Of a stretch of DNA of 64,000 nt, positions 1-64,000 are shown one piece after another. The notes below the pieces were generated by a model that saw only the letters and a program-made list of their open reading frames with translations, was not told where the DNA came from and did no database searches. The DNA comes from Oidiodendron maius Zn (lineage: Eukaryota; Ascomycota; Leotiomycetes; Myxotrichaceae). Location of the stretch: assembly GCA_000827325.1 (NCBI GenBank), contig KN832872.1, positions 2,108,001-2,172,000 on the forward strand, read 5' to 3'. Each line of letters starts with the position of its first letter. Positions within the stretch are counted from its first letter, which is position 1. A program made the position numbers and the translations under genes.

Positions 1-494
1 CTAAACTTTCCTCTTCTGAAGCGTAACCCTCGTACTGGCTAGGGGTGATCCTGGCTCGGTAGCGAGGATCATGTACATTCGTTGCATTTGTCTCACCGTG
101 GCTCATTCTACTTGTTCACAGAAACTCAGCACTACGTAAGAGCCATTATATATACAGCTTAGAGGGAGGTCATTCCACTCTTTAGTCACCCGTGCTTGGC
201 CCGATTCAGCCGGAAGCCGACGGCTGAGCGCGTACTCGGAAGGGACGATAAACGAGAGCAAATGATCCCCATCTCCAAAGTTGTCGACCATGACAAATGA
301 GCCATAAAAATGGGTTCAACAAAGAACCTTGACGTATGTACGTAACAAAGGACCGTCAAAGCGGAATAAGCTACCCTGCTACTAACAAATAGTCTGGTTG
401 GTGGCGAGGTGCCTACGAGATAAGCACCCAAGTCACATTAGCTCAAGGCTGAAGTACCAGTTCAGAGGATAGGATCGTATTATCCAAGTGAATG
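1..494. other. Intergenic, no gene seen
   Basis: I see no coding region, RNA gene or clear repeat here. The few open frames are short, overlap one another on opposite strands and match nothing I recognise. Confidence 0.5.
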
Positions 495-496
495 TA

Positions 497-731
497 CGTA
501 AGTCACCGCAAAAATTCCTGAGAGCAGGGGTTATAAACTAGGGTCTAGCAGAGCAACGGTTACAGTGCACGGATGGAATCTGTTAGTGATTACTACAGGC
601 TGCGCATGCTGTAAAATTAGGGTGCTCAAGCCTATCGACCACTAATTTTACAGTGACTCTGGTTGCTGGGTGACGAGTAAGCGAAACTGGCAATATACCC
701 CTGCTCTGAGGACTTTTTGCGGTGACTTACG
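497..731. mobile_element. MITE with ~39 bp terminal inverted repeats and TA duplication
   Basis: The left end begins CGTAAGTCACCGCAAAAA and the right end is its reverse complement. The match extends about 39 bp, with two mismatches and one indel. A TA dinucleotide flanks both ends (495-496 and 732-733), which is the target duplication of Tc1/mariner superfamily elements. The 235 bp body has no coding capacity. Its middle holds a second inverted repeat around CTGTAAAATTAG (about 609-655), so the whole unit could fold into a long hairpin. This is a non-autonomous DNA transposon; the autonomous parent is not in the window. Confidence 0.85.
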
Positions 732-733
732 TA

Positions 734-1712
734 GTAGCTGAGGAATTCTGGGATAAACGGAGTTAATTGATACGTAGGGCTGTTCCCACCAAGCCAAGAA
801 CCAACCCTCTGTTATGGACCGGGGGTTGTTGGTGGTGTGGCGTCAGCATTGGTCCCAAGCTGTGCATGTCCGGAAATTTACCCACTAACCTGCCAACCAC
901 CGCCTACGCTAGTAGTGACTCTTGTGAGTTCTGTAATCCGATTTGCTCTGATTCCTGTAGGCAGCAGCCGCCCAGGTATCTGCGCTAAAGATGGCTCTAG
1001 TTATTCTTCTCTCCTCATTCGCAGGACGCAACCGGCCACATGGTCGAGGCTTCCCACTTCATCCCTGCACGTCGTCTAAATCAGAAAAGACCTATTCCCG
1101 CGTGAAATAACCCACGTATGAAAGCCTGTATTTTTTGAAACTGTACAATTTTACGAACCAAGGAAGCGATGAGGCGTCGTCAAGGGTTGCTTGAGGGCTG
1201 ACAATACGTTAGATAGTTATTCAGGAACGCTGCCAGAGCCAGGAAAGCGCTGTTTGGACTCCAAGTATTTGGATTACAAAATCCCTCAACATATACAATA
1301 ATATTTTCGCCCTACTAACTAAACCAATATTGTACTTCGGCGTAATACTTGGCTTGCTGCTTTATTGTATAAATAGACTACTGGAAGAGATTTATATATG
1401 CTATAAAAGGACAATAGGCCTGCAAATGACTTTTATATTCTGTTTGTATATAATTAACATTTTATCGTTAAACATCTATTAAGCAACAGGTACAGAGCAT
1501 CCTTACTGGTGAGTGCAACTATAAAGTTACTATATAAACCCCTTTATATTTAGGGGGGTCTGTGGGAAGGGGGCAGAATGTTGGAGCTAGAGGGACGGTA
1601 CGTGATCTAAAGTAAGCAGGGCATAGGACCCAGATTTCTATATGTTACTGAATAATTTAAGCTGACTGCGGTCATCTTGCGAAGTCCTCAAGTATTTCTC
1701 CCTTTGATCGTC
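734..1712. other. Upstream region of the P450 gene, no gene seen
   Basis: Two overlapping short open frames lie at 767-1079 but neither resembles a known protein. The stretch turns AT-rich toward the P450 start and has TATA-like words near 1395 and 1535. A small hairpin, CCCCTTTATATTTAGGGG, lies near 1540-1557. I cannot assign a promoter. Confidence 0.4.
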
Positions 1713-3325
1713 ATGGCGCTGTTGCATTATATTCTGTTCGTTCTCCTAATCAGCGCTCTGGTGTATGCGACGAGGTCGTCCAGGAAGCCACAAGGCATAA
1801 AAGACCTACCCGGCCCGCAAGGTATGCTTATATCGATATATTTAAAGCAAATAGCTTATTATTAGGTCTCCCATATGCCGGCGTTCCTCACAAGGTCCCG
1901 CCCAAGCGTACGTGGCTCAAGTTCCACGAATGGTCCAAGATCTATGGACCGATCTACAAGCTAAAGATCATGGGTGAAGATCTTGTCGTGGTATCCGACT
2001 TGAAGATTCTTGAGGAATTGCTGGTGAAGCGAAAGGCAAACTACTCATCACGTCCTGAATACCCAGCTATCCCGGGGGCGAATCATGACATGCGATATTT
2101 GCCTTTATTGTCTCATGGAGGTACATTTGCTCATTACCAGCGTATTGGAACTGCACTGACAGTGTTAACAGATCACCATGGCCGCGCACGACGCTTTGCG
2201 CACCACCTACTTGCCAAACTACCTCAGGATCGACTAGTCGATGTCACGACTCGTGCCACCAAAGACTATATTCAAGCATTGCTCCAGGATCCCTGTAACG
2301 CGAAAGCCCTCACAGAACTCTATGCCTCTCGTATAACCTGTGAGATTTCCTGGGGTAATCCTACAGTGGCTCAAAAGAATGTAGAGACCGCTTGGGCCTT
2401 AATGCATCACGTCTCACCAGGAGCAACTCCTTTGAGCAAACTTCCCTTCCTCTCCCTTGCCTGGGATTTGTTACCTGACTTTCTTCAACCTTGGAAAGTC
2501 AACGAGCTTGCCAGGCGAGCAAGTGAGCGCGAGTTCTGGTTGACCGAACAAGAAAAGGCTCGGTATGCAAATAATGACTCATTTACATTAACACGAGAGA
2601 CCTACAAGCAAAGAGACAAAGGCATCAGCGACGAAGAGGAGGCTGCCAATTCTGTTGGCATGTTGACAGTAATCGGTTCTCTGCTGCTTGCTACTCCTGT
2701 ACAGAGCTTCCTGATCGCCATGTGTCACCATCCGGAATGGCAAGTAAAAGGCGCTGAAGAACTGGACCGTGTTTGTCCCGGTCGGCTACCAACTCCTAGC
2801 GATTTGAAAGATCTACCTGTGCTTCGCGCTATAATTCGAGAAACCCACCGATGGCGTCCTCCCATACCGATTGGAGCCCCTCATGCATCAGAGCAGGATG
2901 ATGTTTACAACGGCTATTTCATACCCAAGAAATCCTCGGTCTTGGCTTTAGCATGGACAATCGAGCGCGACGAATCCGTCTTTCCCGACCCAGATAGCTT
3001 CCGACCAGAGAGATGGCTTGAACCGACGTGGCCTACTTACAAAGAGCCTCTTACCATCTACCCCCAGATCAAAGGACACCACGGGTTTGGTTGGGGCAAC
3101 CGAATGTGCCTCGGTCAAGACTTTGTTGAGATTGTCAATATGATTATGATTGGCTCACTTCTTGCCTGCTGCTCCGTTGCAAAGAAGAGGGACCCCTTAA
3201 CCGGCGGCGAGATTGAGATTGATACCATGGACTACGAGCCATTTACTATCTTCGTCCGGCCATATGCGTGGGAGATGGAGGCCAAACCAAGGTCTGAGGG
3301 GTTGCTGAAGAGCCTCGATTTGTGA
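1713..3325 (+). CDS. Cytochrome P450 monooxygenase (fungal, microsomal), two exons
   Basis: This is a haem-thiolate monooxygenase that would hydroxylate a small lipophilic substrate using electrons from P450 reductase at the ER. The ATG at 1713 opens an N-terminal membrane anchor followed by the proline-rich hinge DLPGPQ. A 44 bp intron (1822-1865, GTATGC..TTAG) restores the frame into GLPYAGVPHKVPPK, and exon 2 runs to the stop at 3325, giving about 522 residues, normal for the family. Visible motifs are ExxR (ETHR in the K helix), the PERW box, and the haem loop FGWGNRMCLGQDF with its cysteine ligand. The I-helix stretch (GSLLLATPVQS) is unusual because the common AGxDT pattern is weak. It resembles E-class fungal P450s of secondary metabolism, but I cannot name the CYP family. 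It stands alone between a MITE and retrotransposons, so a cluster partner, if any, lies upstream of the window. Confidence 0.9.
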
Positions 3326-3898
3326 AATCCCTGCGGGCGATTTGCTTCCTCTGCATTTGTTCCTCCGTAGCGTCTTGAGTCTGCTCTTTTATCTTTACTC
3401 TGTTTCCTGTCTCTGGTTTGTATTGTTCAGTCGATGTAGCAGTTAAATATATTCTTGGTATTTACAGATTATTTTGATCGCAAGCAATCACTACGGCGCA
3501 GAGTCCACCCTAATAGTCATCACCTACCTCAGTATCCTCAATTTACCCCAATGGCACGCGAATCAATGGCTGCATCTATGTAGAGTCTGCCTGGCAAACT
3601 GCCAACAAGTAGCCCATCCCATCCCGTACCTAAGAGACTAACCTTGGCACGACGGTGGACTGAGACTTTCCCCCATGATGAGCATTCCGCCACGACGTTG
3701 ATAAACTCGCGTGTTTTGTAGTCTTGTCGCTGAATTCAGGCTCGTGTGAATCTCATAATTGTGTATTTCATTACTGCGCGGACGAGATTGCACCTAATGG
3801 TGCAGAAGGCCAATTCGGCCCGAAAATGAACTGGATAGGGTCCAAGGCCCGTGATTAACCAAATAATCAATTGATATTTAGTAGATATTAACTGTTAT
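3326..3898. other. 3' flank of the P450 gene, no gene seen
   Basis: Probable 3' UTR with pyrimidine-rich tracts to about 3480, then non-coding sequence that becomes AT-rich toward the solo LTR. I find no open frame or repeat of note. Confidence 0.45.
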
Positions 3899-4076
3899 TG
3901 TATAACCAAGGCAGTCGGATCAACTTATATACGACAACTCGGATGGATGAATATCGGACCGGTTGATGAATATAGTAGTATTCGAGGTAGCCTTACCTTT
4001 AGAACAATAACAACTAATTCAACCAACCTTTTTGACCCCATATTGCATATACAGTATCATCGGAGTGATGCAAACA
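3899..4076 (+). repeat. Solo LTR of the copia A family
   Basis: The 178 bp unit begins TGTATAACCAAGG and ends GATGCAAACA. It is flanked by the 5 bp direct repeat GTTAT (3894-3898 and 4077-4081). Its reverse complement matches the LTRs at 15969-16146 and 40816-40993 and has the same length. A lone LTR with its own duplication is what LTR-LTR recombination leaves behind. It is more diverged than the two LTRs of the full element. Confidence 0.85.
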
Positions 4077-4081
4077 GTTAT

Positions 4082-4615
4082 TTAACCTGAATAATCACTT
4101 CGTTCTGCGCGAAGCGCCGCGCGGGGCTGCGGCTACGGAAAAGGGTTCTCTAAGACTGTGTGTTTATATTCGAGTTGTTCTTTAGTTTCGAGTCCTTTTC
4201 TTTTCTCCTTAGGTTAGAATTGTCTTGCCAACACGACAATATCTCTTCTGTGACTATCATCGAGCCTACCTGCAGTGAGGTCGTCACAATGTCTACCTAA
4301 TCTGAGGTAAAAAATCTGGATAATATAAAGGGGTAGATCTATAAGAACCATTCTTAAATTATACAATTATATGTATAATATTTGTGTAACTACTAATATT
4401 GTGTAACCTTCGCATAACGGTTGATATGGAACTATACTAATATAATGAGAGAGATCAATTACGAAACATAAAAGGGATCAATTACGGGGTTCTATTACTC
4501 CCTTCATAATGCCTTATTATTATCGATTACAGCTATATGTTGGCCATACGGACATGTAAAGGACCATACAGACGCTCCGTAATTAAGTGCTGCCCCAGGC
4601 CACTATTTTACTTCA
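4082..4615. other. AT-rich spacer before copia-1, no gene seen
   Basis: The spacer starts with a GC-rich patch (about 4100-4140) and then becomes AT-rich with many TA steps. It may be old RIP-affected repeat sequence, but I cannot assign a family. Confidence 0.4.
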
Positions 4616-4620
4616 AAGAT

Positions 4621-4868
4621 TGTCAGAGTTTGCTTATATAATTGATACCCAATCCGGTGGATTGAAGCCCAACCCTAGAAGCATATAAACCCCTAAGCCA
4701 GAGGGTTATATCCTTAATTAATTGAAGCACTTTACACGTCCTTTACAGCTGTATTTACGTGCCCTTTACGGTTTATTGTTCTGCCAGTATAACCTATAGA
4801 GGATATTACCGATACGTTGTAGTTGTAGCCATATTAAGTTTAGCGCTGTATTGCTTGTAAACCTGACA
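4621..4868 (+). repeat. copia-1 left LTR
   Basis: 248 bp, TGTCAGAG..ACCTGACA. It has short inverted ends (TGTCAG/CTGACA) and a TATA-like word in GCATATAAACCCC, a likely element promoter. It is almost identical to the right LTR at 9602-9849. Confidence 0.95.
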
Positions 4869-4880
4869 GGTTATGAGCCC
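4869..4880 (+). other. Primer binding site of copia-1 (half-tRNA type)
   Basis: Directly after the left LTR comes GGTTATGAGCCC. This is complementary to the anticodon arm (GGGCTCATAACC) of eukaryotic initiator tRNA-Met, not to the 3' end of a tRNA. Drosophila copia is known to prime from a 5' half of initiator tRNA-Met using a nearly identical site. The same site follows the left LTR of copia-2 with one base changed. Confidence 0.7.
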
Positions 4881-7800
4881 GGCTCTTTAACATGGCTTCA
4901 ACTACAACCCCTCTTACGGATAGCAACCAGTATTACGCTTCGAAATACGGTCGCATCGCTATATTCACAGGTGATAACTATGCAGCCTTTGCAACGACCT
5001 GCCGCACTGCCCTAGTAGTGGTAGGAGCCTGGTCTATCGTTGATGGCACTGAAATTAGACCTGCTGGTGCTGGTGCAGGGCGCCGAGACTGGGATGATCG
5101 CAATCGAAAGGCTATACAGCTGATCAGCAGCTCAGTCAGTGCACCGTTCCAGCCTTGTATTACGGATGGTATTAATGAGGAGGACGCCAATATAATGTGG
5201 GCTGAACTAACTAAGGAGGATCGAGCTACAAGCAGGGTGTACCAGGCTAATCTATACTCTCAATTCAACCAAGCTGCTTGGAACTCTCAAACCGAATCAA
5301 TTCGAACCTTTCAAGCTCGACTAGAAGAGTTTAGAGCTCAATTAGTCAATACTGAGCGTACAATCAATAAGAATGATATAATGTGGAGGATAATATCCGC
5401 GATCCCGGATGAAGGAGACTAGAGGCAAGCTAGACAGTTCTGCTTGCAAGACAATTTGGACCTTGTAGCTATTATCACGACCCTACAATCTTACGAAAAA
5501 CCTGTTACGGGTACTCCAGGATTGGCTGCAGCTGGAGCTACAGCTGCCCTAGCTAATTCAGGGCCGAATTCTGGATCCCAGCGTCCTACAGGCCACAACA
5601 ATACAAGAGGTGGCTGTAGAGGATCTGCAAGAGGCTGCGGATGTGGCTGTGGAAGAGGAATACAAAAGGGTGGAAGAGGAGGTCATTTACAAGGCAACAA
5701 GGACACCTGCTTCTTCTGTAATAAGCAGGGATATCTGTAACATGATTGCTTCAAATACAAGAAGGCAAAAGAGGCTCTTAATAATCAGGGAGAAGAGTAT
5801 ATAAATACAGTCTTTCACTTCAATCAAATAGAGCCAGATTGTTCTCTTTACTTGACTGATCCTGAATACGCCTGTATAACCAACTCAAATGGATCCTGGG
5901 CAGTGGATTCAGGCACAACGTGTTATTTTAGTGGATTTACGGGTGATTTTACAGCCCTGAAGCGATGGGCAACCCCACGGATAGTGAGGACAGCAGATAA
6001 TACGGCATTTGAGGCTCTTGGTTCAGGAGATATTGAGCTGCAGACGACCTATAGGCCGTATATCCTACAGAACGTGTGGTTCATACCAGAATTCAGCTGC
6101 CGGCTAGTCTTAACTGCAATGCTTAATGATGAGGGTATTGTAGTAACCTTTGAGAACTGCAATTTACAAGCAACCTACAGATCAAATACAGTATTCTCAG
6201 GCTCCGGGAAGCTAGGACTATATTATATTGATTTACAGACCGATTTAGTAATGGCAACAACCTCAACGCTATCGTCTATAGATGTAGGCTCTGGAATCCT
6301 GCCTGTAATACAGTCGCTACGAGAGCTTTGGTACAATCGTCTCGGTCATCCGAATTATCGGACTGTAGAAAAGATACCGGAGCATGCAGATGGGATATCC
6401 TTCCGTAAATTGACTGCAGCAGATCAAATTGCAGGTGATACGGCATGTGAAAGCTGCTTAGCTGGCTGTATGAAGGAATCCTTTAATAAGAAGACTAATA
6501 CTCGCACTACAGGTAAGCTAGTATGATTATACTGTGATATATCTGGAATACAGGATAAGAGTATCTGAGGATATCGATACTTCTTACTGGTTACGGATGA
6601 TGCAACTAGGTGTACCTGGATCCGTTACCTTAAGAGCAAATCCGTACAGGACTGCGTCCCTGTCTTTAAGCAACTAGTCAATGAATTAGAATATGAAACC
6701 GGCCGTAATGTGGTATATATACGGGCCGATAATAGCAAAGGAGAGTTTGGATCTGAATTTCAAGGCTATCTAAACAATAAGTATATTATATTCGAGCCGT
6801 CCCTAGTATACAAACACTCCCTGAACGGAGTGATCGAAAGGGCTATAGCAGTGGTCAACAAGACAGCCAGGTCGATCCTATATAGGGCAAAGGCTCCCTC
6901 ACGGCTCTGGTGCCTTGCAACAGAGCATGCAGTCTATTTGAAGAATCGACTGCTAACGACTGCCCTTCCCTGGGGTGACTCTACAGATGCATGTACGCCG
7001 CTGCAGGCGTTCACTAGCCTGAAGCTGAATCTGAGCGTCTTACGGACCTGGGGATATGTAGCATACCCCCTAAATTCGCTCGAACGGATACCCAGGAAGT
7101 AGGATCCTAGAATATAAGGAGAGCATATATTTGTCGGCCTAAAAGGCAATAAGATCTGGAGGTTCTTGAACCTAGAGACCCTGAAAGAAGAGGTCTCTGT
7201 AGACGTTGAATTCCATGAGTTCAAGTTCCCTATTATAGCTGAAGATGCTAACGGTCGACTGTTACCTAGGAAGCCCGCACTAGTACCCACGGACACCCTG
7301 TAGCTGCCAGAGCTCAGAACAGGAGCGTCTGGAGCTAATTTACAGCCGCTAGAGCATCCTGCTGATGCGTCTAGGACTGATTTACGGACGAAAGCTGCTA
7401 TTACGGACCGTATCTCATCTGAGAAGCAGATTCAAGAGGCTCAGACTCCTGGAAACAGTGTAAGTGCTGAGTATTCTGGCCGTAATCTACCTGTATAAAA
7501 GACGGTTAGGTTTATAGAGGCAGATAGTACAAGAGGTGAGGCTGTTGAGCCTGTACAAGGTAGCAGAGGAGTTTTACCTGCACCTAGAGTCAGTGGTGAA
7601 GCTGTAAAGGCGTTTCCTGATCTCTCTAGCAGAGGTGTATTGCCTGCCCCTTCTTATAATAGGGAGTTACGGACTAAAGGTCTGAACTTAGCAGCTATCT
7701 TTAAGCAAACACGGTCCGGCAGGGTGCCTAAGCTGACTGTTTTCACTGAATCTGTGGCACGGCTTGTTATAGAGCTACAGGCCGTCTATATTGAGGGTGA

Positions 7801-9601
7801 TTCTAGTTCAATTAAGGTCCCTGCTACACCCTTTAAGTCTGTTTCGCTCGAGGAGGCCATAAAGGAGGACGCTCCTGTATAGAAGAAAGCGCTATTAAGT
7901 GAACTTCAGTCCCTGAAGAATACATGTACCTTCTTGATCGTTCCGGTCCCTAAGGGCTGAAGGGTAATCCAATATAGGTAGGTTTTATAGAAGAAACTAG
8001 ATGCTAAAGGTGACCTGGCTAGACGTAAGGCCAAGGTCGTAATTAAGGGCTTTGAACAACAGTATGGTCTTGATTATTTTGCCACCTTTGCATCCGTTAC
8101 TAAGTTTAATATATTACGAGTTCTTCTTGTTATTATTATGGAAATGGATCTTGAAGCAGATCATATTGATATTGATACTGCATTCCTGAATCCTGTCTTA
8201 AAGGAGGAAGTTTATATAGAGTTACTGGAGTATTTTGAGTTATTATATCCTGATATTAAGCCTGGAACCTGTTTACGGCTCTTAAAATCTCTTTACGGAT
8301 TAAAACAAGCTCCTAGGGAGTGGTTTCAGGAAGTCAATTCATTCTTCCAGAGCTTAGGATTTAATCCTACAGATGCAGATCCGAATCTCTTTATCTGTAA
8401 TGGAGTGTATATATTACTTTATATGGATGATATACTAATTGCAGGCCGCCCGGACGATATTGCAGCTATAAAGCAGCAAATTACAGCTAAGTGGAAGTGT
8501 AAGGATCTAGGACTAGTTACAACATTTGTCGGCTTTCAAATTATAAGGGATCAAGCAGCTAAGACCTTGATCATTCATCAAACAGCCTATATTACAAGAC
8601 TCCTGGAACGATTTAAGCTCGATAAATCTAATCCTATACACTTGCCGATTCCAGCTAATACAGTCCTAAAGCTCAAGCCGGATATTTATCCTACAAACCA
8701 AAACCAACCGCTATAGCCCGTTGAAACAATAGTCTACAGGCAGGCTGTTGGTTGCTTGCTTTATCTGACGAATTATACTCGTCCTGATCTGTTGTATCCA
8801 GTTGGATAGCTAGCTAGGCATATGCAGAACCCTTGGATTAATCACTTACGGCTTGTAAAGCAGGCCCTTCGCTACCTCAATGGCACCCGAAACCTAGGGA
8901 TCAGATATCAGTTTACAGGCAAGAGACCTAACCCTTACGACCTGTATTCTGATGCGACCTGGGGCTCCGAAAGTGATTGTATATCCTTTCAAGGCTGGGT
9001 TGTCACCAGGGCAGGGGGAGCGATATCATGGGCATCACAACGCCAGCGGTCTACAGCCTTAAGCTTAATAGAGGCTGAGTTTATAGCTGCTAGTGAAGCC
9101 GCAAAAGAAGCAGCATGGCTTGAAAAGCTTATTACAGCTCTTAACGACCATGTTACAGAGCTACCTACGCTCCGCTGTGATAACTTAGGAGCAGTGTCAC
9201 TGGTTTATGACCCGAAATATCATGCAAAATCAAAACATATAGACATCCGTTATATGTTTATACGGAACGATTTGATTGCTCAAAATAGACTCAAAGTCGA
9301 ACATATCCCTGGCTCGGATCAGCCAGCCGATATACTCACTAAGCAACTACCAGTTGAAGCAATACAGAGGCATATACAAACCCTAGGCATAAGAAGAGCC
9401 TAGAGTTGTATCAGAGGCACTCTTGTACCGTAATACAGACCCTTTCAGGCCTGTAGAGCTGCTGAACTTCCTATAAGGGAGACGTAAGCAGGCTACGGCT
9501 GTAGCTATAAGCTTACGGGCCGTTACGGGAGTTAATGAGGCCTAGATATCAGTGAAATACAGAGCTTAAGGTTGAGGCTTCGGATTATACGCAAGGGGGA
9601 G

Positions 9602-9849
9602 TGTCAGAGTTTGCTTATATAATTGATACCCAATCCGGTGGATTGAAGCCCAACCCTAGAAGCATATAAACCCCTAAGCCAGAGGGTTATATCCTTAATT
9701 AATTGAAGCACTTTACACGTCCTTTACAGCTGTATTTACGTGCCCTTTACGGTTTATTGTTCTGCCAGTATAACCTATAGAGGATATTACCGATACGTTG
9801 TAGTTGTAGCCATATTAAGTTTAGCGCTGCATTGCTCGTAAACCTGACA
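9602..9849 (+). repeat. copia-1 right LTR with preceding polypurine tract
   Basis: The 248 bp LTR is preceded immediately by the purine-rich run GCAAGGGGGAG (about 9591-9601), the expected plus-strand primer. The LTR ends at CTGACA before the AAGAT duplication. Confidence 0.95.
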
Positions 9850-9926
9850 AAGATGTCAGCTAAACAATACGTATGCAGTAAGCCAACGCTTAACCCCCCT
9901 TCAACATCTCCTCCGAACGTCTCTCC

Positions 9927-10247
9927 ATGATGACAAATTGGAGCATATTGCTTGTTGAGATTCGCTTGATTATCTTCGAATTAGTCAGGGAGGATTGCCA
10001 CTTCAACTCCGATCCGTACGGCCGCGCCGGTTATGCGAGTGTCTGTCGGGAGTGGCTGCCTGTCTTCGAGCAGAGGAACTTTCGGCGACTTACTCTGGAC
10101 CAAGAACGCATATCTGGCCTTGAACAATTTATGCGTACTGAACGCAGACGAGATTACCTTGAGCACTTGTTTCTTTGTATCCGGCTCGACGAGTATGACT
10201 GCACCATCTGCCAATCATTAGAGGATGATGAAACAACCAGGAAGTAA
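9927..10247 (+). pseudogene. Truncated F-box-like protein fragment
   Basis: The 106-residue open frame begins with an F-box-like helix pattern (LLVEIRLIIFELV), followed by GYASVCREWLPVFE and a run of charged residues with LFLCIRLDEYDC. This layout is seen at the start of a large family of fungal F-box-like proteins, normally several hundred residues long, that may act as substrate receptors of SCF ubiquitin ligases. The frame stops early and the following 150 bp are AT-rich with only weak similarity, so the gene is probably 3'-truncated. copia-1 inserted 73 bp before the ATG and would have displaced its promoter. The family call is by pattern memory only. Confidence 0.5.
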
Positions 10248-10770
10248 GATGGCTTCGTCCTTGTTTAGCTATTATTCCACTGTCTAAAGAGAAGAAGAAG
10301 AAACCCCGAGCCTAGAAGAGGACTTCAATATAAATATAGCTACTAGGTCAATATTAATCCATAGCTATAGCTAGTTACGGATTCTAACTGCTAACTGCAC
10401 TCCTAGCGCCTCAATAAGCTAAGGTCTATCAAATTGCCCACTAAAATACCCACGGGCAATTTATCAGGTGACTTGGGCCGTCACACTATATTAGCACTTA
10501 CCTTAACAGTAAATAAATAAGTATAATGGTAAAGACTTACTATTAAGATGTCTAAAGGGATAATATTAAGGTAATTAGCACTTGGTGCCGATATTGGCCA
10601 AAAATAGTAACGCCTAATGCTGTTACGCGATGATGTGATTCAACGCACCAGACTAGTCTGGATTGACATCATAGACTGGACGTGGACGTAATCAAAGACG
10701 ACTTCCTTGATCCTATAAAGCTCCCTCTTCGACATCGGCCTACTTGGTAGTTGTCCTACAATATCCAACC
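10248..10770. other. AT-rich spacer and probable promoter of the HNH gene
   Basis: The first half is AT-rich and may hold the decayed 3' part of the F-box-like gene. CCTATAAAGC near 10711-10720 is a plausible TATA element about 50 bp before the HNH start codon. Nothing else is recognised. Confidence 0.4.
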
Positions 10771-11965
10771 ATGGCTCCCCCCCGCAAACGTCCGCGGTCA
10801 GCATCTCCTCCTGCTTCTGCTTCCCCTCGCCGAAAGTCTACACGTCTTTTGCAGGCTTTAGTAGAGGCAGCGAAAGAAAGGATAACTAAGTACCAGTCCC
10901 AGAATCGTGTCCATGAAGATATACTTCAGCCTTCCTTGAAAGCTTTCGTCGAATGGCTACCAGAAGGAGGCCAGGAATCTATAGCTAGAGATATTATTAA
11001 TGCGACTACTGATAAGGAGCTCTATAATATCTTTTACAATCTACTCACTGGCATTGTGGTACCAAGTAAGTCTAATAACGCACTAATCAGAAAATATCAT
11101 TAATCCCTAGAATAGTGATGGCCCTCTCTAAACATGATACTGGAATGTATTTCGATGTTGTGGAGAGAATGCTAAATTCGCCACAGGCTCGCGATTCGAA
11201 ATTTCGGGATTTATGTCACCAACGTGATAGCTATCGTTGTGTTATAACTGGCGACATGGACACCAATTACTGGGAGAAGACGCTTGGCTGTCCAGAAGGT
11301 GTACATTTTAGTAAGGTTAGAGCCGCGCATATTATTCCACTTAATTATGCAACTTGGGATAAGTTATTGGTGAATATATCCTCAATGCTCTAACTATACT
11401 TATTATTATACTGACTAAAGTAAGGAGCCACTAAATAATACTTCAAGCGCATGGGACATACTTTGGCGTTACTTTCCTAATGTGCGAAAGTCTAACATAC
11501 AAGTCGAAAACATGAATAGTCTTTCGAATAGAATAGCACTAGGAGACTACACCTATTACTGCTTTAAAAATTTCGATTTCGCTTTTAAGCCTACTGTTAG
11601 TATTAAACAAGCTATCTAAATTACTATCGTTTAGGTTTACTAATAGAGATATATATTACTAGGATATTGATGATGTATATGAGCTTAAACTCTATGATTA
11701 TTTCCCGAGTTCGTACGAACGGATTTTCCCTAAGAAGAGCCTCGTTGAGTTTGCAAGAGCAGAAAATACACAAGACCTAGAGCCCCCAAATGCTACACTT
11801 TTAGACTGTCACTATAGGCTAGCAGAGATTCTAAACGCGTCCGGTATGGCTAGGTTAGTTGACGACTATCTTTGGGGTTATGGGTATACTCAAGACAGTG
11901 CAGGTCGCTCGCCAGATATCGAGCGGATTTTATATCTTGCCTTTTGGGGAGATGGTGTGGGTTAA
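10771..11965 (+). CDS. HNH nuclease domain protein, four exons
   Basis: This is a member of the fungal family carrying an HNH_2-type nuclease domain; the biological role of the family is unknown. The ATG at 10771 gives MAPPRKRPRSASPP, a basic low-complexity N-terminus. Three introns restore one open frame: 11066-11115 (GTAAGT..TAG), 11370-11424 (GTGAAT..AAG) and 11596-11662 (GTTAGT..TAG). Exons of 295, 254, 171 and 303 bp sum to 340 residues plus stop. The nuclease core is RDSYRCVITGDMD (the CxxTG knuckle) followed by AAHIIPLNYATWDK. The C-terminal part has LLDCHYRLAEILNASGMA, typical of the family. All four exons look intact, so the gene may be functional despite its decayed neighbours. Exon limits were placed by eye; the 11370-11424 intron has the weakest acceptor. 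Confidence 0.75.
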
Positions 11966-12559
11966 AACCCAAATTCTTATTAGGTTTCTGCTGCTGTATA
12001 AATAGCACTACGTATAAATTAAATTATATGTGCTCCGCATGGTCGACACTGAGGACAAGTCGCCGCAGATCCCTTAGGTTTGATATGCATGACTCAATGT
12101 AATAGACATGTCGCAGGTGCATGTGCCTCCTTGCGCCGGATGGGATTTTGGTGGATGGGGAATTTTGGTACTACAAGCCAAATAATCCTGTGAACAGTCT
12201 GCGCTTCAGCAATCGCCGTCTGCAACAACACAGCCTTCTCTCAACCAACCCGCCACCACATAAAGAGAAATCACCAAGTCTTATTAATCACTGTATTCGC
12301 ACTCTGACATCCATGCCTACAGTATTCAGGTTCAGAACTTGGCCAAGTCTTCTTTTTTACGATCAATGTCGAGGCTAGCATTCCATGCATTTCGCCACGG
12401 TCCTACCCCCAGTCAACGGCGAAGTTGACATTGAGTCGGGCCATTTTCTGGAGCTTTTCATTTCGTTTAAATACGCGGCTCCTTGTTTACGTCCCCTTAT
12501 GCAATATATAAATATTACTCTAGAATATACGATTGCGACCTAAAATATAATCGTCGGCT
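11966..12559. other. Intergenic, no convincing gene
   Basis: Short open frames at 11872-12102 and 12121-12378 look like chance. The sequence holds no recognised domain, repeat or RNA gene. Confidence 0.4.
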
Positions 12560-12910
12560 GGTTCGACTAACATTCTTTTGCAGCTGCTTCTGGACTGGCT
12601 CATATCATCGGCGTCGTACATCCTATACCCGTCCTCTCCCTTCGAATTCCCGCCCATACCCGCGCCCATGACCTGGCAAGGGAAGCGCCGCTCGAGGCGT
12701 AGTGCCCGTGAAGGTTGGGCATACTAGCGCTGGCGCCGACTTTGTGATCTTTACCGCGGCCTTCGATGCCCTTGTTGCTCTTCTTATATAGGTTCGCGAA
12801 ATACTCCCACGGCTCGTTGTCGGTAGATGCCTTGACGTCGCTATCCTAGATGGGCGCGAACTTAGAGAACTTAGAAGTCAAGTCACGGATAGCCTAAGCA
12901 TAGAGTTTAT
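12560..12910 (-). pseudogene. Decayed protein fragment, unrecognised
   Basis: On the minus strand a protein-like stretch reads DLTSKFSKFAPI, then KASTDNEPWEYFANLYKK, then KGIEGRGKDHKVG and ASMPNLHGHY. It contains at least one in-frame stop, and a frame change leads to a second stretch, GEDGYRMYDADDMSQSR. Composition and length suggest a real former gene, not chance. I do not recognise the family. It may belong with the UDP-glucose dehydrogenase relic next to it, but the two do not join. Confidence 0.4.
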
Positions 12911-13209
12911 TTTGGTGGGCCTAGAAATGTATGTTAGGACGAGCGCCTCAGAGTACTTAAAGAGTAGATTAAATGAACCTTGAGATTTCCGAGTTGTGTA
13001 AACCCCTTGCTATACTTGCTAAGACGGCAGAGATATGGCGTGGCCTGCTCATAAAGGATCTTGCAGGCGCAGAGGTTTCCACGTTAGGCGAGCCTTTTCC
13101 TGCAAATATCACAGTGATATGGTCGTTCGCATATATGGCGACGTCCATGGGTCTATACATTTAAGTTGGTTTCCGGCTCAACGAGAAAGGGAGGCTATGA
13201 ATATTACCC

Positions 13210-13432
13210 TCAAGTTTCCAGCTCAGATAGCTCGGACGAGAAGAGGTTGATGGTGAGGATGCGAGAGCGGTCCACCGACAAGACGTATACATGCGCGAGG
13301 CTCTCCGCGGCGCCGCGGCCCTCGGCCGTGCGTGAGGATCCGATTATGACCCGGTCTGGGTGTACAAGGTCTTGAACTGCGGTTCTGGCGGCGAGGAACT
13401 TAGGTTTGAGAGGATCTCGAAATCGGTTCTTG
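13210..13432 (-). pseudogene. Relic of UDP-glucose 6-dehydrogenase
   Basis: The minus-strand frame reads DFEILSNLKFLAARTAVQDL, then HPDRVIIGSS, then ILTINLFSSELSELE. This matches the central part of UDP-glucose/GDP-mannose dehydrogenases (consensus FEILSNPEFLAEGTAIxDL, NPDRVLIG, ITTNLWSSELSKL), which oxidise UDP-glucose to UDP-glucuronate in the cytosol. Only about 70 of the normal 450-plus residues are present. No NAD-binding N-terminus or catalytic cysteine region is found nearby, and the frame ends at a stop right after SELE. This is a remnant of a duplicated or decayed host gene. Confidence 0.75.
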
Positions 13433-13508
13433 GCCGATGGGTTGCGATCTGTGATTCGTTAGCACCGTTGTGCGTAGAATGAGAGGGCTTGAAGTGCATA
13501 CATCCCCA

Positions 13509-14372
13509 TCAACCAAGATAGATCAGGGCAGTCAGCGTGGCCAGCAGCGTAAGCAATGTCGATGCCGCCGCCATGCGAGATTTGCTCCCGGGGTCACCAG
13601 AGAAATGCAAAGGCGGACAGCTGACGTTGGGATTCAATGGGTGCTGTTGAGGCGCGCAGCCCCAGGCGGTGGCCGCGGCGGATATACTGGATGCTACCGA
13701 AGCATTAATCGCCGCCGCGCACGGGTTGGTGGTTGGGGTTGGTTTAGGAGCGAGCACGGCGCCAGGAAAGCCGCATGCAGTTCCGAACGAGGCGACGTCG
13801 AACGCGAAGGCTTCCGCGGAACCGCACACATCAGCGGATGTGGCCGCCACGAGATCGGGGGCTTGCCCAGAGCTGCTGGTGGTGAAGACGACGGTATTGC
13901 TCTGCATGATGGTTTTGTTTTCGTTGTCTACAAACCCCGGGAAAAGCTGAGAGCAATTGTAGACGTCCAGGCTCCAGGAAAGGGTCCAAACGCCGTCCGG
14001 GACAGAAGCTACGTTGACGAAGCGGGTGGCCATCAGAGGGTTACTGGACGAGAGGTCGTCCTGGGTATAGAGCTCAAGGCCGCCGTCGCCGATGGAGCCT
14101 GGGGAAGACTGGTTGTCGCCCTCCCACATAATCCACAAGATTGTGGCTGCCAATGGGGCAGCCAGAGTCGGATTCTGCAGCGCCCACACGATGGGCATTA
14201 GCTCCTGAGGAGTGTAAGTTGTATTGCGTGGGAATAGCAAGTCCACTTCAAAGATGCCAGGAGTGGGAGTGGCAGTGGGAGTGGCAGTGGTAGAGGAGGC
14301 ATCACCCGCAGTCATCAAGCCGGCCATCAGCGCGGCCCAAGCCAGAGGGCGAACGTGGTTGAAAGCGCGCAT
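13509..14372 (-). CDS. Secreted DUF7136-type protein, probably GPI-anchored
   Basis: The start is placed at 14372 (MRAFNHVRPLAWAALMAGL) because it opens a good signal peptide. The frame runs 41 codons further upstream, but that part looks like untranslated leader. The 287-residue product continues with a Thr/Pro-rich linker and then FEVDLLFPRNTTYTPQELMPIVWALQNP written here in two parts: FEVDLLFPRNTTYTPQ and ELMPIVWALQNP. This is the opening signature of the fungal DUF7136 family of secreted proteins of unknown function. Cysteines are spread through the C-terminal half. The tail is a Ser-rich region followed by a hydrophobic end (ASTLLTLLATLTALIYLG), as expected of a GPI signal. Intronless; several N-glycosylation sequons are present. 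Function unknown. Confidence 0.75.
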   Translation of the reverse strand: MRAFNHVRPLAWAALMAGLMTAGDASSTTATPTATPTPGIFEVDLLFPRNTTYTPQELMPIVWALQNPTLAAPLAATILWIMWEGDNQSSPGSIGDGGLELYTQDDLSSSNPLMATRFVNVASVPDGVWTLSWSLDVYNCSQLFPGFVDNENKTIMQSNTVVFTTSSSGQAPDLVAATSADVCGSAEAFAFDVASFGTACGFPGAVLAPKPTPTTNPCAAAINASVASSISAAATAWGCAPQQHPLNPNVSCPPLHFSGDPGSKSRMAAASTLLTLLATLTALIYLG

Positions 14373-15048
14373 GTCGGATGATGAGAAAGCTTGAAGGTGA
14401 GAGGAATGGAGGTAAACCCGGACTGCTCCGCTGGCTGTTGAAGAAAAAAAAAAAAGCTTGGTCTGAGAAGGACAAGGTGAAAAGGGAAAAAGCACAATCC
14501 TGACGTCGGTACGTAAGTTTGCATGTGTACCTGGTATGTATTGAGTACAGTATTCGGGTAAAAAAGGGGGGTGTTTTCACGGTGGAGGCTGTGTTGGGTG
14601 CGCTAGCCTATATAGGTTAGTAATAGCTACGGATTTAACTTTCAATCTGTACCGAGTTAGGAGGTACACTTCTCAGGAGTTCTCCGACCCTTGCTTGATA
14701 CTAGTAGGGCTGCTTACCTATTATTGGGTATTACACCTTGTCGATCCTCCGGGATATTTGACCCCGCTAATCGGTCCAATCATAAACCATAGCTGCAAAT
14801 TGGCTGAGGTTTAGGTAAAGCTTTGCAAAGCTAAGAACTAAAAATTAACCTAGGGAGCTAACGGGTAAAGCACCCTTACCAGGAACCTACTGTACCTTAG
14901 AAGGACCTAGGCTGTACTAGGCAAGAGCCACGGAGAGATTTCTTTAGGCCTTTCTTTAGTATGACTTCGCTATAGTCATGTTAAAATAACATATAAGGTA
15001 GTACTATCTTATTCTCTGGTTATAATTAACTAATCCTTCCTATACTAC
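14373..15048. other. Upstream region of the DUF7136 gene, otherwise empty
   Basis: The first 200 bp are pyrimidine-rich in the direction of the gene and hold a poly-A/T run near 14445, fitting a promoter and leader. A TATATA-like word lies at about 14610. The remainder is AT-rich and shows nothing recognisable. Confidence 0.4.
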
Positions 15049-15300
15049 TCAAGTAGATGCGCTGCATATAAAGCAGTCTAATGGATACCAAGAATAGTAG
15101 CCAGATGAAGTGCTCTTTGCAAATGAGAATACCCCAAAATACAGATTATAACTTCTTCCCTCGATAAAATAGACGTTTGTGCAAGTGGATGTAGAGAAGC
15201 ACTCTGTGCCACAAGTAGCAGCACTTGCAACCTGACTACTTCCAGATGTGTACTCCTTGATCAGTGCGCTAGTGGCATCGTGTGAAAATCCATGAGCCAC
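15049..15300 (-). pseudogene. Possible fragment of a Cys-rich PAN/apple-like domain
   Basis: The minus-strand frame contains AATCGTECFSTSTCTN and later SYNLYFG, reminiscent of the CxxxCxxxxxC..C-NLY pattern of fungal PAN/apple-like extracellular modules. It is short, lacks a signal peptide and overlaps the end of the next relic in another frame. It could be chance, so confidence is low. Confidence 0.2.
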
Positions 15301-15836
15301 ACGCTTCCCCGGATGAAAGTAGTGGACGACTGGCTAGCGTCTACATAGTTGAACGAAAGGATCAGTCTAAGTGTCTTACCAGTACGAAACAGTTCGCCCT
15401 ATGCAAGAAGCTGCTTTTGTATGATAGGCCAGTCAATACTTGTCTCATCAAACCGCCTTATGAGATCCCGCGTTTTGCGATATGTAACTGATACCACAAC
15501 CGTTGTATCGTCGGACACAAGGGGTCTCTTCTTCTTAAGTAAAGCATTCTTTAACTTAGGCTCGAGGAAGTGTTCCCAGTGGGCAGCTGGCTCCAGAACC
15601 AGATCCTGCTCCATGTCCTTCGACATTATCGCCTTGTTATTAATAGCAATCTTCTGCTCGATCGAGTAATGTGTATAGATTGGCGGATCTTCATCATATG
15701 CTTGATCGGGATCCCAGTCCGTATACAGGCATAGCTCAAGCCTGTTCGCCTGTATGGTTTGCTGACTGGAGTCGAACGGATCCCAAGGCTCATACGTGTT
15801 GCTATGATCGGAAGGAGCTGGACTGCCCATCATCAA
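15261..15836 (-). pseudogene. Broken member of an uncharacterised fungal protein family
   Basis: The reading frame starts with MMMGSPAPSDHSNTYEPW and shows conserved-looking segments: LCLYTDWDPDQAYDEDPP, MEQDLVLEPAAHWEHFLEPK, TTVVVSVTYRKTRDLIRRFD and SIDWPIIQKQLLA. The same frame continues past one in-frame TAG (at a position where a tryptophan would fit) into GELFRTGKTLRLILSFNYVD. I recall similar proteins of unknown function in many Aspergillus genomes, where they are several hundred residues long. This copy is short and carries at least that one stop, so it is probably dead. It ends 128 bp before the large retrotransposon nest. Confidence 0.5.
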
Positions 15837-15968
15837 GCCGGCTGTATCTTAGGCCGAATCGAGCCGGAAGGTCCGCCAGCGGACGTGCAAGTACCTATAC
15901 ATGATAAGTAGGCTGTTCTACACGGAAGGCTGTCACCCCCAACTTTGACTTGCCACTAGTAAAGACAG

Positions 15969-16146
15969 TGTTTGTATCACTCCGGTGATACTGCATATGC
16001 AATATAGGGTCAAAAAGGTTGGTTGAATTAGTTGTTATTGTTCTAAAGGTAAGGCTACTGCCTTACTATTAATATATTCGCTTTCCTGGTGTATTGTTTA
16101 CCTATTCTATATAAGTTGACCCGATCCGATTCGCCTTGGTTATACA
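15969..16146 (-). repeat. Element A LTR, left copy
   Basis: 178 bp, starting TGTTTGTATCACTCCGGTGATA, where TATCACTCCGGTGATA is a near-perfect palindrome, and ending GGTTATACA. It differs from the right copy at about a dozen positions, essentially all transitions. Confidence 0.9.
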
Positions 16147-16509
16147 CTAGCAACTCTTTGTAAATAGCTTCATTCTTTGACTCTTTCCACCTATTCAGTA
16201 GCCTATATATTGATTGTATTAATGTCGATTAGGTCCTTTAGTACAGAGCAGGGCCTTAACTTTGTTATAGTATTAGCCAGATTGTTATTACCCTTAATCC
16301 ACCTAACCTTAGTGATCTCCCTTCTCTTATATAATTATTAAAGATACATCAAATCCACTATTAGCCTCTTCTCTTGTATAGTTCCTAGCTTGACTAAGCA
16401 GTCATATAAGGACTTCGAATCAGTATAAAGGATAAGGGGAAGTCGGATCTTTAATATAGCTTCAATAATCGATTTAATTGTTACCCCTATATTGAATCTA
16501 TAGGCTATT
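16147..16509 (-). other. Element A RNase H region (remnant)
   Basis: The minus-strand reading is recognisable as the C-terminal RNase H domain of fungal copia polyproteins (segments such as LYTDSKSLYDCLVKLGT and KRREITKVRWIKG). This fixes the superfamily and the orientation of element A. Gypsy B inserted at its inner edge. Confidence 0.75.
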
Positions 16510-16783
16510 TGTAACGATGGCTTACGCCTGGTGTTGGGTAAGTCGTTGAGTGGGTTGGGTAAGGCAGGGATGCCGTCAAGTCAAGAAGTAATGTATGGAC
16601 TCAGTAAGTTACTAAAGTAGTATTAAGATACTTTATTTGAGTTAAGCACGAAGCTTCTATTTATTAAGGAATATATACTGTTTATATAGAACTTTCGTTC
16701 CTGATTGGACCGCTGTGGACCGCTGTGGACCGATGGTCCCTGGCGGTCCTTCCTTACATGTAACGTTCCCCTATAGTTCTCTG

Positions 16784-17031
16784 TGTCAGAGTTTGCTTAT
16801 ATAATTGATACCCAATCCGGTGGATTGAAGCCCAACCCTAGAAGTATATAAACCCCTAAGCTAGAGGGTTATATCCTTAATTAATTGAAGCACTTACATA
16901 CCCTTTACAGCCCTATTTACATGCCCTTTTACGGTTTATTGTTCTGCTAGTATAACCTGTAGAGGATATTACCGATACGTTGTAGTTGTAGCTGTATTAA
17001 GTTTAGCGCTGTATTGCTCGTAAACCTGACA
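16784..17031 (+). repeat. copia-2 left LTR
   Basis: 248 bp, TGTCAGAG..CCTGACA, followed by a primer site GGTTATAAGCCC that differs at one base from that of copia-1. Confidence 0.9.
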
Positions 17032-20000
17032 GGTTATAAGCCCGGCTCTTTAATATAGCTTCAACTATAACCCCTCTTACGGATAGCAACCAGTATTACG
17101 CTTCGAAATACAGTCGCATCGCTATATTCATAGGTGATAACTATACAGCCTTTGTAACGACCTGCCACACTGCCCTAGTAGTGGTAGGAGCCTGGTCTAT
17201 CGTTGATAGCACTGAAATTAGACCTGCTAGTGCTGGTGTAGGGCGCCAAGACTGGGATGATCGTAATCGAAAGGCTATACAGCTGATCAGCAGCTCAGTC
17301 AGCGTACCGTTCTAGCCTTATATTACAGATGGTATTAATAAGGAGGATACTAATATAATGTAGGCTGAACTAACTAAGGAGGATTGAGCTACAAGCAGGG
17401 TGCACCAGGCTAATCTATACTCTCAATTCAACCAAGCTACTTGGAACCCTTAAACCAAATCAATTTAAACCTTTTAAGCTTAACTAGAAGAGTTTAGAGC
17501 TTAATTAGTCAATATAGAACATGTAATCAATAAGAATAATATAATATAGAGGATAATATCTGTAATCCTGGATAAAGGAGACTAGAGGCAAGCCAGACAG
17601 TTCTACTTGCAAGACAATTTGGACCTTGTAGCTATTATCACAACCCTACAATCTTACAAAAAACCTATTACAGGTACTCCAGGATTGGCTGTAGCTGGAG
17701 CTATAGCTGCCCTAGCTAATTCAGGGCCGAATTCTGGATCCCAGTATCCTATAGGCTATAATAATACAAGAGGTGGCTGTAGAGGATCTGTAAGAGGCTA
17801 CAGGCATGGCTGTAGAAGAGGAATATAAAAGGGTGGAAGAGGAGATCATTTATAAGGCAACAAGGATACCTGCTTCTTCTATAATAAGCAGGGATATCTG
17901 TAATACAATTGCTTCAAATACAAGAAGGCAAAAGAGGCTCTTAATAACCAGGGAGAAGAGTATATAAATATAGTCTCTTATATCTCTTATTTCAATCAAA
18001 CAGAGCCAGATTGTTCCCTCTATCCGACTGACAATAAATACACCTATATAACCAACTCAAATAGATCCTAGGCAGTGGATTCGGGTGTAACATGTTATTT
18101 TAGTGGATTTATAGGTAATTTTACAGCCCTGAAGTAATAGGCAACCCTACAGATAGTGAGGACAGCAGATAATACAGTATTTAAGGCTCTTGGTTCAGGA
18201 GACATTAAGCTATAGACAACCTATAGGCTGTATATCCTACAGAATATATGGTTTATACTAGAATTCAGCTACCGGCTAGTCTTAACTGTAATGCTTAATG
18301 ATGAGGGTATTATAGTAACCTTTAAGAACTGCAATTTACAAGCAACCTATAGATCAAATATAGTATTCTTAGGCTCCAGGAAGCTAGGACTATATTATAT
18401 TGATTTATAGACTAATTCAGCAATAGTAACAACCTTAATACTATTATCTATAGATATAGGCTCTGGAATCCTGCCTATAATACAGTTGCTATAAGAGCTT
18501 TAGTACAATCGTCTTAGTTATCTGAATTATTAGACTATAGAAAAGATACCAGAGTATATAGATAGGATATCCTTCTGTAAATTGACTATAGCAGATCAAA
18601 TTACAGGTAATATAATATATGAAAGCTACTTAGCTAGCTATATAAAGGAATCCTTTAATAAGAAGACTAATACTTACACTACAGGTAAGCTAGTGCGATT
18701 ACACTATAATATATCCGGAATATAGGATAAGAGTATCTAAGGATATCGATACTTCTTACTGGTTATAGATAATATAACTAGGTGTACCTGGATCCGTTAC
18801 CTTAAGAGCAAATCCGTATAGGACTGTATCCCTGTCTTTAAGCAACTAGTCAATAAATTAGAACATAAAACCGGCTGTAATATAGTATATATACAGGCTG
18901 ATAATAGCAAAGGAGAGTTTGGATCTGAATTTCAAGGCTATCTAAACAATAAGTATATTATATTTAAGCTGTCCCTAGTATATAAACACTCCCTGAACGG
19001 AGTGATTGAAAGGGCTATAGCAGTAGTCAACAAGACAGCCAGGTCAATCCTATATAGGGCAAAGGCTCCCTTATAGCTCTAGTACCTTATAATAGAGTAT
19101 ATAGTCTATTTGAAGAATCGACTGCTGACGACTGCCCTTCCCTAGGGTAACTCTATAGATATATATATACCACTATAGGCATTTACTGGCCTGAAGCCGA
19201 ATCTGAGCGTCTTACAGACCTGGGGATATATAGTATACCCTCTAAATTCGCTTGAATGGATACCCAGGAAGTGGGATCCTAGAATACAAGGAGAGTATGT
19301 GTTTATCGGCCTAAAAGGCAATAAGATCTGGAGGTTCTTGAATCTAGAGACCCTGAAAGAAGAGGTCTCTGTAAACGTTGAATTCTATGAGTTCAAGTTC
19401 CCTATTATAGCTAAAGATACTAACGGTTGACTGTTACCTAGGAAGCCTATACTAGTACCTACAGACACCCTGCAGCTACCAGAGCTCAGAACAGGAGCGT
19501 CTGGAGCTAATTTACAGCTACTAGAGCATCCTGCTGATATGTCTAGGACTGATTTACAGACAAAAGCTGCTATTATAGACTGTATTTTATCTGAGAAGCA
19601 GATTCGAGAGGCTTAGACTTCTAGAAACAGTACAAGTGCTGAGTATTCTAGCTATAATCTACCTGTATAAAAGACGGTTAGGTTTATAGAGGCAGATAGT
19701 ACAAGAGGTAAGGCTGTTGAGCCTGTATACAGTAGCAGAGGAGCTTTACCTGTACCTAGAGTTAGTGGTAAAGCTGTAAAAGCGTTTCCTGATCTCTCTA
19801 GCGGAGGTGTTTTACCTGCCCCTTCTTATAATAGGGAGTTACAGACTAAAGGTCTGAACTCAGCAGCTATCTTTAAGCAAATACAGTCCGGCAGGGTGCC
19901 TAAGCTGACTGTTTTTACTGAATCTATAGTACGGCTTGTTATAGAGCTACAGGCTGTCTATATTAAGGGTGATTCTAGTTCAATTGAGGTCCCTGCTATA

Positions 20001-21774
20001 CCCTTTAAGTCTGTTTTGCTTAAGGAGGCTATAAAGGAGGATACTCCTATATAGAAGAAAGCGCTATTAAGTGAACTTCAGTCCCTAAAGAATATATATA
20101 CCTTCTTGATTGTTCTGGTCCCTAAAGGCTGAAGGGTAATCTAATATAGGTAGGTTTTACGGAAGAAACTAGATGCTAAAGGCAACCTAGCTAGATATAA
20201 GGCCAGGGTTGTAATTAAGGGCTTTAAACAACAGTATAGTCTTGATTACTTTACTACCTTTATATCTGTTGCTAAGTTTAATACATTACAGGTCCTTCTT
20301 GTTATTATTATAGAACTAGACCTTAAAGCAGATTATATTAATATTAATACTGTATTCTTGAATCCTGCCTTAAAGGAGGAAGTTTATATAGAGTTACTGG
20401 AGTATTTTGAGTTATTATACCCTGATATTAAGCCTAGAACCTATTTATAGCTCTTAAAATCTCTTTACAGATTAAAACAAGCTTCTAGGGAGTGGTTTCA
20501 GGAAGTCAATTTATTCTTCCAGAGCTTAGGATTTAATCCTATAGATATAGATCCGAATCTCTTTATCTGTAATAGAGTATATATATTACTTTATATAGAT
20601 AATATACTAATTGTAGGCCGCCTGGACGATATTGCAGCTATAAAGCAGCAAATTACAGCTAAGTGGAAGTATAAGGATCTAGGACTAGTTATAACATTTA
20701 TTGGCTTTTAAATTATAAGGGATCAAGTAGCTAAGACCTTGATTATTTATCAAACAGCCTATATTACAAGACTCCTGGAACAATTTAAGCTCGATAAATC
20801 TAATCCTATATACTTACTGATTCCAGCTAATATAGTCCTAAAGCTTAAGCCAGATATTCATCCTATAAACCGAAACCAACCGCTATAGCCTGTTAAAACA
20901 ACAGTCTACAGGCAGGCTATTGGTTGCTTGCTTTATCTGATAAATTGTACTTGTCCTGATCTGTTGTATCTAGTTGGACAGCTAGCTAGGTATATACAGA
21001 ACCCTTGGATTGATCACTTACGGCTTATAAAGCAGGCCCTTCACTACCTCAATAGCACCCGAAACCTAGGGATTAGATATCAGTTTATAGGCAAGAGACC
21101 TAACCCTTACGACCTGTATTCTAATGCGACCTGGGGCTCCGAAAGTGATTGTATATCCTTTCAAGGCTGGGTTATCACCAGGGTAGAGGGAGCAATATTA
21201 TAGGCATTACAACGCTAGCGGTCTATAGCCTTAAGCTTAATGGAGGCTGAGTTTATAGCTGCTAGTGAAGCCACAAAAGAAGCAGTATGGCTTGAAAAGC
21301 TTATTACGGCTCTTAACGACTATATTACAGAGCTACCTATACTCTGCTGTAATAACTTAGGAGCAGTGTTACTGGTTTATAACCCGAAATATCATATAAA
21401 ATCAAAGTATATAGATATCTGTTATATGTTTATATAGAACGATTTGATTGCTCAAAATAGACTCAAAGTCGAATATATCCCTGGCTCGGATCAGCCAGCC
21501 GATATACTCACTAAGCAACTGCTAGTTGAAGCAATACAGAGGTATATATAAACCCTAGGCATGAGAAGAGTCTAGAGTTGTATCAGGGGCACTCTTGTAC
21601 CGTAATACAGACCCTTTCAGGTATATAGAGCTGCTGAACTTCCTATAAGGGAGATATAAGCAGGCTATGGCTGTAGCTATAAGCTTACGGGCCGTTACGG
21701 GAGTTAATGAGGCCTAGATATCAGTGAAATATAGAGCTCAAGGTTGAGGCTTTGGATTATAACGCAAGGGGGAG

Positions 21775-22022
21775 TGTCAGAGTTTGCTTATATAATTGAT
21801 ACCCAATCCGGTGGATTGAAGCCTAACCCTAGAAGCATATAAACCCCTAAGCCAGAGGGTTATATCCTTAATTAATTGAAGCACTTATATACCCTTTACA
21901 GCCCTATTTATGTGCCCTTTTACGGTTCATTGTTCTGCTAGTATAACCTGTAGAGGATATTACCGATATGTTGTAGTTGTAGCTGTATTAAGTTTAGCGC
22001 TGCATTGCTTGTAAACCTGACA
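21775..22022 (+). repeat. copia-2 right LTR
   Basis: 248 bp, preceded by the purine tract GCAAGGGGGAG exactly as in copia-1 and followed by the CTCTG duplication. Confidence 0.9.
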
Positions 22023-22166
22023 CTCTGTATAGAGTTCTGCTAAGCCTCAGGCTATAGTTGAACACGTGTTTGTAACACTAGCCCCCTCTTAGCTAGATCG
22101 TCCCGATCGCTTAAGTAGAGCCTAAGAAATATCGTCTGGCTATTATAGCCCTTCTTCTTCTTTAAT

Positions 22167-22775
22167 ATGTCTACCCCTTCCTAGCAAAAGAAGCATAAAC
22201 AGTTTGCTTTAGGAAATTATATAGCTTGTATAGGAATTGAAATATCGCCCTACTCTTTTTATAAGAAGAACAAGAAGAAATATATAATTCTTCTGATAGA
22301 CATTCCCTGCTGTTTGGAGTATATATATGTTGGAAAGAAGTATAATGTTAAGGGTATCCCTACTAGTAACTAGAAGGCTATAGAGTGTAAAGAGTTCTGT
22401 CTTGATATTATAGAGATACTAGCTAAAGACTCCTTCTATAAAGCTTAGTTAGCCCTGAACAAGGCTATCAACTATCTTGCTAGGTTATATCAACAAAAGA
22501 AATTCCTCTGGAGGTATACTAGCAATATACTTAATTACAGTCTTAAAACTATAGATAAGTTAGATACAGTAGAGGAAAAGGAGATATACAAGAAGGAAGA
22601 GGCTAATCGCTAAGTCCTTACTCTAGCTAGCTCTACTGATATATTAGGTAGCCTTTTAAGCAACCTGTTAGATTTTACTGATATAGCTTTTAATCCTAAT
22701 CTATCTATCTTACCTTCTTTCTAGGACTTGATTAATATTAGTAGAGAAACTTCTTTAAAAGCCCTGGATAGTTAA
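22167..22775 (+). pseudogene. Accessory reading frame antisense to gypsy B pol (remnant)
   Basis: Between the left LTR and the end of pol, the plus strand carries a protein-like region opposite in direction to gag-pol. Readable pieces include KKHKQFALGNYIACIGIE and LIDIPCCLEYIYVGKKY, followed by a Lys/Glu-rich coiled stretch. I recall proteins of this type (MSTPSRQKKHKQ-like start, a Cys-pair motif, then a coiled coil) annotated many times over in Aspergillus and related genomes. The copy is broken and treated as a fossil. The function in the element is unknown; a nucleic-acid-binding accessory protein is a guess. Confidence 0.5.
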
Positions 22776-25700
22776 GATTTCCCTCTAGTTCCTATAAATT
22801 ATCTGTTTAACTATATCCTTTCTATTTGATTAAGTACTCTTACTAACCTTTTATAGTTGTTCTAGTATCTAGGATTCTCTTAATCTTATATTCTCCTGGA
22901 TCGTTTTCTGATTAGAGTTCAGCTTATATTACTACTAGTATATCTCCCTTTACTAGTTCTAGTAGAGATATATAGAATATAGAGTAGAGTCTAGAGTTCT
23001 TAAGTAGCTATAGTTTATAATTAATAGATCTAACCTTTTCTAGAATTTTGAATAGTCCTAGTTTCTTGAAGTCTAGTTTATTGCTTAATTGTTTGGTTTT
23101 AATGTTCCTTTATAGTAGGTATACTTTATCCCTCTCTTTTAGTAAAGGTCCTATACTATACTTTTTATTAGTATTTACTATAGTTTACTACTAGCCAAAT
23201 ATAATGTCTTTTATAAGCTATTCCCTTAGTTGTTGTAGTTTATTTATAAACACTCTAGATAGTTCTGCTTTTTCCTTATCTTTTCTTGGCTATCTATATA
23301 CCTCTAGTTTATAGCTAAAGTTAGTAAAGAAAGGTAAAGTCTCTATTACTTTGCTTTTTGTGCTATTATAAGCAAACTATACTAGTAGCAGTTATTCTAT
23401 CTAATTATTTTATTTATAGTTAATATAGTTTTTTAAATACTACTCTAAGGTTTAGTTTAGTTATTCTGTTTAACTATCTGTTTAAGGGTAGAATACTATT
23501 AATAGTTTATAGTTTGCTTCTAGTCTTGCTATAAGAGATTACTAGAATTTTAAGATAAATAGCTTATCTCTATCTAAGATTATTTCTTCTAGTAGTCTAT
23601 ACTAACTAAGAATAATCTTTAGGAATATATATACTAATTCTAGAGTATTACTACTTTCCTTATAGGGTATAAAGTACCTATATTTGGTTAATCTATCTAT
23701 TACTATCTATATTAAGTTATAAATAACCTTAGTTATTAGTTCCTTTAATAGTAGAAGTTTAATAATAAAATTAAAGGTAATAGATTTCTATACTCTATCT
23801 AGTATTAGTAGTAGTTATAGTAGCCTATAGAGGGTATATTGGTTTGTCTTGCTTTTATTATATAAAATATATTCCTCTACTACTTTCTCTATCTCCTTCC
23901 TTATATCTAGAAAGTAGTAGTCTCTTACTAGTCTTTTAAGGGTTCTTGTAATTCTTTAGTGTCTATATACTAGGAGTATATATTGCCTCTATACAAAATC
24001 TTTTCTTATCCTAGTTAGGATATAGATAAGGCCCTTAAATTATAATATACTCTAGTAATCGATTAGGAAGTCTATAGTTAGTTCTTTTAGAACTCTTTAT
24101 ATATTCTTGTCTATTAAGTATATACCCTTGATTATCTTCTCTAATTATATATCCTCTATAACTAAGATTATAGCTAATAGCTTATAGTTATATTCTATAC
24201 CTTTATCCTTAGTTTATAATATTGCTTAGGGCCTTTCTATAGGTTTCCTGGTATAGTCCTATTATTGGCTTAAAGTATTAGCCCTAGCGTTCTCTAATCC
24301 TTTCCTATATACTATAACAAAGTTATAGGCTAATAATGCTTTAGACTATTGGACTTGTCTTTAGTTTAGGATCTTGGTTATAGTAAAGGAAGTAAGGTTC
24401 TTATAATCTATCTAGATCTATACCTGATATATAGATCCTTTAAGATAAACTCTCTATTGTTTATATATAACAACTATTACTAATAGTTCTTTATTATATA
24501 TATTATAGTTTAATTTAGTTAGTAATAGTTTATATAAGTAGTATATAATTAGTCTTAACTTCCCTTGCTTATTGACTTATCCTAGATAAGCTCTAATAGT
24601 AAAGTCAGATATATCTGTTTCTAGAATAATTTTCTGTTTTAGATTAAAGGTAACAAGTATTAGTGCTTGTATAAATTTGTATTTAAGTATATTAAGGGCT
24701 TTTTAGGCTGTCTTATTCTATACAAATTTCTGGTCCTTTTTTATTAATTCTATTAAGGGTATTATTACCTTTAAGTAATCCTAGATAAACTATTAATAGA
24801 AGTTAGTAAATCCTAAGAAGGATTATACTTCCTTGATAGTTTATAGGACTAGCTACTTAAGGATAGCCTTCACTTTTTCTTTATTTATCCTAATTCTATT
24901 TTCTCTAATAATATATTCTAGGAACTTAAGTTCCTTTTTATAAAACTTGTATTTTCCTGGTTTAATTAGTAGTCTTGCTTGCTTAATCTTATCTAGTATT
25001 TTCTTAATATATTTAATATACTTAGTTAGTATCTTAGAGAATATAAGGATATTATCCAAATAAGCAACTATAAAGATATTAAGATATTTATATAGCTAGT
25101 TATTAATCATTCACTAATAGATTATAGGGGTATTAATTAGTCCTTTCTATATAACTAGAGTCTTATAGAGACTATAGTAGGTATAGAACGCTATTTTCTA
25201 TTCCTTGCCCTTCTTTATTTTTACTATATAATATACTCTCTATATATCAAGACTTATAAAGTATTTAGCTCCTTAAAGTCTATTATATAATTTATTAATT
25301 AGTAGTAGTATATATCTATCCTTAATAATAATATTGTTTAGCTGTCTATAGTCTATATATAGCTATAGGTTACTGTTCTTTTTTAGTATAAATAGGACTA
25401 GGCTTGCTACTGATAATATAGATAGTTATATAAATCCTTTTATTAGGTTCTTATTAATAAATTTCTTAAGAATCTCTAACTCCTTTTCTAATATCTAGTA
25501 TAATAGTCTAAAAGGAGATATCTTTCTAGGCTTAATAGATATCCTATAATCCTATAGCTAGTGTTTCAGAAGTATCTTGTTTATAGATACTTCTTAGAAT
25601 AGTAGCTTATATTCCTTATATACTACTAGAATTTGCTTTAGTATAGAGGTCTAAGCTAGATCCTCTTTCTCTTTAGTAATTGTATATAACTGCTTATAGG

Positions 25701-28121
25701 GTAGAAGTCCTATCTTTCCTTTAGATACTATACTATTGCTTCTATACTAGTATTGGTTTATAGTAATATATTCCTTTATCTAGTTGATTTAGAGGTTATA
25801 GAATTATAACTAAGGTATACTAAGTATTACCTTATAAGTATCTATAGTAACAATATTAAATTGAATCTCTTTAGTATATCCCCTTAATACAATTATTGAT
25901 AATTTCTTAGTCTTATAGGTTACTATTCCTTTATTAGATCCGATTTCTCCTCTATTAATAAGGAGTAGTTAGTATAGTGCTTTCTTTTCTAAAGCCTAAT
26001 ATCTTCCTTATATAACTGTTTATATATTAATAAAGTTGCCTATTGCTCCTAAGTCTATTAATACTCTAAACGTTTATCCTTTTATAAGGATATTCAGGAA
26101 AATCTAGTATCCCTTTCCTACTATATTTAGTTCTTTATATAGTCTTCTATAGCCTTACTAGTATCTTAATACAGGCCTTCTTATATTAATACTAACTAGT
26201 TTTTTGACTCTATTCCAGCTTTATTAATATAAGTTATTAAGGTTCAGGGTATTTTTGTCTAATAGACTAGTTTCTTCTTTTTGGGCTAATATCCTACCTC
26301 CTTTTTACTGGATTTATATATTATATACTTATTGGTATAGCAGAAGCTCCAAGCAAGTTCTCTATATTAAGGGTAATTAGTCCTTATAATATTCTTGGCT
26401 TTTCTATATTCCTCTAGCTGTTGTTCTATAAGTTTCTTCTTCTTGATTAATCTATTAAATTCTTGTCTTAGATAGGGTAGGAGGTTAATATTTATAGCTA
26501 ATTTATCTTAGTATTACTGGCTCCTTTTAATATTTAGCTCTACTGCTTTATCTATTTCTTCTATCTGTTTCTTGATTATAAATTCTAGATATATTATATC
26601 AGTATAGTAGTACCTTATAGATTCTATAATATCTTCTACCTTATTGATTAATAGTACTAGGTTCCCTTTATAATCCCTATATTGTTTCTTGATTTAATTT
26701 ATTATATTATAGAAGTTATCCTTAGACTCTTTAAGGTATTTCTATATAGATACTAATCCTGCTAGTATATAGATATCCCTTTCTTCTTGTCTTGTTATAT
26801 TTGATATCTTTTAGGAGGATATCTCTTTAGATTCTATTTGCTTTTCCTCTAGCTCTAGATCTAGAGTTGCTTACCCCTATAAGCCCTCTAAATCTTTAGT
26901 ATCTAAAGAATTACTGTTTATATTATTGCCTTTTGTTTCTATAAAATTGACTACTGCTAGGCTTTATAAAATATACTTATAGTTGTCTTTACTATCTAGG
27001 TCTGCTTCTACTAACTCCTCTATCTAAATAGCCTAGTCTTCCTGTTCTGAGAATAAGGACAATAATTAAGATACTGGTATATAGGCCTAAGCGCTAAAAG
27101 TTCCTATAAAGCTTAACTTCTTATAAGGGCTAAATGTTATTCCTATAAAGGAGGTATTATACTCTATTAGTCTATTATAGCCACTACAGCTTATAGCATT
27201 AACCTTACCTCTATATAGTCCTTTTTGTTTGCTTCCTTCTAACCTATAGTTATATACTATATAACTAGGTTTCCTATATTAGAAGTATAATTTCTTCTCT
27301 ATATAGTTTTATTGTTCCTGGAGTAATAGTTCCTTTCTATATATAGTATTAAGTTCTATTAGTTAAGGGCTATAGTGGTTTCTATAATTATACTACTTTT
27401 TAGAGGTTAGGTTATAGAACCCTTTTTTCTTCTAGACCCTTTTATAGAATCGATTATTGATATATATAGTATCCTTAGTTAGCTCTCTAAACAAATCAGG
27501 GAAGTCTACTCTAGATAGTTTATCCTTTATAACTTCTTTTAGCCCTTTATAATATTTGTCCTTAAGTACTATATCGTTCTATCCTGTTTTAATAGAATAT
27601 CTATTAAACTCTACTATATATATAGCTATAGACCCTTTTTATTTCAGGGACTAGATCTTTCTGACTGCTTGTTTGATTTTATTGAAATCTCTAAAGGTAT
27701 AGTTAAGTCTCTCTAAAAATCCTTTAAAGGTTATAAAGATATAGTATGTCTCTACCCTTATTTCAGCTATTACCTACCCTTATAGGCTGGTGTTAGTAAG
27801 GTAGTCCTGTATAAATCCTTTAATCTAGTTTAATACTTCTCCCTTAAGGAGGGTGATAGTATATAATATTCTTTTAGTTAAAGAGGCGAAACATTAGGTA
27901 TAGAAGGTTAGGTATAAGTTCAGTTAGACAAGGAAGCCCTTAAGCTTAGACTTCTCCCTAGAGTAGACCTAAGGTATTTCTATCTTAATACCCTTGTTTA
28001 GTAATCCTACAAGCGGTTTAATCGCTTGGTACTTACTGGTGGAACTTTCTCCTTTAATAGAAGATATATTAACTTCTTAATAATGATAGTATATCAGTAC
28101 TTAAGATTAGAGTGCTTAAAG

Positions 28122-28445
28122 TATAATGATAGCTTATACCTGGTATTAGGTAAGTTATTAAATAGATTAGATAAGGCAGGGATACTATCAAGTCAAGAAG
28201 TAATATATAGACTTAGTAAGTTACTAAAGTAGTATTAAGATACTTTATTTGAGTTAAACATGAAGCTTCTATTTACTAAGGAATATATACTGTTTATATA
28301 GAACTTTTGTTCCTGATTAGACTGCTATAGACTACTATAGACTGATAGTCCCTAGCAGTCCTTCCTTACATATAATGTTCCCCTATAGTTCTCTATATAG
28401 AGTTCTACTAAGCCTCAGGCTATAGTTAAGTATATGTTTATAATA
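28122..28445 (-). repeat. Gypsy B right LTR
   Basis: 324 bp, collinear with the left LTR. It is far more AT-rich because nearly every difference is a transition toward A or T. Confidence 0.85.
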
Positions 28446-28450
28446 CTAGT

Positions 28451-31400
28451 TATAATATAGTTATAATATAAGCTCCTCTTATATACTATATAATATACTA
28501 ATCCTTTAGAGTAACTATCTTATATATTATATCTCTTATATTAGCTAAGTTAGTAGTATATATAGTAACTAGTTATAGATTCTTATATTAATACTCTTAT
28601 ATAAGGGCTATTAAGCCTTCCTTCTTAAGTATTATATTACTACTATTAAACTTAAATAGATATAATTAAGTAAGAAGCTCTCTCTCTTTAGATAGAAACT
28701 AAGCCTTCTTAAGTTTATTAATCTTATTAATTACAAAGGTATTATTATAGAGAATAAAGGTATTATCTATCTAGATTCCTATAATCCTAAAGTCTAAGTT
28801 ATTGTTACTAGTTATATATAAGAGATAAGAGTTATATATTAACTAATTTATATATAGCTTCTTAATATAGTAAGAGTAGTATATATTGAACTAGTAGTTA
28901 CTAGCCTCTAGTACTCTATATAAAGGCTTAATTACCTATAATATTAATCTATCCTTAAGTCTAAGCTTTACTAGTAGTTATATAAAGAAGTCTTAATTAA
29001 GTTAAGTCTTAGACTAAATATAGGCTTATATAATATCTTATAAGTAAAGGGAATTGTCTAGAAGAGCTACTATAAGTACTAGTATTAGTCTCTAGCTAAT
29101 ATATTAAATAGTTAGCAATTAAGTTAAGACTATACTCTTCTTAGTATCCTAGTAAGCCTAGATAACTAGTCTAGACTTCTTAAAGGCCTTATCTGTTCTA
29201 GAGTTCTTAATCTTATTAATAAATCAAGAGTTAAAGATTCTAATACTATATAGTATATCCTTAATATCGACTACTTTGAATATACTACTTTTAAGTAAAC
29301 TATTTAGCTTCTTATAGTAGGAGACTATAAAAGATAGTAGAGCTAAAGTAGGTAATAATATTAGAGTATTATCTTAGATAAATATTAATATATTAGTAAT
29401 ATTCTATTTAAACTAGACTAGCAATTGTCTTATATACTATAATTGAACCTACTACTTAGTTTAAAGGCTTTAAAGGCTTGTATTAGCCTGTTCTAGATCT
29501 AGATCTAGTTCTAACTCTAATTCTAGCTCTAATTCTAACTACTCTTATAAGAAAGGTTTAACTACTATAGTCCTAAATTCAATAGAGCTATATAGTAGCT
29601 ATACTCTATATATCTCTCTATTAATATCTAGTAGTTTAAAAGGTCTAATCTATTTACTACTCTATTCTATATTATCTTCTTACTAGACTAGGATATCTAA
29701 GTTAAATAGTATATTATAAATAGTACTAGTATCTAGTCTATTATATTACCTTAGAGCCTCTTTAACCTATATTTAAGTCCTAATCCTTATAACCTCTTCT
29801 ATTACCTTATATATAGCTATTATATATTATATAATCAAGGGTATTAGTAGATTAAGATTAGTTATTTATAGATAAGCTCTAAAGACTAAAAGGGTTAGGA
29901 CTAGTCTACTAGGACTAGCTATATTATTAATAGCTTTAACTACTATCTATAAGGTAATATCCTTTATAATATCAGGATACTCTTTAGTAATAATTTAATA
30001 TATATAATATAGGATTAGATAAGTATATTTAACTAGTCTAATAGACTAATATACCTCTACTAGAATACTTTTAGTTAATATAGCTATAGACTAAGTATAT
30101 TATTAAAACTCTCTACTAATAAAGTTCTTTCTAGTATTATAAGTAATAAACTTAAGTAGTTTAATATATATATTAATCTAGTAAAGCCTTAATATATTCT
30201 ATATATATTTAGCTAATATATCCTTTAGCTATCTAGCTATCTAGAAGTATATAGCTTTATTAATAATATATAAGACTAGCTATCTATTAATATATATAAT
30301 ATCGATATATATAAAGTAGTTAAAATCAAGGTTCTAGTTATTATATAGTATAAATTTAAATCTACTAGATAATTTACTATACTTCTAGTAGTAGAAATAG
30401 AACTTATTTAGTTAATATAGTATCTTCTTATTGATATTATTATATCTAGAGTATTCTAATACTTTATATAATCTATCTACTAAAGGGTAGCTAAATTGCT
30501 AGTATAGCTATTAAAGTTTAGTTATAGTTAGATAATATAAGTTATATTTAAAGGATTTATATATATATAAATATAGAGTCTAAGTCTATAATATAAAGGG
30601 GTAGCTAAATTATCTGATTATTAGAATAGTCTTTATTAGTATAACTAAAAGGTCTTTAAAGTTATTATAATAGACTCTAAGTATATCTATATCCTTAAGA
30701 TATAATAGGAAGGGTATATTAGCCTTAATAATATAGAATTTAGCTTATCTGACTAATATATCAACTATAATTGATCTAATTAATAGTATTAATCTAATTC
30801 TAAACTATATATTAACTACCTCTATCTTTATAGTATTAATTAAGATACTAGTATTTAACCTTTAGTATACTAGATATTAACTATAATCTACTATTAACCT
30901 CTTTAAGGCTCTAGTATCAATTATAATACTATAGAATATATTAGATATATATTAGCTAGTTATAGTATATATAAATAGATCCAAATTAGTATATATAATA
31001 TCTTTATTCTTTTAAATAAAAGTATATATAAGTGATTGATTTATTAGATTAATTATAATATTAAAGACTCTTTATAGTTATAGTATTCTAAAGGAGATAA
31101 TAAAGTACTCTACTAGCTTTAGATTAGTCTAGTTATTTGATAATATATTAGTAACTATAAGGGCCTTAATAGCTTTATTAATTAAGTCAAGATTATCCTT
31201 ATTATTATCTATACTCTTATAGTCTATAATATATTACTTAGTATACTTATTAAAGTATTAGTTAAATCTAGCTTTAAACTTCCTTCTAGACTCTTCTTAC
31301 TCTTCTTTTAAGTAGTTTAATAACTAGTAGCCTTCCTTATTATATATAAAGTAGTACTTCTTTTTCTTCTAATCCTTATTACTAAATCAAGACTATCCTT

Positions 31401-31853
31401 TATACTAGTTCTTATTATAGGATAATTGAAAGAGATATTATAAATAATATTATTAATCTATAAAGAACTAATTAGTCTTACTACTACTACTATTTGACTT
31501 CTTCTAGATTATAATTAAAGACTATAAATTATTAATAAAGCCTACTAGAGTATTTAAGAGTCTAAAATATATATATTAATAGACTAGTAGATCTTGATAT
31601 ATATTAATAAGCTTATTATAAAGAAACTTATCTATATATAGGTTAGTATCTAGACTATATTATAGATACTAAAGCTCCTTAATTAATAAGTATAGATAGT
31701 CCTTAGTTGATTTGCTTATATTCTTCTATATTATAGTCTTTAATATAATCAAGTTCTACTATTCTAATACTCTATACTTATATTTAAGGCCTTTAAAGTA
31801 ATTATATATAGAGTTATAGATCTAGTTAAAGAAGAGGTTATATATCTGAATAG
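28451..31853 (-). other. Element A internal sequence (reverse transcriptase side and upstream parts), remnant
   Basis: This extremely AT-rich stretch has no open frame of note. On the minus strand near 28.45-28.85 kb, weak but ordered similarity to copia reverse transcriptase remains. The rest lies where integrase and gag would be expected and is too decayed to divide further. Confidence 0.5.
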
Positions 31854-32015
31854 TATAACAGCCCAGCTACTATAAGCTTCACAAGGGAGGCAGTAGCTAG
31901 CAATGATGCTGTATTGACGAAGATACTAAAGTAAGGAGCAACTAGCTAGGTGCGCAGAGGTTTAATATAAGTGCAAACGCAGACCTCCTAGCCACGTGAC
32001 GCATGTGCCGTCACA
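31854..32015 (-). repeat. Element D LTR, left copy
   Basis: 162 bp, TATAACAGCCCAGC..GTGCCGTCACA. Its opening words (AACAGCC, GGCTACTATAAGCTTCAC-like) resemble those of the gypsy C LTR, suggesting related families. Confidence 0.85.
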
Positions 32016-32049
32016 TTACCCCCTCCTTGAAGAAAGCTGGCCACCAGCG

Positions 32050-32489
32050 TTATATTTCGCCCTTTTGCAACCTCTCTAGTTCATCACCAGTATCCCACTC
32101 ATCATCCGAACCAGTATTTAACTCAGTTGGGTCAAGGGCAGCCAGATCAACAGGGTTCCTCCTGAAGGCAACCTGCTTCCTAGCCTCTGGCTTATGTGGC
32201 TGCAATAGGCATGAGCCTACCCAGTGATCGTATGAGCCGCATCGCACACAGCGTCCTTGTTCCCGATATTGATCCCTACATGCAGGTGATATTGAGCGTG
32301 CATAAGGAGCGTTGTTATCAGTATTGATAATAGTACTAGGGCCAGTCTCAATTGCAGCAATATCAAGGGCATTGATCCCTATAGAGCTGATTTCTATAGA
32401 ATCATTGCGTTGCAGGACTTGTGGCGTACAAGGGTAGTGATGATTACTAGAATGGTTACTAGAATCAGAGGCAGGTATAAGGGCAAATA

Positions 32490-32520
<31 letters not shown>

Positions 32521-33117
32521 TCGACCTGCAAGCTGTTGAACGACCCGGACGAAATCAGGATACCTTTGTGGAAGGGTCAGCTGTTGGTTCAGTCGGTTGC
32601 GAGTTGCAGGGCTTAGCCCTTTCCGGAACACTGAAATTTTGTTTATATCTGGCCAGTCCTGGCCGCGCACCTCATACAGGGTGCGCTCAAACTTCGATAT
32701 GTATACCGGAATCGAGTCAGTGCCCTGTTGCAGAGAGAGTAGCTTATCCTCAGCCTCCTGAATCTTATTCGGATTATCGTAGACCCGTAAGAGTTGTGCC
32801 AGAATTGTATTATAGTCCCACGATTCAGATTCTTCAGCTTATACGAGCTGCAGCAGCACCATGGCTTGTACGTGACTGTCGAGGTTCAGGAACACGTAGT
32901 AGAATTGAGCGATAGGGTCACCGATTGCTATACCATCAACGCGTAGCTTAGCTCTGATTGAGGGGAGCCATATATCGAATCGCTGGGTTGAGCCATTGAA
33001 TTTATCAGGGGCAGGGAGGGCTGGTTTCGGACGAGAATGCGAATGTAGGGTCTGAATTTCGAGATGTAGCTGCGTGATTTGAGCCTGCATGGCTGCTAGC
33101 TGCTGATGAGGGTCCAT
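32050..33117 (-). pseudogene. Gag-like region of element D
   Basis: The N-terminal side reads MDPHQQLAAMQAQITQLHL, a coiled start, then a capsid-like region (KFNGSTQRFDIWLPSIRAKL). The C-terminal side carries a Gly-Ser repeat and a zinc knuckle CVRCGSYDHWVGSC (CX2CX4HX4C). This is the layout of gypsy-type Gag nucleocapsid proteins. It is broken and no enzyme domain follows it. Confidence 0.75.
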
Positions 33118-33278
33118 TTAGCTGGTGGATAGAATCGAATTGGAAATAGATAAATAAATAAATGAAAACCTGGACGTATAGATTTGATTTTGTTTGAGCA
33201 CAGTCGCAACCGCTCGACCTGGGCATAGACCTGGAACCTGCTAGTTTTAATCCAAACCGGAAGGAGACTTTAGTATAG

Positions 33279-33440
33279 TATAACAGCCCAGCTACTATAA
33301 GCTTCACAAGGGAGGCAGTGGCTGGCAATGATACTATATTGACGAAGATACTAAAGTAAGGAGCAACTAGCTAGGTGTACAGAGGTTTAATATAAGTGCA
33401 AACGCAGACCTCCTAGCTATATAATGCATGTGCCATCACA
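33279..33440 (-). repeat. Element D LTR, right copy
   Basis: 162 bp, collinear with the left copy and followed by the AATAG duplication. Confidence 0.85.
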
Positions 33441-33445
33441 AATAG

Positions 33446-34173
33446 TCTCTTTAATACTTATATAGTAATAATTAAATACTAGACTTTATAGTATTATTAG
33501 ATAAGCTTTAGTCTTAATATTATCTAGTATATTAACTTTACTATAGAGGTTATAGAAGATAACTAGCTTATAATTAAAGTTATTGTTTTTACTACTATAT
33601 CTACTCTTATCTATATATATCTTTACTAGGTTTACAAGTTCTTTACTAAATAACTATTCCCTACTAGTTAACTGCTTTAGTTCCTTATTAACTAACTATA
33701 TATATTAGTAAAGATCTAGAAAATTAGAGAGATCTAGAGAATCTAGTAGATCTAGTATTATAGTCCTAGTATATATAAAGCTAGCTATATTATTCTATCT
33801 AAATATATAGTTGATTTAGGCTAAGTTGAATTATTCTATAGTTCTAATATACTCCTTAATCTCTTATATTATCTATTTAGCTAGCTCCTTTTCCTATAAT
33901 ATATTATATAGAGACTTAGTAACTATCTTATATCTATCTTTTCTTATTTATATACTATTTGTCTATAGTAATATATAGAGTTTTTGAATACCTGGTTAGT
34001 TATAGTCCTTGAAAGTAGCTATAGAGAAGCCTTTAAAGTCTTTCTAGTATAGCTTCTATAACTTATTATCCTAGAAGTTATAATAGATATATTTAGTAAT
34101 CTTAAATATAATATAGTTATTAATATCCTTACTAGTAGCCTTTATACTGATTCCCTTTAGCTATCTCTCTCTC
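33446..34173 (-). other. Element A internal fragment between D and C
   Basis: AT-rich, no recognisable domain. By position it belongs to the interior of element A. It ends in a CT-rich run where gypsy C inserted. Confidence 0.45.
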
Positions 34174-34468
34174 TATAATAGCCTGGCTACTATAAGCTTC
34201 ACGAAGGGAGACAGTGGCCAGTTAAGGTACTATATTGATAAAGACAATTAAACTAAGGAGAGAAAAGCTCTCTGGGCAAACGCTCAACTATATAAATACT
34301 GCTTGGCCCGGATTAAGCCTAGTGCCAAGGGGATGTAGCGAATCGCTGGCAGCCGCTCCGGCCTGCTAGTCCTAATCCGTTACAAATCCTCCTCAACTAC
34401 CACGTCTGGATCCTGGCCGCTGCTAGCCTGGCAGAACCACCCTGTCCTAGCCTGGCTAGGCCGTTACA
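34174..34468 (-). repeat. Gypsy C LTR, left copy
   Basis: 295 bp, TATAATAGCCTGGC..CCGTTACA. It is more AT-rich than the right copy through transitions. Confidence 0.85.
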
Positions 34469-37400
34469 CTACCCCCCCCTTCAAGTAGCAGGTACCCTTA
34501 ACCACAGTAGTCAAGTAGGTATATCAGGCCTATCGTCTGTTAGATCCTTGTAGCTATTATATCCCTGCTCCTAAGCCTTGATCCAATCGACCAGTCTATA
34601 TAGCAGTCCTAGCTGCTGCAGATATTCAGTATAGAAATTGTATAGTTTATATAGGGAGTATTTGAAATCTAAGGCTAGGTAGAAGTTAAAGTCTTTATTA
34701 TAGCTGATCTAGGTAGTCTAGTATAGCAGCTTGCTCTATAAGAGCTTAGTAGCTAGTATCTTATCTACTTTATATTTAGCGTTATCTGTAATATATACAG
34801 GCCCTGGCTCTGGGTTATATTACTCTAGTAAAGGATTGTTTATTACTTTGTATAGCTAGTCTATATAGAAAACATTATATACTTTGATAGAGTCTAATAG
34901 CTTTAGTTAGTAAGAGTAGCCTACCTTCCTTAAGATCTTGAAAGAGCCCTTATTCTAGTTGTCTAGCTTCTTGCTAGGTTATAGTATATACTAGCCTTTT
35001 CAGGTAACCTAGACCTTATCCCCTATATTAAAGTTAAGGACCTATTAGTATAGGTTAATATTATACTCTTTCTTGTACTAAGCCTTCTTAATGGCTTCTT
35101 TACCCTTATTAAGGGCCTCTTCTATACAGGTAGCAATATCCTTAGTATATTCCTAGCTAAGCTATAGTATAGTGTTAGCTGGTACTAGCTATAGCAGGGT
35201 CCAGTTAAAGGAGGTTTAGAATAGATAGCTGTTCTAGACCTTGTATAGGGATAAGCTACCAAGACTACTATAGGGTAGGGTTAATTAAGTATAGTCGATT
35301 ATTAGCAGGTAGTCTAATTAGTTATCCTAGTAGTAGCTTATAAAAGGATATAGATATAAATTATTATATTGGTTAATGATCTTAGTTTAGCTATCTATCT
35401 ATAGGTGATTAGTGGTTGATAGCTTATACTTAATCCCTAATATATAATAAAAGGCAGCCTAAAACTCTGATATAAACTAGGGACCTTAGTCTAAGACTAT
35501 CAAGTCAGGGGCTCTATAGTATTAGTAGATATATTAGGTAAATAGCTAGACTAAGTCCTTAGTGTTTATAGTCTTGAAGCAAGGGATAGATATTGCCTGC
35601 TTAGTAAGCTAGTCAACTATAACCAGTATAGTATCAAACCCCTTCTTGTCTAGCAGAAAACTCTTGAAGTCTACTAATATATCCCTCTAGGGCTTATCTG
35701 GTATTAATAAGGGGTATAGTAAGCTAGGGGTCTTATCCCTAGCTATATAGAATCTATAATAGGTATAGTAGTTTTATATATACTGCTTAATATCTGACTA
35801 TATATCTAGCTAGTAATAGTATAGCTATAAGAGCTAGTAAGTCTTGTCCCTGCCTGGATAGGCAGTCGATATCTGATTATAAGCTTCTTGGATCAGCTCT
35901 ATATAGAGGTTATCTAGGGTAGTAGAGACAACTAATTGACCTATATATAGCAATAGTCTATCCTTGATAGTGTATTTGCCTAGAGTAGTTGACTTGGCTT
36001 GTATATAGAGGGCTTCTAGAGACTCTATATCCTTGTTAGCCTGAAGTATCCAGTTAACTAGGTTATTAGACTTATTAAAAGGGTCTTCTTCTTTAATAGA
36101 TAGCAAGTCAATTGCTAATATCTTAATACCTAAGTCCTGAAGAACTCTAGGATCTATCTGGTCCTAGGATAGGAAGGTATAGGTTCGATATTAGGTCTTG
36201 ATCCTATCTTAAGTAGTAACTTTAATATCCCTCCAGGTAAGTATATCTGCTTTCTGGTTCTGTTTACTAGGCCTATAGGATATAATAAAGTGGTATTTAG
36301 CTAGTGCTTTAGTCTAGTAAGCCTAACGGCTAGTTAGCTGCTTTATTAATATAAAGTACTCCAGGGCCTTATAGTCAGTATAGATTTTAATCTGTTTTAT
36401 AGTCCTTTAGAGCTCTAGATACTACTTGACTAGTAATCTAACTATAGCTAGTATTTCCTTATTATATATCTTGTAGTTATACTTGGTAAGTACTATAGTC
36501 TTTAAGAAGTAGGTAACTGGATACTATTCCTTATTAGAGTAGAGTTATAATAGGATACTAGCAATCACTCTATCTAATATATCTGTTTTGATTATTGACT
36601 TGTATTTAGGGCTATAATAGTATAGTATTAGTATAGCTATAAGCTATAGCTTTAGCTCCTTAAAAGCCTTCTAGTACTACTTATTGAATATAAATGGAAT
36701 ATTAGTCTTTATAAGTTGGATTAGGGGTTTAGTAATCCTTCTATAGTCCTAGATAAAGTGTCTATAAAAGTTATAGAAGTCTAGGAACGACTAGATTCCC
36801 TTTATAGTAATAGAAGCAGTCTAGTTAACTATTATAGAGACCTTTTCTAGATTGACCTTAATATTATCTATAGTAATAATAAAGCCTAGGTATTTAGTAT
36901 ACTTGACTCTGAATTTATATTTCTTTAAGTTAGCCTATAAGCCTATATCCCTTAGCTACTATAAGACCTTCTTAATATACTCTTTATATTCTAACTTGTT
37001 TTTAGAGTAAATAAGGATATTATCTAGATAAGCAGTATAGAAATTGTCCAGGTAATCAAATAGGACATTATTTATATATTACTAATATATTGCTAGTCTA
37101 TTAGTAAGGCTAAAAGGGAGGATCTTATACTTATATAAGCTATAACAAGTCTAGAAGGTAGTCAGCTCCTTAAACTTAGAGTCTATCTGGATCCAATTAA
37201 AAGCCTGATAGATATCTAGCTTGGTATAGAGCCTAGTATAGCTGATCTAGCTTAGTAACTTATTAATCAACAGGAGGGGATACTAATCCTTATAGGTTAT
37301 CTAGTTCAAGTTCTGGAAATCAATATAGAGATATAAATATCTATTAGCCTTATAGATAAAGAGGATTAGTATAGCAAAGGGGGCCTGACTAGGCTCTATA

Positions 37401-40258
37401 AAACCCTTATAAAGGTTCTTAATAAGGTAGCGTTTAACCTCCTCTAGCTCCTCTATAGTTATATAGTATAGTAGTCTAAAACCTAGATTATTAGGCTCTA
37501 TTAGGTTAATCCTATAATTGTAGGGCTAGTTAGGAGGTAATATATCCGATACTTCTTTAGAAAAAACGTCCTAGAACTCCTTATAAGCTACTAGTAGCAG
37601 TAGTTCTTATAGTATAGTAGGCTCTAACTAGCTAATTTGATAGAGGTTAGTAGTCTAGCTACTGCTATCTATAAGGCTTTAGTCCTTCTAATCTTGGATT
37701 AACTAGTCAATCTTATATAGGCTAGTTAAAAAGAGCTTGCTATCCTCTTAGTATAGATATAAGTAAAAACTATTTGCTAAGATAGTATTAATATCTATCT
37801 GGTAGGGCCTCTTAGCCTTAGTAGGCTAGTAGGGCTTCTTTTAGTAAGGGAGGTTAGGGGTTTGCTATTGGTCCAAAAGGTTATTATTTATCTTCTATAG
37901 GTAGTCCTAGAGCTCTAGCTTAAAGAAGACCTTAGGTTAAAGCTTCTGCTTTAGCTTTAGTTAAGAGATTGATTTAACCTAGCTACTAAAGGAAATCAAA
38001 GTAATCTCTATACTCTTATAGCCTAAGTTACTTCCCTAATCTATAGCAGTAAAGGCCTAGTCCCTATAATCTATATCCTCTTAGTAGCTAAGAGCCCTTG
38101 AGGCTAGGATTAGATCCTAGTAGTTCTACTAGATTTCCTTAGCTACCAAGTAGCTAGGTAATAACTTAGCTAGCCAGACTAAGCGGTATTACCAGTAATC
38201 TAGTAAGATATTAAAATAGACTAGCTACTTCTATCCAATTATTATATTATAGCTTCCTAGATCTAATATTAAGAGGGGTATATTATACTAGCGATACTAG
38301 TTAATAGTTAGGTATAGCTATATATAATAGGTAACTAGCCTCCTTAGCTAGCTATTATATCCTTTAACCTGGATAGGGCTAGGTAGTCAGGCGGTTTTAA
38401 TATTAAAGGACCTGGCTAGATTAATTATAAAGAGTATATTAACAAATATAAATCTATTTGCTCTAGAGTTAATAAAGATATATAAGGTAATACTGGTTCT
38501 ATTGGTTGATAGTATATAGGCTATAGTAAGGTGCTATCCTTCTATAAGACTTCTTAAGTCAATTCCCTATAAATTAACCTTTAGGGAGCCTAGACTAGAG
38601 TCTTTATCTAGGCCTCCTTTTTTCCTGGATCTATATCAGTGACTCTATCCCTATAAATAGTGTTCTTATAGACTCCTAGGTCTCCAGCTTTATTATTTTC
38701 AATATCCTTGATATTAGCTGTTTAGTCCGGCAGCTTATAGTCTATATATAGGTAGCTGATCCCCCTGTAATTAAAGTACCTGGTTTGCTGGTATAGCTGG
38801 AACAGTGATATAACTGGCTAGAGGTTGATTAGCTTAGGCTAAGGCAGCCAGTCTAGGGCTAGTGGTGGTGTACTACCTACTTGACTGAGTGGCTTTAGGA
38901 GTTAAGGATACCTAACAGCCAGATAGGCAGGAGGTAGCTATATAGTAGCTTTAGCCTCTTAGTCCTTTATAATCTAGCTATTAAAGTATTATAGGTTAGT
39001 ATTAATATAGCCTAGACAATTATAGAGCTTCTGGAAGTCGCTATCCAGGTTATACTTAGTAGCCAGGATATATAACTAAAGAGGAGCTATAACCTTCTTG
39101 TATAAGTTATCAAAACAGTCTGCCTCTAGGATCCAGCCTCTATTAGCTAGCTGGAGGAATTATATCTTAAAGTCCTGGAAAAACTCCTTATCCTTTATTT
39201 TTAGTTCCCTATATTTAGTATAGGAGTCTTCCTTATAGTATTAGTTATAATAGATATCATTAAGGGCTATTAGTATTTTAGTATAGTCAAGGTAAAGGTT
39301 ATTATTCTCTATATTACTAGTATATTAAGGGTATAAGTGCTACTAAGCCTCTCCCTCTATATAGTTAAAAATAAAGGATTAGATCTCCTAATCGCTATCA
39401 AATTAAGAGCTATCAATTTGGAGTTTATCTGTAACTTGCTCCTTTTAGGCTTGATACTTAATAGTTCTATCCTTCTTTCTAGAGAACTAAGGAGGGTCCT
39501 TATACTTTGGCTTATATTAAACTATATACTAGGATTTAGATCTGGTTGTTGGTTCTAGGGAAGCTTAAAGAGGAGTCGGGTTTTGGAGCAGCTAGGTAAC
39601 TATAGCCTCTAGCTTTTCGATCTGCTTCTGGGCAGTTTTGGCCTCTATTTGACTCTTGACTTAGGTATACTGGAAAGCTAAGAGGTTAGTATACTGGTCT
39701 AGGCTCTTAAAGGGTTCCTGATCGAGGGGGTTGCTTTCAAAAGGGGCTGGATACTGAGTGGATCCTTATAGTTCAGGAGGTCTATAAGAGGCATCCCTTG
39801 CTTTACCCTTATCCTTGGCTAGAGGGGCTATATTAGTGGTCTTGAATTTGAAGGTTAAGCTTAGAGTATTGAATCAGTTATATAGTTACGTTACAGGTAT
39901 ATCCTGATTCCTATCACTATAGGCTATTAGGGGTAGTATTCTTGCTAGGATATGTTTGCTAGTTATATAGGTATATATTTGAAGGTTAAAGAGTATAAGA
40001 GGTTTGATAGGTCAGTAAAGGTAGTAAGTACAAACAGGCTCGATAAATACTGGTTCTGATTAAATTCTGGCTTCTGAGGCTTCTCCAGCTACCTTTGCTT
40101 TAATGGCTTATTTTATGACTGTATAGTTGGAGCTGGTGATATTAAAGGTGTAAAAGGGCTATAGATTGACTGATCTGGTGGCTCTCAGCAAGCAGCAGTA
40201 GTATTTAACCTCGACTAACTACAAGGGCAAAGAAGAAGAAGAGTGAGTTTAATTGTAA

Positions 40259-40553
40259 TGTAACAGCCTGGCTACTATAAGCTTTATGAAGGGAGGCAGT
40301 AGCCAGTTAAGGTGCTGTATTGACGAAGACAATTAAACTAAGGAGAGAAAAGCTCTCTGGGCAAACGCTCAACTGTATAAATACTGCTCGGCCCGGATTA
40401 AGCCTAGTGCCGAGGGGACGTAGCGAATCGCTGGCAGCCGCTCCGGCCTGCTAGTCCTAATCCGTCACGAATCCTCCTCAACCACCACGTCCGGATCCTG
40501 GCCGCTGCCAGCCTGGCAGAACCACCCCGTCCTAGCCTGGCTGGGCTGTCACA
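40259..40553 (-). repeat. Gypsy C LTR, right copy
   Basis: 295 bp, TGTAACAGCCTGGC..GCTGTCACA, with canonical TG..CA ends. It is the less mutated copy and keeps GC-rich blocks, unlike the surrounding DNA. Confidence 0.85.
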
Positions 40554-40815
40554 CTCTCTTTACTTTTATCTCCTTTATCTTACTTATTCTTAATATCTTT
40601 TATATAATAGATATAAATCAAGGGTCTTTATATATTAAAAGGGGTTAATCCTTTAGATAACTAGTTAAATCAAGGGCCTTTATAATAAAAGGAGTTAATG
40701 TTGACTGATATTCTTTAGCAAGTAACGTCTAGCAGAAGCCTCCTAAGATAGAACTATTAGATATTACTTCTCTTTAAAGTAATATAAGCTCCTAATCTGT
40801 AATATCACTAATCAG

Positions 40816-40993
40816 TGTTTGTATCACTCCAGTAATACTATATATACAATATAGGGTTAAAAAGGTTAGTTGAATTAGTTGTTATTGTTCTAAAGGTAAG
40901 GCTACTGCCTTGCTATTAATATATTCGCTTTCCTGGTGTATTGTTCACCCATTCCATATAAGTTGACCCGATCCGATTCGCCTTGGTTATACA
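40816..40993 (-). repeat. Element A LTR, right copy
   Basis: 178 bp, followed directly by GACAG at 40994-40998, the same pentamer that precedes the left LTR 25 kb away. Confidence 0.9.
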
Positions 40994-40998
40994 GACAG

Positions 40999-41308
40999 AT
41001 ATATATTAGACAGGCTGTATAACGCAAACGAGTGGCGACGAGCTTGCGGCTGATTGAAACGAGTGGACAGCCCAAGCCGAGCCTGCTGCATAAGGACGTG
41101 CTGAGCAAATTAGTAGTACCAGCTAGAAGAATCAAATACCGTGTACGAAGATGTATAATAAAGAAATGCAGAGAGAGAGAGATTGAGAATATAATTTACT
41201 CTTCGTTACTACTATCAAAGCTTCTAGGACTACAATTTGTAGGAAAGGCCGATCTAAGCTGAAGACAAGTCTGTACCAGGCCTGTACCAGATACCTGTAT
41301 GGTACTGT
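40999..41308. other. Spacer after the retrotransposon nest, no gene seen
   Basis: A short open frame at 41032-41262 has no recognisable features. Just before the MITE there is a short direct repeat of CCTGTACCAG. Confidence 0.4.
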
Positions 41309-41310
41309 TA

Positions 41311-41499
41311 TCCCCTCGTCTGGTACGAGCTGCCCACGCTAGCAGGGGTATAGTAATACACTATTTCCATAGTGCTGAGTATCGCTAAAGTCCATGTACT
41401 ACAGTGCTTACAACCCTTAAAGTCTCTATCATTTTAGCGACCAAAGAAAAACTTTAGCGTACCCCTGCTAACGTGGGCAGCTCGTACCAGACGAGGGGA
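41311..41499. mobile_element. MITE with ~41 bp inverted repeats and TA duplication
   Basis: The ends TCCCCTCGTCTGGTACGAGC and their complement extend about 41 bp with few mismatches. TA lies outside each end (41309-41310 and 41500-41501). The 189 bp element has no coding capacity and an inner hairpin-forming region. The TA target and long TIRs point to a Tc1/mariner-type non-autonomous family. A second, disrupted copy lies at about 46961-47302. Confidence 0.85.
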
Positions 41500-41501
41500 T
41501 A

Positions 41502-42117
41502 GAGTTTAGACTGAAGCTGGCTTCGAATGTTACTGTAACTACTTGGCTCTTAGAATTAGGAGACATTTTATATAGAGGTCGTCTAGGTGTATTGGTGGTT
41601 AAGGCATAGCCGTATTAAAGGCTGGTTAGGATAAAACGCAAAAAATTACTGATTTGGCGACCTACTATAAATTACTACAGCTACCAGAAGCCATGCCGAC
41701 ACCGCGTGAAAAGGCAGTAATATCGGACCTTGGATAAAGGTCATGGCGAATTGCTAAGATTAGGGTTCTGCAGTTCGCATCAACCGTATCTTTCATAGCT
41801 GAAAAGTAACCAACAACGACAGGGATTTAGTGCGAAGGGATGATAGTGATAGTGAGGCCGAGGTCGAACGCGCAGCAGAGGCAACGGGTTGTTTGAGATA
41901 TAGATACGAACAAGTGTACTGGAGAACGTGGGGGAAATATAGATATGCATTCAGTCTTGAAATCATTGAAATCAGCCTTTGTACTTGTAAGGCTACATCA
42001 GAGACTCATTACTAGATTGGAAACTTATCTTTCTATGTTCTACCCGTTGGAGTTCTACAACTCCCATAATATTCACGACTCACTCTTCTGCGCCGGTAAC
42101 GTCAATAAATATCGTAA
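41502..42117. other. Spacer with a possible transposase helix-turn-helix remnant
   Basis: From an ATG near 41692 the plus strand reads MPTPREKAVISDL. Across frame changes it then gives words such as RIAKI, ASTVSFIAEK and PTTTGI. These resemble the N-terminal helix-turn-helix of fungal Tc1/mariner-type transposases. The evidence is thin and the stretch could be chance. The remainder up to the hydrolase gene is empty. Confidence 0.25.
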
Positions 42118-43245
42118 TTAGCCAACTTGCTTTACATCAAAGTCGCTACAAAACAGCCAACGCGTCTCCAAGCCCAGATTGCTCGCCATCCACAAATTGA
42201 TCTTCTCCGGGAACAAAGGGATCCTATCTCGCACAGAGAGATCATGAGCGATCAGAACAAAGATATTATCTGCCGCATCGAGTTCCTGGATCTTCCGCAC
42301 CGTATCCATCGCCGCTTCGTGATCCGGAAATAATGGGCCCCGTGCCACGGTGAAGAATGGATTACTGGCACTCTGTCTGATTGTGAGTTGCTGCAACAGC
42401 TCTCCTGGACACGGAATTATACTCGCGTTTCCTGCCGGCTTGCTTGTAGCTGCAGTGGCATATTCGGCAGGGCAAAGAGAGATGGACCGAGGTAGCGGCA
42501 AGTAGTCTGTTGGTCGGAGCGCCCCTGGGTGGTGACATGCATCTGCACCCAGGAAGACGAACGAGGAAGGATCGGCTGTGGTGCGCGCGAGTGCGCACAG
42601 GTGGCCGATGGCGTGGCCTGGAGCGTCGAGGAGGTAGAAGGACCCGTCGCCGAAGAAGTCCAGCGCGTCAAAGCGGCCGACCTTCAGAGGGGACGGGGTA
42701 TCATTGTTGTTGACTTCGTTGCGACCCACAAAGGAGACCTCACGAACAACCCGACCCTCGATATCACTGTCGAGCACGCCTGCGTCGGGGTTGCTGGGCC
42801 ATCCTGGCCAGGACGCCGCGCGGACGCCAGGCCCGACGACAAGGTCGGTCGTGGGCGGGAATGTGGAGGGATCGCCGATGTGGTCGAAGTGATTGTGCGA
42901 CCAGATGATGGCCTCAATGTCGCGCGTTCGGATGCCCAGATCGCTCGTATCTAGTACTGACGCGACGTCGTGTAGTCCAGGTGTGACGGTGGTTGTTGCT
43001 TTGATGAGCGACACGATTCTAGGGGCATATTTGTCCCAGTCCTGGCGGACTCCCAGATCGAAGACGACATGACGGTTGCCATTGGAGATGAGGAAGCAGT
43101 AGATGGGTGAATGCAAGCCCTTGAAGCCCTCGATCTGGGGCTGTAAGAAGAGTTTGGGATTGATGTACAGCAGTGTATTCCTAGAGTACGTGAGCTGAGG
43201 GAGTGCGACTGAAGGGCAATTACAATTAATATTGGACTTGCTCAC
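42118..43245 (-). CDS. Metallo-beta-lactamase-fold hydrolase
   Basis: The intronless 375-residue protein has the binuclear-zinc signature HNHFDHIGD (HxHxDH), a third histidine ligand in APGHAIGHLC, and an aspartate in FLGADACHH. A late IAHDLS motif completes the usual fold. It resembles the lactonase-like branch of fungal MBL proteins, which hydrolyse lactones or esters in the cytosol. No signal peptide is evident. In secondary-metabolite loci such enzymes can act as discrete thioesterases or lactonases, but this gene lies 9.7 kb from the tailoring cluster with other genes between, so a shared role is only an idea. A broken paralogue lies on the far side of the cluster at 62.2-62.5 kb. The substrate is unknown. 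Confidence 0.88.
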   Translation of the reverse strand: MSKSNINCNCPSVALPQLTYSRNTLLYINPKLFLQPQIEGFKGLHSPIYCFLISNGNRHVVFDLGVRQDWDKYAPRIVSLIKATTTVTPGLHDVASVLDTSDLGIRTRDIEAIIWSHNHFDHIGDPSTFPPTTDLVVGPGVRAASWPGWPSNPDAGVLDSDIEGRVVREVSFVGRNEVNNNDTPSPLKVGRFDALDFFGDGSFYLLDAPGHAIGHLCALARTTADPSSFVFLGADACHHPGALRPTDYLPLPRSISLCPAEYATAATSKPAGNASIIPCPGELLQQLTIRQSASNPFFTVARGPLFPDHEAAMDTVRKIQELDAADNIFVLIAHDLSVRDRIPLFPEKINLWMASNLGLETRWLFCSDFDVKQVG

Positions 43246-43989
43246 GTGTCGATTACTCTGACATCTACCGTAGACTTTGATTCTGGGATGTTGAGTTTTA
43301 GCGGGAGCTTCGGAGCGACGAGATGGTCAGACTTGGACATATTCTTCTCTGGGTGCTTCAACGTTCAAAATGGCCCAAAAGTATTCATTAACACCGTACT
43401 AGCTTTAATTTTATGAGAAAAATAATTACATATTTATTACGTCTAACTGAAGTCTAGTTTACGTTTTTACTCGGGATTATTTTACTTACTCGGGCACGCA
43501 CTAAGAGAATCAGCACAGGTTTCATAAATTAATATTATTTCTATTAAAAACTACTATACAGTTAATCAACTGCAAGCATGTGGTACTTGGTATTTTCTAC
43601 AGGAGTAGCTGTGCAGTAATAGAGGGAACTTGAATTTATGTTAGTAATTATATCTATTTAGCTTTAGAAGGGCTTGTAATACATTTACATACTACCGCTT
43701 CTATTAGTCATACGTAGTCTTTACATCACAACTATCACTTAAAGAGGAGCCTGAATCTTAATTACTCTTGAAATCAGAATTAGATCTATAATTGGAGACT
43801 TAACCCAGCATACAGTGTACACACAGCTTGCTTCCGTTCCCAGTCTAGTTACGACGATGCAACGTTGGTCTCATGGAGGAGGCAGTTGCAGTGGAACTAA
43901 CGATAGACTGATCTTCTTGACAATTGGTGTTTGGAATTGACACTTGCAAAGTGTTCGGATGGGCCATGGCCGCCTGTAGTCATCAACCG
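43246..43989. other. Intergenic, AT-rich, no gene seen
   Basis: Includes the upstream side of the hydrolase gene; AT-rich from about 43380 to 43800. I see no open frame, repeat or RNA gene. Confidence 0.4.
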
Positions 43990-44250
43990 CTATACTGTTA
44001 TTCTTTGGCATATCTGTGAGACGGAGGGAGAGCGTATCCCTTTGAGCCGGAGGATATCCTCTTGTAGGGAGTAATCGTCGGGCCGAAGGTGCAACGGAAG
44101 CCGATTGTTTTTAGCATCAAACATTTTACTAATGATTTCTAAGCAACAGTCACGGAAAGGGGGAGCATAAATAGAAGGGACGTGTTTAAAGGATGTTACA
44201 TCTGTCTGTAGTCTACCAATATAACTGATTTTATGGCTGAACTGCTTAAA
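43990..44250 (-). other. Unrecognised 86-codon open frame, possible exon or relic
   Basis: The frame is open between two stops and lacks an initial ATG. It reads protein-like: TSFKHVPSIYAPPFRDCC, EIISKMFDAKNNRLPLHL, RPDDYSLQEDILRLKG. It ends at a TAG about 360 bp downstream of the MYB gene that shares its strand. It may be a leftover exon of a lost gene. It lies outside the spliced MYB frame and I do not recognise a family. Confidence 0.3.
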
Positions 44251-44346
44251 TCACTAGCGGTCGTACTCAATATCGTCGATCAATCTCCCTCCCAGGATAG
44301 AAATCATCTCTCCTGGCAACACGCCACTAGATTCTTGTCCATTTAC

Positions 44347-45861
44347 TCAACAAAAGTTCGACGATGGCCTTGGCTCAATCCTCATTGTGACAGATGCCCC
44401 TACTCCTTCCAAACCGGTCATGACAGATTCTATTTGTGCGCCAGTGCACACCATGTCAAGGGTTATCTGGTAGGTAGTCGAGGCGTTGTCGCGGTCTTTA
44501 GGGCCTTTTTGTGTGTAGGGAGCTCGGCCGCTCGTTGTCGTAGACATATCAGTCGGGAGAATTGCCGTTGAATGGGAGAGCGGGGGGTAACTAGGCGCTC
44601 TGGTGGGCGACGGCCTCATATCTAGAGCATCGGCGTCTGGGTATCAATCAGCATTTCATCAAGTCTTACTTTGTCTCTGCGAGTATAGGGATGAATATGC
44701 TTACTGTATGGTGTATACGACACGTGTGTGGTCGTAGCGCCTGGTTCTTGGACGGCCCCGAAGAAACGTGAATAGTCCCTAGGGAGGTCCAAAGGTGGCG
44801 ACTGGGGATTTGAGGAGAGAAATATGTTCTTATCGGAAGACATATCATCCGCCGTCTCGGTAGTCCAGGTCTCCGTGGCAGTGGGAGTAGGCAAAGGTGC
44901 AACTCTGTCGTAATGGAGGGAATTGGTGTCTAAGAGAATGCCATCTCCGCCTCTCTCCGCAAATTCATCTTGTGCTCTCGGCCTTGTTGACTTCAAGTCT
45001 AGCCTCCGGGCGTGGCTGTTGGGTTTGCCCATGTACTGGCTATGTGAAACCCTGCTCTCATCCTCGTCCCCGTACCTGCGGTATCTACTTTCAATGTTCT
45101 CGTCCTCATCCTCGTCGTCCTCGTCATCCTCATTGTCCTCCTCTCCATCATCACCTCCGGCTATCTTGTCGCTATCGTGGCCCTGGATATCGGGGCTTTT
45201 CCTCGCTTCTGACATTGGACTTCCCTGCATGGTTGTGGCACCTAGAGAGCCAATGGGGGATATATTAGATGTCGTAGCAGCAATCTGTTTCTTGGGCTTC
45301 GAGCCATTATGTTCGTCGCACAGCCGTAGGGTGGAGTAACGGTTCTTAAGTGCAAGGCCCGTCCTCTTTGGAACATGTGAAGATGATATGGCGGCCCAGT
45401 TGGTGCCATGGGTAAGCACGGCGTGGAGCAGCTGCAAATCTTCTGTTGGAGTCCAGTCGTAATGGTTGATGCCCGGATCCAGTGCCTGACTCCAGTGACT
45501 AGAGCATTGGTCGGGATTTCTAGACATCACAGCTTGTGCCACCCGGTTCCAGCTAAACCCATGCTTAAAAACAGCTTTAATCAACCGTTCGTCCTCTCTC
45601 TCGGACCATGGCCCCTTGTCTATACCTACTGCAAGACTATTCCACCATCTCCTACGGCAGTCTTTATTTGATCGTCCGGGAACAGACTTGGCCAGCTCTC
45701 GCCACAGCAGGGGGCGCGATTGTGTAAGTGCTGTGCGATATGAGTATGTATCATAGCTTGGGGACAGAAAAGGCTCAGCCATTCGGGCACCAACCTGTGT
45801 TAACCGCCCACTGAAGAGCGGCATCCTCCTCCGGTGTCCAATTTCGTCGAGCTCGGGCCAT
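44347..45861 (-). CDS. MYB transcription factor with three repeats (MYB-1)
   Basis: Predicted exons are 45861-45795, 45730-44705 and 44636-44347, giving 460 residues. The start is set at MARARRNWTPEEDAAL, which opens the first MYB repeat; the longer open frame upstream is non-coding. Intron 1 (45794-45731) and intron 2 (44704-44637, GTAAGC..CAG) restore the frame. Repeats: R1 NWTPEEDAAL..RRRWWNSL, R2 KGPWSEREDERL..CSSHWSQ, R3 DWTPTEDLQLLH..LKNRYSTL, each with the spaced tryptophans of a DNA-binding MYB helix set. After them come a basic KPKKQ patch, an Asp/Glu-rich run, and a conserved C-terminal unit (YQITLDMVCTGAQIESVM). This is a nuclear regulator by family; targets are unknown. It is paralogous to, and divergent from, the gene at 47495-48991. 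Confidence 0.82.
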
Positions 45862-46960
45862 AGTATCAGCACAACAGATATTGAGATTTTCTTCCAGGGG
45901 CTTGATACAAGTCGTTGAAAATGCCCCTCAAATCGATCTCTGATCATCCCAGAACACCTAGAATATCTTATAGATAACACTAGAAGCAGGCACGCAGTGA
46001 TCCCTGCACGCACATTGCTTGTCTGTCATCGAATACCTAACAGGGCCTCACTAATCGCCATTTAATAACACCACTGTTGGAAGAATGGAAGAGTCGCGAC
46101 CGAGCGGTACTCGGGCGGCACAGCCATCGGACGAGTCTCATTCTCGACTAGGTTACAGCTGCGGGGACAATCACCGATCTGCAAGAGCGTGGGCGAGATG
46201 CGGCTGATCGAGCCCCAACCCCCGTGCAAGATAGGCACAATTTGTCCTACAGGGAGTTGATATAGCTATCAGCTGCTACCAAGGTGGACACGCGGCATGT
46301 AGAGGATGCACGGCACACGGCACGGGAGCTAAAGCTTACATAGCATCTGCAAACTAGCAAGTCTACTACGAGAATTCCCGAACCGGGGGAGGATCAGGCT
46401 CCGAGAATCTTTTCCCGCCTCCTAGTACCTTCCGTAAGCAGGCCAATGCACTTGGCGAGGGAGGGACTTGATGGCCTCTCATGTGCGCCGGAGGAGTATT
46501 TCTCACGGGAGCCACATGTCGCGCCTTGCTACCGGACAAGAAGACGGACTTTTGAGCTATTGTCAGCGCTATGACGGGAGTGCGTCTTAGCTTTACAGGG
46601 CCATGCTTAAATGTACGGCATGTGCAAGCTTACGGCCGAAGCAACACAGTTCATCCTAGCTATTGGCCGCATATAGTAGTAAAAAGACTTCAGCCCGCCC
46701 GACTCACGCCCAGGCATCATCCAAGGCATCGTCCAAAAATGACGCCTTGGTTGATAAGCACTAAGGATGGAGTGACATGTAGCCTAGGAGTACTTGTTGG
46801 TTTTGGCCTAGATGTTCGGATTTCCCACGCATGTGGCGGCATAGGCTGCTTTGCAGTAGATACTGTATCCGTGTGTCCTTACGTAGATAAGTACTGGAAG
46901 TGCATCCCCTGCTCTGCGCTTCATGGGTTCCCTGACCAATATAAATACGTAGATGTTCCG
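45862..46960. other. Intergenic region between the divergent MYB genes (MYB-1 side)
   Basis: This holds the MYB-1 promoter region. A 40-codon open frame at about 46085 has no known match. An imperfect inverted repeat of about 160 bp starts near 46853; its inner arms (CCCTGCTCTGCGCTTC and GAAGCGAAGAGCAGGG) run into the MITE that follows. Confidence 0.4.
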
Positions 46961-47302
46961 AGAAGCGAAGAGCAGGGTGTGCAGTCACTGTATCTACCTG
47001 CATCTCACTAAAGTCCCTGTACTGCAGTGCTTACTATCCCTCCCCTTGAATAAATGTCACCTCTCTACTGTAGATCCTTCGAACTGCTTAGCTCAGACAA
47101 GTATGACATGAAGGATTTTTGCCCTGTGCATCCAATCAGAGCTTACAGAATACCTCGAGATATGCTCTTACAAGTTAAGCAGCCTTAGAGCGAAAAGTGG
47201 GGAGGTGACATTTATTCAAGGTGGGGGATAGTACAGCCTTGAAAGACCTTGTCGTTTCAACTTCCCCCTGCTAGCGTAGGCAGTGGCTGCCAGACGAAGG
47301 GA
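46961..47302. mobile_element. Disrupted MITE of the 41311 family, carrying a second MITE
   Basis: The segments CACTAAAGTCCCTGTACTGC and CCCCCTGCTAGCGTAGGCAG match, in the same order, the body and right end of the MITE at 41311-41499, including a right end CAGACGAAGGGA followed by TA. Between them sits an unrelated TA-flanked MITE (47037-47228). The left end is blurred and its position is approximate. Confidence 0.6.
47037..47228. mobile_element. MITE inserted in an older MITE
   Basis: The ends are TCCCTCCCCTTGAATAAATG and the complement of TCCCCCACCTTGAATAAATG, inverted over about 27 bp with two or three mismatches. TA flanks both sides (47035-47036 and 47229-47230). The 192 bp element has no coding capacity and its TIR sequence differs from the other two families in the window. 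Confidence 0.8.
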
Positions 47303-47494
47303 TATGTGATACGCGAAGATGCTTGCTTCACGGCTTCCTTCCCGTGCATCCCGCTTGTTTTGCTTCGGCAGCACCAACAGTTTGTTTTCATCAAGGCCAT
47401 GCCAATACCTGGTCTTTCCCCTACTTTCCCCCGAACTCCCAGCGCTACAATTTATAGGAGCAACAGTTCAGTCTTTTTGGCGTCTTCCCAGAAC

Positions 47495-48991
47495 ATGCCA
47501 AGTGCCAGAAGAAATTGGACGCCAGACGAGGATGCTCTTCTCCGCCGTGCCGTACAACTTGGTGAGCCTTGCTTATTCCTGTCTCATGGCATGGTCGTGG
47601 CCTGATTCTAAATAGCTCAATCTCAATCCCGGCCACTACTGTGGAGAGAGCTAGCGAAATCAGTTCCAGGACGATCGAATAAAGGCTGTCGCAGAAGATG
47701 GTGGAATAGTCTAGCAGGTGGTACGACCAAGGGGCCTTGGTCTACGGAAGAGGACGAGCGACTGATCGCAGCCGTTCAAAAGTACGGAACGCGTTGGCGA
47801 CAAGTCTCGCGGGAAGTTGGGTCAAGAAACGCTGACCAATGCTCGAGTCACTGGTGTCAGGTGCTAGATCCGAATATTAACTATTGTGACTGGACTCCGC
47901 AAGAGGTTTCTTCCCTTTCCAAACAAACAGTGATGCGCTACTGAGGGATCACTAACAATGGTCAGGATACGGACTTGTTGCACGCTATTCTTACCCATGG
48001 CACCAACTGGACCACCATTGCCGCCTCTCATACGCCGGCCAGAACCACTCTTGCTGTTAGGAATCGCTACTCGACCTTGCGGTTGAAGAACGCCAACGTG
48101 AATAGACACAGAGCAAACGGCGAAGAGGTCGACAAGGCAGTGTCCAAGGATACAGGGTCAAGTAATGACATAAATGGGATCTTTCAAGCCCAAGGATGGG
48201 ATGGGGCTGAAGGGACATCTGAGTCAGACGATGAAGACGACGGAGACGATGGAGATGAGGACGACGAGGACTGTTATAAAGAGGATGTTGAAGAGGAGGA
48301 TATACAAGATGTCGATATGGAGGACACAACTCAGGAGAAAGATAACGCAGCGCAAGCGAAAGACACAGCCAACTCCAGCGCCGCGTACCGAAGGGACACC
48401 ATGACAATCCAGGTCCCAGACTCGAGCTTCATTACATGGGACAAACAAAGCCAGATCAATAACCGAACAAATAGTTCCACCGGCCATACGACTCCGCCTA
48501 CAATGTCCGTGGATAACCATACACTGTATGACGCTCAACTCAAATTCGGCAGCAGCTCTTCTCTGCCGTATCCGGCTCCCAGCGGGAGATATTACTACGA
48601 GCAGGACCCGGATTCAATGGGCCTGGGTTTGCCATACACAGCATACGGTGGGTGTTTTGTATTCTCCGAGTTTCTCCGCCTCACATCAACTACTCTCGCT
48701 AACATCCCAGCAGATACAAGCCCCTTGGAATCGCATGCAGACTTGCCCATGTTGTCTGGCTTTCAGACTTCATCCCAGTCAACACCGACTCTTTCAGCAG
48801 ATGCGCCTGTTCCTATGAGTATGGGCCTTGGGACGCCATTGAGCACGAGGTCTTCCACAGGAAGCCCGCACTCAACTGTGTATAAAGTATCCGTAAACAT
48901 GGTCTGCACACGCGGGCAGTTAGATGCCGTCCTGGGTCAGCTGGCCGATGTAGGCTCGGGTGTGACGATAAAGCTGGACACAAAGTCATAG
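47495..48991 (+). CDS. MYB transcription factor with three repeats (MYB-2)
   Basis: Predicted exons are 47495-47561, 47616-47905, 47966-48647 and 48711-48991, giving 439 residues. The last intron (48648-48710, GTGGGT..CAG) is 63 bp and in frame, so it could be retained (460 residues). I prefer splicing because MYB-1 has an intron at the same place. The protein starts MPSARRNWTPDEDALL and has three MYB repeats closely matching MYB-1 (R2 KGPWSTEEDERLIAAV; R3 DWTPQEDTDLLHAI). A long Asp/Glu-rich stretch and the C-terminal unit YKVSVNMVCTRGQLDAVL follow. An extra intron (47906-47965) splits repeat 3 and is absent from MYB-1. It is a nuclear DNA-binding regulator by family; targets are unknown. 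Confidence 0.82.
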
Positions 48992-49696
48992 AATACCCAT
49001 CGAACGAATGCAGGAAGATTAACTCGCTTAGTTTAGGTTCTGAGTTAAATTAAACCATCTAAGATCACTCTCCCATCTGATGTTCACCGCTGCTAAACAT
49101 TCGTGGTTCTCACCTCACGTGTTGCTCACTTACCTATTTATCTGGGTTGTCTTCATTTTCACGCTGACACGTGGCTGGTCGTGCTGCTCGTGGCTTGACG
49201 CCAGGCCAACAGGTACTCGAGGATTTGTGACAGGCAATAGACGCCAGAATGCTCGTGGGCGGCACAGGTACAAGTGCTGCCGAGCCGTGTTCGGAGCCCG
49301 AAAAACCAAGCAAGTGGCGGGAAAGCCTGCAGATTGATCGGAAGAGCCGTAGGGTTCTACAGCCCAACCTCACTGCATGAGATTGTTTTCCAAATCCGGG
49401 CTAGGGCGTGTCATGATTAGCCCCCCTCCTCAGCCCTTCAACTACTCGTCGTACTACCTGGTGTTAGATATTGTCCTGGGTAAGCAGACGCGGCATACTC
49501 TGTTCTCGCCTGGGAGCAATGGGAAACATGTACAAAGTAAGCATATACGCTTATTCATCGCCCCAGCAGCTGGGTTATGTGGTTGATAAATGTGCTGCTG
49601 GGTTCAGACACAGCTCGCATCAGATCTCGTCCAGCCCCTTCCAGACCATCACAGAAGAGACAACCTCAAATCCACAGTAGAGGAAGGGCGACCACC
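48992..49696. other. Intergenic, no gene seen
   Basis: MYB-2 3' flank and upstream region of the secreted-protein gene. Short open frames on both strands overlap and look like chance. Pyrimidine-rich leader sequence precedes the ATG at 49697. Confidence 0.4.
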
Positions 49697-50434
49697 ATGA
49701 AGTGTCTACTGCCAATCGCCCTGTTTCCGGCCCTTCTGGCGGCCATGGACCATCGCCGCAATTCTCCCTCGCCGTCTTCCCAAATCAGGCTCCGTTATCC
49801 ACCTGTCATACAGGCTGACCACAGCTGGGTAGCACCACCCTACGCCTGGAACTTCGGCCACTGGTACCCAACGTACACCTCGTTCCCGGCATACCTGAGC
49901 CTGTACAACTTCCAGAGCGACATCTATCCACAATTCCCCACCACGCAGGCCGCAGCCGACCTCCGGCAAAACCTCGACCTCGCATCGTACAACCTGCCAG
50001 TTACTGGCAACAGCACGGCCGACGATTACGTCTACACGGCCTTTGGACTGGACACACCGGCGCCCGAGATCGGATCGGCCGTGTTCAACTTCACCGGCCA
50101 GGGATACTGGCATCTCACCAACTACTACATGTATATCGCGTGGGGGTACGACACCGAGGGCTATGGCTACTATGTCCAGTACGAGACGCCCGTCGAGGTC
50201 GGCGGCGATGGCGACATTGCCATCGTCAGCCGCAAGCTGGGCGGCCCGAGCCCGGCGACCACGACGGCGATTTTCCATGCTCTCAATACCACGTTTGCAG
50301 GCGAGACGCGGGGCAATCTGGCCAAGTATGCCGAGAACCTGCAGAAGCTCAAGACGGACGGGAGGCGTAACGGACAAGGCATTGTGCCTTGCGACCAAGC
50401 CTGCGTGCTGAATGCCTGGATGGCGGGATTGTAG
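49697..50434 (+). CDS. Small secreted protein of unknown function
   Basis: The ATG at 49697 sits in an ideal fungal context (ACCACCATGA) and opens a signal peptide (MKCLLPIALFPALLAAM). The frame is open 40 codons further upstream, but that part has no features. The 245-residue intronless product is rich in Tyr, Trp and Phe (DHSWVAPPYAWNFGHWYP; GYWHLTNYYMYIAWGYD), has several N-glycosylation sequons, and ends with a two-cysteine segment (GIVPCDQACVLNAWM). GC-rich third positions support real coding. I do not recognise a catalytic motif or a named domain. A beta-rich secreted fold is an impression only. It lies between MYB-2 and the Helitron relic. Confidence 0.75.
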   Translation: MKCLLPIALFPALLAAMDHRRNSPSPSSQIRLRYPPVIQADHSWVAPPYAWNFGHWYPTYTSFPAYLSLYNFQSDIYPQFPTTQAAADLRQNLDLASYNLPVTGNSTADDYVYTAFGLDTPAPEIGSAVFNFTGQGYWHLTNYYMYIAWGYDTEGYGYYVQYETPVEVGGDGDIAIVSRKLGGPSPATTTAIFHALNTTFAGETRGNLAKYAENLQKLKTDGRRNGQGIVPCDQACVLNAWMAGL

Positions 50435-50950
50435 AAACCCGAATACCGGGTGTGGCGAAAGTGGGAGGGTTTAACCTACGTGGTGTACGTGAGCTTTGCT
50501 GGCTAGAAATTGCAAGATGCAGATTTCACGGAGAAAATTGTCGCCAAGTGTGCATTGTTTACTTCTCGGGTGGCGGGCTGGCGAGCTCTCGTCCCTGCAA
50601 AGCACCCATCCACGATAGTACTAAATTGAGAAATGCTCATACGAATGCAGCCGCATAGTATATCACTCACCCCGTATGAAGAGAGAGCATTGATCAGCTA
50701 CTATTCTGGCTTTGTCATTCGACTAAATAGATCAATAATAATACCATATGATCCAATATTGCAAGCAAAAGAATGGGAAATGGACGTGAACACTAACTGG
50801 GTTGTGTCGAATAAGGGTGTATAGCTGCTGCCACAACCCGCACCACGTCTAGAGCTCCCTTTGCAACTCGAATCTTGTCTGCCGCTTCCCCCTCCTCTCG
50901 AACTATGGCCCCGTTCCGCTACAGCCGCTAGTACAGTTTCAAACCATGGG
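50435..50950. other. Intergenic, no gene seen
   Basis: 3' flank of the secreted-protein gene. The stretch from about 50640 is AT-rich with a short open frame of no known family. Confidence 0.4.
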
Positions 50951-50969
50951 CTTTCTTCCCACTAAACAA

Positions 50970-52360
50970 TGGGGGTATATGCAGAGGTGCAATATGGCTG
51001 TAGAAGATATGAAGATGGAAACGTGCCTTTACTATAAGAGCGTTAGGTTGCGATGGATCTAGAGAACAGCATTTGCCCTGCGTGCTTCCTTTGGGACGAG
51101 CGTGACCAGAGCCCTTACCTAATGTCCGCGGAGAACGAGATAGACCCAGGAGATATTCTAGCCTACCTACCAGAGCTAATACAGGTCAGGGAGATAATTA
51201 TCGCCCGCTCGCATGTGCAGATAATAGTACATCATTACTATACCCAAGACACTATATAAGTTTTATATATAACACAGTCCAGACGGCTAGCGTACCCCTT
51301 AACCTTCCTTCCAAGCCTGGTATCATAGTCTTACAGCCCTTAGATTAAGTAGTGAAAATAATCCACGGTATCAAGGCTAGTTCTAGTCTGACTTTTAGGT
51401 CTGTAAAAGGCGCATTCTTACCTAGCTATGGTTCTTAAAGGTACACTACCCGGATTGCCAATATATTACTATCTCTCCAACTAAATCAATACTCTCTTAG
51501 TAGATAATGATATTTCCTTGTCCTTTTACGGCAGTCGTGAATAATCAAGCTCAGGGGGTGGAAGATTAACCACCGCCTTCAGCCAAGCTTCCATCTCCAA
51601 TCTCTTACTCTATAGTCCCGAATCTCAACATTACTACGACCGAGGTGGATCTAATCTTAGAGGAGATTGCCGGCCAGAAGCAACCACTTCCTAGCCTCCC
51701 TACACCCTCTGTTCGATATACCCCTGTCGTTAAAGGCATCTAGAAAGGACCGGGATCTTTACTGTTGCCTTCCCTACCCTGTATCCTATAGGCTAGACTG
51801 GCTTCAACGCTCCACCCATACACAAGGTAGACTTGAACGATTACGCTTAGTATCTGATGCGTATTCGCGATGGCAGGTTTGGCCAGTACCCACGCTAGCG
51901 GTTCTTTGTCTTTAATATCCTAATGCGTCGTAAGGCAAACAGCTCTGCCCGATTTTACTTCTCTAGAACGTTTAGTCTTAAGGATCTTAGCCGCGATAAG
52001 CCTGCAGAAGCACTACTTATGGACAAGGGTCTCTTGCATTAGATCATTTATTTAAGGCTCTAATTTAACGGCCGCTTGGCCGTACTAGAGGAATAGGAGA
52101 AATAGCTCAGAAGCTAAAGCCTGCTTTCTCTCGCCTAGTATATCACCTATCTTATAACGTTTAGTGCAGTTAATATATAATAGCATAACTTACATTAACA
52201 TTTCCCTGCCTTTTTAGACGTTATAACCACTAATGATACTTCTTGGTATAACTTTGCCTAGGATCGGGTCTAGGACTACCTATATCTCATCGCTCACTAC
52301 TTACTCCTTCGATTCTAGGCGCTTACTGACCACGTTATGCGGAAAGGCTTAGACTAACCA
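50970..52360 (+). mobile_element. Decayed Helitron (DUF6570 / Helitron helicase-like region)
   Basis: Between about 51053 and 51259 the plus strand reads DLENSICPACFLWDERDQ, LMSAENEIDPGDI, AYLPELIQVREIIIARSH and VQIIVHH. This is the conserved region that precedes the Rep/helicase part in fungal Helitrons (DUF6570). Further on come LMRRKANSSARFYFSR-like text near 51920-51980, SLKDLSRDKPAEALLMDK, a segment matching LHRHFPGFLD near 52190, and AHYLLLRFXAFTDHV near 52290-52330, in family order. Many stops and frame changes interrupt it, and no Rep HUH motif or helicase domain follows, so this is a truncated, dead copy. I could not locate the terminal TC or CTRR ends. Confidence 0.7.
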
Positions 52361-52946
52361 CTAGTCTAACGCTTTTTTCTTTTCTCAATCGCTCTTTACT
52401 GGTTTAGTAGTAACCAAGAACATTGATCACAAGGTGTAGCTATTTGCTCCAGCCTAAAATCAGGAGACGCTTAACTAGCATACGCCGGTAATCACTATAG
52501 ATAGCTAACACGGATGTTCAACCTCTATATTGTCTTACGTGAGAAAATCGTTTCTAAGCCAGAAAGGTCGTCTATGTTTTATATAGAACTATAGTTACAA
52601 GTCAAAGCAAGGATATCGCTGTATATAGAAGTTGCACAATCTCATTGAAACTGTCCTACCCACAAGAATATTGTGTATCTAGACCCCAAGATCTAAAAAA
52701 GAGCATAGGGAGGCTCACACGTGAAATTTGCTTCTGAATATGGGGTTATTGCAGGTACGGGGTATAGTGCTTATCAGTGTTACCAGGTGTGGTGACCATC
52801 GGGACTTCTATATTAAATCAACGGGAACTAATAAAATAAAACATCTGTATTTTCCAACACTGGTCACCTGGTCACGCAGGCGGGGGACCTGCTGCATCAC
52901 CCAGTCTCACTATAAACATGGTTGAAATTCGGCGAATCCCGGGTCC
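52361..52946. other. Helitron remains or spacer, 3' flank of the GMC oxidoreductase gene
   Basis: No coding sequence seen. An imperfect inverted repeat (TTACCAGGTGTGGTGACC and CACTGGTCACCTGGTCACG) lies at about 52778-52875. Confidence 0.35.
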
Positions 52947-54988
52947 TTAGTATTTGGTGTTCTTAATATCAGCGGCCTGTTTCTCGGCAAGCGTGTCTGT
53001 TTTCCACCGTCAGCCTTGACTCTCAACAAACAATGCCAACGTCTGCTCTCCCGCACTTACAAACTTGGATCTGAGGAGCCGGTCCCGGCGGCAAGAAGGG
53101 GAAGGAAGAGGAGTCAATGACTCTCACTGCACGAGGGTTGTCAGCTGATCTTGCTCTTAGATATTGTTAGGTCTGGCCGGTTCGGGCCACGACTCACATT
53201 TCTTCACGCCGAATACCCGGCCGCGGCTGTCAACGACGGCCAAGGGATCATCCGCTTTGCCCATCTTGTTGCTGGAGAAGGCATGCTGGAACGGTTGGAT
53301 GTAACCCCTGAGAAAGTCGAGGATCTGCTCGTCAGTCTGCACTTGCACACCAGGGACAGTCTCGGGGCCGATCAAGGCGGGGCCAATGACACTAGACGCG
53401 AGGGCTTGGCGGACGCGCTTGAAGCCGGCGAGCATGACATCGACGTCGGACGGGTGGGTAAACATGGCGGGGTTGATCAATGGGGGGTCGCTGTTGCTTG
53501 ACGAGGCGATGGACACGTTGCCCACCGACTGCGGTGCGAAGAGGACGGCAACCGTGGTGGCATAGTTGCCGCCTGGGACCGGCGGGACGCTCGAGTTGAC
53601 GAAGCTGCTGGGGATTGCGCTCGGCACGAAGGCGTACGCAATCTCGGGCCAGTCGGCCGGCAGCTTATCCAGCGCCTGGTTTGTCACTGTGGAGAAGTTT
53701 ACGCGGAGCTCGGCGGGAATCTTCTCCATAGCCATCTGGTCGCCTCCGACGCTGGCCAACGGGCCCCTTGCATAGTTGTTGAAATCACTAATGGCTTGTC
53801 CCAGATAGGCTGGGTCCTCGAGTTCCGATCCTGTTATCATATTGACTTGGTGCGATATGTAGATGACAATGTGCTCCCGGAGGTTCTGGCCAACACCGGG
53901 TCGGTCTGCGATGACGGGGATATCTAGGGACTGAAGCAGGGCCTTGGGTCCGACACCCGACACCATGAGCATTTGCGGGGATTGGAAGACGCCTGCGGAC
54001 AGGAGAACCTCCTTGCGGGCCGAGATGATGCAGTTGGCACCGACCTGAACACCGATCGCCTCTTTGTTCCCATTGAAGACAATGCGCTGGGCCATGGTGT
54101 TGTTAAAGAGCGCGAGATTCCTCCGGCCGACCACGGGGCGCAAGTAAGCCGCCTCGGATGAGGAGCGGAAGCCGGTGGTATGGTTGACCGTGTTCATGTG
54201 GAACGAGTGCCCCAGGAGATTGCCGTTGATAAATGCATTCACCTTCTCGATGCCAATGGCTTGCCACGCGACCGAGAGCCACGTGCCCCATGACTGGGCG
54301 TAGGCCGGATAGGTAACGGCGAGACCGCCTCCCTCCGAGGTGTCGTTTGGATCGTACATCGGAGTCGCATTGGCGAAGCGCTCCTGGTTGTCGGGAGGGG
54401 TGAAGTTCATCGTCCGGGCATAAAACTCCAACATGTTATCGTACAGGAAGGAATTGTCGCCGACCGCATCGGCAAACATCTGATGGGCACCTACAGACGA
54501 ATGCCCGTACGCCATGGAGTTGATGTCGCTACAGCCGCCAAAGGCCTTTGGCCGAAAATAGGGGCGGGACTGATTGAGTAGCCCCTAGTAAATGGAGTTT
54601 AGCCATGCTGGATCTCTCACGAAGGTCCGCGAGAGAACGGGGTGAGGGGGGGGGGACCGACGCTTTGTGGAGTGGTGCTGAACGGCCACATCATGGGATC
54701 CATGGTGTTGTAGAAGTTGCCCGCGTACATGGGAACCTGCGTCCAGTTCCCATGGACCTCTTCCGGGAAAGTGCCAGCCTCAATGACCGCAACTGTGGTG
54801 GCAGGATTCTCCGTGAGCCGGTTCGCCAGAACCAGGCCTGCAGTGCCTCCACCGATGATCACATAGTCAAATCTCTGGCCTAGATTCGGGTGTGGGCAAG
54901 AGGAGGAGGGCACGGAAGGCACTGCGGATGCGGAGCCCAGGAGCAACCCCGTTACGAGAAGCAGCGGTCCACAGCCATGACCACGCAT
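52947..54988 (-). CDS. Secreted GMC (glucose-methanol-choline) FAD oxidoreductase, four exons
   Basis: Flavoprotein oxidising an alcohol to a carbonyl. Predicted exons are 54988-54662, 54584-53198, 53126-53061 and 52996-52947, giving 609 residues. The start opens a signal peptide ([17 protein letters not shown]), so it is secreted or luminal. Motifs: FAD dinucleotide fold [22 protein letters not shown] signature 1 region [14 protein letters not shown], signature 2 [17 protein letters not shown], and the C-terminal tail [14 protein letters not shown]. The first intron has an unusual donor (GTCGGT); without splicing, the frame would break just after a poly-C run. A catalytic His is present in [10 protein letters not shown], but the second catalytic position, normally His in PPGHPQ, reads PPGPAPQ here. 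It resembles the patulin-synthase branch. Same strand as the P450 upstream, within the tailoring cluster. Confidence 0.85.
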
Positions 54989-56169
54989 GATAGATGGTTT
55001 GCCTGGTTCCTGATAGCGATAGAGGTGCGGGTGGGACGTGGAAAGACAATGGCGGAGGAGTGAGACGGCGACTCGAGTGGCGGGCTCCCGGTTCTATTTC
55101 TATTTCTCCCTCGTATGCCAGCGACTCGGCCTCGTCGCGTCAGTCTCGACACCAACTCTGCCATTACGTACGGGCTAGAACTGAAGGCTTTAAGGTTAGG
55201 GGTGCTGGCCAGCCTTTCTGAACCAGCCAGGCAGTCCGCCGTCCGAGCGTGCTGACGATGACATTCCGCTGGAGAATCCCATTGGGTGTGTGATCCGTGG
55301 GAAGGCGGCGCCGCGGCAGGCTTTGTGGAAAGGAGTTACTCAGTGTCGTGAAGATTGGTGATGTGAGAAGATGCGACTGGCGGGGAGCCAGTATCTGCAC
55401 GTGAGCTGAAATTCCCCTTCCCGCATGGTTCCAGCTGACGGCACGACTACTGTCCGATCCTGCCGCCCCCCGGAATGGGACCAACCCAAGACGGGGGCAG
55501 GAGTGGCACCAGATCCTAATCCCAAATCATATGTACCGCAGTAACTGTGTACCTGACATGGGGGGTTCGTTGACATTCGGCCGCCACGTGGCCGCACCCT
55601 GATTCCGAGGGCTTCTCATTTAAATAGATATTGGAGACGGGGTTGTCAACTGCAATGCACGTGATCCTTCAGGGAAACACGACGCTATCGTTCCCCTTAT
55701 ACTTAAATATACGTAAGATTCTGTACGGCATCAAGTATTTTTGAAGCTGTTTTGAAGCTGTTTTGAAGACATTTATAGCCACAAAAACACAACGGTTAGG
55801 AGGGTGGGGGCGGGGGTTGGTTACGGTTAGTCAGGGGGTTGGAGGGTGTTTGAATCCCCATATTAGTATACCTTTTGTAAATTAAGTGGTGTCTTGGTAA
55901 GGGTAGGCGAAATATGGCCATGGTAGAGCTGAACCCTATATTTACAGCAGAATAAAGATTAGACGCACATCTTCAAGGTACAGTATGGCATATACATTAC
56001 ACCTGCGTCTCGCTTAAGTCGACATGGGGAGACAGGTTGATAACAGCACCCAGTATTAGTTAAAAGGGGAACTACCAACCGGGCCACGGTACGACGACGG
56101 ATTCGAGTTCAACGGTCACAACGAGGAGGAGCAAGCCAAATTGATCTATCCATTCAGGGCGCGTAAAAA
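54989..56169. other. Intergenic between the GMC and P450 genes, no gene seen
   Basis: This holds the GMC promoter region. CCACGTGGCC near 55584 contains an E-box CACGTG. A direct repeat of GAAGCTGTTTT (two units and a part) lies at about 55742-55766. GT-rich text follows near 55800-55850. No coding signal. Confidence 0.45.
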
Positions 56170-57654
56170 CTACGGCCATTCGATATCAATACGATGGTCC
56201 TTGATATCACCATTGAACCACTCAATCACATCAATCTTCTCTTGACACGTCCTCGCCCCCTCCAGGGCCTCGCTCTCCACGACCGCCAGGACCGTCTCAT
56301 GCAGTTGATGCATGGCCAGATTCTTGCCGATGCAGGCACGCAACCCGGCTCCAAAGGGCATCATGCTCCGGTGCATCTGCGGTCGCCGCAGCCCGCCGTC
56401 GTCGCCGTTCCCCAGCCACCGTTCGGGTCGGAAGGAGAATGGATCGGGGAAGACGTCGGGATCATGGTGCAGGTTGTATGCAGCACAACCGACGATGGTG
56501 CCGGCGGGGAGCACCATCTTACCAACCGACAGTCCTGTCGCCGGCACCACCCGGGTCAACCGCGTGGGGTTCGCCATGCCGAGACGTAGACTCTCCTTAA
56601 CACATGCCCGTAGGTATGGGAGGCCGTCCAGCGTGTGAGTATCTCGCCCGCTAGCAGCGCGGATCTCCGCCAGCAGACGACGCCGCACCGTGGCATCCCG
56701 CACCAGGTGGAAGAGCGTTGTGGCGAGCATAACTGCCGTCGAGTCAGCGCCCGCGAACACAATAGCCTTGCTCTGCGCGCCGGCCTCGTCCCGGGAGACG
56801 CCAGCGACCATGAGCCGCTCTTGGTAGTAGTGGGGATCCTTGGCGTCGTCTGTCGTTGTACGGCCCTGCATGACGCCTTCGATGAAGCGGTCGAGCTTCA
56901 GGAAGGATTCCGTGACGTGGTCGCTCGCGCTTAAGCGCTGCGAGATGGTGTAGCACAACTTGAATATGGAGTTGGGCAGCAGAGAAAAGCGGGCAAAAGC
57001 CACGATGGCGTGGATAAAAGGGTTCGCGCTGAGCTTGGCCGTCTCTAGCTGCCTCTCCTCGAGGCTGAGATGAGCATTCTCGTCCAGCCCGCCGTACCGC
57101 TGGCCGAGCAGGTAGACGGTCACAACATCAATGGAGAGACGCGCGCAGAGGTCCAGAAGATCCGTCTTGACATGCGCCCCGCCCAACTGGCGAAGCTGCG
57201 CGACGAACTCGGTGATACAGCTCTTAATCACGCCATCTGGAGCGACCGCCGCCCTCAGCTGTACGGGAGCGAAGAGAGGAGCGACCGCCTTTGCGCGAAG
57301 GTCACGGTAGACCGTGTCCGTGGACGAGAAGATGGACGCAACCGGCCCGAGGTCAAAGTTGTGATAGCGGTCATCCTTGGGGAAGCCGCCGGCAGCGACG
57401 TAGATGTCACGGATGGCAATGCTGTCCGCGATAGATACCGAGTTCGGCGCAACCCGAACCACCTTGCCGTACATCTGGTGGTAATGGCGCAACACACGCC
57501 CTTCGATCCCAAGGTAGCATATGGTGTTGAGGAACAAGGAGCTGGCCTTGGCCATGAATGGGCCAGGCACGTCGCGCAGCGCATGGAAGCGCCACCGGTA
57601 CACCGTTCGAATGAGGACGGCCCCGAGCACAACTTTGCCCAGAAACGCGAACAT
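56170..57654 (-). CDS. Cytochrome P450 monooxygenase of the tailoring cluster
   Basis: Intronless, 494 residues. An N-terminal membrane anchor (FLGKVVLGAVLIRTVYRW) is followed by the hinge RDVPGPF. The I helix is VFAGADSTAVMLATTLFHL (AGxxS/T oxygen-activation motif). The K helix has ESLR, then FRPERW, and the haem loop is PFGAGLRACIGKNLAMHQ with the Cys ligand. It is a microsomal monooxygenase, likely hydroxylating or oxidatively coupling the cluster metabolite. The overall pattern is that of the fungal E-class P450s close to pisatin demethylase-like enzymes; I cannot name the CYP family or substrate. It is divergent from the O-methyltransferase gene across a 650 bp region, and on the same strand as the GMC gene. 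Confidence 0.93.
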   Translation of the reverse strand: MFAFLGKVVLGAVLIRTVYRWRFHALRDVPGPFMAKASSLFLNTICYLGIEGRVLRHYHQMYGKVVRVAPNSVSIADSIAIRDIYVAAGGFPKDDRYHNFDLGPVASIFSSTDTVYRDLRAKAVAPLFAPVQLRAAVAPDGVIKSCITEFVAQLRQLGGAHVKTDLLDLCARLSIDVVTVYLLGQRYGGLDENAHLSLEERQLETAKLSANPFIHAIVAFARFSLLPNSIFKLCYTISQRLSASDHVTESFLKLDRFIEGVMQGRTTTDDAKDPHYYQERLMVAGVSRDEAGAQSKAIVFAGADSTAVMLATTLFHLVRDATVRRRLLAEIRAASGRDTHTLDGLPYLRACVKESLRLGMANPTRLTRVVPATGLSVGKMVLPAGTIVGCAAYNLHHDPDVFPDPFSFRPERWLGNGDDGGLRRPQMHRSMMPFGAGLRACIGKNLAMHQLHETVLAVVESEALEGARTCQEKIDVIEWFNGDIKDHRIDIEWP

Positions 57655-58304
57655 TAGGTCGAGTGAGTGTCAAAGCGCTCTCAGGACGGGAATGTTATTA
57701 TGGATGAGGATATGCGTAGACCGTGCAGTTGTTAAGTCGGCAGAGATATTGTATCTGGTTGTGCCGCCATCGGGCTACCGAACGGCATCCACTGCACAGA
57801 AAAGTTCGACATGAGCTCCCGCGTCTCGGTGGGATGCCGTGGCGAATTCAACCTCATTCCCACCCCGAGTCCATGGTCGAGCTCCCATGGCACAAGAGGG
57901 CACGACTGGCGGTCGCTGACGTGGGTCGGATCCCACCTACTCGGTTCCTCTCTGTCCCGAAAAACACCAAGTAAGCTGGAAATACTCGGCACCGGGTAAC
58001 AGAACAATATTGAAGCACTTGGTTTTGGGGTAAAAACGACGCTTCGGGGTCAGACACAGTAAGCCCAAATGTCATCAGGCAAGTGCCCAAGTGACGAGGT
58101 AATCATCACTACACCAGCCTCAGCGGATGCTTACTAGTCCTGTAACGTCCCGACACTGGTAGTGAGGGCGGCAGTATTTGTGCACGTCTTTTTGGGCTCG
58201 CCGATTCTGCAGAGATCCCATTGTCTGCCCTGTAGAAGACTTTTGTCCCATAGAGACGCGTAACATTAGGAGCTTGAATCCACGATACGGCTGTCGGCGC
58301 TGTC
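57655..58304. promoter_or_regulatory. Shared upstream region of the divergent P450 and O-methyltransferase genes
   Basis: A 650 bp stretch between two start codons facing away from each other, with no coding signal of its own. A bidirectional promoter is inferred from position. I see no clear TATA box. Candidate words such as CTGACGTGGG (near 57917) and repeated CGG triplets could be regulator sites, but I cannot support one. Confidence 0.4.
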
Positions 58305-59708
58305 ATGGCTCTGTCATCGAATGGCACAAACGGCCATGGAGTTCACAACATAAAGCATGTTTTAGAGACGCTGAAGAATGTTGACGCCAGCTCCTTTGCC
58401 AATGATGCCGACCGAATTCAGGCAGTCGTGGAAGCCTATGCATTGGTCTCGAGACTCGAAACTCCATGGGAGTTCGTGCTGAGAACCTGTATGGGTCAGG
58501 TATTGGCTTCACCCCCCTTCCCACAGTCCAAGCACAAGGCTGAACTAGATCTTAGCCGGCGCTGGGGGCCGCCCTAAAGGTTGGAAAGGACCTGGGGCTC
58601 TACGACAAGTGGCACGCCCGCGGAGATGTAGAGATGACGCGCGAGGAGCTGGCAAAGATGTTACCGACTTGCGACCCGGACCTGCTCTGTCAGTCTCCGT
58701 AACTACGCGCGCGAAACAGACAACCACTGACCATGTAGGACAGTCCGCATACTCCGCCACCTTGCGGCAAATCATGTGCTAGACGAGACCTCTATCGGGG
58801 TTTTCAAGCCCACTCCGCTGAGTATCTCGTTCACCAAGCCCGTCTTTGGAGAGTGGATTAACCACCTGTACGATGCCACAATTCCGGTCTTCTACAAGAT
58901 GCCTGTATACCTGGCCCTTACCGGGTATAAGAATCCTGTTGATCCTACCAGCGGCGTCTTCCAGCACGCCAAGGGCTGGAAGGGCGATATGTTTCACTAC
59001 TACGAGGCGCATCCCGTCGAGGGGGCGTCCTTCGACCATGTCATGGGCGGCGTCATGGCCAACCAGGCCCGGTGGGTGGACATCTTCCCTTCTCAGGTCC
59101 TCTTCGACACCGACAAGGGCGGCGATACCCCGCTCGTCGTCGATGTGGGCGGCAACATTGGTCACGATATCGAGAAGTTTCGCGAGTCGCATCCCGACAC
59201 GGCGGCCCGTCTGTACCTCGAGGACCGGCCCGAGGTGGTGGAGCGGTCCAAGTGTCCAAAGACTGTCAACAGGCTCGGCTATGACTTCTTCATGCCTCAG
59301 CCCATCAAAGGTAAGCTGTGTCTTTTTCATGCTCGGCCGGTCGGGACAATCACTAACGAGATGGGGTTCGCAGGAGCACGCGCATACTACATGCATGGGG
59401 TCCTGCACGACTGGTCCGACGAGCCGGCACGCAAGATCCTGGAGATGCAGAGGGACGCCATGACGCCGGGATACAGCACTCTCCTGATCCACGACCACAT
59501 CGCGCCCGAAGCCCTGGCCCATCCGCACACCACGGCTTACGATCTCACCATGATGGGCATGGTGGCGGGCGGAGAGAGGAAGGAGTCGGATTGGCACAAG
59601 CTGTTGGCATCTGCGGGCTACAAGGTTCGAAAGATTTGGACGTCGCCGCTCGCCATACAAGGCGTCATCGAGGCTGAACTTCTCGTGGATGTGCAGGACG
59701 GCCCATGA
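58305..59708 (+). CDS. SAM-dependent O-methyltransferase (fungal plant-COMT type), four exons
   Basis: Transfers a methyl group from S-adenosylmethionine to a hydroxyl of the metabolite. Predicted exons are 58305-58499, 58556-58688, 58744-59310 and 59374-59708, giving 409 residues, typical for the family. Introns are 56, 55 and 63 bp; the last is in frame and easily missed. A winged-helix dimerisation region (KVGKDLGLYDKW; EELAKMLPTCDPDLL; RILRHLAANHVLDET) precedes the methyltransferase fold. SAM motif I is VVDVGGNIGHDIEKF (the third glycine of the usual GGG is Asn). The catalytic base is His in MHGVLHDWSDEPA, and LLIHDHIAPE follows. It resembles the OmtA-like enzymes of fungal polyketide pathways. 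It converges with the prenyltransferase gene, 161 bp away. Confidence 0.9.
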
Positions 59709-59869
59709 TGGCCCGGCCATGAGAGAGGTGATTCGCTGGACCGCGTAGCCGTGGCATGCTATATATTTCATAGGTATCTAATGCAATACACTACCACTAT
59801 TTTACGCCTCCGGACTCTAGGCTGGTTGATGCCGTCCAAAAAGCACCACGCAAACCGGCTCCCCAAGTT

Positions 59870-61346
59870 CTAGTAGCGGGGTGTCTCGTACAACTCAGGA
59901 GTGACATAGACCTGCAGACTCAGGTCGGCGGAGCCCTCCTTTCTCCCGATGCCGATAAACGTAAATATCCCCGGCTTCTCATCCAGTCTTCGATATGTAC
60001 TGTTGTTATCCGACCGGTTAGCAGAGATTGTCTACGGATGAACGGGGCTAGTAAACATACAAGACATTCTGCACCCGCTCCTCCAGCGTCTTCCCTCCAT
60101 CGTGCCATCCGTATCTGGTCATCCAGGCGTCGATGCCCTGCGCCGTCGCCTCGTCATTTGGTGCCCTGCGCGCCGGATAGAAGTAGAGCTTCGGTACAGG
60201 GTAAGGCGTGTCCGGTGTCAGGGAGAAGTACAGTGACGTAGGCTTTGTCTCGAAGATGTTGCGCCGCTTCTTCTCGGCCCACGTCTCCGCCCTGATCTTG
60301 TGGGCGGGGTAGTCCCGGCCGTGCGCGAGGTCCATCAGTTCCCGGATCTTCTCCTTGTCATCGTCGAGGTCCGGGATGCGCCCACCCAAGGTGTAGTAGT
60401 CCCAGATCTCATCGAAGGTGTTGCCCCAGTACCGCACGTAGACCTTGAGGCGCGCCATTCCCGCCGGGACGAAGTCGCAGGCCATGCCGCGCCCGCACTC
60501 CTCGTACTCTGGGTGATCCGCGACATAGTCCTCGATCATCTTCATCCCGTGCAGGAGATTCGGGTACGACCCGATATCGGGGATCTGGCGGATGCCTATG
60601 GAAAGGGCCTGGAAGCGGGTCAGGCGCCGGTCGATCGCCGCGAAGTCGGGTGGGAAGTAGCTCTTGACCATAACGGGGAGCATACCCGGGGCCTTTTCCA
60701 ATATCTTGGCGTTGATGTCGAAACCCAGGATGGTGGGCGTCTGGAAGCCAACCCTACGGACCAAGTCTCTCTGCTTTTCCGGGGATGCGTTTGCATAGAC
60801 GAACCATCGCTCAAATGCACGGTGCTGTTGCGAGTCAGGTTCAACATCCGCGTGTTCGAGAGAGAAAGGTAATGGGGGAAATGATAGGAGGTAGCATACC
60901 CAAGTCTCGTCATAGAGGGGACTTTTCTGGCGAAGCACATCTAAGGCCTTCTCAACCGTGGTCACGTCTAAAGGCCGATCCGTCCTGGCCGGCCGCAGCT
61001 CAGAGAGGTCGAGGACAAAGCGGACGCCGGCCTTCTTCGTCGAGCCCTTGAACTCGAAGCTGTATTCAAAAGGGTTACCGTCCCAGCCCACTGCAGCGGG
61101 CCGGGACCACGGCTCGGGCTTCCCGCCCAGCAAGGGACAGATGGTGCCGCGATAGAAATCGAGGAACTGGCGTCGGCATTCCTCTGGGTAGTCAGCCTCG
61201 ACCAGCATGCGGGACAAATCCTGTCCGCTAGTGAGCCACCAGTATGTAGGGCCATCGCCAACTTCTGCCTCCACGGAGGTGGTGCCGATCGGGTCGGTCG
61301 ATGGCGTCTTGATCGCCAAGGTGGGGTCTATCATCATCACGGCCAT
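59870..61346 (-). CDS. DMATS-type aromatic/indole prenyltransferase, three exons
   Basis: Soluble ABBA-fold enzyme transferring a dimethylallyl or longer prenyl group to an aromatic acceptor without an Asp-rich metal motif. Predicted exons are 61346-60900, 60824-60061 and 59999-59870, giving 446 residues, the normal size. The first intron (60899-60825, 75 bp) is in frame; splicing joins LYDETW to HRAFERWFVYANASPE. The second (60060-60000, GTATGT..CAG) restores a proper C-terminus, FTFIGIGRKEGSADLSLQ then VYVTPELY. Visible family features: YWWLTSGQDLSRML near the N-terminus, KAGVRFVLDLS, TPTILGFDIN, MARLKVYVRYWG and KLYFYPARRAPNDE, which include the Arg/Lys and Tyr residues that bind the diphosphate. 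The acceptor (tryptophan, indole alkaloid or phenolic polyketide) cannot be told from the sequence. It is the most specific marker of the cluster. Confidence 0.9.
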
Positions 61347-62199
61347 GGTCGCGTGGTGAGAATTTGTCAGTGGATTTTGTATTCAATACATAAAAACGAG
61401 ATGTTTGGGTGACATTTTCATCTTTCGAGCAATGCCATTCTTATGCCCAAGCGCGATGGTTATTTTCTCTGCCCAATTTGATCAGCCGCAATTGCGCAGA
61501 GCCCTGCCAGTTACTTGGTGTACGCCCGCCTCAGCTAACGCCAAGTAACATGACCATTCTTAGAACAAGTTTGTCTCACCACAGATTCCGCCTCGAGACT
61601 TATTCGAGCTGAGGCTTTACGTGAAACATCATGGCCCTCCAACTAAAGGCGAACCAAAGAAGGACACTCAACTTAACTACTTCTATGTAAGGAGTGAGAG
61701 AGTCTCAGCCGCAGAGTCTTCATCAGGTATGCTTCCGGAAGCTAAAAACCTGTCGTAACTTTTAGGTTTCGATGTTCAGCCGCATATCAAACCTGCACGA
61801 TGTAGACGCTCTCATTACGACCCCTGAGCGGAAGCTACCTACCCTGGACTTGCATATCCCGGATCCGTGTCCACAGTCTTGGTCCGAATCATTCATACGT
61901 ACGTCCCCTCGAGCTGGAGGCGCAACCGATGGGGAACTGGACCAGAGGTGAAGGCCATCACTGACACGACGGCACCGCGGCAACACTCTGGTCCACCTAA
62001 ATCCAGGGTCTTCGGGCATCTCGATATCGAGGCTTTAGCGATCTCCACACGCCCATATATACCGCTTTCTGATATCGTCGGGATGTCTGCAGGTCATAGT
62101 TGACCTTGGAATCCTTCCAGATTGGTATAATTAAGCAGCCAAATTTGCTTCCCTCATTAACGTGACCACAGTAACCACAGTGTCTTCTCTACCTAGACA
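61347..62199. other. Upstream of the prenyltransferase gene; one 59-codon open frame
   Basis: The first 400 bp probably hold the prenyltransferase promoter. An ATG frame at 61772-61951 on the plus strand reads MFSRISNLHDVDALITTPER, then KLPTLDLHIPDPCPQSW, which is protein-like but matches no family I know. It may be the start of a lost gene. Otherwise nothing is seen. Confidence 0.35.
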
Positions 62200-62542
62200 A
62201 CAGCAAGGGTCAACATCTGCGGCTTCGACAAGCACACCGTCATATGGTCGCACAATCACTTCGATCATCACATCTCCAGGTTCACGCGAGGAGCAGGAGT
62301 AAAGGCGAAAGGGCGCGGGCCAGTCGACTATTGTGTTCATGGGCGTGGATGAGTGCCACCACCCCGGTACCTCCCACTGCCGTCGAACGAAGATCTGCGG
62401 ACCGCGCTCCGCCAGAACAGTAACCATTACGGCGTATCCTAGCACACCCTTCTTCAACATTGCAAATTGTGCGCGGCCGATGTTTCCGGACGAGGCATGG
62501 TATTCCCCTGTACCCCCAAACCATCCACGACTAGAGAGCTAG
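62200..62542 (+). pseudogene. Broken paralogue of the metallo-beta-lactamase-fold hydrolase
   Basis: The plus strand keeps HTVIWSHNHFDHH (the HxHxDH zinc signature) near 62236-62274. After a frame change it reads VFMGVDECHHPG near 62330, then ITAYPSTPFFNIA and RPMFPDEAW. The intact gene at 42118-43245 has, in the same order, IIWSHNHFDHIGD, VFLGADACHHPG and NPFFTVARGPLFPDHEAA. The region between the two motifs is much shorter than in the intact gene, and at least one frameshift is present. It is therefore a decayed duplicate or relative, not a functional enzyme. Confidence 0.75.
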
Positions 62543-64000
62543 CCGACTAAAGACGGAAGCACAACTGCTTTTCTGCAATTATTTTATTGCTACTAGAGAA
62601 CTCGGATGTTATTAAAATGACCTCAAGACCTAGCCATTACTGCCTGTTCGTTGAGCCCATCCTTACTATTAAATAGGCTACCTACCCCAGTGTGTGCTGT
62701 AGGGACTCTGGGATACGTATCACGAATCAGGTGAAACTAGCAGGCTAAATCCTGTAGTTCGCGCGAATGCTAAACTAAGAAAGGAAAGGGAATCTAGCTA
62801 GTATGCAGAGATTTATGTGTGTGCAATCTCCCAATAACACGGCGCCTCGCAGGCAAACAATTGTTCCTTCATCCACTAAGCAACTTATCAGAGTCACGCG
62901 CCCATTTTTAGGCTCGAATCTCGATCTGTTCTCTTAATTTTTCCATTCTGCGGTGGCTAAATTCCACCAGGCATGCAGTGATGGAAGAAAGGTATTTGCA
63001 AAAGGATTCAACTTTTAACTATAGAGCGGAAAGAATGGGTTCAATATACAAATTATCTTCTATTTAACTAGTATAGCTATATTAAGATAACTCAATAAGC
63101 TTGAGGTACATGCTGAGCATATGCCCCTTTACCTGGGGTGGCAGAGTTGGGTATCGTGGGGGGAGGAAAGAGAGGGGACCAAGCAGCAATTATGATCTCC
63201 CACAGACTTCCACTAGCTAGATGGCTCCCAAATTTCGTATTTTTATATCCTTCAAAGCATTTATTATGCTTTACCATACAATATCTGCCTGAATTGCATT
63301 CTGATCGCATGAAATGGGTTAATTCTCAACCGTGGTAATGATAATATTTCTCTAAATAACCCATCGGACAGGCACCTAACAAACAACCTTGGAGACCCTA
63401 AACGTGCGATGCGCTAGCCTTGCGCTAACTTTAAGCAATAGCGCTCATACCCACAATGCCGGAAGTTTAATTTAATCTCCCCATGGTAACCACGTGGTTT
63501 AGCGGCGGTTGGGGGAGTTGCAGTGGAAAGTTCCGACAGTATCGCAACCTTAGGCATTAACTTCACCTGTTAGGTGTTGCGGTATCCCGGAAGCTAGTCC
63601 AGTTTCGGTGCTGAGTAACCAACTCAAATGATGATACTTGTGCTCTGAATACTAATGTTATAGACTGTGTGAAGGAGTACATGTTAAGGATGCTGAAACC
63701 ACTTGATTTGAGTTATTTGAGACTGTATTTGGAATTCTAGTCCTGTCACGAAGTATAAAGGTGGTAGTTGAACCCACCCTTAGAAAATACAGAGCATCAT
63801 TACCTGAAAATACGAGCCTATCATATACATCTACACTAAGCCCTACTTAATGTAACAGTTATAAGTCTGGATTAACGCAAAAAGTACCTTTATACCTAAT
63901 TTACTATACTACAATATATCAAATCGAAAGCTATAGCTATAAGGTATTAGATACTACTACTATAAGCCTTCTAAAAACGTTAAAGTGAAGCGTGCCAGTC
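62543..64000. other. No gene seen
   Basis: This AT-rich tail has only chance open frames (for example 63138-63338). It holds a perfect 12 bp palindrome AACCACGTGGTT at 63488-63499 inside a longer imperfect palindrome. An inverted pair follows at about 63529-63590 (TTCCGACAGTATCGCAACC and GGTGTTGCGGTATCCCGGAA). The last 200 bp look like RIP-affected repeat DNA. Confidence 0.4.

Follow-up and report, generated by a model that had tools for sequence, protein, structure and literature searches.

Four tailoring genes of Oidiodendron maius as the probable left edge of a prenylated, C-methylated aromatic polyketide cluster stretched by a retrotransposon

Analysis of a 64,000-nucleotide stretch of the Oidiodendron maius Zn genome (the window, C3:2108001-2172000; assembly of 45.9 Mb in 58 contigs) suggests that four neighboring genes near its right end, encoding a GMC oxidoreductase, a cytochrome P450, an O-methyltransferase (OMT) and a DMATS-family aromatic prenyltransferase, are probably the left edge of one cluster for a prenylated, C-methylated aromatic polyketide. 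The proposed cluster would continue beyond the window as far as about C3:2198.1 kb, which is 29 kb to the right of where the DMATS gene starts. Its genes lie in the order GMC, P450, OMT, DMATS, an inserted LTR retrotransposon, a HET-domain gene, a second P450, polyketide synthase (PKS), MFS transporter, transcription-factor-like gene (a weak match) and SDR. Introns and gene families in the window are typical of a filamentous fungus. A first-pass annotation of the window had described the four genes as a tailoring cluster without a visible backbone enzyme, a statement that holds inside the window only, since on the contig a PKS of apparently non-reducing type begins 13.6 kb past the DMATS start. 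Of the two options that it offered, an orphan tailoring cluster or the edge of a larger one, the larger cluster is better supported by this PKS neighborhood to the right, and the apparent "orphan" would more simply be a cluster whose continuation falls outside the window and whose halves a retrotransposon has pushed apart. Gene content, gene order, domains, transposon and target duplication are direct observations on the locus, and the features are as follows.

52947..54988, minus strand: GMC oxidoreductase, patulin-synthase-like, 609-aa model (gene model, Pfam on exon 2, patulin synthase match)
54662-54988, 53198-54584, 53061-53126 and 52947-52996, minus strand: proposed GMC exons (gene model)
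56170..57654, minus strand: cytochrome P450, single exon, 494 aa (Pfam p450, 1.2e-50)
58305..59708, plus strand: O-methyltransferase, 409-aa model (gene model, PDB 8xte)
58305-58499, 58556-58688, 58744-59310 and 59374-59708, plus strand: OMT exons (gene model)
59870..61346, minus strand: DMATS-family aromatic prenyltransferase, 471-aa model, two exons, 60061-61346 and 59870-59999 (Pfam, NCBIfam, paralog alignment)
63575..64000, continuing past the window (C3:2171575-2177185): left end of a 5.6-kb LTR retrotransposon (LTRs, target duplication)

The four genes span 52947-61346, with the GMC stop codon ending at 52947 and the DMATS ATG beginning at 61346. Pfam matches, scored on single open frames rather than on spliced proteins, have E values of 2e-64 (Trp_DMAT), 1.2e-50 (p450), 1.6e-22 (GMC_oxred_N), 2e-21 (GMC_oxred_C) and 4.3e-17 (Methyltransf_2), and at this strength the four family assignments are not due to chance. 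The earlier description of four intact genes in 8.4 kb thus stands for positions and families; intactness is doubtful for the GMC gene, which has a weak intron donor and a replaced catalytic residue. Gene structures also change in detail: the P450 is one open frame, the OMT has four exons, and the DMATS gene gains a second exon. The P450 carries by eye the heme motif FGAGLRACIG, KESLR, AGADST and an N-terminal anchor. The nearest solved relative of the OMT is MpaG' of mycophenolic acid biosynthesis (PDB 8xte, E 2.7e-48), and two of its three introns have off-consensus donors (GTATTG and GTCAGT). The prenyltransferase scores 218.6 bits (E 2e-64) with the DMATS family profile PF11991, above the cut-off of 25, and its first exon 219.7 bits with NCBIfam TIGR03429, above 163.85; the same exon reaches 41.5 bits with the tryptophan dimethylallyltransferase equivalog TIGR03430, far below its cut-off of 740.75. 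When it is aligned with the other two DMATS proteins of the genome (25 and 27% identity), the single open frame proves to lack the C-terminus, which is read, by a likeness judged by eye, in exon 2 (59870-59999) behind a 61-base GTATGT...CAG intron.

The first-pass annotation had proposed that the sequence to the right be inspected for a PKS or NRPS, and a PKS was found there. A genome-wide ketosynthase (KS) search gave at least 98 matches in at least 51 merged loci. One of these, C3:2184145-2184929, is on the window's own contig, beyond its right end. Between the PKS ATG (C3:2182980) and the DMATS ATG (C3:2169346) lie 13.6 kb. The five open frames of the PKS (2182977 to 2190784) match, in order, Pfam SAT, KS, AT, PP-binding, C-methyltransferase and Abhydrolase_3. 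A product-template (PT) match covers model positions 13-327 of 329 at 131.8 bits, below the NCBIfam cut-off of 168 bits, and weak dehydratase-type matches fall within this PT region; no match to a KR or ER was found in the five frames scanned. This domain content identifies the protein, from its sequence, as a PKS of the non-reducing type with the arrangement SAT-KS-AT-PT-ACP-CMeT-hydrolase, the PT assignment being below cut-off. Among solved structures, the main frame comes closest to the citrinin PKS (entry 5mpt, E 1.2e-84), with which it aligns over the methyltransferase part. Two of the four frame junctions have good intron candidates and one has moderate ones; at the remaining junction, inside the KS, no computed candidate was suitable and the intron was positioned by eye. 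On this reading the PKS appears complete. A divergently oriented second P450 lies to its left (ATG near 2182499; two frames with Pfam values of 7.1e-20 and 2.5e-6). To the right of the PKS are an MFS transporter and an SDR, along with a gene resembling a transcription factor, whose match (7.9e-5) is weak, at 22.1 bits just over the cut-off of 21. An orphan cluster should lack a backbone enzyme at distances usual for clusters; here, a PKS is found 13.6 kb away on the same contig. An NRPS was rejected as the backbone, as C3 holds none of the 35 condensation-domain matches scored in the genome search.

Much of the distance between the DMATS gene and the PKS neighborhood is occupied by the LTR retrotransposon, which accounts for 5.6 kb of the 13.6-kb gap and leaves about 8 kb that hold the HET-domain gene and the second P450. 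The element is flanked on both sides by TTAGG, a 5-bp target duplication, its LTRs are ~95% alike, and more than 5.1 kb of its length is matched at 13 other genomic places. Its TpA/ApT ratio of 1.3-1.5 compares with values below 1.1 in all other 1.5-kb bins except one (1.31 at 2159501, left of the GMC gene). About 2.9% of the genome, computed from the at least 51 merged loci, lies within 13.6 kb of a KS locus, and all three DMATS matches of the genome, the window's included, lie within ~25 kb of a KS (the other two are at C14:746609 and C26:129290, the latter 22 kb from its KS). The nearness of the KS, the insertion that makes up 5.6 kb of the gap and the three-of-three pairing of DMATS with KS argue for one cluster, as does the MpaG'-like OMT, which suits a C-methylating PKS. 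Conversely, the HET-domain gene between the halves is no usual cluster member, and chance contact of two clusters is possible, another PKS with KS, AT, PT-region, ACP and thioesterase matches lying about 57 kb left of the GMC gene.

A weak motif is shared by some of the promoters. CGG-N12-CCG occurs in five of the seven promoter stretches scanned, those of GMC, P450/OMT, DMATS, MFS and TF/SDR, and thereby in both halves of the proposed cluster, consistent with a single unit; its absence from the PKS/P450 and HET promoters, together with its choice after inspection of the promoters, counts against this reading. In dinucleotide shuffles, its p value is 0.0005 at that spacing and 0.022 over 26 inverted and everted patterns, the latter figure leaving out 13 direct-repeat spacings that were also scanned. 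The motif is found at 18 places in the 74-kb stretch, just five of them in the seven promoters, and the bases flanking the sites show no clear further likeness. Another pattern, everted with a spacing of 8, occurs in four of the seven promoters (shuffle fraction 0.007), and 20 8-mers are common to three promoters, compared with 9-13 in five shuffles.

Taken as a single cluster, the two halves would be expected to yield an aromatic polyketide that is prenylated and both O- and C-methylated. We infer that all genes would serve one pathway, and every chemical step is proposed on the same footing. The PKS would make a C-methylated, methylorsellinate-like aromatic acid and free it with the hydrolase at its own C-terminus; prenylation of this acid would fall to the DMATS enzyme, both P450s may hydroxylate, and the MpaG'-like OMT would methylate a phenol. 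The secreted GMC protein would act last, or its oxidase activity may have been lost.

The main rival to a single cluster, possible though rather unlikely in our judgment, is that the four genes form a free-standing tailoring module whose scaffold would come from a PKS elsewhere, for example the one ~57 kb to the left or one on another contig, with the right-hand PKS belonging to a separate cluster. The idea is modeled, by analogy, on XptA, XptB and XptC acting on the mdp product in Aspergillus nidulans, where xptB and xptC lie apart from the mdp PKS cluster, which is on another chromosome, according to the parts of PMC3901194, PMC9890505 and PMC7842363 that treat them. The dividing HET gene, the PKS promoter without CGG-N12-CCG, the roughly 51 (at least 51) KS loci that could supply a scaffold and this precedent for detached tailoring all accord with such an arrangement; against it stand a PKS that has its own P450, transporter and regulator-like gene and lies only 13.6 kb off, or ~8 kb without the transposon, and an MpaG'-like OMT that fits a C-methylated orsellinate-type substrate. 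We consider it more improbable still that the cluster is decaying, with a GMC gene already non-functional and a region split by the nearby transposon insertion. The replaced second catalytic residue and weak-donor intron of the GMC gene, the nearby insertion of an LTR element with high TpA/ApT and an AT-rich island in the window (16-42 kb) would agree with decay, but the P450 is one open frame, and introns can join the OMT, DMATS and PKS frames, although two OMT donors are off-consensus and one PKS junction was placed by eye. One prenylated, C-methylated polyketide cluster remains the preferred reading.

The GMC oxidoreductase is encoded on the minus strand from an ATG at 54988 to a stop codon ending at 52947, and its sequence places it clearly in the patulin-synthase branch, patulin synthase itself (8bxl) being its closest solved relative (E 1.6e-141, 476 bits, residues 37-605). 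Judged by eye, the N-terminus has the features of a signal peptide, and 10 N-glycosylation sequons occur in the model; the earlier designation of the protein as secreted therefore agrees with our reading, secretion being predicted by eye. In the text available of PMC6509819, GMC proteins are sorted by the FAD motifs GxGxxG and hGGpp and by a His/His or His/Asn catalytic pair. Both FAD motifs are present in the model by eye (GGGTAG and FGGCS), and the first catalytic His is retained (QHAFSS); the second is replaced, with PPGPAPQ in place of the PPGHPQ of patulin synthase, so that by the rule in that text the protein has both FAD motifs and lacks the catalytic pair. This reading depends on the model of exon 3. 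Both paralogs examined (n = 2) retain the second His (THPQ in L018, PGHPQ in L019).

The frame of the GMC gene closes only through its first intron (54585-54661), which has the weak donor GTCGGT. The same two paralogs are continuous at this position, without an intron, and the patulin synthase protein (not gene) aligns across it without an insertion. Weak donors are not peculiar to the GMC gene, since two of the three OMT introns are also off-consensus. The sequence suggests that the gene may have changed function or may be in decay. The first-pass annotation had likened the protein to a patulin synthase branch performing a late oxidation: the resemblance is borne out, and replacement of the second catalytic residue casts doubt on the late oxidation. 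The locus as a whole appears fairly ordinary in kind, its unusual item being this GMC protein without the second catalytic residue, and, should the two halves form one cluster, a relative lacking the normal catalytic pair would be useful for asking what such proteins do. One speculative answer, to which we give little weight, is that a variant without alcohol oxidation would be an extracellular, non-redox ring-closing enzyme acting on a prenylated, C-methylated aromatic, giving a compound class from a gene combination that our literature searches did not find described. XptC, a GMC protein, is thought to form a dihydropyran ring, as described in part of PMC9890505, and a literature search on versicolorin B synthase did not confirm a published non-redox GMC precedent.

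It had also been stated that a GMC oxidoreductase with an aromatic prenyltransferase could not be matched to a known product, which is wrong in part. In A. nidulans the prenyltransferase gene xptB adjoins the GMC gene xptC in prenyl xanthone biosynthesis, and an SDR gene, AN7999, is mentioned alongside, without any obvious influence on the pathway being reported, in the sections of PMC3901194, PMC9890505 and PMC7842363 bearing on these genes. This precedent makes both the GMC-DMATS pairing and a detached tailoring module known arrangements. The present locus resembles xptB-xptC (with xptA) in having the prenyltransferase and GMC genes in one neighborhood, a likeness drawn from descriptions rather than from comparison with Xpt sequences, and differs in its C-methylating PKS 13.6 kb away and in the P450 and OMT genes between GMC and DMATS. 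In mycophenolic acid biosynthesis, as outlined in part of PMC9134587, a non-reducing PKS makes 5-methylorsellinic acid and there is an aromatic prenylation step. The locus is like that cluster (MpaC', MpaG') in its OMT, nearest to MpaG' among solved structures, and unlike it in the prenyltransferase, which is of DMATS type here and the farnesyl-transferring MpaA' in the same partial source. PatE (patulin synthase) is described there as cell-wall located and is believed to be secreted; the window's GMC protein is like PatE over the aligned residues and unlike it in its second catalytic His. The full combination of C-methylating non-reducing PKS, DMATS, MpaG'-like OMT and GMC was not found described in our literature searches, and the sections of PMC9890505 and PMC7842363 named above show no such cluster.

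A duplicate of the gene set elsewhere in the genome was also considered and rejected, as the OMT, GMC and DMATS paralogs lie at differing places and no second copy of the set was seen among their positions. In the genome search, the best OMT paralogs are at C1:833832 and C10:1430053, and GMC paralogs are at C14:77588, C13:1345330 and other positions. The DMATS locus on C26 combines DMATS, metallo-hydrolase, FAD monooxygenase and non-reducing PKS families with MFS and Zn2Cys6 matches, and we take the set of the first four to be of the neosartoricin type. The window locus departs from that set by its GMC and OMT genes and by its PKS, which is C-methylating and carries a hydrolase domain.

Besides the polyketide synthase (PKS) proposed as partner of the cluster, contig C3 (KN832872.1) carries a different one on the other side of the window:

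C3:2098699-2106528, additional PKS lying some 4 kb beyond the window's left edge, with an SDR
Window 1661-3322, P450, at the window's left end

KS, AT, PT-region, ACP and thioesterase domains were matched in this PKS, which together with its SDR and the P450 possibly constitutes a separate cluster.

Retrotransposon sequences are present within the window and across its right end:

Window 4877-9400 and, again, 19671-20051, retrotransposon frames of Copia type
C3:2171575-2177185, LTR retrotransposon with TTAGG target duplication, its left end at window 63575-64000

The Copia-type frames gave domain matches to RVT_2 (4.4e-43) and Pol_BBD (1.6e-11), the recurrence at 19671 being a fragment resembling the 4877-9400 element. 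The LTR retrotransposon is RIP-like in composition and has 13 further genomic matches, each longer than 5.1 kb. Further right, C3:2207.7-2218.1 kb is N in the assembly.

Left of the cluster, window 16000-42000 is a gene-poor, AT-rich island with GC as low as 22%, and Myb-type DNA-binding matches were found nearer to the cluster:

Window 44625-46025, Myb-type match
Window 47945-48988, Myb-type match, marginal (24.5 bits against a cut-off of 24.4)

The other DMATS genes of the genome lie on contigs C26 and C14:

C26:129134-156691, second locus, DMATS with metallo-hydrolase, FAD-binding enzyme, MFS, Zn2Cys6 protein and PKS
C14:739776-747880, stretch with the third DMATS gene and, about 2.4 kb from that gene, a PKS

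The C26 locus resembles neosartoricin-type clusters.
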